Shown piece by piece: positions 1-64,000 of a DNA stretch of 64,000 bases (positions are counted from its first letter, which is position 1; each line of letters opens with the position of its first letter). This DNA is from an uncultured Bacteroidia bacterium (GTDB lineage Bacteria; Bacteroidota; Bacteroidia; Bacteroidales; F082): positions 32,314 through 96,313 of the forward strand of contig CADCIH010000009.1 of the NCBI GenBank assembly GCA_902801465.1, in the 5' to 3' direction. The position numbers were made by a program, and so were the translations under genes. The notes under the pieces are model-generated. The model saw nothing but the letters and a program-made list of their open reading frames with translations. It was not told the DNA's origin and made no database searches.

Positions 1-116
1 AACGGATGCGGAGGGTCATGGGAATTCCAAACGGATGCGGAGGGTCATGGGAATTCCAAACGGATGCGGAGGGTCATGGGAATTCCAAACGGATGCGGAT
101 GACCACGGGAAATCCA
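1..116. repeat. 29-bp direct tandem repeat, truncated by window start
   Basis: Four head-to-tail 29-bp units start at 1, 30, 59 and 88 and begin AACGGATGCGGAGGGTCATG. The first three are identical. The fourth is diverged in its second half, and a fifth unit starts at 117 but breaks down into a hairpin. The units contain the palindrome GGAATTCC. There are no variable spacers, so this is not a CRISPR array. The array probably continues to the left of the window. Function unknown. Confidence 0.9.
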
Positions 117-127
117 AACGGGATGCG

Positions 128-206
128 GCTTCCCGTAGGGAAGCTCTATCGGTAGATGGGTGTTTTCGGATTATTTGGCATCCCGTTAGGGATGCTCTGT
201 CGGTAA
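128..206. repeat. Two hairpin elements with TCGGTA tails
   Basis: Stem GCTTCCC / loop GTA / stem GGGAAGC (128-144) is followed by tail TCTATCGGTAG. Stem GCATCCC / loop GTTA / stem GGGATGC (178-195) is followed by tail TCTGTCGGTAA. Stems differ in sequence but keep perfect pairing, and the tail is nearly constant. This is the design of the array at 12476-12772, so I treat them as one REP-like family. From 207 to 336 I see only AT-rich sequence with no gene. Confidence 0.8.
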
Positions 207-336
207 CATGATCATCCCAAAAAATCTATATGGTGCTCTGTTATAATCTATAGAAAATCAATCGATTAACAATAAATCTTCCATAAATAAATCTATATCA
301 CAACGGCATAGGGACAAAAACAATTGACTACGTCAT

Positions 337-344
337 TACCTTTG
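337..344 (+). promoter_or_regulatory. Bacteroidota -7 element (TACCTTTG)
   Basis: Exact match to TAnnTTTG ending 5 nt before the ATG at 350. I do not see a good -33 element at the usual 19-nt distance. The position implies a nearly leaderless transcript for the first paralogue gene. Confidence 0.5.
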
Positions 345-349
345 TTCCC

Positions 350-1585
350 ATGAAAAAATACTTACTCCTTATTGCTCTGCTTTGCCTTTTTGAAGCCACT
401 TATTCCCAAACCACCAAGGTCCATGGCAACCTCGGGGTGCAGAATGTACACATCATCGTGACCGACACCAAACAAGGGACGGTTACCGATGCCAAAGGCA
501 ACTACAGGCTTCTTATAACGGATAATTCCAAGCGTATTAACTTGCTGTATTCCTGTATCGGCTATCAGGATACCGTGGTGAGTCTCACGCCGAAACAATT
601 ACAATCAGAAAATATCAACCTCAGCTTCCGTATGCGCCCCAGGGATTATCCCCTTGCGGAAGTCACGGTGACGGAAAACCGACCTCAAATCGCCTATCAC
701 GAACCGTTGATCAGCCTTCTGGCCTACGAAATCAACGAGATGGGCCTTTACATGATCGTCTACCGCAAAAGTAGCAACGCCCTACTTCATCTTACTTTGG
801 ATTTCGACACCTTGTCCATCCTTCCCATCGACAGGAAGTTTGAAAGGCTTTACAAGGACGTGTATGGGCAAATCCATCTGATCAGCTATGACTCCACTTA
901 CCAGATTGGGCATCGGCAACTCGGCGACACTTATTTAGACGCGGAGCTTTTCTATGGCATGTCACACCGTGATTTTTATAGCATCATGGGTAACGCTGCC
1001 GCGGCGATCGATAGCACTCTTGTAATTGCCACTTACGGTGACGGGGCGCAAGAGTTGTATTACAATTATTTCAAAAAAGGAGACCCCAAAGCTTATGCCA
1101 TGGAATATACCTTCGATCAAGAAGGCTTGGACTTGGTGGAAAACATCAGAAAGTTCGGCCTCGGCGGCTTGATTCCCCCTCCTCCGATCTATGACCCTGT
1201 ATTTGCCGTGGGAGATTCTTTGTTCTTGTTCAATTTCGAGGCCGACAAAATCGAGTTTTTCGACAAAAACGCACAACTGGTCGGAGAAACCCCGATCAAG
1301 TTTCATCGGGATGTGAAATGGAACGGTAAGAGGCCCATGAAAAGCACCTGGAACCGAATGGTATTGGTGGATTGGGCAAGAAAAAAGTTCTATGCGGTTT
1401 TCTTGGAGGACAGCATATTGGTGTTACATAAAATCGATATGAAAACAGGAAAAACCAAAGAGGTCGCAAGGCTGTCAGGATTCCAATTTGTGTTGCTTCC
1501 CAGGGTGAACAATGGAATACTATATTTCATGTATCACACCGGAATCACCCACAGCAAAGCGCTTTATCGAATGAAAATAGAATAA
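350..1585 (+). CDS. Exported protein with carboxypeptidase-like regulatory domain (paralogue 1 of 3)
   Basis: This 411-residue protein has a signal peptide (residues 1-19, ending in YSQ). It is followed by a beta-sandwich of the CarboxypepD_reg-like type (about 22-105), recognisable from the pattern 'GTVTDAKGNYRL ... CIGYQDTVV', as found at the N-terminus of many Bacteroidota outer-membrane proteins. The remaining 300 residues resemble the two following genes and carry a shared C-terminal block ('DWARKKFYAVFLEDS', then 'IDMKTGKTKEV') that suggests beta-propeller blades. No catalytic motif is seen. It is probably periplasmic or surface-attached. It leads a three-gene operon (18-nt gap, then a 4-nt overlap). 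Function unknown. Confidence 0.85.
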   Translation: MKKYLLLIALLCLFEATYSQTTKVHGNLGVQNVHIIVTDTKQGTVTDAKGNYRLLITDNSKRINLLYSCIGYQDTVVSLTPKQLQSENINLSFRMRPRDYPLAEVTVTENRPQIAYHEPLISLLAYEINEMGLYMIVYRKSSNALLHLTLDFDTLSILPIDRKFERLYKDVYGQIHLISYDSTYQIGHRQLGDTYLDAELFYGMSHRDFYSIMGNAAAAIDSTLVIATYGDGAQELYYNYFKKGDPKAYAMEYTFDQEGLDLVENIRKFGLGGLIPPPPIYDPVFAVGDSLFLFNFEADKIEFFDKNAQLVGETPIKFHRDVKWNGKRPMKSTWNRMVLVDWARKKFYAVFLEDSILVLHKIDMKTGKTKEVARLSGFQFVLLPRVNNGILYFMYHTGITHSKALYRMKIE

Positions 1586-1603
1586 CCTTAACACCACATC
1601 GTT

Positions 1604-2893
1604 ATGAAAAACACTCGATTTTACTCTTTTTTGTTAATCCTTCTATGGATGCTTGCTTTTACGGCCAAGGCCCAAGATCGTCTCTACCTCCAAGGCGTAT
1701 GCGTCAACGAAAAAGGCCGAGCCATCGAAAACGTGGGCGTATATGTGAATGACACGCTGCTGGTTTCCATAACGGATGAGAATGGTCATTTTGCTTTGCC
1801 ACGGCCATCCGCAGGACAGAAGATCCGTTTCGCCCACATCGTTTATGAGCCGATGACTTACATAATCAAGGAAAAAGACTTGATAGGACAGGAGCTCAAT
1901 ATCGAGATGAAAACCAAAAAGCACGAGCTTATGGAAGTGGAGATCGTCGGCAATGCCCCTCATATCGCCTTCGACAACCCAGTGCGGAGCGTCCTCGACT
2001 ATGTGATCGCTGACGATGGCATCTATCTTGTCGCATACCGCCAAAGGAATACCGAACTTCTTCACCTGTCGTTTGAGATGGACACACTTCATGAGATGAA
2101 GATTTCCTCCGCATACAAATATCTTTTTAAGGATTTTTGGGGCTTTGTGCATGTGATCAGCAACGAGAACGCCTGTCAGGTGGGCTTCACCGAAACCACC
2201 AGCGGACTAAAGAAAGACATGTTTCTGTATGCCCCCATCTCGCTGGAGAACTTTTACAAGACTTATGGGCCTATCGTGGCGGCTTCCGATAAGGTGGTCA
2301 TCACGGGAAGATACGCCTTTTACGGCTTGGAACAGTATTATTACTGCGTCACCCCGACGGCTGACACAATGTATTTGCTTGAACACATTGTGGATGAAGA
2401 CGCTCGAGATGATTTGCGTAGAGCTGGTAACAACGATTATTATTTCTTGACCACCAATTTCTTCCCACATCTGTTATATATTTATAATCCGATTTATAGC
2501 CTCGACAATAAATTCTATCTCTTTGCCTATACGGATGCCGAATCTGTCATTTACGATGAGGTTGGCAATGAGTTGGAACGTTACCCACTTGTTTTTCACC
2601 AGCGCAAAAAATGGACAGGAGAAAGCATAGTTGACAAACGTTGGAAGAAATCCATGATGGTGGACCGGGCGAGAAAAGAGTTTTATTCGTTCTTCGTCAA
2701 CGACGGCATGTCCACCTTGGTGCGCATCGACCTGCCTACAGGTACTGCCACCCCCGTGCTCGACCTCAGCGGCTATCCCTTTGCGGAGATGCTGAGGGTA
2801 CACAACAGGGTGCTGTATTTCCTTTATCCTACCGGTAACAACCATCGGCAAGCCTTGTATCAAGTTAATATTGAGGAGAAAGAAACACTATGA
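1604..2893 (+). CDS. Exported protein with carboxypeptidase-like regulatory domain (paralogue 2 of 3)
   Basis: This 429-residue protein starts with a signal peptide (about 1-23, ending AKA/Q). A regulatory-type beta-sandwich follows ('GVYVNDTLLVSITDENGHFALP'), then a C-terminal region with the family block 'DRARKEFYSFFVNDGM' and 'IDLPTGTATPV'. It is more diverged in the N-domain than paralogues 1 and 3, which share 'SCIGYQDTVV' almost unchanged, so 1 and 3 may be the more recent pair. Its stop overlaps the next start (ATGA), suggesting translational coupling. No enzyme motif is visible. Function unknown. Confidence 0.85.
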   Translation: MKNTRFYSFLLILLWMLAFTAKAQDRLYLQGVCVNEKGRAIENVGVYVNDTLLVSITDENGHFALPRPSAGQKIRFAHIVYEPMTYIIKEKDLIGQELNIEMKTKKHELMEVEIVGNAPHIAFDNPVRSVLDYVIADDGIYLVAYRQRNTELLHLSFEMDTLHEMKISSAYKYLFKDFWGFVHVISNENACQVGFTETTSGLKKDMFLYAPISLENFYKTYGPIVAASDKVVITGRYAFYGLEQYYYCVTPTADTMYLLEHIVDEDARDDLRRAGNNDYYFLTTNFFPHLLYIYNPIYSLDNKFYLFAYTDAESVIYDEVGNELERYPLVFHQRKKWTGESIVDKRWKKSMMVDRARKEFYSFFVNDGMSTLVRIDLPTGTATPVLDLSGYPFAEMLRVHNRVLYFLYPTGNNHRQALYQVNIEEKETL

Positions 2894-4119
2894 AAAAGCT
2901 CATTTTACTATTGTTTAGCGGCATCATGAGTATTGCCTCGTTTGCACAGACAAAAACCATGGTTTACGGCAACCTCGGTGTGGAGAACGTGAACATCAGT
3001 GTGCTCAACACCCAGTATGGAACGGTATCCAACGCCCAGGGACAATATGCGTTAGTGCTATCTGACAACAACAAACGCATCAACCTGCATTATTCCTGTA
3101 TCGGCTATCAAGATACTGTGGTGGGCATTACACCGAAACAGTTGGAAAAGGATTCGCTCAATATCAGCTTTAGGATGCGGAAGCAGGCATACGCCTTGAA
3201 AGAAGTCAGCATCTTGGCGGATTGTCCTCATTTTGAGGGTGACCGAAACATCATCATGGATTTTGAGGTGTACGACGGTATCGTTTGCATGCTTCAGGGC
3301 AATGGCAACAAATACCGACTGCTGCTGGCGGATGTAGACCTCAAGGTGTTCGACACCCTACCGCTCTCAAAGCACCTCAAACCCACACGATTGTTGAAAG
3401 ATTGCATGGGTAACTGCCAGCTGATGGGCTCCGACAGCGTCTATCAAATCGATCTGCAAAATAAAACCAAGCCTTACCTCGCCACGGAGCGCAACCATTA
3501 CAACGCCGTGATGGGCGACTGCTTGTTTCTTACCGACCATCATCTTTATCTGAGGAGCACCGTCATGGATGGCTTTTCGACCATGTTTTACAGGATCGAT
3601 ATGGCAACCAAACAAAAACAGCCTTTGTTCGTTGATGACGGCTCGGACGAATTCAAGGAGTTTATCGATGAAATGAAATTTGACGCTGCAAACCGACCAG
3701 AGCACGGCCCCTCGCATGAAGATTGGGAACGGTTTACTAGGCTCGCATGGTTCCGCGACAGCTCGGCACACCTGGCCTTGATGCGTAAAAAACTGGTGTA
3801 TTTCGATCATGAAAACAACCAAATCCGCCAATACGACCAGAACCTGAACGAACTCAAGTCTTGCCCCATCGACTACTCCCAGAAAAGCGACTGGAAACCG
3901 CAGATTTTACAAGACCCAGCGAAAAACAAGTTTTACACCTTTATCGGCCATTGGCTTCATGAGATTGACATCAACACAGGGGAAACCCTCCCGAAGGCAA
4001 AGTTGAATGTCGATATTTACAGCAAAGTGGCGCTGTGGAACCGGCATCTGTATATCTTGAGAAGGCAGCACACCTCCGCGGGAAAACTGAGGAGTTATGT
4101 CGAAAGAGTGGATGTTTAA
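2890..4119 (+). CDS. Exported protein with carboxypeptidase-like regulatory domain (paralogue 3 of 3)
   Basis: This 409-residue protein has a signal peptide (about 1-19, ending SFAQ). Its N-domain is very close to paralogue 1 ('VYGNLGVENVNISVLNTQYG', 'HYSCIGYQDTVV'). Its C-terminal part is the shortest and most diverged of the three ('DPAKNKFYTFIGHWLHEIDIN'). The start overlaps the previous stop by 4 nt. It converges on the tolC-like gene, sharing the four bases TTAA at 4116-4119 so that both stop codons overlap. No transcription terminator is obvious between them. Function unknown. Confidence 0.85.
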   Translation: MKKLILLLFSGIMSIASFAQTKTMVYGNLGVENVNISVLNTQYGTVSNAQGQYALVLSDNNKRINLHYSCIGYQDTVVGITPKQLEKDSLNISFRMRKQAYALKEVSILADCPHFEGDRNIIMDFEVYDGIVCMLQGNGNKYRLLLADVDLKVFDTLPLSKHLKPTRLLKDCMGNCQLMGSDSVYQIDLQNKTKPYLATERNHYNAVMGDCLFLTDHHLYLRSTVMDGFSTMFYRIDMATKQKQPLFVDDGSDEFKEFIDEMKFDAANRPEHGPSHEDWERFTRLAWFRDSSAHLALMRKKLVYFDHENNQIRQYDQNLNELKSCPIDYSQKSDWKPQILQDPAKNKFYTFIGHWLHEIDINTGETLPKAKLNVDIYSKVALWNRHLYILRRQHTSAGKLRSYVERVDV

Positions 4120-5429
4120 TCTTCGTTGTAGAACGCCATCACCTTACAACGGTAAAGGTATTCGTATTTGGCCTGCAACAGGCTCGACTCAGCCTTGTAA
4201 AGTCGGTTCTTGCTCTCGTTGAGTTCCATCAGGGTGGTCTTGCCCGCCTCGAAGCCCGCCTGGGCATAATCATAAGCCAGTTGCGATGATTTCAAACTGT
4301 TATCGGCAGCCACATACTTCTGCTTGGCGGCAACGGCACTGTAATAGGCCTGCTGGATCTCCTTCTTCAACTTCTTGCTGGTGTTCTCGATGTTCACCTG
4401 CTGGTTCTCGATGCCCAACTCGGTCATCTTCACCCGGTATTTGGTCTGCATGCCGTTGAAAATCGGGATGTTGAGCGACAGGCCCAGCTGGGTGCGACCG
4501 TTGGTCTGCAACTGCTGCTGGATGGGGGTGTTGGCATACCCGTCGGTGAAATAATGGTAGATGCCGTTCGAATAACCACCGTAGAAACTCAACGAAGGAT
4601 ACCATGCGGATTTGGCGGCTTTCAGGTCATAATGAGCCTGCTGCAAGCGTAGCTGGGCGGCCTGCATCTCGGGCTGATGGTTCAAGGCGTGTTGTATGGT
4701 GGCTTGCGGCGAGACTAAAGGCATCTCGTCATCGGTCATGAACACCTCGGGATCGACCACATCGAAACCCTCCACGTCATCAAGTTCCAAGGCTTGTGTG
4801 ATATCCAACAGTCTGAGCATCAGGTTGTTCTGTGCTTCTGTGAGAGAGGCTCGGTCGGTGGCTACCTGGGCTGCGCTTTCATAGACGTTCGACTCGGGGA
4901 GACGGCCCACCTCGAACAGCTCTTGGGTGCGTTGGTGCTGACTCTCAGAGAGTTCCAGCTGCTTCTCGGCCACGCCCAGGAGCTCTTTGCAGTAAACCAC
5001 CTCCATGTAATAGGCCATGATGGCTAGACGGAGGTCGCGCTTGGCAGCTTCGAGGTCCTGTGTGCTGGCCTGAAGGTTCAACTCGTTGGCTTTGTTGGTG
5101 TTATAGAGGTTCAGACCTTGAAACAAAGGCATGGAGACGCTGACGCCCACAGAGGCCGACGAGGAGTTGTCGGACACATAAACGCCGGTGTAGGAGGGCG
5201 ACTGTCCGAAGCCCAATCCCTCGGAGGCGCTGGCGTTGACCGAAGGCAGCCAAGCGTTCTGGCTCATCTTGAGCTGGTAGTCGGCGTTCTGCTGCTGCAA
5301 ACGGCTCTGAAGGATACCGACATTGTGTTCCATGGCATAGTCGATGCACTGCTGCAAGGTCCAAGGCTGCTGGGCCCTCATTGTGAAAGCCACAGCCAAC
5401 AATACTATCATCAGAATGCTCTTCTTCAT
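4116..5429 (-). CDS. TolC-family outer-membrane efflux protein
   Basis: This 437-residue protein begins with a signal peptide (about 1-19, ending MRAQ) and the family opening 'PWTLQQCIDYAMEHN'. Two long helical repeats follow, typical of outer-membrane efflux channels (OEP). Family members form trimeric channels through the outer membrane and periplasm. It is the last gene of a five-gene operon with an adaptor, two MacB-type permeases and an ATPase, so it probably provides the exit duct of that pump. The 25-nt gap to the adaptor gene consists wholly of heptad repeats. The substrate is unknown. Confidence 0.93.
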   Translation of the reverse strand: MKKSILMIVLLAVAFTMRAQQPWTLQQCIDYAMEHNVGILQSRLQQQNADYQLKMSQNAWLPSVNASASEGLGFGQSPSYTGVYVSDNSSSASVGVSVSMPLFQGLNLYNTNKANELNLQASTQDLEAAKRDLRLAIMAYYMEVVYCKELLGVAEKQLELSESQHQRTQELFEVGRLPESNVYESAAQVATDRASLTEAQNNLMLRLLDITQALELDDVEGFDVVDPEVFMTDDEMPLVSPQATIQHALNHQPEMQAAQLRLQQAHYDLKAAKSAWYPSLSFYGGYSNGIYHYFTDGYANTPIQQQLQTNGRTQLGLSLNIPIFNGMQTKYRVKMTELGIENQQVNIENTSKKLKKEIQQAYYSAVAAKQKYVAADNSLKSSQLAYDYAQAGFEAGKTTLMELNESKNRLYKAESSLLQAKYEYLYRCKVMAFYNED

Positions 5430-5461
5430 CTTCTTACTTCTTGCTTCTAACTTCTTACTTC
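5427..5461. repeat. Heptad repeat, 5 units (CTTCTTA type)
   Basis: Units in exact 7-bp register are CATCTTC, TTACTTC, TTGCTTC, TAACTTC and TTACTTC. The block covers the tolC start codon, the whole intergenic gap and the adaptor stop codon. It is a member of the dispersed 7-bp-period family described in the findings. Confidence 0.75.
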
Positions 5462-6552
5462 ACAATCTCATTTCCCCGAATCTTGTCGCCGGCGTTCAAG
5501 CCTTCGGTGACGACGATGTTGACACCGTCGGACAGGCCCACCTTGACGGCTTGGCGTTCAAACTCCTGTGGCATGCTTTCTTTGGTGCAGCGATACACAT
5601 AGGTCTCGCCAGCCTCGTAGCTGATGCATGTCTCGGGGACGACGACTGCACCTACGGCTTGGTCGAGGATGATCTCGGCGTTGGCGGAATAGCCGGCGCG
5701 CACAAACACGTCGTCGGGCAGGATGGCTTTGGCTTTCATCTCGAAGAACACGGCTCCGCTCTCCTGGGTACCCTTGGGGGCGATGTACTCCAGCACGGCG
5801 TCGAACTTGCGGTCGTTCATGGCTCCAATGGTCAGGACCAAAGGCATGCCTTCATGAATCTTACCCACCTCGGTCTCGTCGAGTTTGCCTTTGAAGATCA
5901 TGTCCTTCATGTTGGCGATAGTCGCGATGGTGGTGCCGTCGTTGAAGGTATTGGAGTTGATGACCGAGTTACCCACCTTCACGGGGATGTCGAGGATCAT
6001 GCCGGAGATGGTGGCCTTGATTTGCGTGTTGCTGTATCCCGTTGCGTTCTTCGAGATGCCCTCCTTAATGATGTTCAGTTGGTCTTTGGCGTTGTTGTAG
6101 CTCTCCTTGGCCTGCTGGTATTCGAGTTGCGACTTCTCGAACTCCTCGGCGGAGATAAGGCCTTTGTTCTTCAGGTTCTCCTGGCGTTGGTAGGTCTTCT
6201 CCACGTTGTCGAGGTTGAGTTTGGCCACACGCACTTGCGACTCGGCGGCGGAGAGGCTGCTCACGTCGGGGATGACTTTCACCACGGCGATCACCTCGCC
6301 TTGTTTGACCTGCTGTCCAGGCTCCTTGAGGATCTCGGCGATGATGCCCGACACTTGGGGCTTCATGGCCACCTCGTCGCGTGGGTCGATCTGACCCGTG
6401 ACCACGGTGGTCTTCTGGATGGTGTCAATACGGGCCTCCATCACTTCATAAACAACCGTTTGTGGTCTCGATTTCTTGTAGAGATACACGAAAGTCCAAA
6501 TTACCCCGATCCCTAACAAGATGAAAAACAAAATTTTGAAAAACTTTTTCAT
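5455..6552 (-). CDS. Efflux periplasmic adaptor (MacA/HlyD family)
   Basis: This 365-residue protein has one N-terminal membrane anchor (about 4-24). It then has the membrane-fusion-protein layout: a lipoyl half ('GIIAEILKEPGQQVKQGEVIAVV', about 69-90), a coiled-coil hairpin (about 95-165), the second lipoyl half ('ISGMILDIPVKVGNSV') and beta-barrel and membrane-proximal domains. These adaptors bridge an inner-membrane ABC permease to TolC. It lies between the permease and tolC genes in one operon. MacA-like is the best fit because the partners are MacB-type, but the exported substrate cannot be told. Confidence 0.92.
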   Translation of the reverse strand: MKKFFKILFFILLGIGVIWTFVYLYKKSRPQTVVYEVMEARIDTIQKTTVVTGQIDPRDEVAMKPQVSGIIAEILKEPGQQVKQGEVIAVVKVIPDVSSLSAAESQVRVAKLNLDNVEKTYQRQENLKNKGLISAEEFEKSQLEYQQAKESYNNAKDQLNIIKEGISKNATGYSNTQIKATISGMILDIPVKVGNSVINSNTFNDGTTIATIANMKDMIFKGKLDETEVGKIHEGMPLVLTIGAMNDRKFDAVLEYIAPKGTQESGAVFFEMKAKAILPDDVFVRAGYSANAEIILDQAVGAVVVPETCISYEAGETYVYRCTKESMPQEFERQAVKVGLSDGVNIVVTEGLNAGDKIRGNEIVK

Positions 6553-6563
6553 ATTTATATAGT

Positions 6564-6612
6564 TTTACTTTTAACTTTTATCTCTTAACTTTTATCTTTT
6601 ATCTTTTATCTC
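6564..6612. repeat. Heptad repeat, 7 units (TAACTTT/TATCTTT type)
   Basis: Seven units in exact 7-bp register (TTACTTT, TAACTTT, TATCTCT, TAACTTT, TATCTTT, TATCTTT, TATCTCC) fill nearly all of the gap between the permease stop and the adaptor start within the efflux operon. Confidence 0.8.
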
Positions 6613-6613
6613 C

Positions 6614-7876
6614 TCACTCTTCCCTTATCGCATCAATTGCCTTAATCTGTATGGCTCTCCAAGCAGGTAAAACTCCAGCTAGAAGTCCCGAAACAATGAT
6701 GATAACAGTTGCGGTCACAGCGGCGCCGAACCCCATGTTGGGGTCTTGGAACATGGTATCGCTGCTGGGCATGCTAGAGGTGATCATGGCGACAATGGCC
6801 ATGATGCCCACGCCGATGCACATGCCAACCAAACCGGCCAATACAGTGAGTAGCAGACTCTCTGAAAGCACTTGGCTGATGATGTTCTTCGGCTTGGCTC
6901 CGAGGGCGCGCCGCACGCCAATCTCTCGGGTGCGTTCCTTCACGGTGACCAGCATGATGTTGCTCACGCCGATGATGCCCGACATCAAGGTGCCCAGACC
7001 CACAATCCAAATCAGGATATGGATACCCAAGAACATCCCCTTGAATGCCCCGAAGATCTCTGAAAGGTTGAACGACTCGATGGCGGTCTCGTCGGTAGGC
7101 GCGATGTCGTGACGTTCCTTGATTAATAGTTTGAGGTCATCCTCAAAACTGGAAATGGGAGTGTCGTCGTCGGCCACAAGGGCGAAGAAATAGATCTTGT
7201 CGCCCATGCCGTAAACCTGTTGCATGGTGGTGAAGGGCAGGAGGACCGATTCGTCGATGGTGCCGTTGATGTTGACGTTTTCGGTATAGGAGCGGACCAC
7301 GCCCACCACTTGGAAATAGATGCCGTTGACTCTCACCATTTTACCGAGGGGGTCCTCGCCTTTCTCGAACATGGTTTCATACACTTTCTTTCCCAACAGG
7401 CATACCTTGCGGCATGAGGCGATGTCGGTGTCATTAATAAAACGACCTTTCAATATCTTCGATTTCTGGATGTCGTTGTATTCGGGCATCACGCCTTTCA
7501 CCGAGAAGCTTTCGCCGCGGCTGTTGTAAACCACGTTTTTCTCTTCTGACGACCAAAGGCTTGACTCGGGCGAGATGGCCTGGATGCACGGGAAGGCCTC
7601 TCTGATGGCTTCCAAGTCCGACATCTGCATTGTCCATGAGCGTCCTTTTTGGTAGCCTTTGTAGGGCTCGCTGGTGGTGCTGGTATAGAAAAACGCTGTG
7701 TTGGGTGTCACGCCTTCCACCTGTTTCATCAGTCCGTTCTCGAAGCCGTTGCCGGTGGAGGAGAGGATCACCAAGAGGAAGATGCCCCAAAACACGCCGA
7801 AAGCCGTCAGGAAGCTGCGGGTCTTGTTGCGCGTAATGGTCTGCCAAATCTCGTTTAATCCGTCGAAATCGAACAT
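6614..7876 (-). CDS. MacB-type ABC transporter permease
   Basis: This 420-residue permease has the MacB fold: a first membrane helix (about 20-42), a large periplasmic domain of about 220 residues (MacB_PCD) and three C-terminal helices (FtsX domain) with the conserved stretch 'VKERTREIGVRRALGAKPKNI' before the second helix. It belongs to the mechanotransmission type of ABC exporter. It lies 12 nt downstream of a second, related permease gene, so the pair probably forms a heterodimer driven by the ATPase upstream. The ATPase domain is a separate protein, unlike in E. coli MacB. Confidence 0.93.
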   Translation of the reverse strand: MFDFDGLNEIWQTITRNKTRSFLTAFGVFWGIFLLVILSSTGNGFENGLMKQVEGVTPNTAFFYTSTTSEPYKGYQKGRSWTMQMSDLEAIREAFPCIQAISPESSLWSSEEKNVVYNSRGESFSVKGVMPEYNDIQKSKILKGRFINDTDIASCRKVCLLGKKVYETMFEKGEDPLGKMVRVNGIYFQVVGVVRSYTENVNINGTIDESVLLPFTTMQQVYGMGDKIYFFALVADDDTPISSFEDDLKLLIKERHDIAPTDETAIESFNLSEIFGAFKGMFLGIHILIWIVGLGTLMSGIIGVSNIMLVTVKERTREIGVRRALGAKPKNIISQVLSESLLLTVLAGLVGMCIGVGIMAIVAMITSSMPSSDTMFQDPNMGFGAAVTATVIIIVSGLLAGVLPAWRAIQIKAIDAIREE

Positions 7877-7888
7877 AATAAAAGGGTT

Positions 7889-9124
7889 TTATCTATAATT
7901 CATTGCTTCTATTGGTTTGATTCTCACTGCGTTGCGGGCAGGGAAGAATCCGGCAAGGACACCACATACGATGAGCAAGGCTGTGGCCATTATCACGATG
8001 CGGATGTCGATGCTAGGGACGATGTTCAGGGTGACGCTGTTTCCTTCCTGTATGGTCTTCAGGATGTTGCCGCTGACTTCGGCCACCACCATGCCAAGCC
8101 ACATCCCGATGTAGCCGAAGATGGTGGTGATGATCATCGACTCGGTGACGATGGAGGCGAGTATCGACCGCGACTTGGCGCCGAGGGCCTTGCGAATGCC
8201 GATTTCGTTGGTGCGCTCCTTCACGGTGATTCGCATGATGTTGCTCACACCCACGATGCCCGAGGCCAACATGGCAAATCCGATGATCCAGATAAAGAGC
8301 TCGAAGGTGTTGAAGATCTTCATGGTCTGAAGATATTCCTCCTGGGTGCTGCGTATGTAAACAGCCGACATGTCATTGGGGTCGAACTCATGCAGGTGTG
8401 CCAGTTGGGTCCGGAGATACTCGGTGTAAGCCTCGTTGTCCTCCTTGGTCTCCAAGCCTTTAACGGTGAACCGCAACATCCAGTAGTGGCTCTGGTTGGT
8501 AATTTTTTTCAAGGTGGAGAAGGGAACCAGGGCACCGCCGCCGCTTGAGTTGGGGTCGCCTTCATAGACACCGATGACCTTGTAGGCGATGCCGTTGACG
8601 ATGATGAACTGCCCGATGGGGGAGATGCCGTTGTCGAAAAGATGCTTCTCAAGCGCATCGTCGATCAAGGCTACCTTCTCGCTTTGTTTCTCGTCACGTT
8701 CGTTGAGCAGCCGTCCTTCTATGAGATCGACATTCGAGATGGATTGAAAAACAGGGCGGACACCTCTCATGTTGACACTGCACGACTTGTCGCCAAAATA
8801 GGCAAAGCCATTGCTATTAATGGTCGGTGATACCTGGTCGACATGTTGCGCCTCGTTTTCCAAGAAGCGGATGTCCTTGTCGGTGAACCAGATATCGCGG
8901 TTGATGCCATGACCCTTAAAGGGTTTGGAGGTCTCGCCGCCGAATATCATATAGGTGTTTTTGGATTGGTCGCTGAACTCCTCGCTGATGCCGTTCATGA
9001 TGCCGTTGCCGGCGGCGAGCAGCACGATGAGGATAAAGATACCCCACGAGATGGCGAATCCCGTGAGGAAGGTCCTCAGTTTGTTGCGGCTCAAGGCCAT
9101 GAATATTTCGCGCCAAAAGTCCAT
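7889..9124 (-). CDS. MacB-type ABC transporter permease
   Basis: This 411-residue permease has the same architecture as its neighbour: helix 1 (about 18-40), a periplasmic MacB_PCD domain and three C-terminal helices with 'VKERTNEIGIRKALGAKSRSI'. Its start overlaps the ATPase stop by one base (TAATG), implying coupling. The two permeases are clearly diverged, which favours a heterodimer over recent duplication. Confidence 0.93.
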   Translation of the reverse strand: MDFWREIFMALSRNKLRTFLTGFAISWGIFILIVLLAAGNGIMNGISEEFSDQSKNTYMIFGGETSKPFKGHGINRDIWFTDKDIRFLENEAQHVDQVSPTINSNGFAYFGDKSCSVNMRGVRPVFQSISNVDLIEGRLLNERDEKQSEKVALIDDALEKHLFDNGISPIGQFIIVNGIAYKVIGVYEGDPNSSGGGALVPFSTLKKITNQSHYWMLRFTVKGLETKEDNEAYTEYLRTQLAHLHEFDPNDMSAVYIRSTQEEYLQTMKIFNTFELFIWIIGFAMLASGIVGVSNIMRITVKERTNEIGIRKALGAKSRSILASIVTESMIITTIFGYIGMWLGMVVAEVSGNILKTIQEGNSVTLNIVPSIDIRIVIMATALLIVCGVLAGFFPARNAVRIKPIEAMNYR

Positions 9125-9831
9125 TATTTGATCTCCGTGTTGAAGTCGATAAGGTCGGGGTTATTAATCTCAATATTTTCGATCACGCCATCTTTCAGGT
9201 GGATGATTTTATTGGTTCTCAATGCGATGCCTTTCTCATGGGTGACGATGACCATGGTGATGCCGCTTTGGTTGACCTCTCGGAGAATCTGCATCACCTC
9301 GGCCGAGGTCTTGCTGTCCAAAGCCCCCGTGGGCTCGTCGGCGAGGATGATCTTGGGCTGGGTCACCAGGGCACGGGCCATTGAGACACGTTGCTTCTGT
9401 CCGCCCGAAAGCTCGTTGGGATAGTGGTCGGCCCATTCCCTCAAGCCGAACCGCTCAAGATATTCCAAAGCCAGGTTGTTTCGTTTCTTGCGGCTCACGT
9501 TCTGATAATATAAAGGTAAAGCCACGTTCTCCATCGCCGTCTTGAAGGGGATGAGGTTGAACGACTGGAAGATGAAGCCGATGGTGCGGTTGCGCATGTC
9601 GGCGGCCTCGTTCTCGCTGAGGTCTTTCACCAGTTTTCCGTTGAGATAATAGTCGCCCGTGTCGTAGTTGTCCAAGATGCCCAAGATGTTGAGCAAAGTC
9701 GATTTGCCCGAACCTGACGCCCCCATGATGCTCACCATCTCACCCTCCTCAACATGGAGGTTGATGCCTTTCAAGACATGCAAGGGCTGAGCCCCAAAAT
9801 ACGTTTTATTAATGTTTTCTAACCGTATCAT
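9124..9831 (-). CDS. ABC transporter ATP-binding protein (MacB/LolD type)
   Basis: This 235-residue ATPase has Walker A 'GASGSGKST' (about 36-44), signature 'LSGGQKQR', Walker B 'IILADEPTGALD' and the H-loop 'VTHE'. It is the first gene of the efflux operon and powers the two MacB-type permeases. The promoter lies about 40 nt upstream and is overlapped on its downstream side by a palindrome, which suggests control by a dimeric repressor. No TetR, MarR or other repressor gene lies nearby, so that regulator would be encoded elsewhere. Confidence 0.95.
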   Translation of the reverse strand: MIRLENINKTYFGAQPLHVLKGINLHVEEGEMVSIMGASGSGKSTLLNILGILDNYDTGDYYLNGKLVKDLSENEAADMRNRTIGFIFQSFNLIPFKTAMENVALPLYYQNVSRKKRNNLALEYLERFGLREWADHYPNELSGGQKQRVSMARALVTQPKIILADEPTGALDSKTSAEVMQILREVNQSGITMVIVTHEKGIALRTNKIIHLKDGVIENIEINNPDLIDFNTEIK

Positions 9832-9845
9832 CCTTTGTTTATTTG

Positions 9846-9867
9846 GTGTATTAGTTTACTAACACAC
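9846..9867. promoter_or_regulatory. Palindromic candidate operator for the efflux operon
   Basis: The sequence reads GTGT-A-TTAGT-TT-ACTAA-C-ACAC, a 22-bp inverted repeat with one mismatched pair (A9850/C9863). It begins 3 nt downstream of the -7 element on the minus strand, so it covers the expected transcription start. The position and symmetry fit a repressor operator such as a TetR-type site. The regulator is not identified. Confidence 0.6.
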
Positions 9868-9869
9868 TG

Positions 9870-9899
9870 CAAAAGTAAAGATTTTTTGTTTTATGTCAA
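9870..9899 (-). promoter_or_regulatory. Promoter of the efflux operon
   Basis: On the minus strand TTGACA (9899-9894) and TACTTTTG (9877-9870) are present, with 19 nt between the TTG and the -7 box. This matches the Bacteroidota TTTG-N19-TAnnTTTG consensus and is the best promoter in the window. Confidence 0.75.
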
Positions 9900-9973
9900 G
9901 AAAAAAATGAAAAAAAATAAAGAAATCTATTAATGCATAACGAAATAAAGAGGAAAAAGTTACACTTAATACG

Positions 9974-9981
9974 TATTTTTG
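9974..9981 (+). promoter_or_regulatory. -7 element (TATTTTTG) for the TonB receptor gene
   Basis: TATTTTTG matches TAnnTTTG 28 nt upstream of the ATG at 10010. No clear -33 box. Confidence 0.5.
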
Positions 9982-10009
9982 CATCTTGAATCGTTGGAAA
10001 CGAGTTGAT

Positions 10010-12475
10010 ATGAAAAAATTTATTTTGTTTTTATGGTTGCTGTCGTTGTTTGTCCCCATGGCGATGGCACAGAGTCCCACAAAGAGCCATACCATCAGCG
10101 GCTATGTCACCGATGGGAAGAGCCAGGAGACCCTGTTGGGAGCCTCGGTGTATGATGCCGCCACCATGAAAGGTTCCGTGACCAACAACTTCGGGTATTA
10201 CACCTTAAAGTTGCCTGAGGGACAGGTTGATTTCAGGGCCTCGTTTGTGGGTTATGATCCTTTCCAAGCCCGTTTTGATTTGAAAAACGACACGGTGATC
10301 AACATCTTTTTGGCACAGTCGAATCAGCTAAACGAGGTGACGGTGACCGCTCGTGCCATCGAGAGCAACGTGAAAGGCACACAAATGAGCACCATCGAAC
10401 TCCCCGTGATGCAACTGAAGAAAGTGCCGGCCTTGTTCGGTGAGACCGATGTGATCAAGGCCTTGCAGCTGCTTCCTGGGGTCCAGTCAGGCACCGAAGG
10501 CTCAGCGGGAATGTACGTCCGTGGTGGCGGTCCCGACGAAAACCTCATTCTCCTCGATGGTGTGCCGCTCTACAACGTGAACCACGCGGCAGGCTTCTTC
10601 TCGGCCTTCAATGCCGACGCCATCAAAAACGTCACCTTATATAAAGGCAACTTCCCCGCACGATTTGGAGGTCGCCTCTCGTCAGTGGTTGATGTGCGCA
10701 TGAAGGACGGCGACATGTATGAATACCACGGCAACCTCAGCTTGGGTTTGATCGCTTCCAAAATCAACGTGGAAGGCCCCATCATCAAAGGCAAGACTTC
10801 GTTTAACCTCTCGTTCCGACGCACATACTACGACGTGTTCACCGCTCCGCTGGCCGATTACATCGTCAAAATGAATAGCGAAAACAAAAAAAATTCGGGG
10901 TGGGGTGGCTATTATTTCTATGACCTCAACCTGAAACTCAACCATAAGTTTTCCGACAAAGACCGGTTGTTCCTCAGCATTTATTCAGGCGACGACAAGG
11001 TGTATGCGCGGATCAAACTCGGTTACGATTATTCCAGCTCCTATTATGGAACAAATACCAGCTCAGAGCGCTTCAACCTCGATTGGAAGTGGGGTAACCG
11101 GGTGGCCGCCTTACGTTGGAACCACGTCATCCAACCTAACCTCTTCATGAATGTCACAGGAGCCTATACCCAGTACCGGCATTTCATGGGAGCGGAAATC
11201 CGTGATGAGAGCAGCTTTGTGAACCAAGACCAAAACAGCAGTTATTCCGAGAGTGTCGACTTGGGCTTGCATTCGGGCATCTATGACTACAGTGCCAGAG
11301 CCGACTTCGATTACAAGCCTCACGACAACCACGACATGAAGTTCGGCCTGAACCTCACCCACCACACCTATAAACCCACTACCACGGCCTACCATATCAA
11401 GTTGGTTGAAGACAACCAGACGGGATTTGCTTTCGACACGGTGACCAGCGATGCCAGCGTGAGAGCGTTGGAGACCGACCTTTACGTGGAAGACAACTGG
11501 GATATCAGCAACTACTTTAAACTTAATGCTGGGCTGCATTATTCCACGTTCAGCGTTGACAAGAAAACCTATCACAGCCTTCAACCCCGCTTAAGCATGA
11601 GGGCTTTGGTGACCGATGAGTTCTCACTCAAGGCGGGTTATGCCTATATGAGCCAATACATCCACCTGCTCTCGAGCAACGCCATCAGCCTTCCCACCGA
11701 CCTCTGGGTGCCTGTCACGGGCGACATCGTACCCATGAACGCCCACCAAGTGGCCGTGGGCGCTTTTTATGACTGGAAGGGCTTTGAATTCTCGGTGGAA
11801 GGTTACTACAAGAAGATGAACAACGTGTTGGAATATAAGGACGGAGCCTCGTTTTTCTCGTTGGATCAGACCGGATGGGACGACAAGGTGGTGATGGGTG
11901 ATGGCTGGGCATACGGCATCGAGCTGTTCGCCCAAAAACAGGTGGGCAAATTCACCGGCTGGGTGGGCTACACCTGGGCGCATACCAACCGCCTCTTCAA
12001 CCGTGAAGGACAGGAACTGAACTTTGGACAGGTGTTTCCCGCCAAATATGACCGCCGTCACGACCTGAACATCGTGCTGATGTATGAGTTCAACGACCGT
12101 ATCGACGTGGGTGCCACCTGGGTGTATAGCACGGGCAACTGCGCCACACTGTCGTATCAAGATTACAACGGACTGGGTGTCGGTTACAACGATTATCCCA
12201 CCATAGGTTACATCGAGAGCCGCAACAACTATCGTTACAATAGCTACCAACGCCTCGACTTGGTGGCCAACTTCCACAAGCAAAAAAAGTATTGTGAACG
12301 GATCTTCAGCATCAGCGTCTACAACGCCTTGTGCCATAACAACCCCTTTGTGGTCGTTCCGTGGTCAGAGTACGAATACAATCCTTATCTTAATGAGTAT
12401 GTCGACCGCAAAACGCTCCAACAAGTGTGTATTTTCCCAATCATCCCTACGTTGACCTGGCAATATAAATTTTAA
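10010..12475 (+). CDS. TonB-dependent receptor with carboxypeptidase-like N-domain
   Basis: I start this 821-residue protein at the ATG at 10010. The frame is open to a TTG at 9986, but that lies only a few bases past the -7 box and before the signal peptide. Domains are a signal peptide (about 1-20, ending AMAQ), a CarboxypepD_reg-like domain (about 28-110), a TonB plug (about 120-235, with 'LLPGVQSGTEGSAGMYVRGG') and an outer-membrane beta-barrel ending in the aromatic 'LTWQYKF'. It imports a substrate with TonB energy. The downstream DUF4249 lipoprotein is its usual partner in Bacteroidota, although six hairpin repeats separate the two genes. Substrate unknown. Confidence 0.93.
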   Translation: MKKFILFLWLLSLFVPMAMAQSPTKSHTISGYVTDGKSQETLLGASVYDAATMKGSVTNNFGYYTLKLPEGQVDFRASFVGYDPFQARFDLKNDTVINIFLAQSNQLNEVTVTARAIESNVKGTQMSTIELPVMQLKKVPALFGETDVIKALQLLPGVQSGTEGSAGMYVRGGGPDENLILLDGVPLYNVNHAAGFFSAFNADAIKNVTLYKGNFPARFGGRLSSVVDVRMKDGDMYEYHGNLSLGLIASKINVEGPIIKGKTSFNLSFRRTYYDVFTAPLADYIVKMNSENKKNSGWGGYYFYDLNLKLNHKFSDKDRLFLSIYSGDDKVYARIKLGYDYSSSYYGTNTSSERFNLDWKWGNRVAALRWNHVIQPNLFMNVTGAYTQYRHFMGAEIRDESSFVNQDQNSSYSESVDLGLHSGIYDYSARADFDYKPHDNHDMKFGLNLTHHTYKPTTTAYHIKLVEDNQTGFAFDTVTSDASVRALETDLYVEDNWDISNYFKLNAGLHYSTFSVDKKTYHSLQPRLSMRALVTDEFSLKAGYAYMSQYIHLLSSNAISLPTDLWVPVTGDIVPMNAHQVAVGAFYDWKGFEFSVEGYYKKMNNVLEYKDGASFFSLDQTGWDDKVVMGDGWAYGIELFAQKQVGKFTGWVGYTWAHTNRLFNREGQELNFGQVFPAKYDRRHDLNIVLMYEFNDRIDVGATWVYSTGNCATLSYQDYNGLGVGYNDYPTIGYIESRNNYRYNSYQRLDLVANFHKQKKYCERIFSISVYNALCHNNPFVVVPWSEYEYNPYLNEYVDRKTLQQVCIFPIIPTLTWQYKF

Positions 12476-12772
12476 CCGCACCCCATCGGGGTGCCATATC
12501 GGTAAAAACAGAATAACCCCCATAACCCACCGCACCCCATCGGGGTGCCATATCGGAAAAAAAGAATAACCCCATAACCCACCGCACCCCATCGGGGTGC
12601 CACATCGGTAAAAAAAGAACAACCCCATAACCCACCGCACCCCATCGGGGTGCCATATCGGTAGAAACAGAATAACCCCATAACCCACCGCACCCCATCG
12701 GGGTGCCACATCGGTAAAAAACAGAACAACCCAATAACCCACCGCACCCCATCGGGGTGCCATATCGGTAGA
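12476..12772. repeat. Six-copy array of hairpin repeats (52-54 bp period)
   Basis: Units start at 12476, 12530, 12582, 12635, 12688 and 12742. The last is partial. Each contains the perfect hairpin GCACCCC-ATC-GGGGTGC, then CATATCGGTA or CACATCGGTA, then an A-rich and CCCATAACCCA linker. The array starts one base after the TonB receptor stop codon and ends 4 nt before the start codon of the DUF4249 gene. It therefore fills the whole gap and would be transcribed as six stem-loops. Open frames across it are only the repeat translated. Confidence 0.95.
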
Positions 12773-12776
12773 AAAA

Positions 12777-13775
12777 ATGAAAAAAATTGAATTAATTGTT
12801 TTATTAATAGCGTCAACCGTTTTGATTTGCCATTTAGCATCTTGTACCAAGGAGGTTGATTTCACGGGTGAACAATCCAATCCTTTTCTGGTCGTCAACG
12901 GTTTGCAACAGGCCGGACAACCGGCAAGCCTCCGTGTGGAAAAGAGCGTTTTTTTCCTTGATGACCAACCCGATCGCCGAGTGAAAGATGTTGAAGTCGA
13001 CCTTTATGTAAACGGTATCTTCAAAGAAAGCCTTCAAGTGCGTGATTCGTCGATAATGGAGCAATATTACATTTGGACCGAAGAAGGTGAGATCTTGAAG
13101 GAGCGCCTTAGATACGCCTTCAACTATTGTGAAGGCCAGTATGTGATTTGCGACGGTGACCAGCTGCGTTTCGAGGTGCGTTCGAGCGAGTTCGATAACG
13201 CCACCGCCGAAGTTACCGTGCCCCAATCTCCCCAAGTAATCAGCTTCGACACGGTACGGACGGAAGTCCCACCTGATGATTACGAAGTGAAACTTCGTTT
13301 TGCCTTGCAACTTAACGATCCTGCGGGTAATAATTACTATAATCTGTATCCAAAAGACGCATTGTCGAGCTTTACTTCATCCGACCCCGTGTTTACCGAC
13401 CTGACAGCCGTTGACGATATCGAGAATCTCTTCGGTGAAAATGAATATTACGGCAGGGGACAATACAACTTGTTCACCGACAAGTTTTTTGACGGATCGG
13501 AATACACGCTGACGATGGAAACCTACTGGTATCTAGGGGAGGAGTATGTGTATTATCAAGAGCCTTTTACTTTGGAGGTCACCTGCATGGACTCCAATTT
13601 TTACCAATATTTCAAATCTTACCGGGCGTATTCAAACAACGATCCGGAAAGCTTGATAGGCATGTTTACCGAGCCTGTGCAAGTGTATTCCAATGTGAAA
13701 AACGCTGTTGGTGTAGTAGCTGCACAAAGCCAGCCGGTAGTGGTGTCGGTCGATTTAAGCCAAAACGGGATGTGA
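12777..13775 (+). CDS. DUF4249 family lipoprotein
   Basis: This 332-residue protein has a lipoprotein signal peptide with lipobox 'LASC' (Cys23). It then has the family opening 'NPFLVVNGLQQAGQPASLRVEKS' and a beta-rich body. DUF4249 proteins are regularly encoded directly after TonB receptors with a carboxypeptidase-like domain and are thought to be surface-exposed partners in substrate capture. That role is inferred here from position. The start lies directly after the hairpin array, so translation initiation would occur beside stable stem-loops. Confidence 0.88.
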   Translation: MKKIELIVLLIASTVLICHLASCTKEVDFTGEQSNPFLVVNGLQQAGQPASLRVEKSVFFLDDQPDRRVKDVEVDLYVNGIFKESLQVRDSSIMEQYYIWTEEGEILKERLRYAFNYCEGQYVICDGDQLRFEVRSSEFDNATAEVTVPQSPQVISFDTVRTEVPPDDYEVKLRFALQLNDPAGNNYYNLYPKDALSSFTSSDPVFTDLTAVDDIENLFGENEYYGRGQYNLFTDKFFDGSEYTLTMETYWYLGEEYVYYQEPFTLEVTCMDSNFYQYFKSYRAYSNNDPESLIGMFTEPVQVYSNVKNAVGVVAAQSQPVVVSVDLSQNGM

Positions 13776-13793
13776 GACTTTGAGAAAAAACAT

Positions 13794-13827
13794 TAACTTT
13801 GCCCAAAATTCAAATCTAGCAAAGTTA
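13794..13827. promoter_or_regulatory. -7 element within a 9-bp inverted repeat, upstream of the S46 peptidase
   Basis: TAACTTTG (13794-13801) matches TAnnTTTG. The 9 bases TAACTTTGC (13794-13802) recur exactly inverted as GCAAAGTTA (13819-13827), 2 nt before the ATG at 13830. The symmetric pair could be an operator or a chance second -7 box facing left. Confidence 0.45.
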
Positions 13828-13829
13828 TC

Positions 13830-15962
13830 ATGAAACGACTTCTTCTATCATTGGCCATCCTGTTGACCTCAGCGATGGCTTTCGCCGGCGAGGGCATGTG
13901 GATCCCGATGCTCCTCCAGTACAACGAAAAAGAAATGCAAGAGATGGGTATGCGCATCACTGCCGACGACATCTACAGCATCAACCACAGCAGCCTGAAA
14001 GACGCCATCGTGCTCTTCGGCGGTGGCTGCACAGGCGAGATCGTCAGCGACTACGGGCTGCTGCTCACCAACCACCACTGCGGCTACGACTGGATTCAAA
14101 AACACAGCTCGGTGGAGCACGACTACCTCACCGATGGTTTCTGGGCCATGGACCGCTCGCAGGAGCTGCCTTGTCCTGGGTTGACGGTTACCATCCTCCG
14201 CGAGATGCGCGATGTGACCGACCAGGTGCTGTATCATGTCACAGAGGAGATGACGGAAGAGAAACGGCAGGCCACCATCGACCAAGCCATCAAGGACATC
14301 ATCGCCGAGGTGGAGAAGACCACCAATTATAAGGTAAGCATAAAACCCTTCTTCCTGGGTAACGAATACTACCTGCTGCTCAACGAGGTATTCCGTGATG
14401 TGCGTCTGGTAGGCTGTCCCCCCAGCAACATCGGCAAGTTTGGCGGCGACACCGACAACTGGGTGTGGCCCCGTCATACAGGCGACTTCAGCGTGTTCCG
14501 CGTGTATGCCGACAAGGATGGACATCCTGCCAACTACAGTGCCGACAACGTGCCTTACAAACCCGCCCAGCACCTGCAGATCTCGCTGAAGGGCGCCGAC
14601 GAGGGCGACTTCGCCTTTGTGTTCGGATACCCCGCCCGCACCAGCGAATACCTGCCTGCCGTAGCCGTCGATCAGGAAGCCAATGTCATCGACCCCATCG
14701 CCGTTGACCTCCGTGGCAAGATACTTGACGTCTATAACACCTATCAAGAAAAAGACCGCAAGGTGCGCATCCAATATGCCTCCAAACACGCTGGACTCGG
14801 CAACGGTTGGAAGAAATGGATGGGTGTCACCGAAGGCATCAACCATTTCCACGGCGTGGAGAAAAAACGCTTCTACGAAGAGTCGTTCCAAGAATGGTGC
14901 CTGGCCAGCCGCCAACGCTATCTGTATATTAATCTTTTGAAGGATTTCGAACAGAAATACAAGGAACTGGAGCCTTATCGCGTGGCCTACACTTACTTGA
15001 GCAATGCCGGCCTGAATATCGAGATTATCGATTTTGCAGGTAAATTCAACAAACTCTCAGAAGTCACCTCCGACACGCCTCAGGAAGAAGTCGATAAGAT
15101 GCTCGCCTCGCTTCGCAAAGCCTCGGAGACCTTCTTCAAGGACTATTATCAACCCATCGACGAGGAAGTGGCACGCACCATGCTTGCCGAATATCTCAAC
15201 AACCAACCCGCCGACTTCCGCCCTGGTTTCTTGAACGACATTAAGGATGTGGATGATTACGTGAAGACGCTTTTCAGCAAGTCGATGTTTGCTGATGAAG
15301 AAAAAGTCAACAATTTTATTGATAATTTTAAACCTAGCAAAGCGAAGAAGCTCCAAAAGGATCCCGCATTAATCGCTTACCAAAGCCTGATTAATTTCTA
15401 TAGCGAGGAAGTCAACCCGAAGATGAGCGCCATTAATAATGATTTGGCCCGTCTGCAGCGTCTTTACATGAAAGGCCAGATGCTGATGGAACCCGAGAAG
15501 CGTTTCTCGCCCGATGCCAACTTCACCCTGCGTGTCACCTACGGCAAGGTGGAGGGTTTCAAGCCGCAGGATGGCAAGAACTTCCGTCACTTCACCACTT
15601 TGGAAGGCATCATGGAGAAGGAGAACCCCGACATCTACGACTATGTGGTGGAGCCCAAGCTGAAGGAGCTTTATAACAACAAGGACTATGGGCGTTATGC
15701 CGACAAGGACGGCACCATGCACGTGGCTTTCACCGCAAGTGTACATACCACGGGAGGCAACTCAGGCAGTCCCATCCTGAACGCCGACGGCCAGCTGTTG
15801 GGCCTCAACTTCGACCGTTGCTGGGAAGGCACCATGAGCGATTTGGTGTATGACCCCGACATCTGCCGCAACATCTCGGTGGACATCCGTTATGTGTTGT
15901 TCATCATCGACAAGTTCGCCGGTGCAAAGAATCTCATTGCTGAGATGGACATAGTGGAATAA
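13830..15962 (+). CDS. S46 family dipeptidyl-peptidase, DPP11-like
   Basis: This 710-residue protein has a signal peptide (about 1-19) followed by the S46 chymotrypsin-like double barrel. The catalytic His lies in 'NHHCGY' (His82/83), the Asp region in 'GGDTDNWVWPRHTGDF', and the catalytic Ser is Ser645 in 'TGGNSGSP'. Eighteen residues after the Ser is an Arg (Arg663 in 'GLNFDRCWEG'). In the Porphyromonas enzymes this position is Arg in DPP11, which prefers Asp/Glu at P1, and Gly in DPP7, which prefers hydrophobic residues. I infer acidic-residue specificity. These periplasmic enzymes release dipeptides for uptake as nutrients. Confidence 0.95.
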   Translation: MKRLLLSLAILLTSAMAFAGEGMWIPMLLQYNEKEMQEMGMRITADDIYSINHSSLKDAIVLFGGGCTGEIVSDYGLLLTNHHCGYDWIQKHSSVEHDYLTDGFWAMDRSQELPCPGLTVTILREMRDVTDQVLYHVTEEMTEEKRQATIDQAIKDIIAEVEKTTNYKVSIKPFFLGNEYYLLLNEVFRDVRLVGCPPSNIGKFGGDTDNWVWPRHTGDFSVFRVYADKDGHPANYSADNVPYKPAQHLQISLKGADEGDFAFVFGYPARTSEYLPAVAVDQEANVIDPIAVDLRGKILDVYNTYQEKDRKVRIQYASKHAGLGNGWKKWMGVTEGINHFHGVEKKRFYEESFQEWCLASRQRYLYINLLKDFEQKYKELEPYRVAYTYLSNAGLNIEIIDFAGKFNKLSEVTSDTPQEEVDKMLASLRKASETFFKDYYQPIDEEVARTMLAEYLNNQPADFRPGFLNDIKDVDDYVKTLFSKSMFADEEKVNNFIDNFKPSKAKKLQKDPALIAYQSLINFYSEEVNPKMSAINNDLARLQRLYMKGQMLMEPEKRFSPDANFTLRVTYGKVEGFKPQDGKNFRHFTTLEGIMEKENPDIYDYVVEPKLKELYNNKDYGRYADKDGTMHVAFTASVHTTGGNSGSPILNADGQLLGLNFDRCWEGTMSDLVYDPDICRNISVDIRYVLFIIDKFAGAKNLIAEMDIVE

Positions 15963-15965
15963 GTC

Positions 15966-16448
15966 ATGAGCCAGTTCACCATACGTCCCACAAAACCTGA
16001 AGAAACAGGTCTTGTCCTTGACTTCATCAAGAAACTCGCTGTTTACGAGAAATGCGCCGATGAAGTCGTAGCTGACGAAGCCACGTTATACAACTCATTA
16101 TTTGTCGAGCGTTCCGCCGAGGTGGTCTTTGCCGAGGAGGACGGCGTGGTTATAGGTTTCGCTTTGTTTTTCCACAATTTCTCGACATTTGTCGGTCGCA
16201 AGGGTCTGTATCTGGAGGATCTGTTCATCCTTCCTGAAAAGCGCGGCAGGGGCTATGGCAAGGCTTTGTTGAAATACCTCGCCAAGCTCGCCGTGGAGCG
16301 CAACTGCGGCCGTATGGAATGGATATGCCTCGACTGGAACAAGCCTGCTTTGGCTGTTTATCGCAGCATCGGGGCTATCCCCATGGACGAGTGGACCGTT
16401 CAACGATTGGATGAGAATGCACTAAAGGCTTTCGCTGCAGAGAATTAA
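15966..16448 (+). CDS. GNAT family N-acetyltransferase
   Basis: This 160-residue protein has a GNAT fold: the beta4 core 'LYLEDLFILPEKRGRGYGKALL' contains the acetyl-CoA pyrophosphate-binding R/Q-x-x-G-x-G/A-type loop (RGRGYG), and 'LDWNKPALAVYRSIGA' is the C-terminal substrate-side motif. This subgroup resembles spermidine/spermine or diamine acetyltransferases, but the acceptor cannot be assigned from sequence. It starts 3 nt after the S46 stop, so it is probably cotranscribed. Confidence 0.9.
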   Translation: MSQFTIRPTKPEETGLVLDFIKKLAVYEKCADEVVADEATLYNSLFVERSAEVVFAEEDGVVIGFALFFHNFSTFVGRKGLYLEDLFILPEKRGRGYGKALLKYLAKLAVERNCGRMEWICLDWNKPALAVYRSIGAIPMDEWTVQRLDENALKAFAAEN

Positions 16449-16469
16449 TCAACCCAGCCGGGCGCCAAT

Positions 16470-16676
16470 TTATTTCTTGATTCTTTTGGCCAATCCCATA
16501 GCTCCGACGGGACAGACCAGTCGGCAGAGGTGGCATCCGACACATTTGCTGCCGGAGACGTAGCAACGTCCGCATCCGATGCAAAGGTCACGGTCGACAG
16601 AGGGGAAGACCATGGTCTCGCGGTCGAGGTCGGAGGGGCGCACGAATGCGGGCAACAGTTTTTTCTTCAGGGAAGA
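16470..16676 (-). pseudogene. Decayed C-terminal remnant of preA-like dihydropyrimidine dehydrogenase
   Basis: The minus-strand frame reads 'LLPAFVRPSDLDRE', then 'VDRDLCIGCGRCYVS', then 'CVGCHLCRLVCPVGAMGLAKR'. This is the C-terminal 8Fe-8S region of the NAD-dependent dihydropyrimidine dehydrogenase subunit PreA, as I recognise it. Everything upstream is missing. Between the two Cys motifs about 25 residues that normally include the fourth Cys of the first cluster are also missing, leaving seven Cys instead of eight. The frame upstream of 16676 is low-complexity and overlaps the promoter and start of the flavodoxin gene. An alternative is a tiny ferredoxin starting at an internal Met (47 residues), but the odd Cys count argues against it. 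Confidence 0.6.
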
Positions 16677-16699
16677 AACTGATATATCGAGATTATCCT

Positions 16700-16707
16700 T
16701 ATTTTTG
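16700..16707 (+). promoter_or_regulatory. -7 element (TATTTTTG) for the exported flavodoxin gene
   Basis: Exact TAnnTTTG match, 46 nt before the ATG at 16754. Confidence 0.5.
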
Positions 16708-16753
16708 CAAAAATGGTAATAATCGCTTGTCAAAACTAAAAAAAGAATAAAAA

Positions 16754-17356
16754 ATGAAAAGATTAACTTTATTGCTGGCTTTTGTCGCCATGGTTGGAAT
16801 TGTCTCGGCCCAGGATTGCTGTGGGACGAAAAAGAGTTGCTGTGGCGCGACGAAATGCCAAGATTCAAAACAAACTCAAGCTATGAAGACTTTAGTGAGC
16901 TATTTTTCAGCTTCGGGCGTGACCCGTGGAGCCGCCAAGGAGTTGGCAGGCATCATCGGTGCCGACCTTTATGAAATCACCCCGGAGAAGATTTACACTG
17001 ATGCCGATCTCGACTGGCGTGACAAGAACTCACGTTCCAGCGTTGAGATGCAAGACAAGAGCTCGCGTCCGGCCCTCAAAGACGGAGGTAAGGTCGATCT
17101 GAGCAAGTACGACGTGGTGTATGTGGGATTCCCCATTTGGTGGTACACCGCCCCGACCATCATCAACACCTTTATTGAGGCCAACGATTTCACGGGCAAG
17201 ACCATCGTACCTTTTGCCACCTCGGGTGGAAGCACCATCAAGAAAGCCTGCGAAGACCTGCAAGCCGCCTATCCCAAGTACAAGTTCGGTGAAGGCAAGT
17301 TGCTCAACAAGATCAACAGGGCTGAAGTTGAGAAGTGGGCGGGTGCCGTCAAGTAA
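16754..17356 (+). CDS. Flavodoxin with signal peptide and Cys-rich linker
   Basis: In this 200-residue protein, residues 45-200 are a flavodoxin of the short-chain Flavodoxin_4 type: FMN-phosphate loop '[12 protein letters not shown]', '[15 protein letters not shown]' and 'PFATSGGS'. Residues 1-19 look like a signal peptide ('[15 protein letters not shown]') and 20-43 contain '[15 protein letters not shown]', five Cys in fifteen residues. Flavodoxins are normally cytoplasmic. A Met at 44 is an alternative start giving a normal soluble flavodoxin, but the ATG at 16754 has the better-placed promoter and a full signal sequence. The Cys cluster may bind metal or be oxidised. Function is inferred as quinone or thiol reduction, not established. 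Confidence 0.85.
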
Positions 17357-17371
17357 GCGAGGACGGCGAAA

Positions 17372-17704
17372 TCACGCAAACCATTTGTTTAGTGTCTCCT
17401 CGGCCTGTTGTTCCATGGCCGGGGTGACATGTTGTTTGATTTTCCGGTAAGCTATGGCGATGGCTGCGATCTCATCGGCCCAGCCCAAGATGGGGTGGCG
17501 CTTGCTTGAGATGAGGTTTACCGGCAGGATCAGGTATGCCAATGCCCCGTAGACAATCACCTTGGTTGCAGTCGGGGTGTCATCGCTTTTCAGTACATAA
17601 TAAACCAGTAGCGCCTGTTTGGTGGTGAAACGCCCAAAACGTTTGGCGTTGTCCTTGATTTTCTCCCAAAGCAAAGGGAGGTTGAAGTTTGTGGTATTTT
17701 CCAT
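17372..17704 (-). CDS. YkvA-like DUF1232 membrane protein
   Basis: This 110-residue protein is read from the ATG at 17704. The frame stays open to 17737, but that start lies over the -7 element. The DUF1232 core 'YLILPVNLISSKRHPILGWADEIAAIAIAY' forms a short membrane helix with the family's 'P-x-D-x-I-P' region changed to P-V-N-L-I. The family is widespread and its function is poorly known. The gene converges on the flavodoxin gene with a 15-nt gap. Confidence 0.8.
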   Translation of the reverse strand: MENTTNFNLPLLWEKIKDNAKRFGRFTTKQALLVYYVLKSDDTPTATKVIVYGALAYLILPVNLISSKRHPILGWADEIAAIAIAYRKIKQHVTPAMEQQAEETLNKWFA

Positions 17705-17723
17705 GTCTGGCAAATTTTGAGCG

Positions 17724-17731
17724 CAAAGATA
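17724..17731 (-). promoter_or_regulatory. -7 element (TATCTTTG) for the YkvA-like gene
   Basis: TATCTTTG on the minus strand, 19 nt before the ATG at 17704. Confidence 0.45.
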
Positions 17732-17812
17732 CGGCAAAAGGAGGGATGTCGCAAGAGGGGGGGTAGACCAATATTGTCATACTAACCCGTGGTGGTTTTC
17801 CGATAATTTATT

Positions 17813-17820
17813 TAGTTTTG
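17813..17820 (+). promoter_or_regulatory. -7 element (TAGTTTTG) giving a leaderless transcript
   Basis: TAGTTTTG ends 4 nt (CAAC) before the ATG at 17825, so the expected start point is at or next to the A of the ATG. Confidence 0.55.
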
Positions 17821-17824
17821 CAAC

Positions 17825-18628
17825 ATGTCCGAACATTGGGAGATTTACGCCGACTGGAATCCGTGGCACGGTTGCACCAAGATCAGTCCTGGGTGCAAGT
17901 ACTGCTATGTCTATCGGCAGGATGCGTTGTATGGCAGTGAGATTTTCAGCAGTGAATGCCGCAAGACGGGTAATTTCAATCTCCCAATCAAGCGGAAGCG
18001 CGACAAATCGTGGAAGATAGAGAGCGGAAAGGTCGTCTTCACTTGCTTCACCTCGGATTTTCTGTTGAAAGACGCCGATGAATGGCGTCCCGACTGTTGG
18101 CAGATGATGCGTCGCCGAAGCGATTTGTGGTTCTTTTTCTTTACCAAGCGTATAGACCGTTTCATGGAGTGCGTTCCCGACGACTGGGGTGACGGCTATG
18201 ACAATGTCATTGTGGGCTGTACGGTCGAGAATCAGGAGATGGCCGACTATCGTTTGCCCATTTTTCTATCGCTTCCCATCAAGCGCAAGAGCATCATCGC
18301 CTCGCCCTTGCTCACCGCCATGGACCTCACACCCTATTTGAACGAAACCATTGACGAAGTGTCGGTGGGCGGTGAGTCGGGTGTGGATGCCCGTCCTTGC
18401 GACTACGACTGGATTCTTTCTCTTCGCGAGCAGTGTATCGCCAAGGACGTTGCTTTCCGTTTCCACCAGACGGGTGCCCATTTCATCAAGGATGGCAAGA
18501 TGTACTGCGTGCCCCGTTGCTACCAGCTCAGCCAGGCCCACAAGGCCAACATCGATTACAAAATCGGCAAATACCTCGTTCCCGAAACGGTGAAGTTCCA
18601 GTGGAGGGAGGAGGATTATCATGATTAA
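17825..18628 (+). CDS. DUF5131 (phage Gp37/Gp68-type) radical-SAM-like protein
   Basis: In this 267-residue protein the N-terminal motif 'WNPWHGCTKISPGCKYCY' gives Cys17, Cys24 and Cys27 (CX6CX2C), like a radical-SAM iron-sulfur site. The rest matches the DUF5131 family by 'FTCFTSDFLLKDADEWR', 'FFTKRIDRF' and 'GGESGVDARP'. Members occur in phages and near bacterial defence genes, and the reaction is not known to me. The promoter abuts the start codon, implying a leaderless mRNA. It is the last normal-composition gene before the AT-rich island. Confidence 0.85.
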   Translation: MSEHWEIYADWNPWHGCTKISPGCKYCYVYRQDALYGSEIFSSECRKTGNFNLPIKRKRDKSWKIESGKVVFTCFTSDFLLKDADEWRPDCWQMMRRRSDLWFFFFTKRIDRFMECVPDDWGDGYDNVIVGCTVENQEMADYRLPIFLSLPIKRKSIIASPLLTAMDLTPYLNETIDEVSVGGESGVDARPCDYDWILSLREQCIAKDVAFRFHQTGAHFIKDGKMYCVPRCYQLSQAHKANIDYKIGKYLVPETVKFQWREEDYHD

Positions 18629-18754
18629 GTCTCAGTTGAAGATTATTGCCGGAGGACGGGAAGGTTTTTGGCCTTAGGGGTAGTATCCGAAATACAAGAA
18701 TGTTACACATTTGAGTAATTTTTTCTTCGAAGATGAAACATTAGGCCGTCTTTT

Positions 18755-18787
18755 GCTACTTGTTGGCGAATTATAAAAACAAGTAGC
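18755..18787. promoter_or_regulatory. 10-bp inverted repeat abutting a start codon
   Basis: GCTACTTGTT (18755-18764) and AACAAGTAGC (18778-18787) are perfect inverted copies separated by 13 nt. The right arm ends 1 nt before the ATG at 18789. It could be an operator or a 5'-UTR stem-loop that masks initiation. The rest of 18629-18754 shows no gene. Confidence 0.65.
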
Positions 18788-18788
18788 T

Positions 18789-19148
18789 ATGACACCGACT
18801 CGTGAACAATTCAAAGAATTCATTGCCGCCGTGCAAAAGGCGCAGCAAAAAGAGGACAACTTAAACAAAGCATTGGAACTGATTTGGGATGATGACCAAG
18901 GTCAATACCCCCCATTTTACATTTCACCACTTTGGGATGCTATTTACAAAGCCTTCAACTTCATGTTTGGACTTGAAGATGATGAATATGTTGGGAACGA
19001 ACTCTCCTGGTGGTTGGAGGAGGCACCTCAAAATGAGGCAAAGTATTGGGTTGATGATAAAGATTACAACGTCAGCGATGTTGACGCATTTTATGACTTT
19101 TTGGTTGAGTTTTTAAAGAAGAAAAAAACGGAAACAAATAATGAATAA
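18789..19148 (+). CDS. Small acidic protein of unknown function
   Basis: This 119-residue protein has no signal peptide and is rich in Asp, Glu, Trp and Tyr ('WWLEEAPQNEAKYWVDD'). It starts with a helical Lys/Gln segment and ends in a basic tail. I do not recognise a family. Its size, acidity and position beside a second unknown acidic protein are typical of immunity or anti-toxin proteins, but no toxin is present and that is only a guess. It is 14 nt upstream of the next gene and more AT-rich than the genes to the left, so it may be the left edge of the island. Confidence 0.65.
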   Translation: MTPTREQFKEFIAAVQKAQQKEDNLNKALELIWDDDQGQYPPFYISPLWDAIYKAFNFMFGLEDDEYVGNELSWWLEEAPQNEAKYWVDDKDYNVSDVDAFYDFLVEFLKKKKTETNNE

Positions 19149-19162
19149 AGGAAGTTATAAAT

Positions 19163-19789
19163 ATGAAAATAACAAGTACAAAACTAAAATCTAAATTAGA
19201 GCAAGCAGCTCGTTTTCTCCACATTTCCATCCCATACGACAAGGATGACAAATACGGCTTAATCTCATTCGACGATGGGTTGATGACAGAACTTGAATGT
19301 GAAAAGGACTTTGTTCCTCCAATGCTCAATATTGAAACTCAGAGGCTTGAAGTCACAGTTGACCTGTTTGAACGTAAAGTGATTGACTGGGATTACAATG
19401 ACTATCTCCGGATGTGGGCCAAAGTATGTGATAGCGGTACCTATACGCTGTTGGATGCCGACATGAAGCCTTTGTGGCAGATCAATGGGTATGTTCCTAA
19501 CGCCATGATACCACCGTACGAAGATGGTTTCGGTGATTATTTGGAGTTGGCGATTGAACATGATGGTGCCTTGCCTCAATGGCAAACTATTCCCGATTTC
19601 TCTGATTTTGTTGAAGATGGCGAAGCGCCCAAACCCATCAAGACCAACAAATGGCATAGAGCGGAAGATGCTTATCGTGATGTCATGCGTCATAAACTCA
19701 ACAATGAAGAGATGATATGGTTGTTACAAAGGTTGATGGCTAAATACACACTTACGCCCAAGGAGATTCTAAAGGAGATATTGTTTTAA
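19163..19789 (+). CDS. Acidic protein of unknown function
   Basis: This 208-residue protein is soluble, with a beta-rich middle containing 'WAKVCDSGTYTLLDADMKPLWQINGYVPNAM' and a helical C-terminus ('AEDAYRDVMRHKLNNEEMIWLLQRLM'). I do not recognise the family. It is probably cotranscribed with the preceding small acidic gene (14-nt gap). A 120-nt gap follows before the ATPase gene. It contains a weak TATCTTTA box 6 nt before that gene's ATG. Confidence 0.65.
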   Translation: MKITSTKLKSKLEQAARFLHISIPYDKDDKYGLISFDDGLMTELECEKDFVPPMLNIETQRLEVTVDLFERKVIDWDYNDYLRMWAKVCDSGTYTLLDADMKPLWQINGYVPNAMIPPYEDGFGDYLELAIEHDGALPQWQTIPDFSDFVEDGEAPKPIKTNKWHRAEDAYRDVMRHKLNNEEMIWLLQRLMAKYTLTPKEILKEILF

Positions 19790-19909
19790 TGGATATGGCC
19801 GTTCGCAAGAATTTGTTGAAAAATACATCTTCTATTCAAGAAAAAATTATTGATATATTACGGAAAAGTTGTATTTTTACAAGTTAATTTGGAATAATTA
19901 TCTTTACTC

Positions 19910-20995
19910 ATGGACGGCTTTAAGAATATAGAAATCAGCAACTTCAGAGGTATTAAACATCTAATCATAGATGATTTCTCAAGAGTTAATGTATTTCTTG
20001 GACAGAATAATTCAGGAAAAAGTTCTGTGTTAGAGGCTATATTACTATTGGCAGGAATGTCAAACCCAGATTTGCCTCTTAGTTTGAATAAGGCAAGAAC
20101 ACGTAATTTTCGAATTGCCTCTCTGCAAGAAACCCGCTACCAATTCTATAATCTAGATTTAACAAACACTCCAGAGTTTTCATCATTGCAGATGGATGGA
20201 ATTAGCCGACATTTACAGACGAGGCTTTTTCATACAGAAACTCCAGATGATGGAGTGCAATCTATTGACGAGCCACTTATTCTGTCAGAAACAGTGAGAC
20301 TGCCCAATACATTAGAGATGCTCTATGATATCACCACGAGCAACGGGACTAAGCGTTTTCGCAGTTCTCTATTTATCAACCAATCTGACGTAGTATCGCG
20401 CCAAGAGCCGTCCAAAGAGTATGTTGAAAAGAATTCTGCGGTATTATTCTCGTCAGATTTGCTATCAAGCAATCTAACTAAGGATTTGTCGGAATTATTT
20501 AAGCGCAAGCTGAAAAACACTTTGTTAGAGTATCTGCAAAAATTCGACACAAAGATAAATGCGATTGAAATCTTGAACAATGATGTGTATGTTGGCTTTG
20601 AGGATGTCAAAGAGATGCTACCTATCAGTATGTCTGGTGATGGTTTACGGCGTTTCCTGAATATTGTTGCTGGTTCGGCAAATCCAAACAACACCATGAT
20701 TCTCATTGACGAAATCGACAACGGCCTGCATTATTCCGCTTACAAGAAGCTTTGGGAGGCCATCTTCGCCTTGGCCACTGACACCAACAAACAGGTGTTT
20801 GTGACCACCCACAGCAAGGAAACTCTTTACCGCTTGAACGAGATGCTGGAAGAACATTCGGAGTATCAGGATGCGTTACGACTCTATACGATTGAAAACA
20901 CCAAACTGAAAGGGCATCAAGCCTATAAATATACCTTTGAGGGACTTGCAGAAGCGTGTAATAATGACATTGAAATCAGAAGCGTTGTGTTATGA
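19910..20995 (+). CDS. SMC/OLD-like AAA ATPase of a PARIS-like pair
   Basis: This 361-residue protein opens with 'ISNFRGIKHLIIDDFSRVNV', has Walker A 'GQNNSGKSS' (31-39), a signature-like 'ISMSGDGLRRFLNI', Walker B 'MILIDEIDNGLH' and the H-loop 'VFVTTHSKET'. This is an ABC-type AAA_15/AAA_21 ATPase as in OLD nucleases and PARIS AriA. The nuclease TOPRIM domain that follows in single-chain OLD proteins is absent but is supplied by the next gene, which overlaps by 4 nt. I infer an abortive-infection or phage-sensing role. It leads the long defence operon. Confidence 0.85.
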   Translation: MDGFKNIEISNFRGIKHLIIDDFSRVNVFLGQNNSGKSSVLEAILLLAGMSNPDLPLSLNKARTRNFRIASLQETRYQFYNLDLTNTPEFSSLQMDGISRHLQTRLFHTETPDDGVQSIDEPLILSETVRLPNTLEMLYDITTSNGTKRFRSSLFINQSDVVSRQEPSKEYVEKNSAVLFSSDLLSSNLTKDLSELFKRKLKNTLLEYLQKFDTKINAIEILNNDVYVGFEDVKEMLPISMSGDGLRRFLNIVAGSANPNNTMILIDEIDNGLHYSAYKKLWEAIFALATDTNKQVFVTTHSKETLYRLNEMLEEHSEYQDALRLYTIENTKLKGHQAYKYTFEGLAEACNNDIEIRSVVL

Positions 20996-21612
20996 AAGGC
21001 TTGTTCACCATATATGTAGAGGGCATTGCTGATGTGGTATTCTTCAAGCAATACATTCATCATTTGTGGGGCGTTGAGGTTCCTGAGAACAGCATCGTGA
21101 AGCTGGATGGTTGGACCAATCTCAAAGGAGCCGCTTGGCAACAGCGCATGAAAACCATGACTGACAATGGCGGCACAAATATCGTCATCATTGATGCTGA
21201 CAAAGATATTGACGCCCGTCGTTCCGACATTCTCAAATGGAAACAAGATAATAGTTTGGAGTTTGAGTTGTTTTTGCTTCCCAACGACAAAGATGCAGGT
21301 GCATTGGAAGACCTATTGGAAAACATCATCAACCCGAACAACAAGCCGATTTTTGAATGTTGGGAAAACTACGAAAAGGAACTGGTGAAATTGGACATTC
21401 CAGGCAGAACGCCCCCGCCCTTGACCACACCAGCCAAGAAAACAAAGATTTACGGGTATCTCGAAGCATTGCTTTTTGAAACAAAGAGCCAGAAAGAATT
21501 GATTAAAGAACCCAACCGCGACTATGAGAACACCCTGCATTGGAATTTGGATGCGGCGTATTTGGGGGCGTTGAAGGGGTTTTTGGAGAGGAATTTAAAG
21601 GAAGAAAACTAA
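20992..21612 (+). CDS. TOPRIM-like DUF3226 protein, partner of the ATPase
   Basis: This 206-residue protein has TOPRIM-type acidic motifs: Glu in 'IYVEGIADVVFFKQY' (about residue 10) and Asp-x-Asp in 'VIIDADKDID'. These are followed by 'FLLPNDKDAGALEDLL', typical of DUF3226. Such domains are metal-dependent nucleases in OLD-like pairs. In PARIS the equivalent partner AriB carries DUF4435 instead, so this is PARIS-like rather than PARIS. The start overlaps the ATPase stop (ATGA), supporting a stoichiometric complex. The methyltransferase start is 2 nt after this stop. Confidence 0.8.
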   Translation: MKGLFTIYVEGIADVVFFKQYIHHLWGVEVPENSIVKLDGWTNLKGAAWQQRMKTMTDNGGTNIVIIDADKDIDARRSDILKWKQDNSLEFELFLLPNDKDAGALEDLLENIINPNNKPIFECWENYEKELVKLDIPGRTPPPLTTPAKKTKIYGYLEALLFETKSQKELIKEPNRDYENTLHWNLDAAYLGALKGFLERNLKEEN

Positions 21613-21614
21613 CT

Positions 21615-22670
21615 ATGGGAAGGCATAAGAATAAATATAAGGCTATTGACTTCTTCTGCGGAGGAGGCGGGATGACGTGTGGACTGCGCCAGGCGGGGAT
21701 TGATGTGATTGCCGGAGTGGATTTTGACGGAAATGCAAAAGAGACATACGAGTTCAACAATCCTGGCAGTACATTTATTTACAAAGATATTAAAAACCTT
21801 TGGAGCGATTATTTTGAAAGAAACTTTGGTGTAAAAAAATACGACGACAAATTAATTATGGTTGGTTGTAGCCCATGCCAATATTATAGTATTATCAATA
21901 CCGACCATAGTAAAGCTGAAAAATCAAAAGGCTTATTGATCAATTTCGCCCGTTTTATCGAGTACTATAGACCTGGATATGTCTTAGTTGAAAATGTTCC
22001 AGGAATAGTTACAAACAAAGAAACCGCCTTATATCGTTTTTTGGATAAGCTGGACTCTCTTGGTTACAAAAATGTGGTCAAAGAAATTGTTGATATGAGT
22101 CAATACGGAGTTCCACAAAGTCGCCGGAGGTTTTCACTCATCGCTACCCGATTGGATGGCGTACAAGTTTCTTTACCCCAAAAGTCAAAAAAAGTACTTA
22201 CTGTAGCTGATGTTTTAGGGGTCGAAAATGGCTTCCCGAAAATAAAGGCAGGACATAAAGACACTACTGACTTTCAACATACAGTTGCAGGATTAAGCGA
22301 AATTAGTTTGAAACGTATGGCGTTGACACCTCACAATGGAGGAAACCGTTTGAGTTGGGCGGACCAACTCGAATTACAGCTTGATTGTTACATCGGGAAA
22401 GATGACATTTTCAAAGACAATTATGGCCGTATGTGGTGGAATAGGCCAGCACCAACAATTACTACAAAGTTTTTCAATATATCTAATGGTCGGTTTGCAC
22501 ATCCAGATGAAGACCGAGCAATATCTATCCGAGAAGGGGCAACGCTACAAACATTTCCCAAAGAATATGTATTTAAAACAAATAGTATTGCAGGAGCAGC
22601 CCGTATCATTGGAAACGCAGTACCTTGCAAGTATGCAAAACAACTAGGTCAATTAATTCAATCGCTTTAA
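21615..22670 (+). CDS. DNA cytosine-C5 methyltransferase 1
   Basis: This 351-residue protein is taken from the ATG at 21615. The frame runs 25 codons further back into the previous gene. C5 motifs are I 'AIDFFCGGGGMTCGL', IV 'GCSPCQYYS' (catalytic Cys), VI 'VLVENVPGI', VIII 'QSRRRFSLIA' and X 'IIGNAVPCKYAKQL'. The target-recognition region is short. It methylates cytosine within an unknown site. It directly precedes the GHKL and receiver-like genes with 2-nt spacing and is clearly distinct from the two later methyltransferases, so it probably has a different target. Confidence 0.93.
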   Translation: MGRHKNKYKAIDFFCGGGGMTCGLRQAGIDVIAGVDFDGNAKETYEFNNPGSTFIYKDIKNLWSDYFERNFGVKKYDDKLIMVGCSPCQYYSIINTDHSKAEKSKGLLINFARFIEYYRPGYVLVENVPGIVTNKETALYRFLDKLDSLGYKNVVKEIVDMSQYGVPQSRRRFSLIATRLDGVQVSLPQKSKKVLTVADVLGVENGFPKIKAGHKDTTDFQHTVAGLSEISLKRMALTPHNGGNRLSWADQLELQLDCYIGKDDIFKDNYGRMWWNRPAPTITTKFFNISNGRFAHPDEDRAISIREGATLQTFPKEYVFKTNSIAGAARIIGNAVPCKYAKQLGQLIQSL

Positions 22671-22672
22671 TT

Positions 22673-25654
22673 ATGGCTCAATTCAGAACACGCGCAAGAA
22701 CATTGGACTTGTTGGGAAGACAACAAATTGCTGGAATTCCTACTGCCATTAACGAATTGATAAAGAATGCGTATGATGCCTATGCAGATCATTTTGATAT
22801 AGATTATTTCAGAAAAGATCGATTAATTGTATTGCGAGACGATGGCATAGGAATGACTAAGGATGAGTTTGAGTCAAGATGGCTTACTTTGGGTACAGAG
22901 AGTAAGTTTAAAAATACTCATTCAAGCCTGCCACCAATTGATCCAGACAAAGAAAGAAGACCCATTACAGGAGAAAAAGGCATAGGAAGATTGGCCATTG
23001 CCTCTATTGGCAAACAAGTACTTATTCTTACTAAATCAAAATTCTCATCTAACCATCCTCAACCGTTTGTTACTGCATTTATAAATTGGTCTTTTTTTGA
23101 ACTACCTGGAATCAATTTAGAGGATATTGTTATACCTATTCAAGAATTTGACCATGTTCCTACAGAATCTGACATCTCATTTTTAAAGCAGCAGGTACTG
23201 GATAATATTGAAAAACTATTTATTAAAGAACTTATAGATTTAAATGCGCGGGATCGATTCAGAAACGATGTCACATCATTTACGGTCAGTCCTTCTGACC
23301 TGCTCAACACGTTACAAGGAATCACCAATTTTAAAAACAACACAGGAGGAACTCATTTTTATATTTCGCCAGTTGACGATGTTCTTAATTCAGATATTGA
23401 TGGTGAATCTGGATCCGATGAAGCCACTAAAATGGAAAAAATGCTTCTGGGTTTTCATAACACCATGACACCTAATCATCCCAAACCTCAAATTGATATA
23501 GCTTTTAGAGAGTATCGCGAAGACAAGGAGTCATTTGAAAGTATTATAGATAAAGAACATTTTTTTACTCCGGAGGAATTTGAATTGGCGGACCATCAAT
23601 TTAGCGGCTCTTTTGATAAATACGGCCAATTTAAAGGTGATATTAGAATATATGGAGAAAAAACATACAAGGATTATGTGGTAAACTGGAAAGAGAATCA
23701 TTATCGAGAAACCCTTTGTGGCCCATTCACAATCAACTTTGCTTATATACAAGGAGAACAAAAAAGCTCCAGATTATCAATTGAAGACTATTCCCGTATT
23801 AAGGCAAAGGGAGACAAATTTGGAGGATTGTATATTTACAGAAACAACATAAGGGTCCTTCCCTATGGCGATTCGGATTATGATTTTTTAGATATTGAGA
23901 AAAATCGTTCAAAGCGCGCTTCTACGGCTTTTTTTTCATACAGACGAATGTTTGGAGCAATATCAATTTCTGAAGATGACAAAAAAAGTTTGTTAATTGA
24001 AAAAGCCGGAAGAGAAGGTTTTATTGAGAACAGAGCCTATAAGGAATTGCAATCAATACTTAAGAATTTCTTGTGGCAATTGGCTACTGAGTTTTTCTTT
24101 GATGGTAGCACCTCGCCATATTCTGAATTTTACAAAGAGAAAAAAGAGGAATTCAACTCACATTATGAAGCATTGGCAAGGCGAGAAAAACTAAATAGCG
24201 GTAAGAAAAAAAAGTTCTTACGAGAATTATCCCAATTTTTCGAATCTTTGACCAATCATACGATAGATAACGAGATTCAAAAAATCATAGATGACTTTTC
24301 GCAACAATTATTAAATATCGGGTATGAACAAGACGAAGATGTTGCCAGCGAAAAAATTCTACGGGCAGAATTTGATGTTAGGAAGAAACTGTCTGATTAT
24401 AAAAAGCAGATAGCCGTGTCCGCTCCCCGTGGTTTTACAATATCAAAAGGTTCAAGACAAGATTTTGAGGCATATTGTGTTGAATATGACAATTTACAAA
24501 AAACCATTTTCAAAGAGGCCGAAGAAAAAATAGACAATCTTATTGAGGCATATACAAAGGCTCGTAATTTTGAAATCAGCAAACGCAAAAGATTGGAACA
24601 AGCTGTTGAATTGATTTCATCAGAAGCCAAATCTATAAATCAAAAGAAGCGTTTGGAAACCAATGACATTGTTTCTTCGGTTTCAAAAAAAGTTAAAGAA
24701 TTAACCTCTGAACTTGTAATGGATCTTGACAAACAGATACAAAATGTTCATGAGCAATTCATTGCATTAAAAACCAAAGATTCTGATACTTTTGATTTGG
24801 TTCAAGAGCGTCAAAGAATGGAAGATGAGATAGAAACCATCAGTCAAAGAAACACATCCTTGATGGATAGAATAATCCGTCAATTCGAAAGTTTTTATGT
24901 CGAAAAGGACGAAGAAGGCAACATTATAACTAATGATCAAATAGCAGAAAGCGTTTCAGAAGAACTGGACTCGTTGAAAGAACAACTACAAGCAGATATT
25001 GAATTGAGCCAGTTGGGGTTGGCTGTTGGGATAATTCATCATGAGTTTAATAGCACCATAACATCTATTCGTCATAGTTTGAAGGATTTACGGGCATGGT
25101 CTGATGTCGATGAGAACTTGGAAGGAATATATAAAAACATCAAGGTTAATTTTGAACATTTAGACCGATATTTGGCACTTATGACGCCATTAAATAGACG
25201 ATTATATAGAGAAAGAGAAGATATTCCGAACTCTGATATCAAATCCTTCTTGAATGATTTATTTAAAAATCGACTGGAGCGGCATGGAATTGATTTTAAA
25301 CAAACGAATGGTTTCTCGCACGGACATATCTATGGTTTCCGTTCAACTTTTTATCCCGTTTTTGTCAACATAATTGACAATGCTATTTATTGGCTGTCAC
25401 AAAGCGAACAACCTAAGAAAGTGATTCGATTACATGCAGATGATTCCGGAATATATATTTCCAATAATGGTCCCGCAATACCAATACAAGATAAAGAGCG
25501 TATCTTTGAATTGCGCTTTTCTCGAAAACCCAATGGAAGAGGTTTGGGATTAAACATCAGTAGAGAAATACTAAATGGAGAAGGTTATGACTTGTTACTT
25601 GTCAACCCTATGCCAGAGGCTAATGTCACATTTAAAATCCAAAAACATGAATAA
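22673..25654 (+). CDS. Double GHKL ATPase: MutL/Hsp90-type N-domain, histidine-kinase-type C-terminus
   Basis: This 993-residue protein starts at the ATG at 22673. The N-terminal GHKL fold has Glu28 and Asn32 in 'INELIKNAYDAY', 'DDGIGM' (56-61) and 'GEKGIGRLA' (100-108), as in MutL, Hsp90 and MORC. A long helical/coiled-coil region (about 590-780) follows. Next comes an H-box-like 'GIIHHEFNSTITSIRHSL' (His789/790), an N-box 'NIIDNAIYWL' (from 899) and the G-box 'GRGLGLNISREIL' (from 955), as in sensor kinases. MutL/MORC-like ATPases linked to restriction-modification operons are known. Carrying both GHKL types is unusual. The next gene encodes a receiver-like partner and overlaps by 8 nt. I infer an ATP-driven DNA-sensing phosphorelay. 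Confidence 0.88.
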   Translation: MAQFRTRARTLDLLGRQQIAGIPTAINELIKNAYDAYADHFDIDYFRKDRLIVLRDDGIGMTKDEFESRWLTLGTESKFKNTHSSLPPIDPDKERRPITGEKGIGRLAIASIGKQVLILTKSKFSSNHPQPFVTAFINWSFFELPGINLEDIVIPIQEFDHVPTESDISFLKQQVLDNIEKLFIKELIDLNARDRFRNDVTSFTVSPSDLLNTLQGITNFKNNTGGTHFYISPVDDVLNSDIDGESGSDEATKMEKMLLGFHNTMTPNHPKPQIDIAFREYREDKESFESIIDKEHFFTPEEFELADHQFSGSFDKYGQFKGDIRIYGEKTYKDYVVNWKENHYRETLCGPFTINFAYIQGEQKSSRLSIEDYSRIKAKGDKFGGLYIYRNNIRVLPYGDSDYDFLDIEKNRSKRASTAFFSYRRMFGAISISEDDKKSLLIEKAGREGFIENRAYKELQSILKNFLWQLATEFFFDGSTSPYSEFYKEKKEEFNSHYEALARREKLNSGKKKKFLRELSQFFESLTNHTIDNEIQKIIDDFSQQLLNIGYEQDEDVASEKILRAEFDVRKKLSDYKKQIAVSAPRGFTISKGSRQDFEAYCVEYDNLQKTIFKEAEEKIDNLIEAYTKARNFEISKRKRLEQAVELISSEAKSINQKKRLETNDIVSSVSKKVKELTSELVMDLDKQIQNVHEQFIALKTKDSDTFDLVQERQRMEDEIETISQRNTSLMDRIIRQFESFYVEKDEEGNIITNDQIAESVSEELDSLKEQLQADIELSQLGLAVGIIHHEFNSTITSIRHSLKDLRAWSDVDENLEGIYKNIKVNFEHLDRYLALMTPLNRRLYREREDIPNSDIKSFLNDLFKNRLERHGIDFKQTNGFSHGHIYGFRSTFYPVFVNIIDNAIYWLSQSEQPKKVIRLHADDSGIYISNNGPAIPIQDKERIFELRFSRKPNGRGLGLNISREILNGEGYDLLLVNPMPEANVTFKIQKHE

Positions 25655-27239
25655 TAACAACGAAGAGAAACCCTTTGTCACCTTATCCCGTGAGATTGCA
25701 GATAAGTTTATTCGTGATATTGTTTTTATTGACGAGCAAGCATACCCGGAAAAAATAAAAAACACAATTGAAGCAGCCGTTCACAATAACGAATTTGATG
25801 CCAAGTCTGTTTCTGACGCTTTTTTAAAGAAAGGTAAAATATGTGCTATTTATGCGCCACAAACTGAAGAGGATATATATGATTGTGCTGTTTCGCTTTT
25901 AAAAGCAGACGTTGTTGTATTAGACTGGAATTTAAGGTTAAATACCACTTCCGAATATGATCCCATGGCAGATGATGAATCTGATAATCGTGGTCACTAT
26001 ACAAAACCGCTTATCAAGAAGTTGGTTGATGAAGCTAGTACTGATAAAGTAAAATTAATTATTGTATATACGGGCGAAACGGATTTAAATGAAATAACCG
26101 ACCAAATTCAAAAATACATCAATGTTCCCCCAAGTCTTATTAAAGAGGATTGTTTGTTACATACTCAAACGAACAATATTCGTATTTTGGTAAGAGCAAA
26201 AGAGACTTCTCAATTTGAACATATTGAACAATACAAAAGCAAAGTTGTAAAATATGATGAATTGCCGAACATTATTGTTAATGAGTTTGCTGAGATAACA
26301 ATGGGTTTGCTGCCAAATTATGCTTTGTCTGCAATTACTGCCATTCGAGATAACACATCTAATATTTTAGGTGTCTTTTCAAAAGATATTGATCCTGCAT
26401 TTTTAGGGCACTATGTTTCAATTCCTGATTGTAACGATGCTATTTCTATGTTGCCCAAAATATTTGGTACGGCAGTGGCTAATTTGATTGAAAATAGTGA
26501 TGTAGATTTTGATAGTTGGATTGAAGCATGGATTGATGAAAATATAAAAGTTGATCAGATTACGATAGGAAAAAAGAAGTTTACCATTAATGCTGATAAT
26601 CTAAAAGCCTTCGTAAGACCTGATGAAGGCTTTGGAAATAAACTCAATACTATCTTTAATGCTAATATTGATGTTGAGAATTTGAATCAAGTTGATTTCT
26701 ATAAAAAAGAAGCATCAAGCTTGTTCTGTTCTGGTGATACAAAGCACCCTAATTACAAATGGGCAAAATTAGTTCAGCATAGTAATTTATTTTCTTCACC
26801 CAAAATTCATCGGCTTACGATAGGAACAATTATTAAGTATAAAGAAGAAGATAAGTTTTTAATATGCATTCAACAAAGTTGTGATTCTGTGAGAATTTCA
26901 GCAGACGAAGAGCGGCCCTTTTTATTTTTACCATTAGTGCAAGGTATTAAAGGAGAAGCCATTGTCGTTGGAGAACAAGACCATTTGATTGTAGATAATA
27001 AATCGTATTCGATTAAATTGCATAGATTCTCGCCTAAGGAGAATGACTCAAATATTAAAGCAGAACTAAAAGAGAATGGTGAGTATGTGTTTGAAGACAC
27101 TGACGGCAAGCAATTTGTTTGGGTAGCGGAGTTAAAAGAAATGTTCGCTCAACACATCGTTGCTGCTTATACATCTCAATTATCAAGAGTAGGAATTGAC
27201 AATTCTGAATGGATTAGATTGATTGGAAAAACAAAATAA
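25647..27239 (+). CDS. Receiver-like (Response_reg_2 type) protein, partner of the GHKL ATPase
   Basis: This 530-residue protein is read from the ATG at 25647, which overlaps the GHKL stop by 8 nt. The N-terminal 150 residues follow a receiver pattern: acidic pair Asp29-Glu30 ('DIVFIDEQA'), candidate phospho-acceptor Asp93 ('DVVVLDWNLRL') and Thr142 ('LIIVYTGETD'). An insertion rich in acidic residues follows Asp93. The remaining 380 residues are not recognisable to me. They include 'FLICIQQSCDSVRIS' and 'PFLFLPLVQG'. No nuclease motif is clear. It probably receives a phosphoryl or conformational signal from the GHKL protein and controls the restriction genes. Confidence 0.78.
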   Translation: MNNNNEEKPFVTLSREIADKFIRDIVFIDEQAYPEKIKNTIEAAVHNNEFDAKSVSDAFLKKGKICAIYAPQTEEDIYDCAVSLLKADVVVLDWNLRLNTTSEYDPMADDESDNRGHYTKPLIKKLVDEASTDKVKLIIVYTGETDLNEITDQIQKYINVPPSLIKEDCLLHTQTNNIRILVRAKETSQFEHIEQYKSKVVKYDELPNIIVNEFAEITMGLLPNYALSAITAIRDNTSNILGVFSKDIDPAFLGHYVSIPDCNDAISMLPKIFGTAVANLIENSDVDFDSWIEAWIDENIKVDQITIGKKKFTINADNLKAFVRPDEGFGNKLNTIFNANIDVENLNQVDFYKKEASSLFCSGDTKHPNYKWAKLVQHSNLFSSPKIHRLTIGTIIKYKEEDKFLICIQQSCDSVRISADEERPFLFLPLVQGIKGEAIVVGEQDHLIVDNKSYSIKLHRFSPKENDSNIKAELKENGEYVFEDTDGKQFVWVAELKEMFAQHIVAAYTSQLSRVGIDNSEWIRLIGKTK

Positions 27240-27244
27240 TATAT

Positions 27245-28459
27245 ATGCCAAAGAAAAAATACACATTCATAGATTTGTTCGCAGGTTGTGGAGGCCTTTC
27301 GGAAGGCTTTTATCGACAAGGGTTCAAGGCACTTGCCCATGTCGAATTTGACCATTCGTGTTGTGAGACCTTACGAACAAGAATGAAGTATTATGGTTAT
27401 AAAGATTATGATAAAGAAGTAATTGAATACGATATAACTTCAAAAGATATTCTTGAAAGGATTGATGATGCAGTTGCTGGAAGGACTGTAGATATTATTA
27501 TTGGTGGCCCACCGTGCCAAGCATATTCAACAGCGGGAAGAGTTAGGGATGGAAAGAAAATGGCCACCGACCCACGCAACTATCTATTTGAGAGTTATGT
27601 AAAGATATTAGAGCATTATAATCCTAAGTATTTCGTTTTCGAAAATGTAACTGGACTTCTTTCGGCGCAGGTTAATAATTCTCCGATATTCCCTAAAGTT
27701 TTAAAGGCACTTGGAAAAAAGTATAAAGTAGTAGGAAACCCTAATGTCCTCATTCATAATACCGCTGACTATGGGGTGCCTCAAGTTCGCAAACGTGTTA
27801 TTATTATCGGAGTGCGAAAAGATATTGAGAAAGACCCATTGCAGCTATATGAGGATGTTGTAAAGACGCATTGGAATCCTGAAACACCAGAAGACGAAAG
27901 ACATGGAAAAAGACACTTTATTGATGTCAGAAAGGCAATTGGAGATTTGCCTCCAGTAGAGCCAGGATGCGATGCCTCAACGCAAGAGTTTCTATATCCG
28001 TGCAACAACGAGTTCCTTAGACGAATTGGCAAAAAAGGTATATATCCACTTATGGATCATATTGCTCGTAGCCATAACGAGTTGGATAGAGAACGCTTTC
28101 AGGTTATGATTCATAATCATTGGACTTTTGGACAACTGAGAAGGGAAATGCCACAGTATGAGCATGAACATGCCAGAGTATTTGATAACAGTTATGTGGT
28201 GCAATGGTGGGACTTGCCATCTAAAACCATATTGGCTCATATTCATAAAGACGGATTTCAATTCATTCATCCTGATGAGGCTCAGAAACGTACATTTACG
28301 GTGCGAGAGGCGGCAAGGATTCAATCTTTCCCTGATGATTTTGAGTTCAAAGGTTCGAGGGGTGAAAAATACAAACAAATCGGCAATGCAGTTCCACCGC
28401 TTTTTGCAGAGGCTCTTGCAAAATCCATAAAGATGAATCTAGACGACTTACCAGAATGA
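27245..28459 (+). CDS. DNA cytosine-C5 methyltransferase 2 (LlaJI-like M1)
   Basis: This 404-residue protein has C5 motifs I 'TFIDLFAGCGGLSEGF', IV 'GGPPCQAYSTAG', VI 'YFVFENVTGLL', VIII 'QVRKRVIIIG' and X 'QIGNAVPPLFAEAL'. It is followed with a 4-nt overlap by a second methyltransferase, then a McrB-like GTPase and a nuclease. That order is the layout of LlaJI-type restriction systems, where two methyltransferases modify the two strands of an asymmetric site. The exact target cannot be read from sequence. Confidence 0.93.
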   Translation: MPKKKYTFIDLFAGCGGLSEGFYRQGFKALAHVEFDHSCCETLRTRMKYYGYKDYDKEVIEYDITSKDILERIDDAVAGRTVDIIIGGPPCQAYSTAGRVRDGKKMATDPRNYLFESYVKILEHYNPKYFVFENVTGLLSAQVNNSPIFPKVLKALGKKYKVVGNPNVLIHNTADYGVPQVRKRVIIIGVRKDIEKDPLQLYEDVVKTHWNPETPEDERHGKRHFIDVRKAIGDLPPVEPGCDASTQEFLYPCNNEFLRRIGKKGIYPLMDHIARSHNELDRERFQVMIHNHWTFGQLRREMPQYEHEHARVFDNSYVVQWWDLPSKTILAHIHKDGFQFIHPDEAQKRTFTVREAARIQSFPDDFEFKGSRGEKYKQIGNAVPPLFAEALAKSIKMNLDDLPE

Positions 28460-29961
28460 TTTTTGAGAATGCAACACGGTTGACAAGTAAGGAAGAATTT
28501 GTAGAGAAAATCCTTATCTATATCCGCTTAGTAGAAGTCATCGCTGAGCGTGATAAAATTATCATACCACAAACTCCTACTACATCAAAAGAAGTCGTGA
28601 AGGAGCTGCAAGATATGGGTGTAATTGAAGAAGAAACTGAACTGACTGACTTAAAACGAGTTGTCGGGAATGAATATACACGATTTATTTCTTCGGTTGC
28701 TTTTTATATAACTCACAAACAACTTTATGGCGATTATCTTGACAGACTCAATAATAAGAAACGGAAAGAAATTCAAGCAAAAGAGGCAAAAAGCAAAAAC
28801 CCCAAGATGGTTGATTTCTTTGCAGGCGCAGGTGGGTTAAGTTGTGGATTTGTCCAAGCTGGATTTAGGGTTTGTTTTGCCAATGATTTTGAGGATGTTT
28901 GTGTTAGGACATTTCGTTTCAATCATCCCGAACTGCCCTCAAAAAACGTATTGAAAGAGGATATTAGAAAGATAGTCGACAATATAGAGGACTTTGTGGA
29001 TGAAGATGTTGACATTGTAGTTGGAGGTCCTCCTTGCCAAAGTTTCAGCAGTGCAAATCAGCGAAGGATAATTGATGATCCTCGTAATGAGTTATACAAG
29101 TATTACATTGAAGCCATCAAGAAACTTTGTCCAAAGTTTGTTGTGATGGAGAATGTCAAGGGAATGCTATCTGTAGCCAGTCAAGTTGTAGAAGATTATA
29201 AATCCATCAGAATCGAAAAAAATGGCAAAGAGTATTCCTATGATGTTTCATATCGCTTGCTTAATTCTGTGAACTTTGGGGTGGCACAAAGCAGGGAAAG
29301 GCTTATCTATCTTGCCATCAGGAATGATGTAATAGATTCTAAACGCATAACACCTGAGATTCTATTTCAAAAGATAGAAAAAGCCTGCGAGAAGAATCCT
29401 CATTATAACCTTCAAGCAGCTCTAGAATATATAAAGCCTTTGGACGCTCCGCGTATCAAAGGATTGACGGAAGTCGATGATGAGAAAACTGGCATGAAGA
29501 TAGATGTCAACACCTATGATAGTTGCGGAAATCCATATCTGGCCAGCATCAATGCAGGGCGTGAGATACCTTATGTTTTCAATCATAAGGCACGCTATTG
29601 CAGTGATGTGAATTACGAGATATTCAAGAGATTGGGACAAGGAGAAGATGCCACAAACCCAAAAATCGCAGATATAATGCCTTATGCAAGAAGGAACGGC
29701 ATTTTCAAGGACAAATACTTCAAGTTGTATGCTGATAGGCCTTGTAGAACCATTACTGCTCATTTGAAAATGGACTGCCTTTCCCATATTCATCCTTTCC
29801 AAATTAGGAGTATCACTCCACGCGAAGCAGCAAGAGTTCAATCTTTTCCAGACGATTATCTATTCCTTGGAGCTTACTTAAAGACCTATATGCAAATAGG
29901 TAATGCAGTGCCAGTATTGATGGCCAAACAAATTGCTAATATAATCAAAAAATACTTATAA
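28456..29961 (+). CDS. DNA cytosine-C5 methyltransferase 3 (LlaJI-like M2) with N-terminal extension
   Basis: In this 501-residue protein residues 1-118 are a helical, charged extension absent from the other two methyltransferases. It could be a DNA-binding or regulatory segment. The catalytic part has motifs I 'MVDFFAGAGGLSCGF', IV 'GGPPCQSFSSA', VI 'FVVMENVKGML', VIII 'QSRERLIYLA' and X 'QIGNAVPVLMAKQI'. It is translated with 4-nt overlap from methyltransferase 2, and the GTPase gene follows after 2 nt. It is probably the second strand-specific enzyme of the LlaJI-like system. Confidence 0.93.
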   Translation: MIFENATRLTSKEEFVEKILIYIRLVEVIAERDKIIIPQTPTTSKEVVKELQDMGVIEEETELTDLKRVVGNEYTRFISSVAFYITHKQLYGDYLDRLNNKKRKEIQAKEAKSKNPKMVDFFAGAGGLSCGFVQAGFRVCFANDFEDVCVRTFRFNHPELPSKNVLKEDIRKIVDNIEDFVDEDVDIVVGGPPCQSFSSANQRRIIDDPRNELYKYYIEAIKKLCPKFVVMENVKGMLSVASQVVEDYKSIRIEKNGKEYSYDVSYRLLNSVNFGVAQSRERLIYLAIRNDVIDSKRITPEILFQKIEKACEKNPHYNLQAALEYIKPLDAPRIKGLTEVDDEKTGMKIDVNTYDSCGNPYLASINAGREIPYVFNHKARYCSDVNYEIFKRLGQGEDATNPKIADIMPYARRNGIFKDKYFKLYADRPCRTITAHLKMDCLSHIHPFQIRSITPREAARVQSFPDDYLFLGAYLKTYMQIGNAVPVLMAKQIANIIKKYL

Positions 29962-29963
29962 TT

Positions 29964-32075
29964 ATGAGCGCTTCAAGAATCATTCAGTACATTCATCGCC
30001 CTACATTGACCGAATTAGGCATGGGCAATACCCATGATAGGTATTTGGTTGTAGATGCTGATAAAGACTTATCTAATGTATTCCCATTAGGTGTCGCCGT
30101 CAATCTTACAGATACGGTTTCGAATAAAGTATATCAGGTTTATTCTAAAGTTGAAACCGGTGAGTTTAGATTAAAACGATTGGGTGATATTGTTGATGAT
30201 TATCACATGGAACCAGGCGATGAGTTAGTAATAACGCACTATGAATTATCAGGTAATGTAATAGACATGCTAACTGTTAATGAATGCGGTCGTGTGTTAC
30301 TCAATCCGGGGAAAAGAAAAGACGGAAAAATCGAGGATTTTGAAATAGTGAATATTGAAAGACTTCCTGGATATTCTGAAAATAAGGAATACTCTTATGC
30401 TTGTGAATTTAATGGCTTACAAAAAGATATTCAGATTTCATTCATTGGAGCTAGAAAGAAACGCTCAGATTCTCCAATTGAAACCAAGTTTTACTCTGTG
30501 CAGTTTGACAAAGAGAAGCTCGACTATGACCCTAAGAAGTATTACTATTTGACGATTCGAAATGGTGTAATTGTCATGAGAAATCTACCAAAGAGTGAAT
30601 ATCATGTATTACTTGAATCATCAGATGCGAACGGCACAGTTAACAAGCCCAACAAAAACGACCTGCAAGTTATTTATTACGGTGCGCCTGGCACTGGAAA
30701 ATCACACACTATTAAATGTGAGGTTGATGATAAAGAAAAACCTTGTGAGCGAACAACATTCCACCCAGACAGTGACTACTCAACATTTGTGGGCGCGTAT
30801 AAGCCCACATCTATTGAGGTTCCTCTTAGAGACCTCGCTGGGCATGTGGTTTCAGATGAAAAGACAAAGGAAATAGTGTATGAGAATCGTATCGTATATG
30901 ATTTTGTGCCACAAGCGTTCTTGAAGGCATATACAGAGGCATGGAGAGACCAAAGCAAAGATTTTTACTTGATTATCGAGGAAATCAACCGAGGCAATTG
31001 TGCTCAAATCTTTGGTGACTTATTCCAACTGCTTGATAGAAATGATGAGACTGGGCGTTCCAAATATCCCATTTCACCCGACCAAGACATCAAGAAGTTT
31101 TTGCTGACTGACAAGAAATATGGCTTTGCTGCATTGACGGATGAGCAAAAAGCCGCGATGCCAGAGGAAGTATTGAGCGGTGAGCGACTGGTTTTGCCTC
31201 AAAATCTACATATATGGGCCACGATGAACACCAGCGACCAATCTCTCTTCCCCATTGACTCAGCCTTCAAACGTCGTTGGGATTGGCAATACATTCCCAT
31301 TTCAAACGCGAACAAAGGATGGATGATTGAGGTGAACGGAAAGAAATACGATTGGTGGGATTTCCTTGAAAAGATGAACGAACAAATCAATACCACCACT
31401 AATTCTGAAGACAAGAAAATGGGTTACTTCTTCTGCAAGGCCAAAGGAGGTATCATCGATGCCAAGACCTTTGTAGGCAAGGTGGTGTTTTACGTGTGGA
31501 ATGATGTGTTCAAAGACTTTGCTAATGAAGCAGGCAGCATATTTAAGGATGAGGATGGCACGTTGTTGTCGTTTAATAAGTTCTATACCGTAGGCAACGA
31601 TGGCAAGGCAAAAGTTGTTGAGGACAAGGTAATGCTTTTTTTACAGAATCTTGGAGTAGAACCAATTTCAGAAGTCAATACTGAAGACATTATTGAAGAT
31701 GAAGATGGGAATAGAGCATCATCAACCAGTCGTGATTATAGCAAGTTTTCTATCAATGGGATAGGAAGGTATCCTAAGAACAGTCTTGCGGCAGAGTGTA
31801 TGAGAAAATACATTGAGCTTAACCCTAGTATGTCAATAAATGAAGTTCTTTCTAATTGGAGAGAATTGGGAAACATCGTTCCTCATTTTGTTGAATCAAA
31901 AGATGAATATGAAGCCCGAACAGACAATAGCAAACGTTCTCATGAGATTCCTTGTAACGGCTCTTTTATCTATGTTGCTCATAATGGATATGGCGATAAC
32001 GGTAAGGTTTTCACACTTATTGAAGCTGTTAATAAAATGAATTGGGGGCTAACACTTGCAAAGGTTGAAGAATGA
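29964..32075 (+). CDS. McrB-like AAA+ GTPase (LlaJI R1-like)
   Basis: In this 703-residue protein residues 1-220 are a beta-rich N-terminal region, the place where LlaJI.R1 carries its site-specific DNA-binding domain. Residues 235-560 are an McrB-type AAA+ module: Walker A 'GAPGTGKS' (240-247), Walker B 'LIIEEINRGNCAQIFGD' and the sensor region 'MNTSDQSLFPIDSAFKRRW'. McrB-family motors use GTP and drive translocation with a nuclease partner. The partner is the next gene, overlapping by 4 nt. The N-domain does not look like the methyl-specific domain of E. coli McrB, so cleavage of unmodified sites is likelier. Confidence 0.88.
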   Translation: MSASRIIQYIHRPTLTELGMGNTHDRYLVVDADKDLSNVFPLGVAVNLTDTVSNKVYQVYSKVETGEFRLKRLGDIVDDYHMEPGDELVITHYELSGNVIDMLTVNECGRVLLNPGKRKDGKIEDFEIVNIERLPGYSENKEYSYACEFNGLQKDIQISFIGARKKRSDSPIETKFYSVQFDKEKLDYDPKKYYYLTIRNGVIVMRNLPKSEYHVLLESSDANGTVNKPNKNDLQVIYYGAPGTGKSHTIKCEVDDKEKPCERTTFHPDSDYSTFVGAYKPTSIEVPLRDLAGHVVSDEKTKEIVYENRIVYDFVPQAFLKAYTEAWRDQSKDFYLIIEEINRGNCAQIFGDLFQLLDRNDETGRSKYPISPDQDIKKFLLTDKKYGFAALTDEQKAAMPEEVLSGERLVLPQNLHIWATMNTSDQSLFPIDSAFKRRWDWQYIPISNANKGWMIEVNGKKYDWWDFLEKMNEQINTTTNSEDKKMGYFFCKAKGGIIDAKTFVGKVVFYVWNDVFKDFANEAGSIFKDEDGTLLSFNKFYTVGNDGKAKVVEDKVMLFLQNLGVEPISEVNTEDIIEDEDGNRASSTSRDYSKFSINGIGRYPKNSLAAECMRKYIELNPSMSINEVLSNWRELGNIVPHFVESKDEYEARTDNSKRSHEIPCNGSFIYVAHNGYGDNGKVFTLIEAVNKMNWGLTLAKVEE

Positions 32076-34237
32076 GAATCCTCATTGAAGAATACCAGTA
32101 CGATGTAGCCAAAGTGAAGGACATTCTTCACGGCATTGATGCCTTGGAGAATGTGGAGGGTAAAGTCTCCATTCACTATGTAGGGTATTACTATAACACC
32201 CTACTGAAGGACTGCGTGTTCATTCTTCCCAAGGTGCTTCTCAAAGACGTGGATGGGCAAGAACTGGCTTTTGGTAAATACAAGCCAGAAGACATCGTTT
32301 CGCCTGACCAAAACAAGGAGATGGAAGCAAGGGAAAAGGACTTCCTCTATAAGTTTGCCGTTTGGATATACCGTGCCATCGTTGTGTATAAAAACGACAA
32401 ACGGAATGACACTGACATCGTGTATCACACAAAGATCGCGCAGATTGGCAAAGGTATGCGTAGGCTTAGCAACACCTACCTTGACATTCTGCTGCAGCTG
32501 CTGCAGTTCAACAAAGACAACCAGAGTTTCTTCTTCTTCATCGTGAAGAATCTCCATTTAGGATACAACAAAATCAACTGGACGCGCACTATCAGCCGTG
32601 AGATGGCCATCGTGCAAAGCGGACAGCCTGTTTACCTAAAGCCAGTGAACAAGAAACGGCAAATCAACTTTGACGAAGAACTGCTGGTGATTTTCTTCTC
32701 CATCTTGAATTACATCGGCGACACCTACGGTTTCGCAAAAGACATCAAATGCCAGTTTAACCTCATCAAAGGTCCGCAGTTCCAGACCTACCTCAATGGC
32801 TATGGATTGACGAGGCTGAGGCAAATCAAATACAAGTATTTCTCAGACAAGGCACTGGAGCTTTGGAATTTGTGCTATGCTTTCTTCGACGAATCGCGGC
32901 AAGTGTTTGTCAGCACTGAGAAGAAAGAGTATTTGCTGGTGAAGAGCTTCTATATTGTCTTTGAGGCCATCATTGATGAACTGATAGGCGACAATCCGTT
33001 GCCGGATGACATGGAGAAGAAGCAGGAGGACGGCAAGATTGTCGACCACCTCTATACAGCGAAGAGTCTCATAGAGAGCGAAGCAGCACAGACCTATTAC
33101 ATTGGTGACTCGAAGTATTACAAGATGGGGCATCCGATTGGGGATGAATCCATCTACAAACAGTACACCTATGCCCGAAACGTCATCCAATGGAATCTTG
33201 ACATCTTCAACCGAGGCGAACAGCCGAAGTCGGGCGTGAGGTTGCGTGATGACGTGACTGAGGGCTACAACATCATTCCCAACTTCTTTGTGTCGGCCAA
33301 GATGGACGAGACCTTCAGCTATACCAACGACGGCATAGAGAAAACCGACAGAAAGAATAATAGGCACCGCAAAGAGCAATTCAAGAATCGTCTCTTTGAC
33401 CGTGACACGCTTTTGCTATTCCATTATGACGTGAACTTCCTCTTCGTGTTGTCGCTGTATGCTAGGGACAATGCTTCGCAGAAAGCAGCATGGAAACAAG
33501 AGGTACGAAAGAAGTTCCGCACAGAGATACAGACATGGTTACAAGATGAGAAGGAGGGCTTTGCATTCTATGCGATGAAAGCTCGCCCAGGTGTGGATGC
33601 GCGTCAATACTTCAAGATGCATTTTCAAGACATTCTTGGAAAGACCTACACTCCTTATGACTCAGAAGAGGTCTATTCATTGGCCTTAGACAGAAAAGAC
33701 CCTGAGGGCGACAATGAGAGCTTGCTCGCAGAACTGCGCCAGTATTTCATTGTGGTGCCGTGCGGGTTAGGCGCAGATCCTGAACCCATCATTGAAGCTG
33801 CTAGAAAATCGGATGACGGTACAGTGCCGGCACCCGAGAAAGACGGTGTGCTAATGGTTATGATGGAATACTACGATAACAAGAGCAAAGAATTCATTTC
33901 TTCAGGGAAACTTGCAGTTGGCATCAAGTACACGCCTGATTCGATGGAGATAGTACAGAACCTATCTTCCATCGGATATGTGCTCTTCCATCATCGCAGT
34001 AATGTTGGCCAACATCTGTTTGCAGTGAAAGGAGCCTGCAAGGTTGTGCAATCAAAGGCTGTGGAAGCAGACCGATACAAAAACGTGGAAACGACAGAAA
34101 TGTTCGTTGTCGTGGACATAGATACCACAGTTGAACTGGATGCTTCAGTGATGGATGCGAGTAAGAAGGAATGCACCAAGCAGACCAGGTATGATGCGCA
34201 ATATTCGAGATTAAAGGATTTGGTTGCTCCACAATGA
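32072..34237 (+). CDS. LlaJI-family restriction endonuclease subunit (R2-like)
   Basis: This 721-residue protein has helical N-terminal two-thirds and a PD-(D/E)xK-type site near the middle: 'YYIGDSKYYKMG' with Asp346 and Lys348, then 'IYKQYTYAR'. This fits the nuclease partner of McrB-like motors in LlaJI and BsuMI systems. It contains long aromatic-rich segments and no membrane helices. The gene is less AT-rich than the preceding island genes. Its stop codon overlaps the start of the housekeeping pfkB-type gene by 4 nt, so the island joins the resident operon without a gap. Confidence 0.85.
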   Translation: MRILIEEYQYDVAKVKDILHGIDALENVEGKVSIHYVGYYYNTLLKDCVFILPKVLLKDVDGQELAFGKYKPEDIVSPDQNKEMEAREKDFLYKFAVWIYRAIVVYKNDKRNDTDIVYHTKIAQIGKGMRRLSNTYLDILLQLLQFNKDNQSFFFFIVKNLHLGYNKINWTRTISREMAIVQSGQPVYLKPVNKKRQINFDEELLVIFFSILNYIGDTYGFAKDIKCQFNLIKGPQFQTYLNGYGLTRLRQIKYKYFSDKALELWNLCYAFFDESRQVFVSTEKKEYLLVKSFYIVFEAIIDELIGDNPLPDDMEKKQEDGKIVDHLYTAKSLIESEAAQTYYIGDSKYYKMGHPIGDESIYKQYTYARNVIQWNLDIFNRGEQPKSGVRLRDDVTEGYNIIPNFFVSAKMDETFSYTNDGIEKTDRKNNRHRKEQFKNRLFDRDTLLLFHYDVNFLFVLSLYARDNASQKAAWKQEVRKKFRTEIQTWLQDEKEGFAFYAMKARPGVDARQYFKMHFQDILGKTYTPYDSEEVYSLALDRKDPEGDNESLLAELRQYFIVVPCGLGADPEPIIEAARKSDDGTVPAPEKDGVLMVMMEYYDNKSKEFISSGKLAVGIKYTPDSMEIVQNLSSIGYVLFHHRSNVGQHLFAVKGACKVVQSKAVEADRYKNVETTEMFVVVDIDTTVELDASVMDASKKECTKQTRYDAQYSRLKDLVAPQ

Positions 34238-35205
34238 ATACTAATCGCGTCCTCGGCATCGGAGAAACCGTCCTTGATATCCTCTTCAAAGACGACCAAC
34301 CCCTAAAAGCGGTCTCTGGCGGCTCCACTTTCAACAGCATTGTCTCGCTAGGAAGGGCAGGGGTGAACTGCGCCATGGTGACGGAAGTGGGGGATGACCA
34401 CGTAGGCGATCTAATTTGCAACTATCTGAAAGAGAATGGCGTGTCTTCGGAATACGTCTTTCGTCGCGAACACGGCAAATCACCCATCTCATTGGCGTTT
34501 CTCGATGAGCATAACGATGCACAATATGTGTTCTATAAAGACCCATCGCCCGTCGCACTCAGCGGAAAGCTGCCAGTGTTTACCAAGGACGATGTGGTGC
34601 TCTTCGGGTCGTTCTTTGCCATCAATCCAGCCATACGTCAAAAAGTGGGCGGTTTACTGCGTAAAGCGCACGAAGCGGGGGCTTGGCTTTATTATGATGT
34701 CAATTTCCGCAAAAACTATATCGCCGACATCCCTGTCCTGAAGCCTAATATCGAAGAGAACATGAGCCTGGCCAACGTGGTGCGCGGCTCGATGGAGGAT
34801 TTCAACTATCTGTACGGCCTGAATGACGGTGATGCCATCTACGCACGGGTGAGTCGCTATTGTACTACATTGATACTTACGGATGGCGCGCGCCCCATCC
34901 GGGTCTATACACCCGAGGGTTGCGAGACTTATCCCGTGCAGCCCATCGAGACCGTCAGCACGGTCGGCGCCGGCGACAACTTCAATGCGGGTTATATCTA
35001 CGCCAAAATCACCACCTCGTCATCGATGCATCCTAACTTCCCACGTTACCTCCCTTCGGTCGGTGAGGGCTTACGCCGTTCCACTTTTCACTTTCCACTT
35101 ATCGCAATGGCCCAACGTTGGAGCCAAGACGTCTGTCGGCAGTTAGGCAATAACATCAGCGACGAATTGGTCGCATCTTTAACCCATCAGAAGAGAACAC
35201 TATGA
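34234..35205 (+). CDS. PfkB family carbohydrate kinase
   Basis: This 323-residue protein has N-terminal 'GGSTFNSIVSLGRAG' and the C-terminal anion-hole/catalytic motif 'STVGAGDNFNAG'. The first Asp of the usual DTxGAGD is Ser, while the catalytic GAGD Asp is kept. It phosphorylates a sugar, probably fructose or a nucleoside, and the substrate is not deducible. Near the C-terminus a heptad repeat block (35079-35099) is translated as 'RSTFHFPL', which looks like an insertion into the protein. The start overlaps the R2-like nuclease stop and the stop overlaps the Nudix start (both ATGA). Confidence 0.9.
   Translation: MNTNRVLGIGETVLDILFKDDQPLKAVSGGSTFNSIVSLGRAGVNCAMVTEVGDDHVGDLICNYLKENGVSSEYVFRREHGKSPISLAFLDEHNDAQYVFYKDPSPVALSGKLPVFTKDDVVLFGSFFAINPAIRQKVGGLLRKAHEAGAWLYYDVNFRKNYIADIPVLKPNIEENMSLANVVRGSMEDFNYLYGLNDGDAIYARVSRYCTTLILTDGARPIRVYTPEGCETYPVQPIETVSTVGAGDNFNAGYIYAKITTSSSMHPNFPRYLPSVGEGLRRSTFHFPLIAMAQRWSQDVCRQLGNNISDELVASLTHQKRTL
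35079..35099. repeat. Heptad repeat inside the pfkB-type gene, 3 units (TTCCACT)
   Basis: TTCCACT, TTTCACT and TTCCACT lie in exact 7-bp register within the coding sequence, adding about seven codons in frame. Confidence 0.65.
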
Positions 35206-35690
35206 TCCAAAAACATTGCTTTGAATGCGGTGCTCCACTCATCGAGAAGCCCTTGGAAGGGGAGGGCTTCGTGCCTTACTGCCCCCAATGCGAGGAGTAC
35301 CGCTTCCCCATGTACAACGTGGCGGTCAGCATGATCGTCATCAACGAACAGACCGGGGAGATTCTGCTGATCGAACAGTATGGGCGACCCTTCTTCATCC
35401 TCGTGGCGGGCTATGTGAACCGTGGCGAACCCCTGGAACATGCCGTGGCCCGCGAGATCAAGGAAGAGACGGGGATGACGGTGAGCCGCATCAAGTTCAA
35501 CCGCACGAGTTTCTTCGAGCCGTCAAACACGTTGATGTGCAACTTCACGGCCTTCGTGAAAGACGCCAGCGAGCTTTCACCCAATAGGGAAATCGACTCC
35601 TATCAATGGTTCACCCCAGAGGAGGCTCAGCAAAACATCCGCCCCAACAGCCTCGCTGAGCGGTTCTTAAATGCTTATCTTGAAGAATGA
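35202..35690 (+). CDS. Nudix hydrolase with N-terminal zinc ribbon
   Basis: This 162-residue protein has a zinc ribbon 'CFECGAPL ... YCPQCEEYRFP' (Cys6, Cys9 and a second CxxC) followed by the Nudix box 'GYVNRGEPLEHAVAREIKEETG' (consensus GX5EX7REUXEEXGU). The zinc ribbon plus Nudix order is that of NudC-type NADH pyrophosphatases, though the chain is shorter than E. coli NudC and the C-terminal SQPWPFPxS motif is missing. The substrate is therefore uncertain. It is translated with 4-nt overlaps from the kinase gene. Confidence 0.88.
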   Translation: MIQKHCFECGAPLIEKPLEGEGFVPYCPQCEEYRFPMYNVAVSMIVINEQTGEILLIEQYGRPFFILVAGYVNRGEPLEHAVAREIKEETGMTVSRIKFNRTSFFEPSNTLMCNFTAFVKDASELSPNREIDSYQWFTPEEAQQNIRPNSLAERFLNAYLEE

Positions 35691-35691
35691 T

Positions 35692-36363
35692 ATGAAATCA
35701 AACTTACTCTTTCAAGCGTTAACCAAGTTTTTTCTCGGGGTCATTCTCCTGGGAATCCTCCTCTTTTTGCCTGCCGGCTCGTTCCATTATTGGCAAGGCT
35801 GGCTGCTGATGGGGGTCCTCTTTGTTCCGATGTTCGTCGCGGGATTGGTCATGATGGTCAAGAACCCTGAACTGCTCAAGAAACGGTTGAACGCCAAAGA
35901 ACAAGAAAAAGAACAAAAGACGGTCGTGGCCTTATCAGGTTTGCTGTTTGTGGCAGCTTTCGTTGTGGCTGGCCTCAACTGGCGCTTCCAGTGGCTGGTG
36001 TTGCCCAACTGGGCGGTATGGGTGGCTGCAGCGCTCTTCCTGTTGTGCTATGGCCTTTATGCCGAGGTGTTGCGCGAAAACACCTACCTCTCACGGACTA
36101 TCGAGGTGCAGGAACACCAGAAAGTGATCGACACGGGTCTCTACGGGGTGGTCCGTCATCCGATGTACATGGCTACCACCATCCTCTTCCTGATGATGCC
36201 CCTGGTGTTGGCCTCGCCCATCTCTTTCACCATCATGCTGCTCTATATCCCTCTCATCGCCAAACGCATCCGTAACGAAGAAGCAGTCTTGGAACAAGGT
36301 CTAGAGGGCTATAGCGAATACAAACAACGGGTAAAATACAAGGTTTTGCCTTTTATCTGGTAA
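35692..36363 (+). CDS. Membrane methyltransferase (ICMT/PEMT-like)
   Basis: This 223-residue protein is taken from the ATG at 35692, 1 nt after the Nudix stop. The frame is open 21 nt further back. About five hydrophobic helices are followed by the SAM-binding C-terminal pattern 'VRHPMYMATTILFL' and 'RIRNEEAVLEQGLEGYSEY'. This matches the isoprenylcysteine/phosphatidylethanolamine methyltransferase superfamily. The acceptor in Bacteroidota members is unknown. It sits in the operon between the Nudix and vsr genes with no obvious functional link. Confidence 0.87.
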   Translation: MKSNLLFQALTKFFLGVILLGILLFLPAGSFHYWQGWLLMGVLFVPMFVAGLVMMVKNPELLKKRLNAKEQEKEQKTVVALSGLLFVAAFVVAGLNWRFQWLVLPNWAVWVAAALFLLCYGLYAEVLRENTYLSRTIEVQEHQKVIDTGLYGVVRHPMYMATTILFLMMPLVLASPISFTIMLLYIPLIAKRIRNEEAVLEQGLEGYSEYKQRVKYKVLPFIW

Positions 36364-36367
36364 CATT

Positions 36368-36961
36368 ATGACCGACCGCCTCACACCAGAACAGCGTCAC
36401 CTCGTGATGTCGCACATCCACGGCAAAGGCACCAAGCCCGAGCTGAAGGTGAGGCAATGGCTGTGGCACCACGGCTACCGCTACCGCCTCAACGTGAAGT
36501 CGGTGCCTGGAAAACCGGATATCGTAATGCGGAAATACCATACGGCCATTTTTGTGAATGGGTGCTTCTGGCATGGACACCATTTGGAGTGGAAAGCGGA
36601 AAGTGGAACCCCGAAGGGCTCACCGACCGAATGGGAGGTAAAGTGGAAAGTTGAAAACGGAAAATGTTGTAAGATTCCGGAGACGAATCGAGAATTTTGG
36701 GTGAATAAAATTAAAAGAAACCAGGAACGGGACCAAAAGAATTACCAGGTGCTGCAGGACAACGGATGGCAGGTGATTATCGTTTGGGAATGCCAACTGA
36801 CCCCAAAACGCATCGAACATACCATGGGTGAAGTGGAAATGCTCCTCAACAACAAACTGCTTTCTCTTTATAGCAAACATACGCCCTTCCCGTACCCTTC
36901 GGAAGAAGAAGCTCCGCTTCCGATGGCCGCAGAAACCTTGCCGTATCAATCCAAAGAATAA
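36368..36961 (+). CDS. vsr: Very short patch repair endonuclease (Vsr)
   Basis: This 197-residue protein has Vsr motifs 'MSHIHGKGTKPELKVR', 'VPGKPDIVMRKYHTAIFVNG' (catalytic Asp), 'CFWHGHH' (zinc ligands) and 'IPETNREFWVNKIKRNQERD'. Vsr nicks beside T:G mismatches produced when 5-methylcytosine deaminates. Three C5 methyltransferases upstream in the same transcriptional direction fit this. Between 'FWHGHH' and 'CCKIPETN', where relatives have only a few residues, there are about 30 extra residues. They are largely encoded by two 3-unit heptad repeats. The C-terminus also extends past the usual end. Activity may be altered. Confidence 0.9.
   Translation: MTDRLTPEQRHLVMSHIHGKGTKPELKVRQWLWHHGYRYRLNVKSVPGKPDIVMRKYHTAIFVNGCFWHGHHLEWKAESGTPKGSPTEWEVKWKVENGKCCKIPETNREFWVNKIKRNQERDQKNYQVLQDNGWQVIIVWECQLTPKRIEHTMGEVEMLLNNKLLSLYSKHTPFPYPSEEEAPLPMAAETLPYQSKE
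36588..36662. repeat. Two heptad repeat blocks inside vsr
   Basis: AGTGGAA, AGCGGAA and AGTGGAA (36588-36608) and AGTGGAA, AGTTGAA and AACGGAA (36642-36662), each in 7-bp register, are separated by 33 bp. Together they encode most of the extra segment of the Vsr protein. Confidence 0.75.
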
Positions 36962-36966
36962 AAACG

Positions 36967-36974
36967 TATTTTTG
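36967..36974 (+). promoter_or_regulatory. -7 element (TATTTTTG) for the PAP2-VanX gene
   Basis: Exact TAnnTTTG match, 20 nt before the ATG at 36995. It suggests that the long upstream operon ends at vsr. Confidence 0.5.
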
Positions 36975-36994
36975 TAGCGAAAAATCGATCGTAT

Positions 36995-38395
36995 ATGAAA
37001 CGGATCTTCTTATGGTGTCTTGTCGCCATCTTGTTCTGCGGCAGTCTAACAGTTCAAGCACAAAACGATGACGTCACGCTGTATTTCAGCGAAGACGAAA
37101 TGCCCAACCTTATCAAATGCCTGCCTCCGCCGCCGGATACCATCGGGACGGACTTCGTTAACGATATCATGCGATATATGTGGGGCAAACAGCAACGTAA
37201 CGACCCGGAACGCGCTGCCCTCGTCTTCCAAGATGCCGTTTGGAACTACGACTCGCTCTTCGCAGTGTTCACCGTGCCCTTCGGCCTCGAAATCTCCAAG
37301 GATAACACGCCCGAGATCTACAAGTTCATGGTCAACAGCCTCTCCACCATCGATGCAACTCGCGTCAAGCCGAAGGCTTTTTACCACCGCAAGCGCCCCT
37401 TCGAGCGTTTCCACGAACACATGCTTACAAGCTATGAAGAGGTGGAACTCTCAGGCGAAGGTTCCTACCCTTCGGGACATAGCCAACGTGGCTATGCCAC
37501 CGCCCTGCTGCTCTCCGAGATCAACCCCGACAACGCCGACACCATCATGGCTCGTGGCTACATGTACGGCGAGAGCCGTGTCATCGCTGGTGCCCACTGG
37601 CAGAGCGACGTAGACGCCAGCCGCCTCTGTGCCGCCATCGGGGTGAGTCGCCTGCACACCAGTTCCGGTTTTTTGGCTCAGCTTGAAAAAGCCCGTTACG
37701 AATTCCAACAACAGACTGGGAAACTATCACCCACAGACGACTTCAGCCAGTTCGTGAACATCTTGGATGTCGTCCCTGATGCCATCCTGGAAATCCGCTA
37801 TTACAGCACTTTCAATTTCGTTGGAACGCGCGTGGATGGTTATCTGGAGCCCGTTGCACTGCTTACCCGTCAAGCGGCTGACAGCCTTCGCGCCGTGAGC
37901 GATGACCTGAAAAAACAAGGCTACCGCCTCAAGATTTTTGACGCCTACCGTCCGCAGTGTGCCGTTGATCATTTCGTGCGTTGGGCCGCCGATATCAACG
38001 ACACGCTCATGAAACCCTATTTCTATCCCAAAGTGCCCCGTGACAAGCTTTTCGAGTTGGGCTACATTGCGAAGAAGAGTGGCCACACCCGCGGCTCCAC
38101 CGTTGATTTGACCCTTTTCGACATGACCACGGAAAAAGAAGTCGATATGGGCGGCACTTTCGATTGGTTCGGCGTGGAAAGCCATCCGGATTACGGTGGC
38201 AATCCCAAAACAGGAAAATACAAACCCAACAATCGCATCACTGCCGAACAGTTCCATAACCGAATGATCTTGCGTGAAGCCATGCTCCGCCACGGCTTCC
38301 AACCCCTTAGCTCAGAGTGGTGGCATTTCACCTTGAAAAACGAACCGTTCCCCAACACCTATTTCACTTTCCCCGTTAAACAGCTCAACAAGTAA
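36995..38395 (+). CDS. PAP2 acid phosphatase fused to D-Ala-D-Ala dipeptidase (VanX-like)
   Basis: This 466-residue protein has a signal peptide (about 1-23). Residues 30-225 are a class A acid phosphatase/PAP2 domain: KX6RP at Lys127-Pro135, 'PSGH' (159-162) and SRX3GXHX3D at Ser194-Asp205. Residues 250-460 are a VanX/DdpX-type zinc dipeptidase: 'SGHTRGSTVD' (His364, Asp371) and 'EWWHF' (Glu441, His444). Both active sites look intact. Joining the two activities suggests a periplasmic enzyme that recycles or remodels peptidoglycan precursors and lipid phosphates, which is inference. It has its own promoter. The stop and the ogt start share a base (TAATG). Confidence 0.9.
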   Translation: MKRIFLWCLVAILFCGSLTVQAQNDDVTLYFSEDEMPNLIKCLPPPPDTIGTDFVNDIMRYMWGKQQRNDPERAALVFQDAVWNYDSLFAVFTVPFGLEISKDNTPEIYKFMVNSLSTIDATRVKPKAFYHRKRPFERFHEHMLTSYEEVELSGEGSYPSGHSQRGYATALLLSEINPDNADTIMARGYMYGESRVIAGAHWQSDVDASRLCAAIGVSRLHTSSGFLAQLEKARYEFQQQTGKLSPTDDFSQFVNILDVVPDAILEIRYYSTFNFVGTRVDGYLEPVALLTRQAADSLRAVSDDLKKQGYRLKIFDAYRPQCAVDHFVRWAADINDTLMKPYFYPKVPRDKLFELGYIAKKSGHTRGSTVDLTLFDMTTEKEVDMGGTFDWFGVESHPDYGGNPKTGKYKPNNRITAEQFHNRMILREAMLRHGFQPLSSEWWHFTLKNEPFPNTYFTFPVKQLNK

Positions 38396-38853
38396 TGCCG
38401 CAATCCCTCTATCAGTCATCAATAGGAATGCTTACCTTGGTCAGCGACGGTCACGCGCTGACAGGATTGGACTTTGCAAAGAACCAAGAAACCGCAACGG
38501 AGGAAGATGCTCCCATTTTCGCTGAAACCCGTCGTTGGCTCGACCTTTATTTCAACGGAAAGAAACCGGATTTTATCCCTCCGTTAAAACCACAAGGTAC
38601 GCCTTTCCAACAAAAGGTGTGGCATGAGCTGCTAAACATCCCCTACGGCGCAACGGTGAGCTATGGCGAAATCGCTCGACGCGTCAACTGCCACTCGGCC
38701 CAAGCCATCGGTCAAGCTGTACACCGTAATCCCATCTCCATCATCATTCCTTGCCATCGCGTCATCGGTGCCGACGGCTCGCTCACAGGCTACGCCTCGG
38801 GTCTCGACATCAAGCGACAGCTGTTGCAAATCGAGCGGATTATACCAAACTAA
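38395..38853 (+). CDS. ogt: Methylated-DNA-[protein]-cysteine S-methyltransferase
   Basis: This 152-residue protein has the helix-turn-helix 'GTPFQQKVWHELLNIPYGATVSYGEIA' and the alkyl-acceptor motif 'IIPCHRVIG' with active-site Cys. It removes methyl groups from O6-methylguanine. Length and lack of an Ada N-domain fit Ogt. It is coupled to the PAP2-VanX gene by a one-base stop/start overlap and overlaps the convergent AlbA_2 gene by 14 bp. Confidence 0.95.
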   Translation: MPQSLYQSSIGMLTLVSDGHALTGLDFAKNQETATEEDAPIFAETRRWLDLYFNGKKPDFIPPLKPQGTPFQQKVWHELLNIPYGATVSYGEIARRVNCHSAQAIGQAVHRNPISIIIPCHRVIGADGSLTGYASGLDIKRQLLQIERIIPN

Positions 38854-39466
38854 AGAAAAACTCCTGGTCCTCGTACTCCCACTTCACAGTGCCAAAACGT
38901 ATCAGATGAGCCAACAAGGAGACAACCTTGCGTCGGGGAAGCCTGACAAGACGGACGATCTGCTTTAAAGTGAATTTCCCCTGCATCACCTCAAGCAACC
39001 GGCGGATGTCGTCGTCGTAGGTGATTAAGGCGCCCTGTGGCTTCTGCGACTCGCACCAAAGCTCAAATAATACGGGAGAAGCCACAATGTTCTCATCCTT
39101 GATGCGGATGTAGGCTCGCATACGCCCTTCTTCGTCTTGAGCGCATACTGGCCGCTTGTCGGAAGGGGGTACCGTGGCAATCACAACAGTACGACCCTCG
39201 GCATGATAGGTGTCGAACTGGATACTGGCTTCGGGCTGACAGTATTTGTAGGCGGCTTGATGCATCACATAAATCTCGCCTTCGGTGCGGACACCTGCGA
39301 TATGGCCATCATCTCGCACGCCGATGAGCAGCCGTCCTCCGTCGGTGTTGGCAAAGGCAGAAACCGACCGTGCCAGCTTGCGGGCGTCGTCAACACGATA
39401 CTTGAAATCCTGTTGCTGATGCTCGCCTTCGCTGATGAGGCTGAGAAGATACTTCTTGTCGTCCAT
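38840..39466 (-). CDS. AlbA_2 (Schlafen-like) DNA-binding protein
   Basis: In this 208-residue protein residues 1-130 form an AlbA_2 domain: 'EGEHQQQDFKYRVDDARKLA', 'SVSAFANTDGGRLLIGVRDDG' and 'RAYIRIKDENIVAS'. The C-terminal 70 residues look like a winged helix ('GKFTLKQIVRLVRLPRRKVVS'). These proteins are putative regulators or nucleic-acid-binding proteins and are often found near mobile or defence genes. The -7 box lies 8 nt before the start codon, so the mRNA is nearly leaderless. Confidence 0.85.
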   Translation of the reverse strand: MDDKKYLLSLISEGEHQQQDFKYRVDDARKLARSVSAFANTDGGRLLIGVRDDGHIAGVRTEGEIYVMHQAAYKYCQPEASIQFDTYHAEGRTVVIATVPPSDKRPVCAQDEEGRMRAYIRIKDENIVASPVLFELWCESQKPQGALITYDDDIRRLLEVMQGKFTLKQIVRLVRLPRRKVVSLLAHLIRFGTVKWEYEDQEFFFSLV

Positions 39467-39474
39467 TTGGGTTG

Positions 39475-39482
39475 CAAAAGTA
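39475..39482 (-). promoter_or_regulatory. -7 element (TACTTTTG) for the AlbA_2 gene
   Basis: TACTTTTG on the minus strand ends 8 nt before the ATG at 39466. It is back-to-back with a plus-strand -7 box at 39495-39502. Confidence 0.5.
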
Positions 39483-39494
39483 ACGGAAAATACC

Positions 39495-39629
39495 TATCTT
39501 TGCTTTCTTAAATCCATTAAAAGAATCAAAAATGAAGAAGGTTTAGGTGCCGTGCCGCTCTACGACCGCCTGACTAACGACGGCAAAATTGTCTCTTACG
39601 CCAGAACCGTTCAGGTTACTTCATATTGA
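39495..39629 (+). pseudogene. Orphan promoter with truncated reading frame
   Basis: TATCTTTG (39495-39502) matches a -7 box. It is followed at 39532 by ATG AAG AAG GTT TAG, a four-codon frame that looks like the start of an exported protein. A second frame encodes 'VPLYDRLTNDGKIVSYAR' and ends at 39629, running into the 3' end of the GH92 gene. I read this as the remains of a gene whose body was lost. It could also be chance. Confidence 0.3.
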
Positions 39630-41844
39630 ACTCCAAGGTGCCACCTGCCATGATTTGCTGGTGGGTGAGCTTGTAATCCTTAATCGGCTTTCCATTCAGC
39701 TTTACACTCTTCACATAGATGCTCTCAGGCGTCTTGTTGGGGGCGCTGATGACGAAGTCCTTGCCGTTCTCAAGGTGTAATGTGGCCTTGGTGAACAATG
39801 GCGTCCCGATGACATACTCTGCCGAACCGGCATGGAAGGGATAGAAGCCCAAAGCGGAAAAGATATACCAAGCCGACATCTGGCCGCAGTCGTCGTTTCC
39901 AGCGTAACCACAAGGCGTGGCACGGTAGAACTCGCTACGTACCTGCTCCACCAACTCTTGTGTCCGCTCCGGCTTTCCTGCGAAGTTGTAGAGATATACA
40001 GTATGATGACTGGGCTCGTTGCCATGGGCATACTGCCCGATGAAACCGCTGGCGTTGCCATTGATCTCACCTGAGGTGGCCGTCAGACTGAAGTTCTCGT
40101 CGAGTTTCTTCAAAAAGCCGTTCGTGCCTCCAAAGAGATCGATGAGTCCCTGCGGATCCTGCGGCACAAACCACATGTACTGCCAGGCATTGCCCTCCAC
40201 AAAGCAGGGCTGCTCGTAACTGAGTGGGTCGAAGTCTTTCATCCAATGACCGTTTTCGTCCTTGGGCCTGAAGAACCCTGTCGTTGGGTCGAAGAGGTTC
40301 TTGTAAAACATGCTCCGGCGGTAAAACCGCTCGTAGTCCTCGGTCTTGCCCAATTTCTTGGCCACCAATGCCACACAGGCGTCATCAAAAGCCTGCTCCA
40401 TAGTGATGCTCACGCTTTCGTCCTGCAAGGTCTGCGGCAGATAACCGTATTGCTCCCAAATCTCAAAAGGCGAGTTGAAATGGCTCCTCGTACTGCTTTC
40501 GACCATGGCCTGATAGGCCTCCTCCAAATTAATGCCGGGGATCTCCGCCATGATGGCATCGGCCAACACAGGGATGGCGTGGTTGCCGATCATGCAGTAG
40601 TTGTCCTGTCCCCAAAGGTCCCAAATGGGCAAATAGCCGTAGGTCTGGTGGTGAAGCACCATGTCGCGGACAAACTGCGCGGCGACCTTGGGAGCTATTA
40701 ATGTATATAGTGGATGCGCTGCACGGAAGGTATCCCACAGGCTGAAGGTGCTGTGATAGGTCTGCCCCTCGGGCATCCGCTTGATCTCGAAGTTGGTGTC
40801 CATATAACGGCCATCCACGTCGCTCATCGTATTGGGCTGCATCAGCACATGATACAGTCCCGTGTAGAAAATGGTCTTCTGCTCGTCGGTGCCTTCCACG
40901 TCGATACGGCTCAACTCGAGCTGCCAAGCATCGTGTGCAGCCCGCACATAGTCGCCGAAGTTCCAGCTGGTAGCCTCTGCCTTCATGTTCTGCTGGGCGC
41001 CGAAAGCATCGACAGGCGAGATGGCAACCTTCACCATTAATTCACGACCGTCTCTGGGGTCGAAACTCAAAGCGGCCCTTAAAGTCCTTCCGTTGACCAC
41101 ATCGCTGTTGCCGACGTTCAAACTGCCGTTCATCAGGATGTGTTGACTGAAAGGCTTCGAAAACTCAGCCCTGAAATACACTTTGCGCATCTTGGCCCAG
41201 CCCGTCACAACACGGTAACCTTCGATGGTGTGGTCGTCCACGATGCGGATCTGTGCCTGAATCACGTCGTAGGTGCGCCGCTTGGAGTAATAAGCCTCAC
41301 CCCTAAAAGTGCCACGGTCGAGGTCGAGAATCACCGTCTGCGGCTTCCCGTTGGGAAAAACATATCGGTGAATACCCGTCCGCGTGGTGGCCGAAAGCTC
41401 CACACTCACCCCACTCTCCTCCAATAACACTTGATAGTATCCCGGATGGGCCTCCTCCATCGAATGGCTGTAATGCTGCCCGAAGTCAGCCGCCTTCAGT
41501 TCCGCAGGGGTCACGGGCCGTCCCCATGGCATCAAACTCACATCGATCAAGTCGGTGCATCCGGTGCCACTGAGATGGGTGTGGGTGAAGCCGTAGATAA
41601 CGTCTTTGTTATAGTCGTAACCCGAACAAGGATCCCAAGTGACCATCTGCTCGGTCTCAGGACTCAGCTGCACCATCCCCTGCGGCATGGTGGCGCCAGG
41701 GAAAGTACTCCCGCTCAAAGCCCCGGTCTCGTCGGTCTGGGTGCCAATGAAAGGATTGACATATCGGGTGTAATCATCGGCATTCTGCCCGTTCAGCAGA
41801 AAAGGCAACAAAAGCAACGCTGCCAAAAGATTTTTGTGTTTCAT
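39616..41844 (-). CDS. GH92 family glycoside hydrolase (alpha-mannosidase type)
   Basis: This 742-residue protein has a cleavable signal peptide (about 1-19). GH92 motifs are 'TRYVNPFIGT', 'STFPGATMPQGMVQLSPET', 'GFTHTHLSGTG' and the catalytic region 'GNDDCGQMSAWYIFSALGFYP'. Family enzymes are calcium-dependent exo-acting alpha-mannosidases that trim host or yeast N-glycans and mannans by inversion. The linkage preference is not deducible. It lies 10 nt downstream of the helicase-nuclease gene on the same strand and has no clear promoter of its own. A second GH92 is at 56230. Confidence 0.95.
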   Translation of the reverse strand: MKHKNLLAALLLLPFLLNGQNADDYTRYVNPFIGTQTDETGALSGSTFPGATMPQGMVQLSPETEQMVTWDPCSGYDYNKDVIYGFTHTHLSGTGCTDLIDVSLMPWGRPVTPAELKAADFGQHYSHSMEEAHPGYYQVLLEESGVSVELSATTRTGIHRYVFPNGKPQTVILDLDRGTFRGEAYYSKRRTYDVIQAQIRIVDDHTIEGYRVVTGWAKMRKVYFRAEFSKPFSQHILMNGSLNVGNSDVVNGRTLRAALSFDPRDGRELMVKVAISPVDAFGAQQNMKAEATSWNFGDYVRAAHDAWQLELSRIDVEGTDEQKTIFYTGLYHVLMQPNTMSDVDGRYMDTNFEIKRMPEGQTYHSTFSLWDTFRAAHPLYTLIAPKVAAQFVRDMVLHHQTYGYLPIWDLWGQDNYCMIGNHAIPVLADAIMAEIPGINLEEAYQAMVESSTRSHFNSPFEIWEQYGYLPQTLQDESVSITMEQAFDDACVALVAKKLGKTEDYERFYRRSMFYKNLFDPTTGFFRPKDENGHWMKDFDPLSYEQPCFVEGNAWQYMWFVPQDPQGLIDLFGGTNGFLKKLDENFSLTATSGEINGNASGFIGQYAHGNEPSHHTVYLYNFAGKPERTQELVEQVRSEFYRATPCGYAGNDDCGQMSAWYIFSALGFYPFHAGSAEYVIGTPLFTKATLHLENGKDFVISAPNKTPESIYVKSVKLNGKPIKDYKLTHQQIMAGGTLEFNMK

Positions 41845-41854
41845 GGGATAATGT

Positions 41855-44800
41855 TTAACACAATGATATATAATCGTTGTTTATTATTATAATTCCAGCT
41901 TTTTCAAGCAGTTCAATAGCCACCAAGATAACATCATTAATCTTCGCTCCCTTACGGGAAAATCCTAGTTTTCTTGCCGCCAATGACGGAATCTTGTCCT
42001 TTGGCACAGAGAACTCTTCTTCCACGACTTCACGAACGGCGTTCATGATCTCAATGGCGGGGATGTCGGTGACAGGTCGTTCGGAGACCCTATAGTTCAA
42101 GTAGTTTTGGGCATCCTTCTCTCTCAGCCAAAAACTGCGTTCACCGGCAATTGAATACGGGTCTTGATAGAATTGTTTTACCGCATACGCAACGGCTCTC
42201 TGGATATTGGCACCTACCATCTCAAAGCCAAACACTTTGGCCATGCGTTTGCAAAGATAGTACTCCGTAACAGGCTGTTCGACCTTAAGGATTTTCTCAA
42301 TCAGGTATGGAATGATGGAGTCGTGAGGATCAAACTGGCTTTTGTCTTCAGGAAAGGTCGAGAGCGGACACTCGAAATAGAGCAGTAGCCTTTTGTTCCT
42401 GACATTTTGGTTGGTGAACCCCTTGTCTTTGATTTGTTCCGCATCGAAGACGTACGAGTCTTCTTCCTCGGGTTCTTGCTGGACAACACCTTCAACGGCC
42501 GCCTTCAGTTCCTGAAGTATTTGCTCCAATGCCCTTTCCTTGTTCTCGTACCAATCGAGCGAGAACACCCTCATCACTCTCCAACCAAGCATCTTGAGGA
42601 CGCCGGGCTGAACGATCTCGCGGTCCCTGGTGGTTTTGGTCTCATAATACGTCTTGCCGTCGCACAAGATGCCAAGGATGTATTGGTCGGGATGCTCGCG
42701 TGTGGAGACGGCGATGTCGACCTTGAAATCCGAACGGCCGACAAACGCCTCGGTGAGGAATCCTTCCCGATGCAAGGCTTCGCAGATTTGATTTACCATC
42801 ACGCTGTTTTCGGACTTGGACGCGATGCCATTCGAGATGAACGGCAGACGGCCAGTCTCGGCGTATTCCAAGAATGCCTTCAGACCTTCAACGCCCTTCG
42901 CGTTGGAGCGTTTCAAGTCGATCTGACTGGCTTTCAAGGTGGAATAGACAATCATCTCGTAACGGGCGCGTGAGACCGCCACGTTCAAACGCCGCTCACC
43001 GCCAGTGTTGTTCAACGGACCGAAGTTCATCGACACCTTTCCGTGTTTGTCTGCGCCATAGCCGATAGAGAAAAGGATCACGTCGCGCTCGTCGCCTTGT
43101 ACGTTCTCAAGGTTTTTGACAAAGATGGGCTCTTTTCCATCAAATGCGATGGCCTTGAGCTGCGGATTTCTGTCGAGAGCGTCCATCAGGTCGTCCTCAA
43201 TCAGGTCGCCTTGTACCCGGCTGAATGCGACGATGCCGATGCTCTGTTTCTGCAACACAGGGTCGGAAAGCCTTCTGACAATCTCAGCCACAATGGCTTT
43301 TGACTCCTCTGAGTTGCTTCGGGTCCGCCCCTTGTCGTACACGCCATTCACCGGCACCAGGGTCACCTTGGTGACGCGGTCGTCAATCGACGGGAAGGTC
43401 AACAGTCGGTTGCCATAGTATTGTGAGTTGCTGAACGCAATCAGACTCTCGTGCTTGCTTCTGTAGTGCCAGTTCAGTTGGTGTTCGCAAAGCGAAAGGG
43501 TGATGCAGTCGTCGAGGATGCTTTCCATGTCGTCGATGTCAGCCTCATCCTCGTCGACTTGGTTGGTGGTGAAGAAGCTGGTGGGGGGCATCTGCTTGCT
43601 GTCGCCGACCACGACCAAAGTCTTGCCGCGTGCGATGGCTCCCACAGCTTCGCTGGTGGGCATCTGCGAGGCCTCGTCGAAGATCACCAAATCAAACTTC
43701 TCCGAATTCATGTCGATGAATTGCGCCACAGAAATCGGGCTCATCAACATGCAAGGGCATAACCGCGGCAGCAGGGTGGGGATGTTTTCGATGATGGAAC
43801 GGATGGAGCTGCCCCGACCTCCATTGGCGATGTTTCTCTTTAAGATGCTCATCTCCGACCCCTCGGCTATGGCCGCCGAGGAGAAAGGAACCCTAGAGGC
43901 GAGTTTGCTGTACAACGCTTCCTTGCTGAGCTCCTGGAACCTGGCGGTGTCGCGTTTGTACTTCTCAATCTGCTGCCTGAACTTCAACCCGTTGAACATC
44001 CTCAGCTGCTCGTTCTTATCGACGATCTCCTTGATCATCGTATGATAGATGCTCTTCAGGAAGGCATTCGTCGCCACGGATGGCTGGACTCCCTCCTCGA
44101 TCAAATCGACTACAGTATGCTCCTCCTTTTGTCTCAGCTCCCGCTTCTTGGCAATCCAATGGTACCAGTCGTTGATGTGTTGATAGTGGCCCAGCCATTG
44201 GTCAACATGGTTGATGATGCCCGCCTTGCCGTCTTGAACCGAAGCCAACGCTTCGATCCGCTCCGTCAAGGAATTCAGTTCATGGTTGAGCTTGACGACC
44301 ATGTCGGCTTGCTGCACGAAGGCCTGTCGTTGGGCTTTGACTTGGTCTCCAAGATACTTACAATAAGCCTCATAACGCTCTGAATGGCTGATTCTATGGG
44401 AACAGGCAAAGGCCGACACCTCTTCCGTTTGCGTTTGCAACAACCGACCCAGCTCCTGAAAATCGCTGACGGATTTAAACACGCTTTCCACATTCGACTC
44501 GAAGATGGGTCCGTAGGCCTGCTGTAACATCTTCAAGTAGTTTTTCTTGGCGAAATAGCGTGGAATGAACCACTTGGCCTTGATCTCCTGCCATTCACGA
44601 AGGTAGGAGTTCACATCCATCTGCACGATGCTCCCATTATAGGAAGCAAGGGCGTTTTCGTATAAGGCTTCACGGTCCTTCTCCGTGCGGAGGGTCTTGA
44701 CAAACAGCTCCAACCATTTTGCATCGGCATCGGTTTTCAAGTCGAGAGGAACGAGGGAGTTCAGTTTGCCACGCTGGGCCAAATACAAGCCATAACGGTC

Positions 44801-47404
44801 CTTGAACTCTTGCAGCAAAGCCTTGATCCCGTCGAGTGTGCTGTTTTTGTTGTCAAAAGGCTCCAAGCCATACAAAGGGTTCTTGTTGGGTGCCCCGACG
44901 AACTTAAGGACAGCCGCAGTCTGTTCCTCCTGTTCACGACACTGCTCAAGATACCTGGCTGAAATCAAATTGCTTGGAGGGATCTCTCCCGGGGCTTCGT
45001 CCTCCTCTATGGAGACGTATCCCGAGATGCAGTCATATAAGCTCAACCCGTTGGCTCCTCTATCGTGAAGGGCTTCCATGTAGCTTATGAATTCCTTGCG
45101 CTCGTTATAAAGCTCTTCCGACCTTTGGGCGTATTCTTCGGGTGACTTGATTCGGGTCACCTTCAGCACTTCCTCCATCTGCTCCAGGAAATGTTTTTTG
45201 GTGACCTTGTTGGAATGCAGTTCCAAACAGAACGGAGCCAGGTTGATCTTCTCAAGCCTCGACTGCACCACCGACAAAGCGGCCATCTTCTCAGCCACAA
45301 ACAAAACCCGTTTGCCTTGATACAGGGCATTGGCAATCATGTTGGTGATGGTCTGCGACTTGCCTGTTCCCGGAGGGCCGTGAAGGATAAAGCTCCTGCC
45401 ACGTCCCGATTCGGCGATGGCCTCCATCTGCGATGAGTCCACATCCAAGGGAATGGCGAAGTCCATGGGGGCGCTTTCCTTGTCGATGACTCTGGCGTCA
45501 ACGGCGTTGGTGTCGGCCTCCTGCTTGTCGCGGCTCTCCATCAGCGATGCCACAATCACATTTTCCCTCAACTTATCGGCATTCGAGTGGATGTCGTTCC
45601 ACATCACAAACTTGTTGAATGAGAACAAGCCCAACATCGACTCTTCGATGACATTCCATTTCTTCTGTTGGAGGATGGCCCTGCGGAAGTAGGTGAAAAC
45701 CAGACTCACGTCGACCCCGTTTTCGTCTTTTGGCAATTCCTTCAACCCCTCCAAGTTGATGTTGAAGTTCTGCTTTAACAACTCCACCAGGGTGATGTTC
45801 AGAAACATCTCTTCATCGCGTTTCCTGATGATATAGTTGCTGCTGCTCTTCCTCACAATGTCAACCGGCATCAAAAGGATAGGGGCGTAGCGCGGCTGCT
45901 CGCTCTTGGAGGTCTCATACCATTTGAGCATGCCCAGAGCCAGAAAAAGACTGTTGGCGCCGTTCTCTTCCAAAGAGGTGCGTGCAGTTCTATAAACATA
46001 TTTTAAGGCATTCTCCAGTTCGGCTGGGGTCAGATAGGAGGCTATCTTATGGTCGCGGATAAGTTCCGAAACACAGGTCTCATACTCGACAGCCTGCTGT
46101 TTCGAGTCGTACATGCCGTTGTTAGGCTCGATTTTCTTGCCCGGCGACGGTGTGATGTGATAGTCTTCGCCGTTTTGTAGATGGTCCTCCAAATTTTCAA
46201 TCTCGAAAGAGATGAAAGAAACCACCTTTCGTCCAAGCCTGGTGTTCAGCAGGTTGTTGCGCAACGAGAAATCGAGGAGTTTACGCTCCCAGATCATCTG
46301 TTTTGTGGTGGGTCTCCCGGTATCCTCCAGCCGAAGGTCGTAATGGTTGAAAGCGTTGACGGTCTCTGTGGCATTCTCGTGTTCCAGTCCCTCGTTGACG
46401 AAGGTCCAACCTCCATCCACTTGGATTCTCTGTGGCATGGGCCTGATGTTGCCCAGCCGGCAGCGGTGGATGTCAATAAAATAGAGGAACTGACTTTCGT
46501 CCCTGACTTTCAGCATGGCGGTTTTGACGGCGTCTTCAAAGCTGACGCGGTCCGACGAAGTGATGAACGTTGATTCCAACAAGACCAGGTTGTTGTTGCC
46601 ATCGGCCATCTCCTTGAGAAGATAGCTGGCATCGTCGCAGACCATCTGTTGGAACACATTGGGGATGAGCCAAGCGCCTACCAAGGCATGGCCATTCAGG
46701 ATGACGATAATCGGGTAGATGCCGATTTCTTCCAGGCAGGAAGCGATCAAAAGGCTGGTGTCCAAACAGGTTCCTATCTTTTCGGTCAGCACCCTGTCGG
46801 CCAAACGGATGCGTTGCCCCGTCTTCTCAAAACTGGCCGGAGGAGCTGAGTAGATAATGCCTTCGGAACGCAGTGCCTCATAGATGGCAGCCACCTGGGC
46901 GCGCACCCTGTTTCGGTCTTGTGTCTGGTACTCGTCGAAAGAAGACGATCCCGTCCATCGTTCCAGAAATTTGGCCGCCTCGAGTTTTATTTTGGAGAGA
47001 TAGGGGTTGTTCGGAACGACAAAAGCGGCCAGATGCTCGGGCATGACCGAGCTGCCAGACCATTCCTCGTATGATAAAAGGGTGATGGGGTATTCTTGCT
47101 CCTCAAGGATTTCCTCTTCACATTTAATGGTTAAAATAAAACTTGTTTTGACGGCCTCGGTGATCTCACTTAAGACCTTGATATCGGGTTCAATCGTGAC
47201 CAGGTTGTTGATTTGGGCGGATTGTCCCTTCCTCAACTCTTCCAGCAGACAGCTGCTCTCTTTGATGAAAGGTCCACTGATTCGGACCGATATCCGATGC
47301 CAGTCGTCATCGCTGTCGTTTTCTAAAATTAGAGAATTGCACACCTTCACGCCATTATTCATCATGGAATAATTGACACTGGGTAAAAAATCGATTTTTA
47401 TCAT
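41855..47404 (-). CDS. Giant SF1 helicase-nuclease (COG1112 type, DUF4011/DUF3320)
   Basis: This 1849-residue protein has a transglutaminase-like segment first ('IGTCLDTSLL', Cys213; 'NGHALVGAWL', His239). The DUF4011-type region runs from about 365 ('ERKLLDFSLRNNLLNTRLG'). The SF1 helicase core has Walker A 'GPPGTGKS' (676-683), motif II 'DEAS' (1243-1246), 'GDSKQMPP', 'WHYRS', 'ENVQGDERDVI' and 'NVAVSRAR'. A Vsr-like REase domain follows (about 1535-1630: 'SDFKVDIAV', 'LGILCDGKTYY', 'LGWRVMRVFSLDW'). The C-terminal 200 residues fit DUF3320. Related helicase-nucleases occur in defence islands. The gene sits between a secreted adhesin and a mannosidase with gaps of 19 and 10 nt. Confidence 0.9.
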   Translation of the reverse strand: MIKIDFLPSVNYSMMNNGVKVCNSLILENDSDDDWHRISVRISGPFIKESSCLLEELRKGQSAQINNLVTIEPDIKVLSEITEAVKTSFILTIKCEEEILEEQEYPITLLSYEEWSGSSVMPEHLAAFVVPNNPYLSKIKLEAAKFLERWTGSSSFDEYQTQDRNRVRAQVAAIYEALRSEGIIYSAPPASFEKTGQRIRLADRVLTEKIGTCLDTSLLIASCLEEIGIYPIIVILNGHALVGAWLIPNVFQQMVCDDASYLLKEMADGNNNLVLLESTFITSSDRVSFEDAVKTAMLKVRDESQFLYFIDIHRCRLGNIRPMPQRIQVDGGWTFVNEGLEHENATETVNAFNHYDLRLEDTGRPTTKQMIWERKLLDFSLRNNLLNTRLGRKVVSFISFEIENLEDHLQNGEDYHITPSPGKKIEPNNGMYDSKQQAVEYETCVSELIRDHKIASYLTPAELENALKYVYRTARTSLEENGANSLFLALGMLKWYETSKSEQPRYAPILLMPVDIVRKSSSNYIIRKRDEEMFLNITLVELLKQNFNINLEGLKELPKDENGVDVSLVFTYFRRAILQQKKWNVIEESMLGLFSFNKFVMWNDIHSNADKLRENVIVASLMESRDKQEADTNAVDARVIDKESAPMDFAIPLDVDSSQMEAIAESGRGRSFILHGPPGTGKSQTITNMIANALYQGKRVLFVAEKMAALSVVQSRLEKINLAPFCLELHSNKVTKKHFLEQMEEVLKVTRIKSPEEYAQRSEELYNERKEFISYMEALHDRGANGLSLYDCISGYVSIEEDEAPGEIPPSNLISARYLEQCREQEEQTAAVLKFVGAPNKNPLYGLEPFDNKNSTLDGIKALLQEFKDRYGLYLAQRGKLNSLVPLDLKTDADAKWLELFVKTLRTEKDREALYENALASYNGSIVQMDVNSYLREWQEIKAKWFIPRYFAKKNYLKMLQQAYGPIFESNVESVFKSVSDFQELGRLLQTQTEEVSAFACSHRISHSERYEAYCKYLGDQVKAQRQAFVQQADMVVKLNHELNSLTERIEALASVQDGKAGIINHVDQWLGHYQHINDWYHWIAKKRELRQKEEHTVVDLIEEGVQPSVATNAFLKSIYHTMIKEIVDKNEQLRMFNGLKFRQQIEKYKRDTARFQELSKEALYSKLASRVPFSSAAIAEGSEMSILKRNIANGGRGSSIRSIIENIPTLLPRLCPCMLMSPISVAQFIDMNSEKFDLVIFDEASQMPTSEAVGAIARGKTLVVVGDSKQMPPTSFFTTNQVDEDEADIDDMESILDDCITLSLCEHQLNWHYRSKHESLIAFSNSQYYGNRLLTFPSIDDRVTKVTLVPVNGVYDKGRTRSNSEESKAIVAEIVRRLSDPVLQKQSIGIVAFSRVQGDLIEDDLMDALDRNPQLKAIAFDGKEPIFVKNLENVQGDERDVILFSIGYGADKHGKVSMNFGPLNNTGGERRLNVAVSRARYEMIVYSTLKASQIDLKRSNAKGVEGLKAFLEYAETGRLPFISNGIASKSENSVMVNQICEALHREGFLTEAFVGRSDFKVDIAVSTREHPDQYILGILCDGKTYYETKTTRDREIVQPGVLKMLGWRVMRVFSLDWYENKERALEQILQELKAAVEGVVQQEPEEEDSYVFDAEQIKDKGFTNQNVRNKRLLLYFECPLSTFPEDKSQFDPHDSIIPYLIEKILKVEQPVTEYYLCKRMAKVFGFEMVGANIQRAVAYAVKQFYQDPYSIAGERSFWLREKDAQNYLNYRVSERPVTDIPAIEIMNAVREVVEEEFSVPKDKIPSLAARKLGFSRKGAKINDVILVAIELLEKAGIIIINNDYISLC

Positions 47405-47423
47405 ACAAGAAACAAAACTAAAA

Positions 47424-48863
47424 TCAATCTTTTACAAGCTTGATGGTGGTAGTCGTGCCGGCATTGGCGATTTTTGCCACGTAAACACCTTTGGCCAGAC
47501 CACTCATGTCGAAGTCCATGCGGCCTTCAACAAGCTTTCCTTTGGCGACTTGTCTTCCAAACAGGTCGTAGACCACCACATCTCCATTGGTAACCTCGGG
47601 GTCGACATGGCTGGGGATGCCAACACTCTGGCCGTTACCCACCCAAACCTCGTCGACATACGCACCATTGGCATTGTTGGCCTTCGCCTTGAAACAGATG
47701 TAATAGGAGGCCGAAGGTTCAGGCAAGACGTAGGTCTCGGTTACCCAGCTGTCGGTAATCTCAGTGTATTCGCCAAGCAGATGCCAATAGTCGTTCTGCG
47801 AAGTGGCGTACCAAACCGAGAGTTCATCGGCGTTTCCATCACCATGGGGCTGCTTGTGCTTGAAGGTGAGAACGGGGTGGGTGACGGTGGAGATGTCCAG
47901 AGGAGCGGAAATCAGTCGAGCCTCGCCGCCCAACCAGATGAAAAATGCGGTGTTGTTCAAGATGGTATATCCAGGGTCGATCACCCAGCCATCAGTGCCA
48001 TAGGCAATCTCATTATACCAGCAGATGAAGTCCTCCGACGACTCAAAATCGTCGAAATAAGGCTCGTTGTCAGTCACGGTGATCACGTCGCAACGGGTCT
48101 TGAATGTCGAGGGGTACGACCAATCCGACTCTCCGGCATCGCCACAGTTGGCTTTCACGCGGAAAGAGTATTCCGTATCCGGATTGAGGTTTTCTACGAG
48201 ATAAGGCTGTGTGTTGACGGGCTTCTGGTTGCCGTTGATCTCAACGATCCAGTCTTCTTCGTTGCCTGTCGTTGACCACCCAAGCAAAGCCGACGAATAG
48301 GTGATCTCTGTGGCTTCCAGGTTCATCGGTCGGTTGCATCCGCCAACGGGAACGATTTCGATGTCGTCCACAAAAATGTAAAATCCTCCGTTGCTGTGTC
48401 CCAAAAACGAGATTTGATAGGTGGAAGAGATGTCGGGCAACTCGTAGGTCTCATCGTAAACGTTTTGCCAGTCGTTGACGCTGTAGCTGCCGAGTTCATG
48501 CCAATCGTCAGCTTCCGAGGTGCGGTAGCTTACCGTCAGCACGTCGGGCTCGTAAAGGGCCATCATCGCATATCCGAAGCTGAAGGTTGCGCCGCTGACC
48601 CCCGACATGTCGAAAGTGGGGGAGATCAGACGTGCCTCGTCGAACATCTCGGCGTTTTGGAAGGCCGCCACGTTCGATCCGGTGCCGTTCATTATCGCCC
48701 AAGTGGCCGCTCCGGTCGATTCAACAGTCCAGCACTCCATCGTGCCCGAATCAAAGTTTTCTATATAGGACTGTCCGCTGGTGATCGGAATCACACATTG
48801 AGCAAAGGCATTGAAGGTTACGAAAGCCGACAATGCCAATAAGGTAAGGAGTTTATTTTTCAT
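47424..48863 (-). CDS. Secreted cleaved-adhesin/FN3 protein with T9SS sorting signal
   Basis: This 479-residue protein has a signal peptide (about 1-21). Two jelly-roll domains of the cleaved-adhesin/choice-of-anchor-J type follow ('YIENFDSGTMECWTVE' and 'YFDDFESSEDFICWY'), separated by a fibronectin type III domain ('NLEATEITYSSALLGWSTTG'). The C-terminal type IX secretion domain contains 'VYDLFGRQVAKGKL' and 'LAKGVYVAKI', ending 'TTIKLVKD'. It is probably exported across the outer membrane and anchored to the surface to bind glycans or proteins. The helicase-nuclease gene follows 19 nt downstream, so this gene's promoter may drive it. Confidence 0.92.
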   Translation of the reverse strand: MKNKLLTLLALSAFVTFNAFAQCVIPITSGQSYIENFDSGTMECWTVESTGAATWAIMNGTGSNVAAFQNAEMFDEARLISPTFDMSGVSGATFSFGYAMMALYEPDVLTVSYRTSEADDWHELGSYSVNDWQNVYDETYELPDISSTYQISFLGHSNGGFYIFVDDIEIVPVGGCNRPMNLEATEITYSSALLGWSTTGNEEDWIVEINGNQKPVNTQPYLVENLNPDTEYSFRVKANCGDAGESDWSYPSTFKTRCDVITVTDNEPYFDDFESSEDFICWYNEIAYGTDGWVIDPGYTILNNTAFFIWLGGEARLISAPLDISTVTHPVLTFKHKQPHGDGNADELSVWYATSQNDYWHLLGEYTEITDSWVTETYVLPEPSASYYICFKAKANNANGAYVDEVWVGNGQSVGIPSHVDPEVTNGDVVVYDLFGRQVAKGKLVEGRMDFDMSGLAKGVYVAKIANAGTTTTIKLVKD

Positions 48864-48896
48864 GTTTTTATTTTTGGTTTATAACTAATTACGGTA

Positions 48897-48904
48897 CAAA
48901 AATA
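48897..48904 (-). promoter_or_regulatory. -7 element (TATTTTTG) for the T9SS adhesin gene
   Basis: TATTTTTG on the minus strand, 33 nt before the ATG at 48863. It may also serve the helicase-nuclease and GH92 genes downstream. Confidence 0.5.
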
Positions 48905-48921
48905 AAAACATTTTTTAATTA

Positions 48922-49380
48922 TCACCAATCTTTTATGAATTCGTGAAGCTCATCTCTTGAGGAACGGTAGGTGAACGTCTCGTCCAAGATGAAGTACATG
49001 CCTTTGTTGACACACGAACGGTAGGCGTATTTGGCGAAATCCAACCTGTTGGAGTCAAAGGTGAATAACTCACAGATAGAGGCTATCTGTTTGGCGCTCA
49101 TCCAGTTGTCCCTTACAATCTGTTTGGCCATGTCCAGCCGTTTGCTGTCGAAGGTCTCTTTGGCAATGAAACGGAACGCCACCTCGAAGTCCTCGGCATC
49201 CATGGCATAAACCGTCGCTGAATGAGAGGAATGGTGTTGGTTCAGCAAGGGACCATGGGAGTGGTTGTGCGAATGTGAATAGATGTTTGAGTGGTGGTGG
49301 GAGTGACTCCCAAAAAGACCATGTTGTGCCGTTGCCGGAATGGCGATTAACAGCATCAGATATAAAGCAATGTTTTTCAT
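48922..49380 (-). CDS. Exported DUF4476 protein with histidine-rich N-terminus
   Basis: This 152-residue protein has a signal peptide (about 1-18, ending ATAQ). Residues 19-54 contain 14 His in clusters ('SHSHHHSNIYSHSHNHSHG'). The C-terminal 90 residues are a DUF4476 helical repeat ('FDSKRLDMAKQIVRDNWMS', 'FDSNRLDFAKYAYRSC'). The His tract could bind zinc, copper or nickel, which is inference. DUF4476 has no known activity. A strong inverted repeat lies directly before its start codon. Confidence 0.85.
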   Translation of the reverse strand: MKNIALYLMLLIAIPATAQHGLFGSHSHHHSNIYSHSHNHSHGPLLNQHHSSHSATVYAMDAEDFEVAFRFIAKETFDSKRLDMAKQIVRDNWMSAKQIASICELFTFDSNRLDFAKYAYRSCVNKGMYFILDETFTYRSSRDELHEFIKDW

Positions 49381-49384
49381 GGCT

Positions 49385-49419
49385 GTAGATTTTTAGTGTT
49401 AATAATGTTTAAAATCTAC
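49385..49419. promoter_or_regulatory. 9-bp inverted repeat before the His-rich DUF4476 gene
   Basis: GTAGATTTT (49385-49393) and AAAATCTAC (49411-49419) are exact inverted copies with a 17-nt loop. They end 4 nt before the start codon at 49380 on the minus strand. Candidate operator or 5'-UTR stem-loop. Confidence 0.65.
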
Positions 49420-49438
49420 AAACCCCATACCATCTTTT

Positions 49439-49501
49439 TAACTCTTAACTTTTATCTTTTAACTTTTATCTTTTAACTTTTAATTTTTAACTTTTATCTT
49501 A
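49439..49501. repeat. Heptad repeat, 9 units (TAACTTT/TATCTTT type)
   Basis: Nine units in 7-bp register, mostly alternating TAACTTT and TATCTTT. The block extends into the EFR1 gene, where it encodes the final residues 'KIKVKN' and the stop codon. Confidence 0.85.
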
Positions 49502-50253
49502 GCATAGGTATACTGCCCCTTCCCCTCCGTCGCTTTCCCGTATTGAATGGCGTTCACGGGGCAATGGTGGTAGCAGGCCATACACATCGTGCAGTGACCG
49601 TTCCATTTGGGGCGACCTTCCTCCAGGGTGATGTTCTGTAAAGGACAGACATCCACGCATTTGCCACAGCCGATGCATTTTTCGGTAGTGCGGTATTTCC
49701 GGTCGTCGGTGGCAGAACGGTTGAATCCGGGATTGATGAGATAGGTCTTGAGCCAAGCAAAACCACCCACAATCATTTCGGAAAAACGTTCCTTGTTGGC
49801 CAGTCGTGGCAGGAGACGGGCAAGGGTGGCGTCGGCCTCTGAGATTTTCCGCTTGGCGTTCTCCTCGGTGTCGAGTTTGAAACCGCCCATGGCGATATAG
49901 GTTTCAGGCATCTTCACGCAGAAACAAGACGAGAGTTCCCATCCTTTCTCCTCGACGGCTTTTCGGAAGACTTTCTCGGTGTGACCACAATTGTCGCCAC
50001 AGGTGCATGTAAAATACACATAATTGGGTTTCGAGGCCAACTTGAGTTTTTTCACAAAGTCGAGTACCAGTTGCGGAGGTGCCCAGGAGTAAATGGGGAA
50101 CACAAAGCCCAGCCGTTCATCGTCGGCGAGTGTGTAGTCGTACCTGTTGTTGCGTGCCGCCTCAGGGATGAATGCCAAGGTGTCGCCAAGGCCTTGGGCC
50201 AATGTTTCGGCCACATGCTTGCTGTTTCCACAGCCGGAGAAGTAGAATATCAT
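49480..50253 (-). CDS. EFR1 family flavodoxin-ferredoxin
   Basis: In this 257-residue protein residues 1-160 are a flavodoxin-like domain ('YFSGCGNSKHVAETLA', 'FVFPIYSWAPPQLV'). The C-terminal part has two 4Fe-4S motifs, 'CIGCGKCVDVCP' and 'CTMCMACYHHCP'. This is the EFR1 layout, an electron-transfer protein of anaerobes with unclear partners. It is the last gene of the Trk operon, 7 nt after trkH. The last residues ('KIKVKN') come from a heptad repeat, so the natural C-terminus has been replaced. Confidence 0.92.
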   Translation of the reverse strand: MIFYFSGCGNSKHVAETLAQGLGDTLAFIPEAARNNRYDYTLADDERLGFVFPIYSWAPPQLVLDFVKKLKLASKPNYVYFTCTCGDNCGHTEKVFRKAVEEKGWELSSCFCVKMPETYIAMGGFKLDTEENAKRKISEADATLARLLPRLANKERFSEMIVGGFAWLKTYLINPGFNRSATDDRKYRTTEKCIGCGKCVDVCPLQNITLEEGRPKWNGHCTMCMACYHHCPVNAIQYGKATEGKGQYTYAKIKVKN

Positions 50254-50260
50254 AACGTTG

Positions 50261-51721
50261 TTATTTCCAAAAGTTTCTTGAGAAGATGGATATTAATGTG
50301 AAAAGCTCCACGCGACCCAGCAACATGAGTATCGCCAACACCCATTTGGCTGCTTGAGGCAAGAAAGCATAGGTGCCGAAAGGCCCTACACTGCCGATAC
50401 CCAGACCACAGTTGCTTAAGGTTGCAAGGGTGGCGCCTATCGAGGTGTCGAAGTCGACACCCAAGGTCAGCAGAACGACCATCCCGATAATAAGAATGAT
50501 GAAATACACAAACACGAAGGTCATCGTCTTGAAAACGACACTCCGAGAAAGGGCTTTCTTGTTGATCTTCACCGGGATGATGGCGTTGGGATGAAGCACC
50601 CTCCGAAGCTCTAGGTAGGCGTTCTTGGTGAAAATGAGATGCCGGATGATCTTGATGCCGCCCGCCGTGGATCCTGAACAGGCTCCGATAAACACAAGCA
50701 GGAGCAAAACCACCCACAAACCTGACGGCCATAAGGTGTAATCGGTGACGAAGAAGCCTGTGGTGGTGAGACAAGAGATAACGCTGAAGAACGAAGAACG
50801 CAAGGCGCTTCCGACACTCACGTTGACCATGAACACCAGCACAAGGGTGATGGCGGCGCTGACGCCCAGAATTAAAAGAACGAAATGTTGGAACTCCTCG
50901 TTGTTGAACAAAGCCTTCGGGTTGCGCACCAAAGTGATGAGCAGCAGGGTGAAATTACACCCTGACAAGGTCATGAAAACCATCACGATGATCTGCGAAT
51001 AATCGGAATAGCCTGCGATGCTGCTCGCTCGGGTAGAGAAACCGCCTGACGAGATGGTGGTCAGCGAATGGCATACCGCGTCAAACCAGTCCATGTCGCC
51101 GAAATGCAGCAACACCGCCTCGAGCAAGGTGAAAAACACATATAGGGCCCACAGGCGTTTGGCAGTGTGCATGGTGCGTGGATGCAACTTGTCGTAGTTG
51201 ATGCCGTTCATCTCCGTCATGAATAACTGCATACCACCGACGCTCAGATAGGGGATGAGCACCACGGCAAACACGATGATGGCCAAACCGCCCATCCATT
51301 GCGTCAGGCTGCGCCACAGAAGGATGTCCTTGGGCACCGTCTCGATGTTAGTGAGGATGGTGGACCCCGTGGTGGTGAAGCCCGACAAAGCCTCAAAGAA
51401 GGCATCGGTGAAGTTGGGCACGCTCTTGCTGAGCAAGAACGGCAGCCCTCCGAACACCGACAGCATCAGCCACGAAAGACAGATGGTAATCACACCCTCA
51501 CGATGGTTGATGGGCTGGCCCTTATAACGCCGTGTCGAGAAAGTCAAAATGAAACCGGTGAGCACCGTGATGAGCGCTGAAAACGGCATGCTGAACACAT
51601 TAATGCCGTGATGGAAATAGGTCACGGGCAAGACGGTCAGCATGAAAAGACCCTCGATGAACAACAAGAGTCCCTGCACACGCAGCAGTACAGATAGCCT
51701 TACTTTGCTGTTGGCGCCCAT
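50261..51721 (-). CDS. trkH: Potassium uptake membrane subunit TrkH
   Basis: This 486-residue protein has about ten to twelve membrane helices with the four Trk pore loops: 'SGFTTTGST', 'TISSGGFST', 'CLTTTGFF' and 'LSNCGLGIGSVGP', each placing a Gly in the selectivity filter. It imports K+ with the cytoplasmic TrkA ring encoded 12 nt upstream. Order DUF937-trkA-trkH-EFR1 suggests one operon from the promoter near 53650. Confidence 0.95.
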   Translation of the reverse strand: MGANSKVRLSVLLRVQGLLLFIEGLFMLTVLPVTYFHHGINVFSMPFSALITVLTGFILTFSTRRYKGQPINHREGVITICLSWLMLSVFGGLPFLLSKSVPNFTDAFFEALSGFTTTGSTILTNIETVPKDILLWRSLTQWMGGLAIIVFAVVLIPYLSVGGMQLFMTEMNGINYDKLHPRTMHTAKRLWALYVFFTLLEAVLLHFGDMDWFDAVCHSLTTISSGGFSTRASSIAGYSDYSQIIVMVFMTLSGCNFTLLLITLVRNPKALFNNEEFQHFVLLILGVSAAITLVLVFMVNVSVGSALRSSFFSVISCLTTTGFFVTDYTLWPSGLWVVLLLLVFIGACSGSTAGGIKIIRHLIFTKNAYLELRRVLHPNAIIPVKINKKALSRSVVFKTMTFVFVYFIILIIGMVVLLTLGVDFDTSIGATLATLSNCGLGIGSVGPFGTYAFLPQAAKWVLAILMLLGRVELFTLISIFSRNFWK

Positions 51722-51733
51722 CGTGATTAATGA

Positions 51734-53074
51734 TTAATGGAACAACCGTTCGACGGCGGGGATGGCGTTGGGCAAAGCCAAAACCACCACCTGATCCTCG
51801 GCTTCGATCTCGAATTCGTCGGTGGCGATGTAACTCACTCCATCACGCACGATGCCGCAGATAATTGCGTCGGAAGGCATGGGCAGCTTGCCAATCATCT
51901 TGCGGGTCACCGCCGATCCCTGACGCACCTCGAACTCCACAATGTCGGCATCGATGCCGCTCAGACACTTCATCGACGACACCTTGGCGCCCAGGGTGTA
52001 ACGCACCATGTAACTAGCCGAGATGAGCTTTTTATTAATGATACTGTCGATACCGATGTTCTGCGAGATGTCGATATAGTCGAGGTTCTCCACCAAGGCG
52101 ATGGTCTTCTTCACCCCGAAAGCCTTGGCCTGCAAACAGGTGAGGATGTTGGTCTCGGTGTTGTCGGTGACCGCTATGAAAGCGTCCATCTCAGCGATGC
52201 CTTCTTCCTCCAACACGTCGAGGTTTCGGGCGTCGGCGTTGACCACCAGGGCCTTCGAGAGGGTGTTGGTCAACTCGGTGCAACGGTCTTTGCTGATCTC
52301 CAAAATCTTGATATCCAAGTCGTTTTCAAGCTTTTTGGAGGTGATGCGACCCACGCGTCCTCCACCCACAATCATCACTTTATGGATATTAATCTGTTTC
52401 TTACCGCTCAGCCGGATGATGTCCTTGATGGCATGGGGCTTGGTGACCACATACACCATGTCGGCAATCTGAAACACCGTGTCGTCTTGGGGGATGAAAG
52501 TGTTCTGCCTGCGGTGAATGGCCGCCACCCTGAAGTCGATGTGCTGGTATTGCTCGGTGACCTCGCCGACACTCTTCCCGACGATCTCAGCCTCTTGCTC
52601 GAGCTTCACCATGAAGAGCTGAAGCTTGCCTCCGCTGAAGTCGTAAGTCTCCAACGAAGCATTCTGCTTCAACAGTGAGATGATCTCCTGAGCGGCGATG
52701 TCCTCGGGCGACAAAAGGGCGTCGATTCCAAGGTCTTGATACATTCTCCACACATCCGTATTTAAATTCTCCATCGTGTTCACGCGGGCAATCACCTTCT
52801 TGGCACCGAGTTTCTTGGCGACGATGCCAGTGAGCAAATTAATGTGCTCGTCGTGCAACACTGCAATCACAAGGTCGGCCCTCGACACGTTGGCACGGTG
52901 AAGCACCGAGACTGAAGTGGAGTCGCCCGTGATGGTCATCACGTCGCTATGCGACTCCACCATCTTCAGCAGATCCTCGTGAGGGTCCACGATGGTGATG
53001 TTGTGGTTGTCGCGCACCAAGGCTTCCGCCAAGTGCAGTCCAACTTCACTATCTCCGGCAATGACAATATCCAT
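51734..53074 (-). CDS. trkA: Trk potassium channel regulatory subunit TrkA
   Basis: This 446-residue protein has two tandem RCK modules. The first starts 'MDIVIAGDSEVGLHLAEAL' (nucleotide-binding loop GDSEVG rather than the common GAGEVG) and the second 'VMIVGGGRVGRITSKKLEND'. Each is followed by an RCK-C domain. It binds NAD(H)/ATP and gates TrkH. It lies 21 nt downstream of the DUF937 gene. Confidence 0.95.
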   Translation of the reverse strand: MDIVIAGDSEVGLHLAEALVRDNHNITIVDPHEDLLKMVESHSDVMTITGDSTSVSVLHRANVSRADLVIAVLHDEHINLLTGIVAKKLGAKKVIARVNTMENLNTDVWRMYQDLGIDALLSPEDIAAQEIISLLKQNASLETYDFSGGKLQLFMVKLEQEAEIVGKSVGEVTEQYQHIDFRVAAIHRRQNTFIPQDDTVFQIADMVYVVTKPHAIKDIIRLSGKKQINIHKVMIVGGGRVGRITSKKLENDLDIKILEISKDRCTELTNTLSKALVVNADARNLDVLEEEGIAEMDAFIAVTDNTETNILTCLQAKAFGVKKTIALVENLDYIDISQNIGIDSIINKKLISASYMVRYTLGAKVSSMKCLSGIDADIVEFEVRQGSAVTRKMIGKLPMPSDAIICGIVRDGVSYIATDEFEIEAEDQVVVLALPNAIPAVERLFH

Positions 53075-53095
53075 GTTATTAAAGAGTTATTCCTT

Positions 53096-53617
53096 CTATT
53101 TTTTTCCAAATAATGAACCGAGTCCGCCAAGGATGCTGCCCAGACCGCCCATGGCGCTGCTGTTGCCGCCGCCGAGCATGCCGCCAAGCATGGCTTCCAA
53201 AGCGCTGGCGCCACCGTTGTTGCCTTGCTGTCCCTTGCCAAGCAAGCCAAGAAGCATGGGAGCAATGGCCGCCAAAATGCTACTCACCTGGTTGCTGCTG
53301 ACACCATTCTGTTTGGCTAACGCCGAAAATACCGATCCGGAGTTGCTGCCCAGGATATGGCTCAAGATTTTGCCACCGTCAGCAAGACCTTCATTGCTCA
53401 GGTTCACCGATGTGTCGCCGACATGTGAGGTCAAGGCGCCCAACAAAGAGTTGGCTCCAGCTTCGGTGGAGGCGTTTTTCTGCATGGCTCCGATGAGGGT
53501 GGGAAGAGCACTGGTGATGACTTGGGTCACCTTGGTGCTGTCGATATTGAACTGCTTACCTATTTCGTTGGCGTTGTTACCTGCCGCCAAAACGCTTAAA
53601 ATGCTGTTTAAGTCCAT
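53096..53617 (-). CDS. DUF937 family protein
   Basis: This 173-residue protein is taken from the ATG at 53617. The frame is open 30 nt further but those codons lie in the 5'-UTR. The YidB/DUF937 fold has repeats such as 'ISSALPTLIGAMQKNAST'-like helices ('VITSALPTLIGAMQKN', 'SSILAAIAPMLLGLLG') and a Gly/Ser-rich C-terminus ('LGGLGSILGGLGSLFGKK'). No signal peptide. Function unknown. It is the first gene of the trk operon and has a -7 box 27 nt upstream. Confidence 0.88.
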   Translation of the reverse strand: MDLNSILSVLAAGNNANEIGKQFNIDSTKVTQVITSALPTLIGAMQKNASTEAGANSLLGALTSHVGDTSVNLSNEGLADGGKILSHILGSNSGSVFSALAKQNGVSSNQVSSILAAIAPMLLGLLGKGQQGNNGGASALEAMLGGMLGGGNSSAMGGLGSILGGLGSLFGKK

Positions 53618-53644
53618 AGTATGATGTTTTTTAAGGTTGATTTG

Positions 53645-53652
53645 CAAAAATA
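53645..53652 (-). promoter_or_regulatory. -7 element (TATTTTTG) for the DUF937-trk operon
   Basis: Exact TAnnTTTG match on the minus strand, 27 nt before the ATG at 53617. Confidence 0.5.
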
Positions 53653-53711
53653 ATTATTTTTTGGTCGTTTGAATTATGTAGGGCAAAAATAGAAATAAAA
53701 ATGAAAAGTTG

Positions 53712-53719
53712 TATTTTTG
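53712..53719 (+). promoter_or_regulatory. -7 element (TATTTTTG) for metG
   Basis: Exact TAnnTTTG match, 27 nt before the ATG at 53747, divergent from the DUF937 promoter. Confidence 0.5.
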
Positions 53720-53746
53720 CACCTGTTTTTAAAAATCTTCAAGTCA

Positions 53747-55807
53747 ATGGAATCAACAAACAAACACTTCAAGCGTTACACAGTAACCACAGCCTTGCCA
53801 TACGCCAACGGCCCCGTACACATAGGTCACCTTGCCGGCGTGTATATCCCTGCCGACACCTACGTCCGCTACCTCCGCATGCGCGGCGAGGAAGTGTTGT
53901 TTGTGGGTGGTTCCGACGAACATGGCGTTCCGATCACCATCAAGGCCGAGAAAGAAGGCTGCACCCCACAGGATATCGTCGACCGTTACCATGGCATCAT
54001 CAAGAAGTCGTTCGAGGAACTGGGTATCAGCTATGACATCTACTCGCGCACTTCCTCCAAGATGCACCGTGCCACCGCCCAGGAGTTTTTCAAGAAACTC
54101 TACGACGAAGGGAAGTTCATCGAGAAGGAGACCGACCAATACTTCGATCCTGAGCGCCAGAAGTTCCTCTCCGACCGCTATATCGTGGGCACCTGCCCGA
54201 AATGCGGAGCCGATGGCGCCTACGGCGACCAATGCGAGAAATGCGGCAGCTCACTGAGCCCCGATGAACTCATCAACCCCCACTCGCAACTTAGCGGAGC
54301 AGCGCTGGTGAAGAAACCGACCAAACACTGGTACCTGCCTCTCGACCAATACGAACAGTGGCTCCGCGAGTGGATCCTCGAAGGTCACAAGGAGTGGAAA
54401 GTCAATGTCTATGGCCAAGTGAAGAGCTGGCTCGACGGCGGACTGCAACCCCGTGCCGTGACCCGCGACCTCGACTGGGGCGTGCCTGTCCCGCTCGACG
54501 GCGCCGACGGAAAAGTGCTGTATGTGTGGTTCGACGCCCCCATCGGCTATATCTCCAACACCAAGGAGATCTGCGAACAACGCGGCGAGAACTGGGAAAA
54601 GTGGTGGAAAGACCCAGAGACCAAACTGGTGCATTTCATCGGCAAGGACAACATCGTGTTCCACTGCATCATCTTCCCCTGCATGATGAAGGCATACGGC
54701 GATTACATCATGCCTGAAAACGTGCCGGCCAACGAGTTCCTCAACCTCGAAGACGCCAAGATTTCCACTTCAAAGAACTGGGCCGTGTGGCTGCACGAAT
54801 ACCTCGAAGAGTTCCCGGGCAAACAGGATGTGCTGCGTTATGTCTTGACCGCCAACGCCCCCGAGACCAAGGACAACAACTTCACCTGGAAGGATTACCA
54901 AGACCGCAACAACAACGAACTGCTGGCCATCTTCGGCAACTTCGTCAACCGTACCTTGGTCTTGACCCACAAGTATTATGAAGGCGTCGTTCCCGCCTTG
55001 ACTGGGATGAATGAAACAGACCAAGCCACCATCGCGGAGATGAATGGCTATGCCGAGAAGATAGGGCGTCTCATCGAGAACTACAAGTTCCGCGAAGGCC
55101 TCTCCGAACTGATGAACCTGGCCCGCCTGGGCAACAAATACCTCACCGACAACGAGCCTTGGAAACAAATCAAGACCGATCCCGAGCGCGTCAAGACTGT
55201 GATGGCTCTCAGCCTGCAGATTGTGGCTCATCTCGCCATATTGAGCGAGCCTTTCCTGCCGTTCAGCGCCCATAAGCTGCAAAAGATGATCGACCTGAAA
55301 GTCAATGGATGGAACGATGCCGCCAATACCATCCTGCTGCCCGAAGGTCATGTCATCGGTCAGCCCGAGTTGCTCTTCGAGAAGGTCGAGGACAGCGTTG
55401 TGGCCGCCCAGCTGCAGAAACTGGAAGAGGCTAAAAAAGCCAACCAAATGAACGCGTGGAAACCCAATGAGGTAAAGCCTGTGGTCAGTTTCGACGACTT
55501 CATGAAGGTGGATATCCGTGTAGGTACCATCCTGGAATGCCAGAAAGTGCCGAAGGCCGACAAACTGCTGCAGTTCCTCATCGATGACGGCATGAAGAAA
55601 CGCACCATCGTGAGCGGCATCGCCAAATACTATACCGAGCCTGAGAAACTGGTGGGTAAGCAGGTGTGCTTCATCGCCAACTTCGAGCCGCGCAAACTCA
55701 AAGGCGTGGTCAGCGAGGGCATGATTCTATCCGCCGAGGACAAGGATGGTCGCCTCGTGCTGCTTACACCCAGCGACGTGGTCGCCCCTGGTTGTTCGGT
55801 GGGCTAA
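53747..55807 (+). CDS. metG: Methionyl-tRNA synthetase with C-terminal tRNA-binding domain
   Basis: I start this 686-residue protein at the ATG at 53747. The frame opens at a TTG inside the -7 box, too early to be used. It has the class I signature 'HIGH' in '[10 protein letters not shown]', a zinc knuckle '[10 protein letters not shown] ... QCEKCG', and 'KISTSKNW' as the KMSKS variant. The C-terminal EMAP-like tRNA-binding domain is '[16 protein letters not shown] ... [11 protein letters not shown]'-type, ending 'VAPGCSVG'. It charges tRNA-Met. It converges with yraN, overlapping by 4 bp. Confidence 0.97.
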
Positions 55808-56169
55808 TACAAGGAAGCGATAAAGGCATCCTCGATGTGCTCTATCTCCGGCGTGTCGCCGTTGAACACAATCGAAACGATGTCAAACCGCACGTCCACA
55901 TTGAGTTTTTTGTAACGCACATAGGAATCAGCCGCCCAGACGAGCATGCGCTGCTTGCTTTTTCCCACGGCGATATCGGGTTCCCCATAGTCGTCAGATC
56001 TCCGCGTCTTCACTTCGACAACCACCAAAGTGGTGCCGTCCAACGCAACGAGGTCGATCTCCTTGTGCCCCGAATGCCAGTTGCGTTCGAGTATTTGATA
56101 TCCTTTGTTGACGAGGTATTGCGCTGCGAGATCCTCGCCCATCTTCCCGAGTTCGTGAGGCTCTATCAT
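55804..56169 (-). CDS. YraN family (UPF0102) endonuclease-like protein
   Basis: This 121-residue protein is read from the ATG at 56169. The frame extends 18 nt further. It has the PD-(D/E)xK-like core '[25 protein letters not shown]', '[20 protein letters not shown]' and 'RFDIVSIVF'. The family resembles Holliday-junction resolvases and its cellular role is not settled. A TATCTTTG -7 box lies 15 nt upstream. It overlaps the metG 3' end by 4 bp. Confidence 0.9.
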
Positions 56170-56184
56170 AATTGAAAATTTTAA

Positions 56185-56192
56185 CAAAGATA
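56185..56192 (-). promoter_or_regulatory. -7 element (TATCTTTG) for yraN
   Basis: TATCTTTG on the minus strand, 15 nt before the ATG at 56169, divergent from the GH92 promoter 13 bp away. Confidence 0.5.
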
Positions 56193-56204
56193 AATATTTT
56201 TTTG

Positions 56205-56212
56205 TATTTTTG
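56205..56212 (+). promoter_or_regulatory. -7 element (TATTTTTG) for the GH92 lipoprotein gene
   Basis: Exact TAnnTTTG match, 17 nt before the ATG at 56230. Confidence 0.5.
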
Positions 56213-56229
56213 TGGCAAAAATCTATCTA

Positions 56230-58569
56230 ATGAAAAGAATTATCCTATCAATCGTTGTCTGTTTGCTGCTTTTAAGTTGTGGCAAAACACCTACTATTAC
56301 CGAAAACAAGATCGACTACCTCCATTATGTCAACCCCATTATCGGTACCAACGGCATGGGTCATACCTTTCCCGGGGCATGCGCTCCGTTTGGCATCGTA
56401 CAGCTGAGTCCAGACACCGATACCGTACCCCATGATATCGATGGAGTATATCAACCAAGAGTTTATGAATATTGTGCGGGTTACCAGTATAAGGACAGCA
56501 CCATCGTGGGCTTCAGCCATACCCATTTCAGTGGCACCGGCCATTCCGACCTGGGCGACATCCTGGTGATGCCTGTCACCGGCCCCATCAAGTTCAACCC
56601 GGGAACGCAAACCAATCCGGACGCAGGCTATCGTTCGCGCTATTCCCATGCTACTGAGACCGCCACTCCCGGTTATTACCGGGTGACGCTCGACGATTAC
56701 AATGTAAAGGTGGAACTGACCGCCACCGAACATGTGGGAATACACCGCTATACCTATCCTTCTGAACATAACGGTAGCGTTATCATCGACCTTCAGCACG
56801 GCATCTATAACTATGATGGCAAGACCCTTTGGGCCAACCTCCGTGTGGAAAACGACACGCTGTTGACAGGCTATCGCATCACCAACGGATGGGCCCGCAC
56901 CAACTATACCTACTTTGCCATCTGCTTTAACCAGCCCATCACCGACTATGGTTACCGTGAACTGGAAAGACCCAAGTACAATGGCGGTTGGGGCAAGTTC
57001 GACGTCAGACACCACTTCCCGGAGATGACGGGACGGAAGATTGTGGCGTATTTCACCTTCAACAACCCCGAGACGCTTGAGATCAAAGTCGCACTTTCCG
57101 CCACGAGCACCGAAGGGGCTTTGAAAAACCTCCACGCTGAGACCGATGGCCGCGACTTCGACCAATTGCTGGCAGAGACCCAATCAAAATGGAACAAGGA
57201 GTTGTCGGTGATTCACGCTGAAGGCACTGAAGACCAAAAGGCCATGCTCTACACCTCTTTGTATCACACCATGATCAACCCCTCCATCTACATGGATGTG
57301 GATGGACAATACCGCGGCCTCGACCACAACATCCATCAAGCGAATGACTTTACCAACTATACGGTGTTTTCCTTATGGGACACCTACCGTGCCCTTCATC
57401 CGTTGTTCAACGTGCTGCAACCCCAACGCAACGCCGACATGGTGAAGTCGATGCTGAAACACAGCGAACAGAGTGTCCACGGACTGTTGCCGGTATGGTC
57501 ACACATGGGAAATGAGAACTGGTGCATGATTGGGTATCACGCCGTTTCGGTGCTCTCCGATGCATTGAACAAAGGGGTGGTTCCGCTTTCCGAACAGATG
57601 CTGAAAGCCATGCGTCGTAGCTCTACCTGTCCCTATTACGTGAATCTCTCGGATTACCAACGCCTCGGCTACGTTCCCTTTGACCGCAATAGCGGCTGTG
57701 TGTCCGTCACCCTCGAATATGCCTACGACGATTGGGCCATCTACCAAGCGGCACTGAAAGCCGGCGACACCACAACGGCCTCAGAATACAAGCAACGCGC
57801 AGCCAATTGGCGCAACACCTTCGACACCGAAGTGGGGTTTGCCCGTCCAAGGATGAGCGACGGAAGCTGGAAAGAGCCGTTCAGCCTGTTCGACACGGAA
57901 GGGGAAGGCTTTGTGGAAGGTAACTCGTGGGTGTATTCGTTCTATGTGCCCCAGGATGTGAAAGGCCTTGTCGAAGCCATGGGTGGTGACAAGCGGTTTA
58001 TCCATAACCTCGACACCCTCTTTGTGATGCAACTGCCCAAAGAGTTTTTCGAGAACACCGAAGATGTCACTGAGGAAGGACTGATGGGCTGCTACAACCA
58101 CGGCAACGAGCCGGCGCATCACATCGCCTATTTGTATAATTGGTCATCACAGCCGTACAAGACCCAGTACTGGCTCCGTGAGATCATGAACCGCTTCTAT
58201 AAAAACAACATCGACGGCCTCTGCGGCAACGACGACTGCGGCCAGATGTCGGCCTGGTACATCTTCTCAGCCATGGGCTTCTATCCTGTGTGCCCCGGTA
58301 GCGACCAATATGTGTTCGGAGCGCCGTATCTTCCTCATTTGAAGGTGCGGTTGGGCAACGGCAAGACCTTGGAAATCAAAGCGCCTAACGTGAGCGATGA
58401 AAACCGCTATGTCCAAAAAGTGACGCTCAACGGTCAAGAAATCACCAAGCTTTACCTCACTCACGACCAGCTGATGCAAGGCGGGGAACTCGTTTTTGAA
58501 ATGGGTAACGAGCCAAATCGGGAACGGGGATTGAAGCCCGAAGACAAGCCTTACTCGATGACTGATTAA
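56230..58569 (+). CDS. GH92 family glycoside hydrolase, lipoprotein
   Basis: This 779-residue protein is read from the ATG at 56230. The frame begins at a GTG at the edge of the -7 box. A lipoprotein signal with lipobox 'LLSC' (Cys18) comes first. GH92 motifs are 'HYVNPIIGTNGMGHTFPGA', 'FSHTHFSGTGHSDLGD' and the catalytic 'GNDDCGQMSAWYIFSAMGFYP'. It differs from the GH92 at 39616 by being membrane-anchored and by an insertion after the N-terminal motif. It is probably a cell-surface or periplasmic alpha-mannosidase. No SusC/SusD genes flank it, so it is not part of an obvious polysaccharide-utilisation locus. Confidence 0.95.
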   Translation: MKRIILSIVVCLLLLSCGKTPTITENKIDYLHYVNPIIGTNGMGHTFPGACAPFGIVQLSPDTDTVPHDIDGVYQPRVYEYCAGYQYKDSTIVGFSHTHFSGTGHSDLGDILVMPVTGPIKFNPGTQTNPDAGYRSRYSHATETATPGYYRVTLDDYNVKVELTATEHVGIHRYTYPSEHNGSVIIDLQHGIYNYDGKTLWANLRVENDTLLTGYRITNGWARTNYTYFAICFNQPITDYGYRELERPKYNGGWGKFDVRHHFPEMTGRKIVAYFTFNNPETLEIKVALSATSTEGALKNLHAETDGRDFDQLLAETQSKWNKELSVIHAEGTEDQKAMLYTSLYHTMINPSIYMDVDGQYRGLDHNIHQANDFTNYTVFSLWDTYRALHPLFNVLQPQRNADMVKSMLKHSEQSVHGLLPVWSHMGNENWCMIGYHAVSVLSDALNKGVVPLSEQMLKAMRRSSTCPYYVNLSDYQRLGYVPFDRNSGCVSVTLEYAYDDWAIYQAALKAGDTTTASEYKQRAANWRNTFDTEVGFARPRMSDGSWKEPFSLFDTEGEGFVEGNSWVYSFYVPQDVKGLVEAMGGDKRFIHNLDTLFVMQLPKEFFENTEDVTEEGLMGCYNHGNEPAHHIAYLYNWSSQPYKTQYWLREIMNRFYKNNIDGLCGNDDCGQMSAWYIFSAMGFYPVCPGSDQYVFGAPYLPHLKVRLGNGKTLEIKAPNVSDENRYVQKVTLNGQEITKLYLTHDQLMQGGELVFEMGNEPNRERGLKPEDKPYSMTD

Positions 58570-58576
58570 TTTTTAC

Positions 58577-58584
58577 TATTTTTG
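58577..58584 (+). promoter_or_regulatory. -7 element (TATTTTTG) giving a leaderless mnmA transcript
   Basis: TATTTTTG ends 4 nt (CAAC) before the ATG at 58589, the same spacing and bases as for the DUF5131 gene at 17825. Confidence 0.55.
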
Positions 58585-58588
58585 CAAC

Positions 58589-59656
58589 ATGAACATCGCC
58601 GCATTAGTATCGGGAGGAGTGGATAGCTCCGTGGTGGTCCCCCTGCTCAAAGAGCAAGGCTACGACCCGCATATCTTTTATATCAAGATAGGGATGGAAG
58701 GGAAAGAAGACCTCTCGAGCTGTCCCTCGGAAGAAGATATCGAGATCACCACCTATATCGCCAAGAAATATGGCTGCAAGTTCGATATTGTGGACTTACA
58801 GCATGAATATTTTGAGACAGTTGGAAAATATACCATGGAAATGGTGAAAAAAGGTCTTACACCTAACCCGGATGTGATGTGCAACCGATGGATCAAGCTT
58901 GGGGCGTTTGAGGAGAAGGAAGGCCATACCTTCGACAAGATTGCCACTGGGCACTACGCCCGTTCATGGGAGGATGCCAACGGCATCTTCTGGCTTGGCC
59001 CCGCAGCGGATACTTTCAAGGACCAGACCTATTTCCTTGGCCGTATCACCTATGCTCAGCTGAGTAAGGTGATCTTTCCCATCGGCGACTTGCCCAAACC
59101 CGAAGTGCGCAAGCTGGCGGCACAATATAAACTGCCATCGGCGGAACGTCACGACAGCCAAGGCATCTGCTTCCTAGGTAAGATCAATTACAACGACTAT
59201 ATCCGGGAATACCTTGGCGAGATGCCAGGCGACATCGTGGAACTGGAGACCGGGAAAAAACTGGGCCGACACAAGGGCTTTTGGTTCCATACCATAGGAC
59301 AGCGTCGCGGTCTTGGCCTCGGCGGAGGTCCGTGGTTTGTGGTCAAGAAAGACATCCCGAACAACATCGTCTATGTGTCGCAAGGCTACGACCCCGTTGC
59401 GCAATACACCGAAATCATTCCTTTAGGTGACCTTCAGATGATGAACCCCACGCTTCACCTCACCGAAGGCATGCGGGTGCGCTATAAGATCCGCCACCAG
59501 CCGGAATTCACCATGGGCACCATCCACATCACACCTGAAGGCGCCGACATCGTCTCCGATGTGGCGATCTCAGGCATTGCCCCGGGACAGTTCGGGGTCA
59601 TGTATCACGAAACGGAACCGTATGTGCTTGGAAGCGGAGTGATAGTGGAAAGATGA
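58589..59656 (+). CDS. mnmA: tRNA-specific 2-thiouridylase MnmA
   Basis: This 355-residue protein has the PP-loop 'SGGVDSSVVV' (8-17), 'TPNPDVMCNRWIKLG' with the first catalytic Cys, 'DSQGICFLGK' with the second, and 'HTIGQRRGLGLGGG'. It adds sulfur to U34 of Lys, Glu and Gln tRNAs. The last codons and the stop are within a heptad repeat (59644-59671). The promoter abuts the ATG, implying a leaderless message. Confidence 0.96.
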   Translation: MNIAALVSGGVDSSVVVPLLKEQGYDPHIFYIKIGMEGKEDLSSCPSEEDIEITTYIAKKYGCKFDIVDLQHEYFETVGKYTMEMVKKGLTPNPDVMCNRWIKLGAFEEKEGHTFDKIATGHYARSWEDANGIFWLGPAADTFKDQTYFLGRITYAQLSKVIFPIGDLPKPEVRKLAAQYKLPSAERHDSQGICFLGKINYNDYIREYLGEMPGDIVELETGKKLGRHKGFWFHTIGQRRGLGLGGGPWFVVKKDIPNNIVYVSQGYDPVAQYTEIIPLGDLQMMNPTLHLTEGMRVRYKIRHQPEFTMGTIHITPEGADIVSDVAISGIAPGQFGVMYHETEPYVLGSGVIVER

Positions 59657-59671
59657 AAGTGGAAAGTGGAC
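59644..59671. repeat. Heptad repeat, 4 units (AGTGGAA type), at the mnmA stop
   Basis: AGTGGAA, AGATGAA, AGTGGAA and AGTGGAC in 7-bp register. The TGA stop of mnmA lies inside the second unit, and the block runs to the 3' edge of the convergent RluA-type gene at 59672. Confidence 0.8.
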
Positions 59672-60346
59672 TTAAAAAAACTTCCACGGTTCTCCTTTGG
59701 GCATCGGCGCCGTGATGTCGATTTGGGTTTTCTGTACGGGATGCTCAAATGAGATTCGGTAGGCGTGCAAACAAATAGACGCATCGGGATTGCTACGTGG
59801 ATAGCCGTATTTCAGGTCGCCCTTGATGGGACATCCGATGTGTGCCAACTGGCAACGTATTTGATGATGACGACCCGTAAACAACTCAACTTCAAGTAGA
59901 TAATAGTTGTCTGATTTGCCTATCAAACGATAGCTTAATCGAGCCAATTTTGCTTCTTTGGTGCCTTCGGGAACGATATACGACTTGTTTTGCTTTTCGT
60001 TTTTGACGATGTAATCCTCCAGGACATCGGCATCTTTCGGAGGACGGTTTTTCACGATAGCTAGATAAATCTTGTGGAAGTCGCGGTCTTTCACCTTCAC
60101 GGTCATACGCGAGAGGGCCTTGCTTGTCTTGGCAAACACCACGGCACCGCTCACGGGACGGTCGATGCGATGAACCAATCCGGCAAACACATTGCCAGGC
60201 TTGTCGTATTTCTTCTTGATGTAATCCTTGACATCGTCGAGAAGACACACATCACCTGTCTTGTCGCCCTGCACAATCTCCGAAGGAAGCTTGTTGACGA
60301 CAATCAAATGATTATCCTCGTATAATATTCTATCTCCGATTTCCAC
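59672..60346 (-). CDS. RluA family pseudouridine synthase
   Basis: This 224-residue protein has the catalytic Asp in 'LVHRIDRPVSGAVVF', plus 'DRDFHKIYLAIV' and the C-terminal 'LFTGRHHQIRCQLAHIG'. No S4 domain. It isomerises uridine in rRNA or tRNA. The target cannot be assigned. The start is the GTG at 60346, which lies inside a heptad repeat. No ATG is available nearby upstream, and the frame stays open through the repeat until the GH97 stop, so the N-terminus is uncertain by a few residues. Confidence 0.9.
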   Translation of the reverse strand: MEIGDRILYEDNHLIVVNKLPSEIVQGDKTGDVCLLDDVKDYIKKKYDKPGNVFAGLVHRIDRPVSGAVVFAKTSKALSRMTVKVKDRDFHKIYLAIVKNRPPKDADVLEDYIVKNEKQNKSYIVPEGTKEAKLARLSYRLIGKSDNYYLLEVELFTGRHHQIRCQLAHIGCPIKGDLKYGYPRSNPDASICLHAYRISFEHPVQKTQIDITAPMPKGEPWKFF

Positions 60347-60368
60347 TTTCCGTTCTCCGTTCTCCGTT
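60341..60368. repeat. Heptad repeat, 4 units (CTCCGTT type)
   Basis: TTCCACT, TTCCGTT, CTCCGTT and CTCCGTT in 7-bp register fill the gap between the GH97 stop and the RluA-type gene and contain that gene's GTG start. Confidence 0.8.
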
Positions 60369-62355
60369 AAAACACCACCACGGCTCCGCCGCCTTTGGCA
60401 AGATGAATCATCAGCTTGTTGGCGTAAATCTCGATATCCTCGGAAACGTAGTCTTGTGCCACGCGGTTGGCGTTGGCGCCGTCGCGGAAGACATGCGCCT
60501 GTTGGGCGCCGCCATCAAGTTCGGAGATGTCAAGCACCAGGTCGAGTTCATTCCAGTTGTTGATAGCGCCGATGTACCAGCGGTCACCTTTCCGACGTGC
60601 GGTCACCAAATACTCGCCCACCTTGCCGTCGAGCACCACAGTCTCGTCCCAGGTGGTAGGCACGCTGGCGATGAATTGGGTGCATTCGTCCTCTTTCAGG
60701 TAGTTGCTCGGACTGTCACAGAGCATCCCGAAAGGCGACTCAAAGATGATGTATTCGGCCAGTTGGCGTGTGCGTGTGCCTTGGCTCATCGGTTCGGTGT
60801 AGACAGCCTTGAAGTTATACTGGTTGGCGTTTTTCATGGCGCCTTGGGTATAGTCGAGAGGACCGGCTACCATGCGGATGAAAGGGATGGTGACCTCGTT
60901 GGTGACAAGGTCGCTTTCGTTATCCCACTTGGCTTGCTCCAAGCCATAAACGCCTTCGTAGTTCAGCACGTTGGGATAGGTGCGGCTTAAGCCGGTGGGT
61001 TTGTAAGCCCCGTGGAAGTCGACGAAGAGGTGGTACTTGGCTGCCATGTCGGCCATGCGATAATAGAAGTCAACCACTTTTTGGTCGTCACGATCCATGA
61101 AATCGACTTTGAAGCCTTTGATTCCCATCTCGGAGTAATGCTTGCAGACCCGCTCCATGTCGTTGTCGATGGCGGCATAGCCGGCCCAGAGAACCAGACC
61201 CACGTTACGTTCCTTGCCGTAGGCCACCAGCTCGGGCAAGTCGATCTCGGGTACCACTTGGAACAGATCGGCTTTCTTGTTAACAGCCCAGCCTTCGTCC
61301 AAGATGACATATTCGATGCCGTATCTGCTGGCAAAGTCGATGTAGTATTTATAGGTCTCTGTGTTGATACCTGCCTCGAAGTCTACACCATAGATGTTCC
61401 AAGCGTTCCACCAATCCCATGCCACCTTGCCGGGTTTGATCCAGCTGATGTCATCGACACGGCTTGGCGAGGCCAGAAGGTACACCATGTCGTTGTCAGC
61501 CAAGTCCTTGTCGTTTTCAGAGATGATGACACAACGCCAAGGGAAGGCCCGTTGGCCGTTGACTTTGGCGATGTAGTTCTCCCGTTTTTTCACCACATAT
61601 TGCAGGTTGTTGTGTCCTCCCTGAACCTCGCTTTTTGGATAGCCGGCGTGGATGGCGCTGAAGCCACGTTTGTCCTCGGGGTTACGGAGCAGCAGACCGG
61701 GGAAGTCTTCCAGGTCGGCTTCGGTGATGACGGCCTTGGTGCCGTCGGGATAGTCAACCAAAGCAGGCAGGAACACCAGCCGTTCAGGGTCCATCTGGCT
61801 CACCGCTGTGGTGGTATAGGTGTTCTCAAACGAGGTGAAGAACTGTTGCTCGATGAAGTCACCTTCGCCTTTGCGGGCATTCACATAGGGGACCATCACC
61901 GTGTAGTCTTGGTCGAAGTTGAAGTCGGCGGTCTCCGAGGCAATGGTAATCTGATTTGGGAAGTCGGTCACGAAACGGTAGGCGACACCTTCGTTGTAGG
62001 CGCGGAAGATCACCTGGTAGTTGTCTTTGAAAGTCAGTATCAGCTCGTTGTATAGGTTTCTAATTTCACTTTTCTTATAAAAGGAAGCCTTTACCACCTC
62101 GTCGGTGAAATGGTTTTGTGCCGTGAGCACCGTGGGATTCTTCCCCAGCACCGTGCCGTCGGTCAAGGTCATTGCAATGGGCGACTCGGCCAGCACCATG
62201 GTGTTGATGTGCTTCACCGAGTAGTTCAGTTGCTTGTCGGCGTTGATGGTAACCAAGATTTTCTGGTTGGGCGATTGCAACTTAAACTGCTTCTGAGCGG
62301 TTAGGTTGGCGCTGAGCAGCACAAGAAAAGTAAGAAAGAATACCTTGTTTTTCAT
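60367..62355 (-). CDS. GH97 family glycoside hydrolase, probably retaining type
   Basis: This 662-residue protein has a signal peptide (about 1-20). The N-terminal beta-sandwich is followed by the TIM barrel with 'GKVAWDWWNAWN', 'YVILDEGWA' and 'GFKVDFMDRDDQ', and by a C-terminal beta-domain. In GH97 the inverting SusB-type enzymes use Glu bases, whereas retaining members have a nucleophile Asp in this KVDF-x-x-x-D region. The Asp here points to the retaining, alpha-galactosidase-like branch. It is followed by the RluA-type gene after a heptad repeat. Confidence 0.92.
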   Translation of the reverse strand: MKNKVFFLTFLVLLSANLTAQKQFKLQSPNQKILVTINADKQLNYSVKHINTMVLAESPIAMTLTDGTVLGKNPTVLTAQNHFTDEVVKASFYKKSEIRNLYNELILTFKDNYQVIFRAYNEGVAYRFVTDFPNQITIASETADFNFDQDYTVMVPYVNARKGEGDFIEQQFFTSFENTYTTTAVSQMDPERLVFLPALVDYPDGTKAVITEADLEDFPGLLLRNPEDKRGFSAIHAGYPKSEVQGGHNNLQYVVKKRENYIAKVNGQRAFPWRCVIISENDKDLADNDMVYLLASPSRVDDISWIKPGKVAWDWWNAWNIYGVDFEAGINTETYKYYIDFASRYGIEYVILDEGWAVNKKADLFQVVPEIDLPELVAYGKERNVGLVLWAGYAAIDNDMERVCKHYSEMGIKGFKVDFMDRDDQKVVDFYYRMADMAAKYHLFVDFHGAYKPTGLSRTYPNVLNYEGVYGLEQAKWDNESDLVTNEVTIPFIRMVAGPLDYTQGAMKNANQYNFKAVYTEPMSQGTRTRQLAEYIIFESPFGMLCDSPSNYLKEDECTQFIASVPTTWDETVVLDGKVGEYLVTARRKGDRWYIGAINNWNELDLVLDISELDGGAQQAHVFRDGANANRVAQDYVSEDIEIYANKLMIHLAKGGGAVVVF

Positions 62356-62363
62356 ATATTTAT

Positions 62364-62371
62364 TATTTTTG
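62364..62371 (+). promoter_or_regulatory. -7 element (TATTTTTG) for tatA
   Basis: Exact TAnnTTTG match, 21 nt before the ATG at 62393. Confidence 0.5.
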
Positions 62372-62392
62372 CATCAAATAAACTTTCAAACT

Positions 62393-62578
62393 ATGCAACT
62401 GTTATTCATCGGCACCACTGAAATCATCCTCATCGTATTTGTTGTATTACTGCTGTTCGGCGGTCGGAAGATTCCGGAGATGATGCGCGGTCTTGGAAAA
62501 GGCGTAAAGAGCTTTAAAGATGGCGTGAACGGTAAGGACGAGGAAACGGAGAACGGAGAACGAAAAACGGAAAACTAA
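62393..62578 (+). CDS. tatA: Twin-arginine translocase subunit TatA/E
   Basis: I start this 61-residue protein at the ATG at 62393. The frame is open into the GH97 5' region. It has one membrane helix ('EIILIVFVVLLLFGGRKIP') and the amphipathic helix 'EMMRGLGKGVKSFKDG', as in TatA/TatE. It forms the protein-conducting part of the Tat exporter. tatC is not in the window. The C-terminal tail 'ETENGERKTEN' is encoded by heptad repeats, so it is not ancestral Tat sequence. Confidence 0.93.
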   Translation: MQLLFIGTTEIILIVFVVLLLFGGRKIPEMMRGLGKGVKSFKDGVNGKDEETENGERKTEN

Positions 62579-62602
62579 AAACTTTCCACTTTCCACTTTC
62601 CG
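62547..62602. repeat. Heptad repeat, 8 units, spanning the tatA stop codon
   Basis: CGGAGAA, CGGAGAA, CGAAAAA, CGGAAAA, CTAAAAA, CTTTCCA, CTTTCCA and CTTTCCG are in unbroken 7-bp register. The sequence switches from purine-rich to pyrimidine-rich at the middle, so the two halves can pair imperfectly, a possible bidirectional terminator between tatA and pheS. Confidence 0.85.
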
Positions 62603-62610
62603 TTTTCAAC

Positions 62611-63642
62611 TTAACTCAACTCGAACTGTTCCAGGAACTTTAGGTCGTTCTCAAAGAACAAACGCAAGTCGTTGATGCCGTATTTGAGCATGGCAATACG
62701 CTCCACGCCCATTCCGAAAGCGAATCCTGTGTATTTCTCAGGATCGATGCCGCTGGCAATCAAGATGTTGGGGTCGCACATGCCGCAACCCAGTATTTCC
62801 ACCCAGCCCGTATGCTTGCAGATATTGCAGCCTGCACCTCCGCAGATGTTGCATGAGATGTCCATCTCCGCCGAGGTCTCGGTGAAGGGGAAGTAGGAGG
62901 GACGGAAACGCACTTTGGTGCCTTCGCCGAAGAACTCCTGCACGAAGTGGTACAGGGTCTGCTTCAGGTCGGCAAACGACACGTTCTCGTCGATATAAAG
63001 GCCTTCGATCTGATGGAAGATACAGTGGGCGCGGGCCGAGATGGCTTCATTGCGGAACACGCGTCCAGGGGCTATGATGCGGATGGGCGGTTGTTTCTTT
63101 TCCATGGCCCTGACCTGCACACTCGAGGTATGTGTGCGAAGTAGCACGTCGGTGGGCTTGTTCTCGTTAGGGTCCTTCTCGATGAAGAAGGTGTCCTGCA
63201 TGTCACGTGCCGGATGGTCCAGGGCGAAGTTCAAGGCGGTGAACACGTGGTAATCGTCCTCAATCTCGGGACCCTCGGCGATGGTGAAGCCGAGATGTTC
63301 GAAAATCTCATTAATGTCGCGACGCACCACCGACAGAGGATGGCGTGAGCCACGCATCTCGCCGGCAGGCATGGTCATGTCGAAACCGGCATCGGAGGTG
63401 CTTTGGGTCTCGAAACGCTCCAGCTGTTCCTCCACCTTGGCGGTGACGGCGTTCTTCAGCTCGTTGAGCATCATGCCCATCTCCTTGCGGAGCTCGGGGG
63501 CGACGGTCTTAAAATCGGCGAACAAGGCAGGGATGACACCCTTCTTGCTCAGATACTTGATACGGAACTCTTCCAAAGCCTCCTTGCTCTCGGCCTGGAA
63601 GTCCTTCACTTCGTGAAGTATTTGTTCAATCTTCTCTTTCAT
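62611..63642 (-). CDS. pheS: Phenylalanyl-tRNA synthetase alpha subunit
   Basis: This 343-residue protein has an N-terminal coiled coil and a class II catalytic core: 'HPARDMQDTFFIE', 'LRTHTSSVQVR', motif 2 'GRVFRNEAISARAHCIFHQIEG' and motif 3 'FGMGVERIAMLKYGINDLR'. A Cys-rich insertion ('CNICGGAGCNICKHTGW') may bind metal and is common in this phylum as far as I recall. pheT is not in the window. The cyclophilin gene is 9 nt upstream. Confidence 0.97.
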   Translation of the reverse strand: MKEKIEQILHEVKDFQAESKEALEEFRIKYLSKKGVIPALFADFKTVAPELRKEMGMMLNELKNAVTAKVEEQLERFETQSTSDAGFDMTMPAGEMRGSRHPLSVVRRDINEIFEHLGFTIAEGPEIEDDYHVFTALNFALDHPARDMQDTFFIEKDPNENKPTDVLLRTHTSSVQVRAMEKKQPPIRIIAPGRVFRNEAISARAHCIFHQIEGLYIDENVSFADLKQTLYHFVQEFFGEGTKVRFRPSYFPFTETSAEMDISCNICGGAGCNICKHTGWVEILGCGMCDPNILIASGIDPEKYTGFAFGMGVERIAMLKYGINDLRLFFENDLKFLEQFELS

Positions 63643-63651
63643 GGAAAAAAA

Positions 63652-64000
63652 TTAATGGCAGCAGCTTTTATCTGCGCTTTTCTCAACAGTAATTTTATTG
63701 ATGATCACAGGCTCCACCGGCACATCCATGTAACCGGTCTTGACTCTTGCGATCTTGTCGACGACCTCCAGTCCTTCGGTGACTTCGCCGAATACGGTAT
63801 AGTCGCCGTCGAGATGCGGGGTGCCACCCACGGTCTTGTAAGCTTGACGCTGTTTGGCGCTGAAGACCTTGCCCAAACGCTCCTCATAGAGGTCGAGTTT
63901 CTTGTCGTCGAACACAGTGCCTTGCACGATGTAGAACTGCGATCCGCTCGAAGCCTTCTTGGGATTCACCTGGTCGCCTTGACGGGCAGCACAAAGAGCA
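63652..64000 (-). CDS. Cyclophilin-type peptidyl-prolyl isomerase (5' end outside window)
   Basis: The last 115 residues are visible, and the frame continues past the window edge. Motifs are '[15 protein letters not shown]', '[18 protein letters not shown]' and 'VVDKIARV', typical of secreted or cytoplasmic cyclophilins in Bacteroidota. The segment between the first two motifs is longer than in E. coli PpiB. The C-terminal tail ends 'SADKSCCH'. It is probably cotranscribed with pheS. Confidence 0.93.

Follow-up and report, generated by a model that had tools for sequence, protein, structure and literature searches.

What does a histidine kinase-like protein, paired with a receiver, do inside a restriction operon? 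The question is raised by a 64,000-nucleotide stretch of DNA from an uncultured Bacteroidia bacterium (the window), in which such a pair lies between a C5-cytosine DNA methylase and a LlaJI-type restriction cassette. A preliminary description suggested that the methylase and the pair may control the LlaJI-type nuclease. The reading we favour, at even confidence, is an exchangeable module built into a compound restriction operon, in which a MORC-like sensor would relay phosphate to an effector.

Gene organisation of the locus

The gene row, entirely on the forward strand, starts with an AAA_15 ATPase (19910..20995), whose nearest PADLOC models are AbiLi and PDC-M38A, and a paired DUF3226 protein (20992..21612; E 2.6e-12) overlapping it by 4 nt. 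The methylase M1 follows (21615..22670; PF00145, E 2.9e-50), with an ATG start that we picked, the longest open reading frame beginning at TTG 21540. Next come the GHKL protein (22673..25654; 993 aa from its ATG) and the receiver protein (25647..27239; 530 aa from ATG 25647), whose genes overlap by 8 nt as originally described (25647 vs 25654). The cassette consists of M2 (27245..28459; PF00145, E 3.8e-66), M3 (28456..29961; PF00145, E 1.2e-64), the McrB-like AAA+ GTPase subunit R1 (29964..32075; AAA_5, with the solved McrB-type GTPase 6ut3 matched at E 6.7e-14) and the McrC-like nuclease subunit R2 (32072..34237). M1, M2 and M3 are the three C5 methyltransferases that the preliminary description had named. 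A Vsr-type mismatch endonuclease, a possible partner of C5-methylases, is encoded three genes past R2 (36368..36961, same strand; E 6.5e-31).

Between 19910 and 34237, nine genes follow one another at spacings of -8 to +5 nt and are therefore likely co-transcribed. Scans for sigma-70 promoters and terminators gave scores near those of shuffles, and a scan with the Bacteroidota-type promoter pattern found no match; promoters are therefore left out of the argument. A naive adjacency chance of 2e-15 was also set aside, because it presumes that genes are placed at random, an assumption that fails in defence islands. The AAA_15 and DUF3226 pair also occurs upstream of methylase-GHKL-receiver rows at other loci (L028/L030, L108, L147, L149).

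The stretch from 27245 to 34237 has the features of LlaJI as given in the available text of PMC1459862: two same-strand 5mC methylases, a McrB-like R1 and an R2 with a PD...D/ExK arrangement. R2 has no Pfam match; its candidate PD-(D/E)XK residues, Asp320/Asp325 and Asp346-Ser-Lys348, are invariant in a 19-row alignment, and it is likened to R2.LlaJI by that protein's described features. Unlike the four-gene LlaJI system of PMC1459862, as far as its available text goes, the window's row carries five additional genes ahead of the cassette.

A dual-GHKL protein and its receiver

Pfam places three domains in the GHKL protein above their curated cut-offs: HATPase_c_3 at 24-123 (E 1.1e-15), HEF_HK (PF19191) at 780-846 (E 4.3e-27; 94.8 bits vs 24.1) and HATPase_c at 894-968 (E 2.9e-15), with a long coiled coil between the ATPase front and the kinase core. 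In the alignment, His790-Glu-Phe, the N-box residues Asn899/Asn903 and the G2 glycines Gly955/957/959 are kept in all 25 homologue sequences. The second G1 glycine, often replaced in HEF_HK proteins, is Ala here. In every row that spans them (23 of 25), the N-terminal ATP-site residues Glu28, Asn32, Asp56, Gly58 and Gly60 are conserved. The kinase signature first described holds, with two corrections: His790 is the candidate phospho-acceptor, and Pfam assigns HEF_HK, HisKA (PF00512) being absent.

Foldseek searches with the predicted structure return SMCHD1, MORC2 and MORC3 at E-values down to 5.3e-11, as well as MORC4 and Hsp90, and histidine-kinase-like matches for the kinase part. Two features of MORC/paraMORC proteins, a GHKL fold with ATP-binding motifs and a transducer-like second domain, are present. 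The model has a pTM of only 0.52, and its H-box helix is poorly predicted (pLDDT < 50 at 777-791); it nevertheless agrees clearly with Pfam in supporting two predicted GHKL folds and a kinase core, as the preliminary description had it. PADLOC and NCBIfam restriction-enzyme matches are confined to the N-terminal GHKL region at 9-124, which resembles that of the BbrUII/HgiDII GHKL restriction enzymes (NF050001); scoring 70.2 bits where the family cut-off is 550, the protein is not a member.

The receiver assignment also stands. Response_reg_2 (PF19192) is matched at 21-187 (E 1e-26, above the curated cut-off; weaker PF19192 matches, L009-L016, were dropped as falling under it). Asp93 is invariant in 27 homologues, Asp29 is present in 26 (the remaining row is truncated by its contig end), Thr142 in 26 with one Ser, and Lys185 in 26 with one Arg. 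The structural check gives moderate agreement with a receiver fold: Foldseek lists response regulators with probabilities reaching 0.98, but other Rossmann-like folds are interspersed among them; nothing is matched at E <= 0.001, and ARF1 ranks first. Response_reg (PF00072) is not matched, and no DNA-binding output domain is found among the Pfam matches of the 27 receivers; with HEF_HK in place of HisKA, this sets the pair apart from a canonical two-component system.

Beyond the receiver domain, residues 190-530 have no Pfam match and comprise a helical middle and a beta-rich C-terminal module, for which Pfam and Foldseek searches recognise no family or fold. The module carries C407-x-Q409-x-x-C412-D413-x-x-R416, invariant in 27 of 27 homologues, and is common to the receivers of L109/L149/L156 (hhalign E 1.4e-4, score 31.8; the best of 200 column shuffles scores 24.4). 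A MazF/PemK fold, seen by eye, was unsupported by hhalign with either 3 or 33 PemK sequences.

Recurrence beside LlaJI-type nucleases

One explanation, developed from the preliminary description, is that M1, the GHKL protein and the receiver form a control unit, with the phosphorylated receiver permitting or blocking R1/R2 assembly or activity. The uninterrupted, tightly spaced row favours it, and so does the recurrence of dual-GHKL genes near R2. Among 18 fetched R2 loci, six hold another dual-GHKL protein in the same slot (L108, L109/L145, L112, L113, L114, L121), and at five of these six a receiver-like partner is also present; beside the dual-GHKL gene of L112, no receiver ORF was found. 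A seventh, L110, has a one-piece GHKL-Ymh (HEPN) protein there. Across 118 relatives, including the window's own genome, R2 occurs in 18, a long GHKL in 18 among the matches listed, and both in seven (hypergeometric p 0.0068), but the long-GHKL cut-off (>=700 aa and E <= 1e-14, plus G338 at 2.5e-13) was set once the list had been viewed and excluded four ORFs (705-714 aa) whose E-values are weaker, which weakens the case. In all seven genomes, the two genes share a contig within 10 kb. When DUF2357-PDDEXK_7 systems are counted, a McrBC-like nuclease gene lies downstream in 10 of the 18 listed long-GHKL loci.

Other observations count against control of R1/R2. The exact HEF_HK/Response_reg_2 triplet is beside an R2 homologue at none of 38 other loci, 27 of which reach at least 7 kb downstream, so it can stand alone and does not depend on R2. 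At L117, L118, L119 and L124, the fetched stretch has R1-R2 and a methylase but lacks a GHKL gene, and four genes suffice for the GACGC-specific LlaJI in Lactococcus according to the available text of PMC1459862. What survives of the original proposal is a recurrent neighbourhood: the module type does co-occur with the cassette, and the slot repeatedly holds dual-GHKL and receiver genes. Control of the nuclease is one possibility, on balance an unlikely one, and an effector borne by the receiver is at least as likely.

The outputs of the partners at these alternative GHKL-receiver loci differ, and some alternative receivers end in, or precede, effector-like parts. Only the L108 receiver, among those tested, passes the PF00072 cut-off (30.8 vs 30.2 bits). 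The receivers of L121, L148, L153, L157 and L159 all terminate in RN-x-[LF]-A-H, which we take to be the Rx4H pattern of HEPN RNases; this motif and a single Pfam match at E 0.19, in one of three receivers tested, weakly suggest a HEPN-like end. At L108, L112, L113, L114, L147 and L160, the partners include small proteins bearing [GA]HG and [SA]C motifs. These have no Pfam match (L108, L113, L114, L147), no PADLOC match (L108, L113) and no PDB-sequence match (L108). A caspase or CHAT identity was rejected after Peptidase_C14 and CHAT profiles gave no significant match (27 and 25 sequences).

The triplet on its own

There are 38 homologous loci, two of them on the same contig. Wherever the position can be assessed (36 of 36 loci), the gene immediately preceding the receiver is the GHKL gene. 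All 32 loci that can be assessed for the methylase have an M1-like gene no more than two genes away from the pair, and in 29 it is directly upstream of GHKL. M1 itself is 83-88% identical to M1 of L028/L030, L029, L031 and L110, while its GHKL partners range from 87% to 32% identity or are replaced by the GHKL-Ymh protein in L110. Searches of phages and plasmids gave no phage record and one unannotated Phocaeicola plasmid, and no relative was confirmed in viral contigs; phage or plasmid carriage was rejected as an explanation.

Such autonomy could mean that the triplet is a complete restriction system, with M1 protecting the host and the receiver's C-terminal module being a nuclease, so far unrecognised, that the GHKL ATPase would release. 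In 16 of the 38 loci (e.g. L034, L047, L057), none of the four ORFs that follow is on the same strand and at least 200 aa long, a count in which some loci end at a contig edge and opposite-strand and short ORFs mostly fall outside. The invariance of C407, Q409, C412, D413 and R416 also counts in its favour, and Vsr, present in 16 of the 38 rows, fits an active C5-methylase. Nevertheless, we judge this improbable. As first described, the methylase, GHKL and receiver proteins contain no nuclease domain by Pfam, PADLOC or NCBIfam, and Foldseek finds no nuclease fold for the receiver. To our knowledge, its Cys-containing motif is unlike any known nuclease site, and many loci encode a separate nuclease, with HNH_2, HNH, NOV_C or DUF2357-PDDEXK_7 next downstream in several.

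That the pair is an ordinary two-component system tuning methylase or restriction gene expression, and co-travelling by chance, is very improbable: the kinase core and receiver are conserved and dedicated controllers often regulate restriction genes, but the receivers have no DNA-binding output domain, some alternatives lead to effector-like parts rather than DNA binders, and the Foldseek matches liken the sensor half to a MORC-type DNA/protein clamp.

Relation to described systems

HEF_HK and Response_reg_2 genes beside C5-methylases were already described by Bellieny-Rabelo et al. 2021 (PMC8011034), who, in the portion of that paper available, speculate on signalling that controls R-M systems. 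The window's unit resembles their group 1 elements in having both Pfam families, the order HATPase_c_3, HEF_HK, HATPase_c, adjacent genes, an upstream C5-methylase and a nearby Vsr. It differs in that a complete LlaJI-type cassette follows it immediately. The available text of PMC8011034 reports no LlaJI/McrBC link, extra receiver domain or other GHKL-receiver lineages occupying that slot, and it demonstrates no His-Asp phosphotransfer; the element it describes is a soluble protein lacking transmembrane segments. The kinase-receiver pair itself is thus known; the LlaJI-type junction and the exchange of slot occupants are absent from that text.

Other GHKL proteins share parts of this arrangement, again judging from the available portions of their sources. 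The MORC/paraMORC ATPases of R-M operons (Iyer et al. 2008, PMC2292703) have the fold and the cytosine methylase and Vsr neighbourhood, but carry a fused nuclease or TIR where the window has a kinase core and receiver. VcSduA, a paraMORC3-type GHKL-Shedu nuclease whose ATPase-site mutant abolishes phage defence (PMC12137116), likewise offers a GHKL half that controls a defence effector, which for the window is only proposed; unlike the window's module, it is a single protein with a fused nuclease and no kinase core or receiver. GHKL-Ymh (HEPN) fusions of R-M operons, proposed as analogues of PrrC/RloC (PMC3710099), also differ in being one polypeptide with a fused HEPN and neither kinase core nor receiver. 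L110 has one of this kind in the corresponding slot, flanked by an M1-type methylase (86% identical) on one side and a LlaJI-type cassette on the other. The available text of PMC7159879 has nothing on a methylase-kinase-receiver module. Also within the open-access literature, a figure legend in PMC13092281 (2026) names HATPase and REC in a list of domains from systems that are predicted but unvalidated; these may overlap with the window's module.

Proposed mechanism and implications

From domain content, fold predictions, residue conservation, gene order and the exchange of modules, we infer how the favoured sensor-to-effector module may work. M1 would methylate host DNA, and the MORC-like ATPase front would be a clamp, driven by ATP, that senses the state of DNA or of the restriction complex. 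Clamp movement would pass through the coiled coil to the HEF_HK/HATPase_c core, which would phosphorylate His790, and the phosphate would then move on to the receiver's Asp93. Once phosphorylated, the receiver would activate its C-terminal CxQxxCDxxR module, a putative effector or adaptor, providing a second response alongside the LlaJI-type nuclease encoded downstream. Co-location in a defence island could also arise with no functional coupling.

More broadly, and more tentatively, bacterial R-M islands may contain a general modular sensor slot. In it, a MORC-type ATPase/histidine kinase would watch DNA or the restriction complex and relay phosphate to an exchangeable receiver-effector, as a backup to a McrBC/LlaJI-type nuclease. 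The receiver-effector could be the CD module, a HEPN-like RNase, a small [GA]HG/C protein or an HNH nuclease gene. The whole would amount to a phosphorelay-gated second line of immunity whose methylase, kinase-receiver and nuclease parts reassort freely.

His-Asp phosphorelay is best known as gene-regulation chemistry. If the proposal is true, it would also be a switch within DNA-cutting immunity, with MORC-type ATPases as its sensor half. Bacterial MORC relatives would gain a testable role, since sensing by the ATPase half could be read out as receiver phosphate, and the large non-nuclease genes retained in some restriction operons would be accounted for.

Architecture of the GHKL protein and its partner

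The 993-aa GHKL protein (22673-25654) carries HATPase_c_3, HEF_HK and HATPase_c domains, in that order (Pfam). Its AlphaFold2 model, based on 25 homologs, has a mean pLDDT of 75.1 and a pTM of 0.52, with a low-quality prediction of the H-box helix. Foldseek returns two groups of matches. The longer ones, over about 470-600 columns, are to SMCHD1, MORC2, MORC3, MORC4 and Hsp90, with a best E of 5.3e-11; the shorter ones, over about 220-260 columns, are to the cores of histidine kinases, among them CusS, ZraS and HK853 (E 2e-8 to 6e-8). The output gives no query ranges; alignment lengths and the Pfam order suggest that the long matches cover the front half and the short ones the rear half. Residues 454-741 join the two halves as long helices in the model. 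All homologs (25/25) have the same His790-Glu-Phe, N box and G2 glycines, and the front-half ATP-site residues are kept in all 23 homolog rows reaching that region. The Pfam domains and the two match groups are consistent with the preliminary description of two GHKL halves and a histidine-kinase-like core in one protein.

The receiver partner (25647-27239, 530 aa) shows Response_reg_2 at residues 21-187 (Pfam). Its model (pLDDT 81.6, pTM 0.78) alternates strands and helices, with Asp93 directly after a strand and Thr142 closing the next. The receiver fold proposed earlier stands at the level of the Pfam domain and is less firm in structure: Foldseek matches include response regulators with probability up to 0.98, but other Rossmann-like folds are interspersed and no match reaches E <= 0.001. 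The remainder of the protein beyond Response_reg_2, helical in its middle and beta-rich at its end, has neither a family match common to homologs nor a significant relative among solved sequences. C407, Q409, C412, D413 and R416 of this end, the CD module, are invariant in 27/27 homologs; among the more distant receivers in alignment A1, C407, C412 and D413 are again invariant, but Q409 is not. Receivers at loci L109, L149 and L156 share this module. In most of the loci L020-L057, the GHKL protein is better conserved than the receiver, with receiver and GHKL identities to the window of 62% and 87% in L031 and of 38% and 62% in L035.

Relation to known HEF_HK/Response_reg_2 elements

Bellieny-Rabelo and colleagues (2021) defined both domains, reported HEF_HK and Response_reg_2 linked in 91.6% of 644 regions, listed an upstream C5-methylase, Vsr and HNH_2 as neighbours, and already proposed a two-component-like system tied to restriction-modification (PMC8011034). 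The window pair clearly belongs to this family. PF19192 above cut-off is sparse, occurring in 8/296 phylum genomes and 4/119 relatives, own genome counted in both.

The triplet of C5-methylase M1, GHKL protein and receiver was compared across 38 loci, 10 chosen by PF19192 and 28 via the receiver's C-terminal motif, with L028 and L030, one and the same contig, both counted. L032 and L050 begin at the receiver or within it; all of the remaining 36 loci (36/36) have a GHKL gene next upstream on the same strand. L027 has an interrupted receiver with a reverse ORF called within, and L049 a GHKL gene split into two ORFs. An M1-like methylase directly precedes GHKL in 29 of the 32 loci reaching beyond that gene; L055 has a Vsr gene in between, and in L048 and L053 the methylase is directly downstream on the opposite strand. 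Vsr is labelled in 16/38 rows.

Downstream genes vary. HNH_2 members, three assigned by Pfam and the others by BLAST clustering, follow in nine loci (eight distinct; three on the opposite strand). Others are HNH (L044), NOV_C (L050), GHKL-Ymh (L035) and DUF2357-PDDEXK_7 nuclease genes (L029, L031, L032), with a McrB-type AAA gene alongside in L031. In 16 of the 38 loci, none of the next four ORFs is both on the same strand and >= 200 aa long, with contig ends accounting for some.

Association with the LlaJI-type cassette

The preliminary description suggested that methyltransferase 1, the GHKL gene and the receiver gene may control the LlaJI-like nuclease, and the neighbourhoods support this link only in part. 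No homolog of R2, the McrC-like subunit, is found in the 38 triplet loci (phmmer, E up to 1e-4), 27 of which span >= 7 kb past the receiver, and the McrB-like R1 has two weak matches (L031, L035). On the other side, a different dual-GHKL protein is encoded in the gene row of 6 of 18 R2 loci, namely L108, L109 (with L145 completing it), L112, L113, L114 and L121. R2 homologs occur in 4/296 phylum genomes and 18/118 relatives, own genome counted in both; the compared loci are L107-L124, leaving out G311, G357 and the second R2 place of G322.

Pfam confirms HATPase_c_3 and HATPase_c in L108, L112, L113, L114 and L121, and both halves in L145 are assigned from motifs only. The A1 profile finds no Response_reg_2 gene in the 18 loci. 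Receiver-like partners follow the dual-GHKL gene in five: L108 (PF00072, E 3.5e-7), L114 (homolog of the L108 partner, phmmer 339 bits), L121 (PF00072, E 9e-5, under cut-off), L109 (family matching the window receiver domain, hhalign E 1.6e-5) and L113 (judged by eye only, zero Pfam matches). L112 has a gap at this position with no receiver ORF found. L110 carries a GHKL-Ymh protein, Ymh being classed as a HEPN family in PMC3710099. L117, L118, L119 and L124 show methylase-R1-R2 without GHKL, and L107, L120 and L122 stop near R1 or its neighbour and are uninformative on GHKL presence.

A PF13589 search of the 118 relatives gives a background rate. Long GHKL genes were taken as ORFs >=700 aa with E <= 1e-14, plus the already-known G338, a cut set after viewing the matches that excluded four ORFs (705-714 aa) whose E-values were weaker. 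Among the matches listed, at least 18 genomes have such a gene; seven also have R2 (overlap p 0.0068, with the cut set afterwards), always on one contig and <10 kb apart, and a McrBC-like nuclease gene lies downstream in 10/18 long-GHKL loci. This is an association; defence genes cluster in islands regardless.

The gene row in the window

Nine plus-strand genes (19910-34237) run AAA_15, DUF3226, M1, GHKL, receiver, the C5-methylases M2 and M3, R1 and R2. Spacings are -4, 2, 2, -8, 5, -4, 2 and -4 nt, taking M1 from the ATG at 21615, and this tight packing suggests a single transcript; scans of the window sequence identified no promoters for the row. GC content is 0.33-0.46 per gene versus 0.513 across the remaining window, in a genome of 2.46 Mb in 34 contigs.

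The AAA_15 and DUF3226 pair (19910-21612) heads the row and also lies upstream of methylase-GHKL-receiver rows with several GHKL types (L028/L030, L108, L147, L149). It may belong to the module or be an AbiL/PARIS-like system of its own. Beyond R2 (34234-36961), close packing continues through three unrelated-looking genes and then a Vsr gene. The gene preceding Vsr (35671-36363) resembles, at the N-terminus, genes of ~223 aa that L108, L110 and L112 carry close to Vsr, a likeness that suggests a common insertion site. In L031, a Peptidase_S46 gene (3607-5748) lies 193 nt upstream of M1; window ORF 13830-15962 is close to it in size, and the two perhaps mark one chromosomal site.

Exchange of parts and a common slot

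M1 is 83-88% identical among the window, L028/L030, L029, L031 and L110, and GHKL identity to the window is 63% in L030, 32% in L029 and 87% in L031. L110 keeps M1, but its GHKL partner is the GHKL-Ymh protein. The rear parts of receivers differ between loci; five related ones share RN-x-[LF]-A-H (L121, L148, L153, L157, L159). Six loci (L108, L112, L113, L114, L147, L160) encode a further, separate protein in which [GA]HG and [SA]C motifs occur.

Type II methylases of a different kind precede GHKL in L145 and L149 (PADLOC; DPPY-like motif). L162-L164 run GHKL, receiver-like gene, a short gene read as HNH (confirmed by Pfam in L164) and a ~530-aa gene, in L163 a type II methylase (PADLOC); this is the same logic with a different methylase type and order. 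In L146, the GHKL gene (4471-5571) follows a protein starting with an SGGKDS (PP-loop-like) motif, a feature of DndC in phosphorothioation systems. GHKL modules may stand beside other DNA modifications as well.

By itself, the window element is of a known kind; what sets it apart is that it is joined to a LlaJI-type cassette and shares a slot with other modules. The GHKL-HEPN protein and the GHKL-kinase and receiver pairs occupy one position, with methylase genes on one side and nuclease genes on the other. The simplest shared role would be a GHKL sensor that sets off an effector, either as one polypeptide or via phosphorelay: in the window, the GHKL protein would sense, its kinase would transfer phosphate to the receiver, and output would pass through the receiver. 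On this reading, the C-terminal module of the window receiver is likely an effector or adaptor, with a role beyond controlling R1 and R2.
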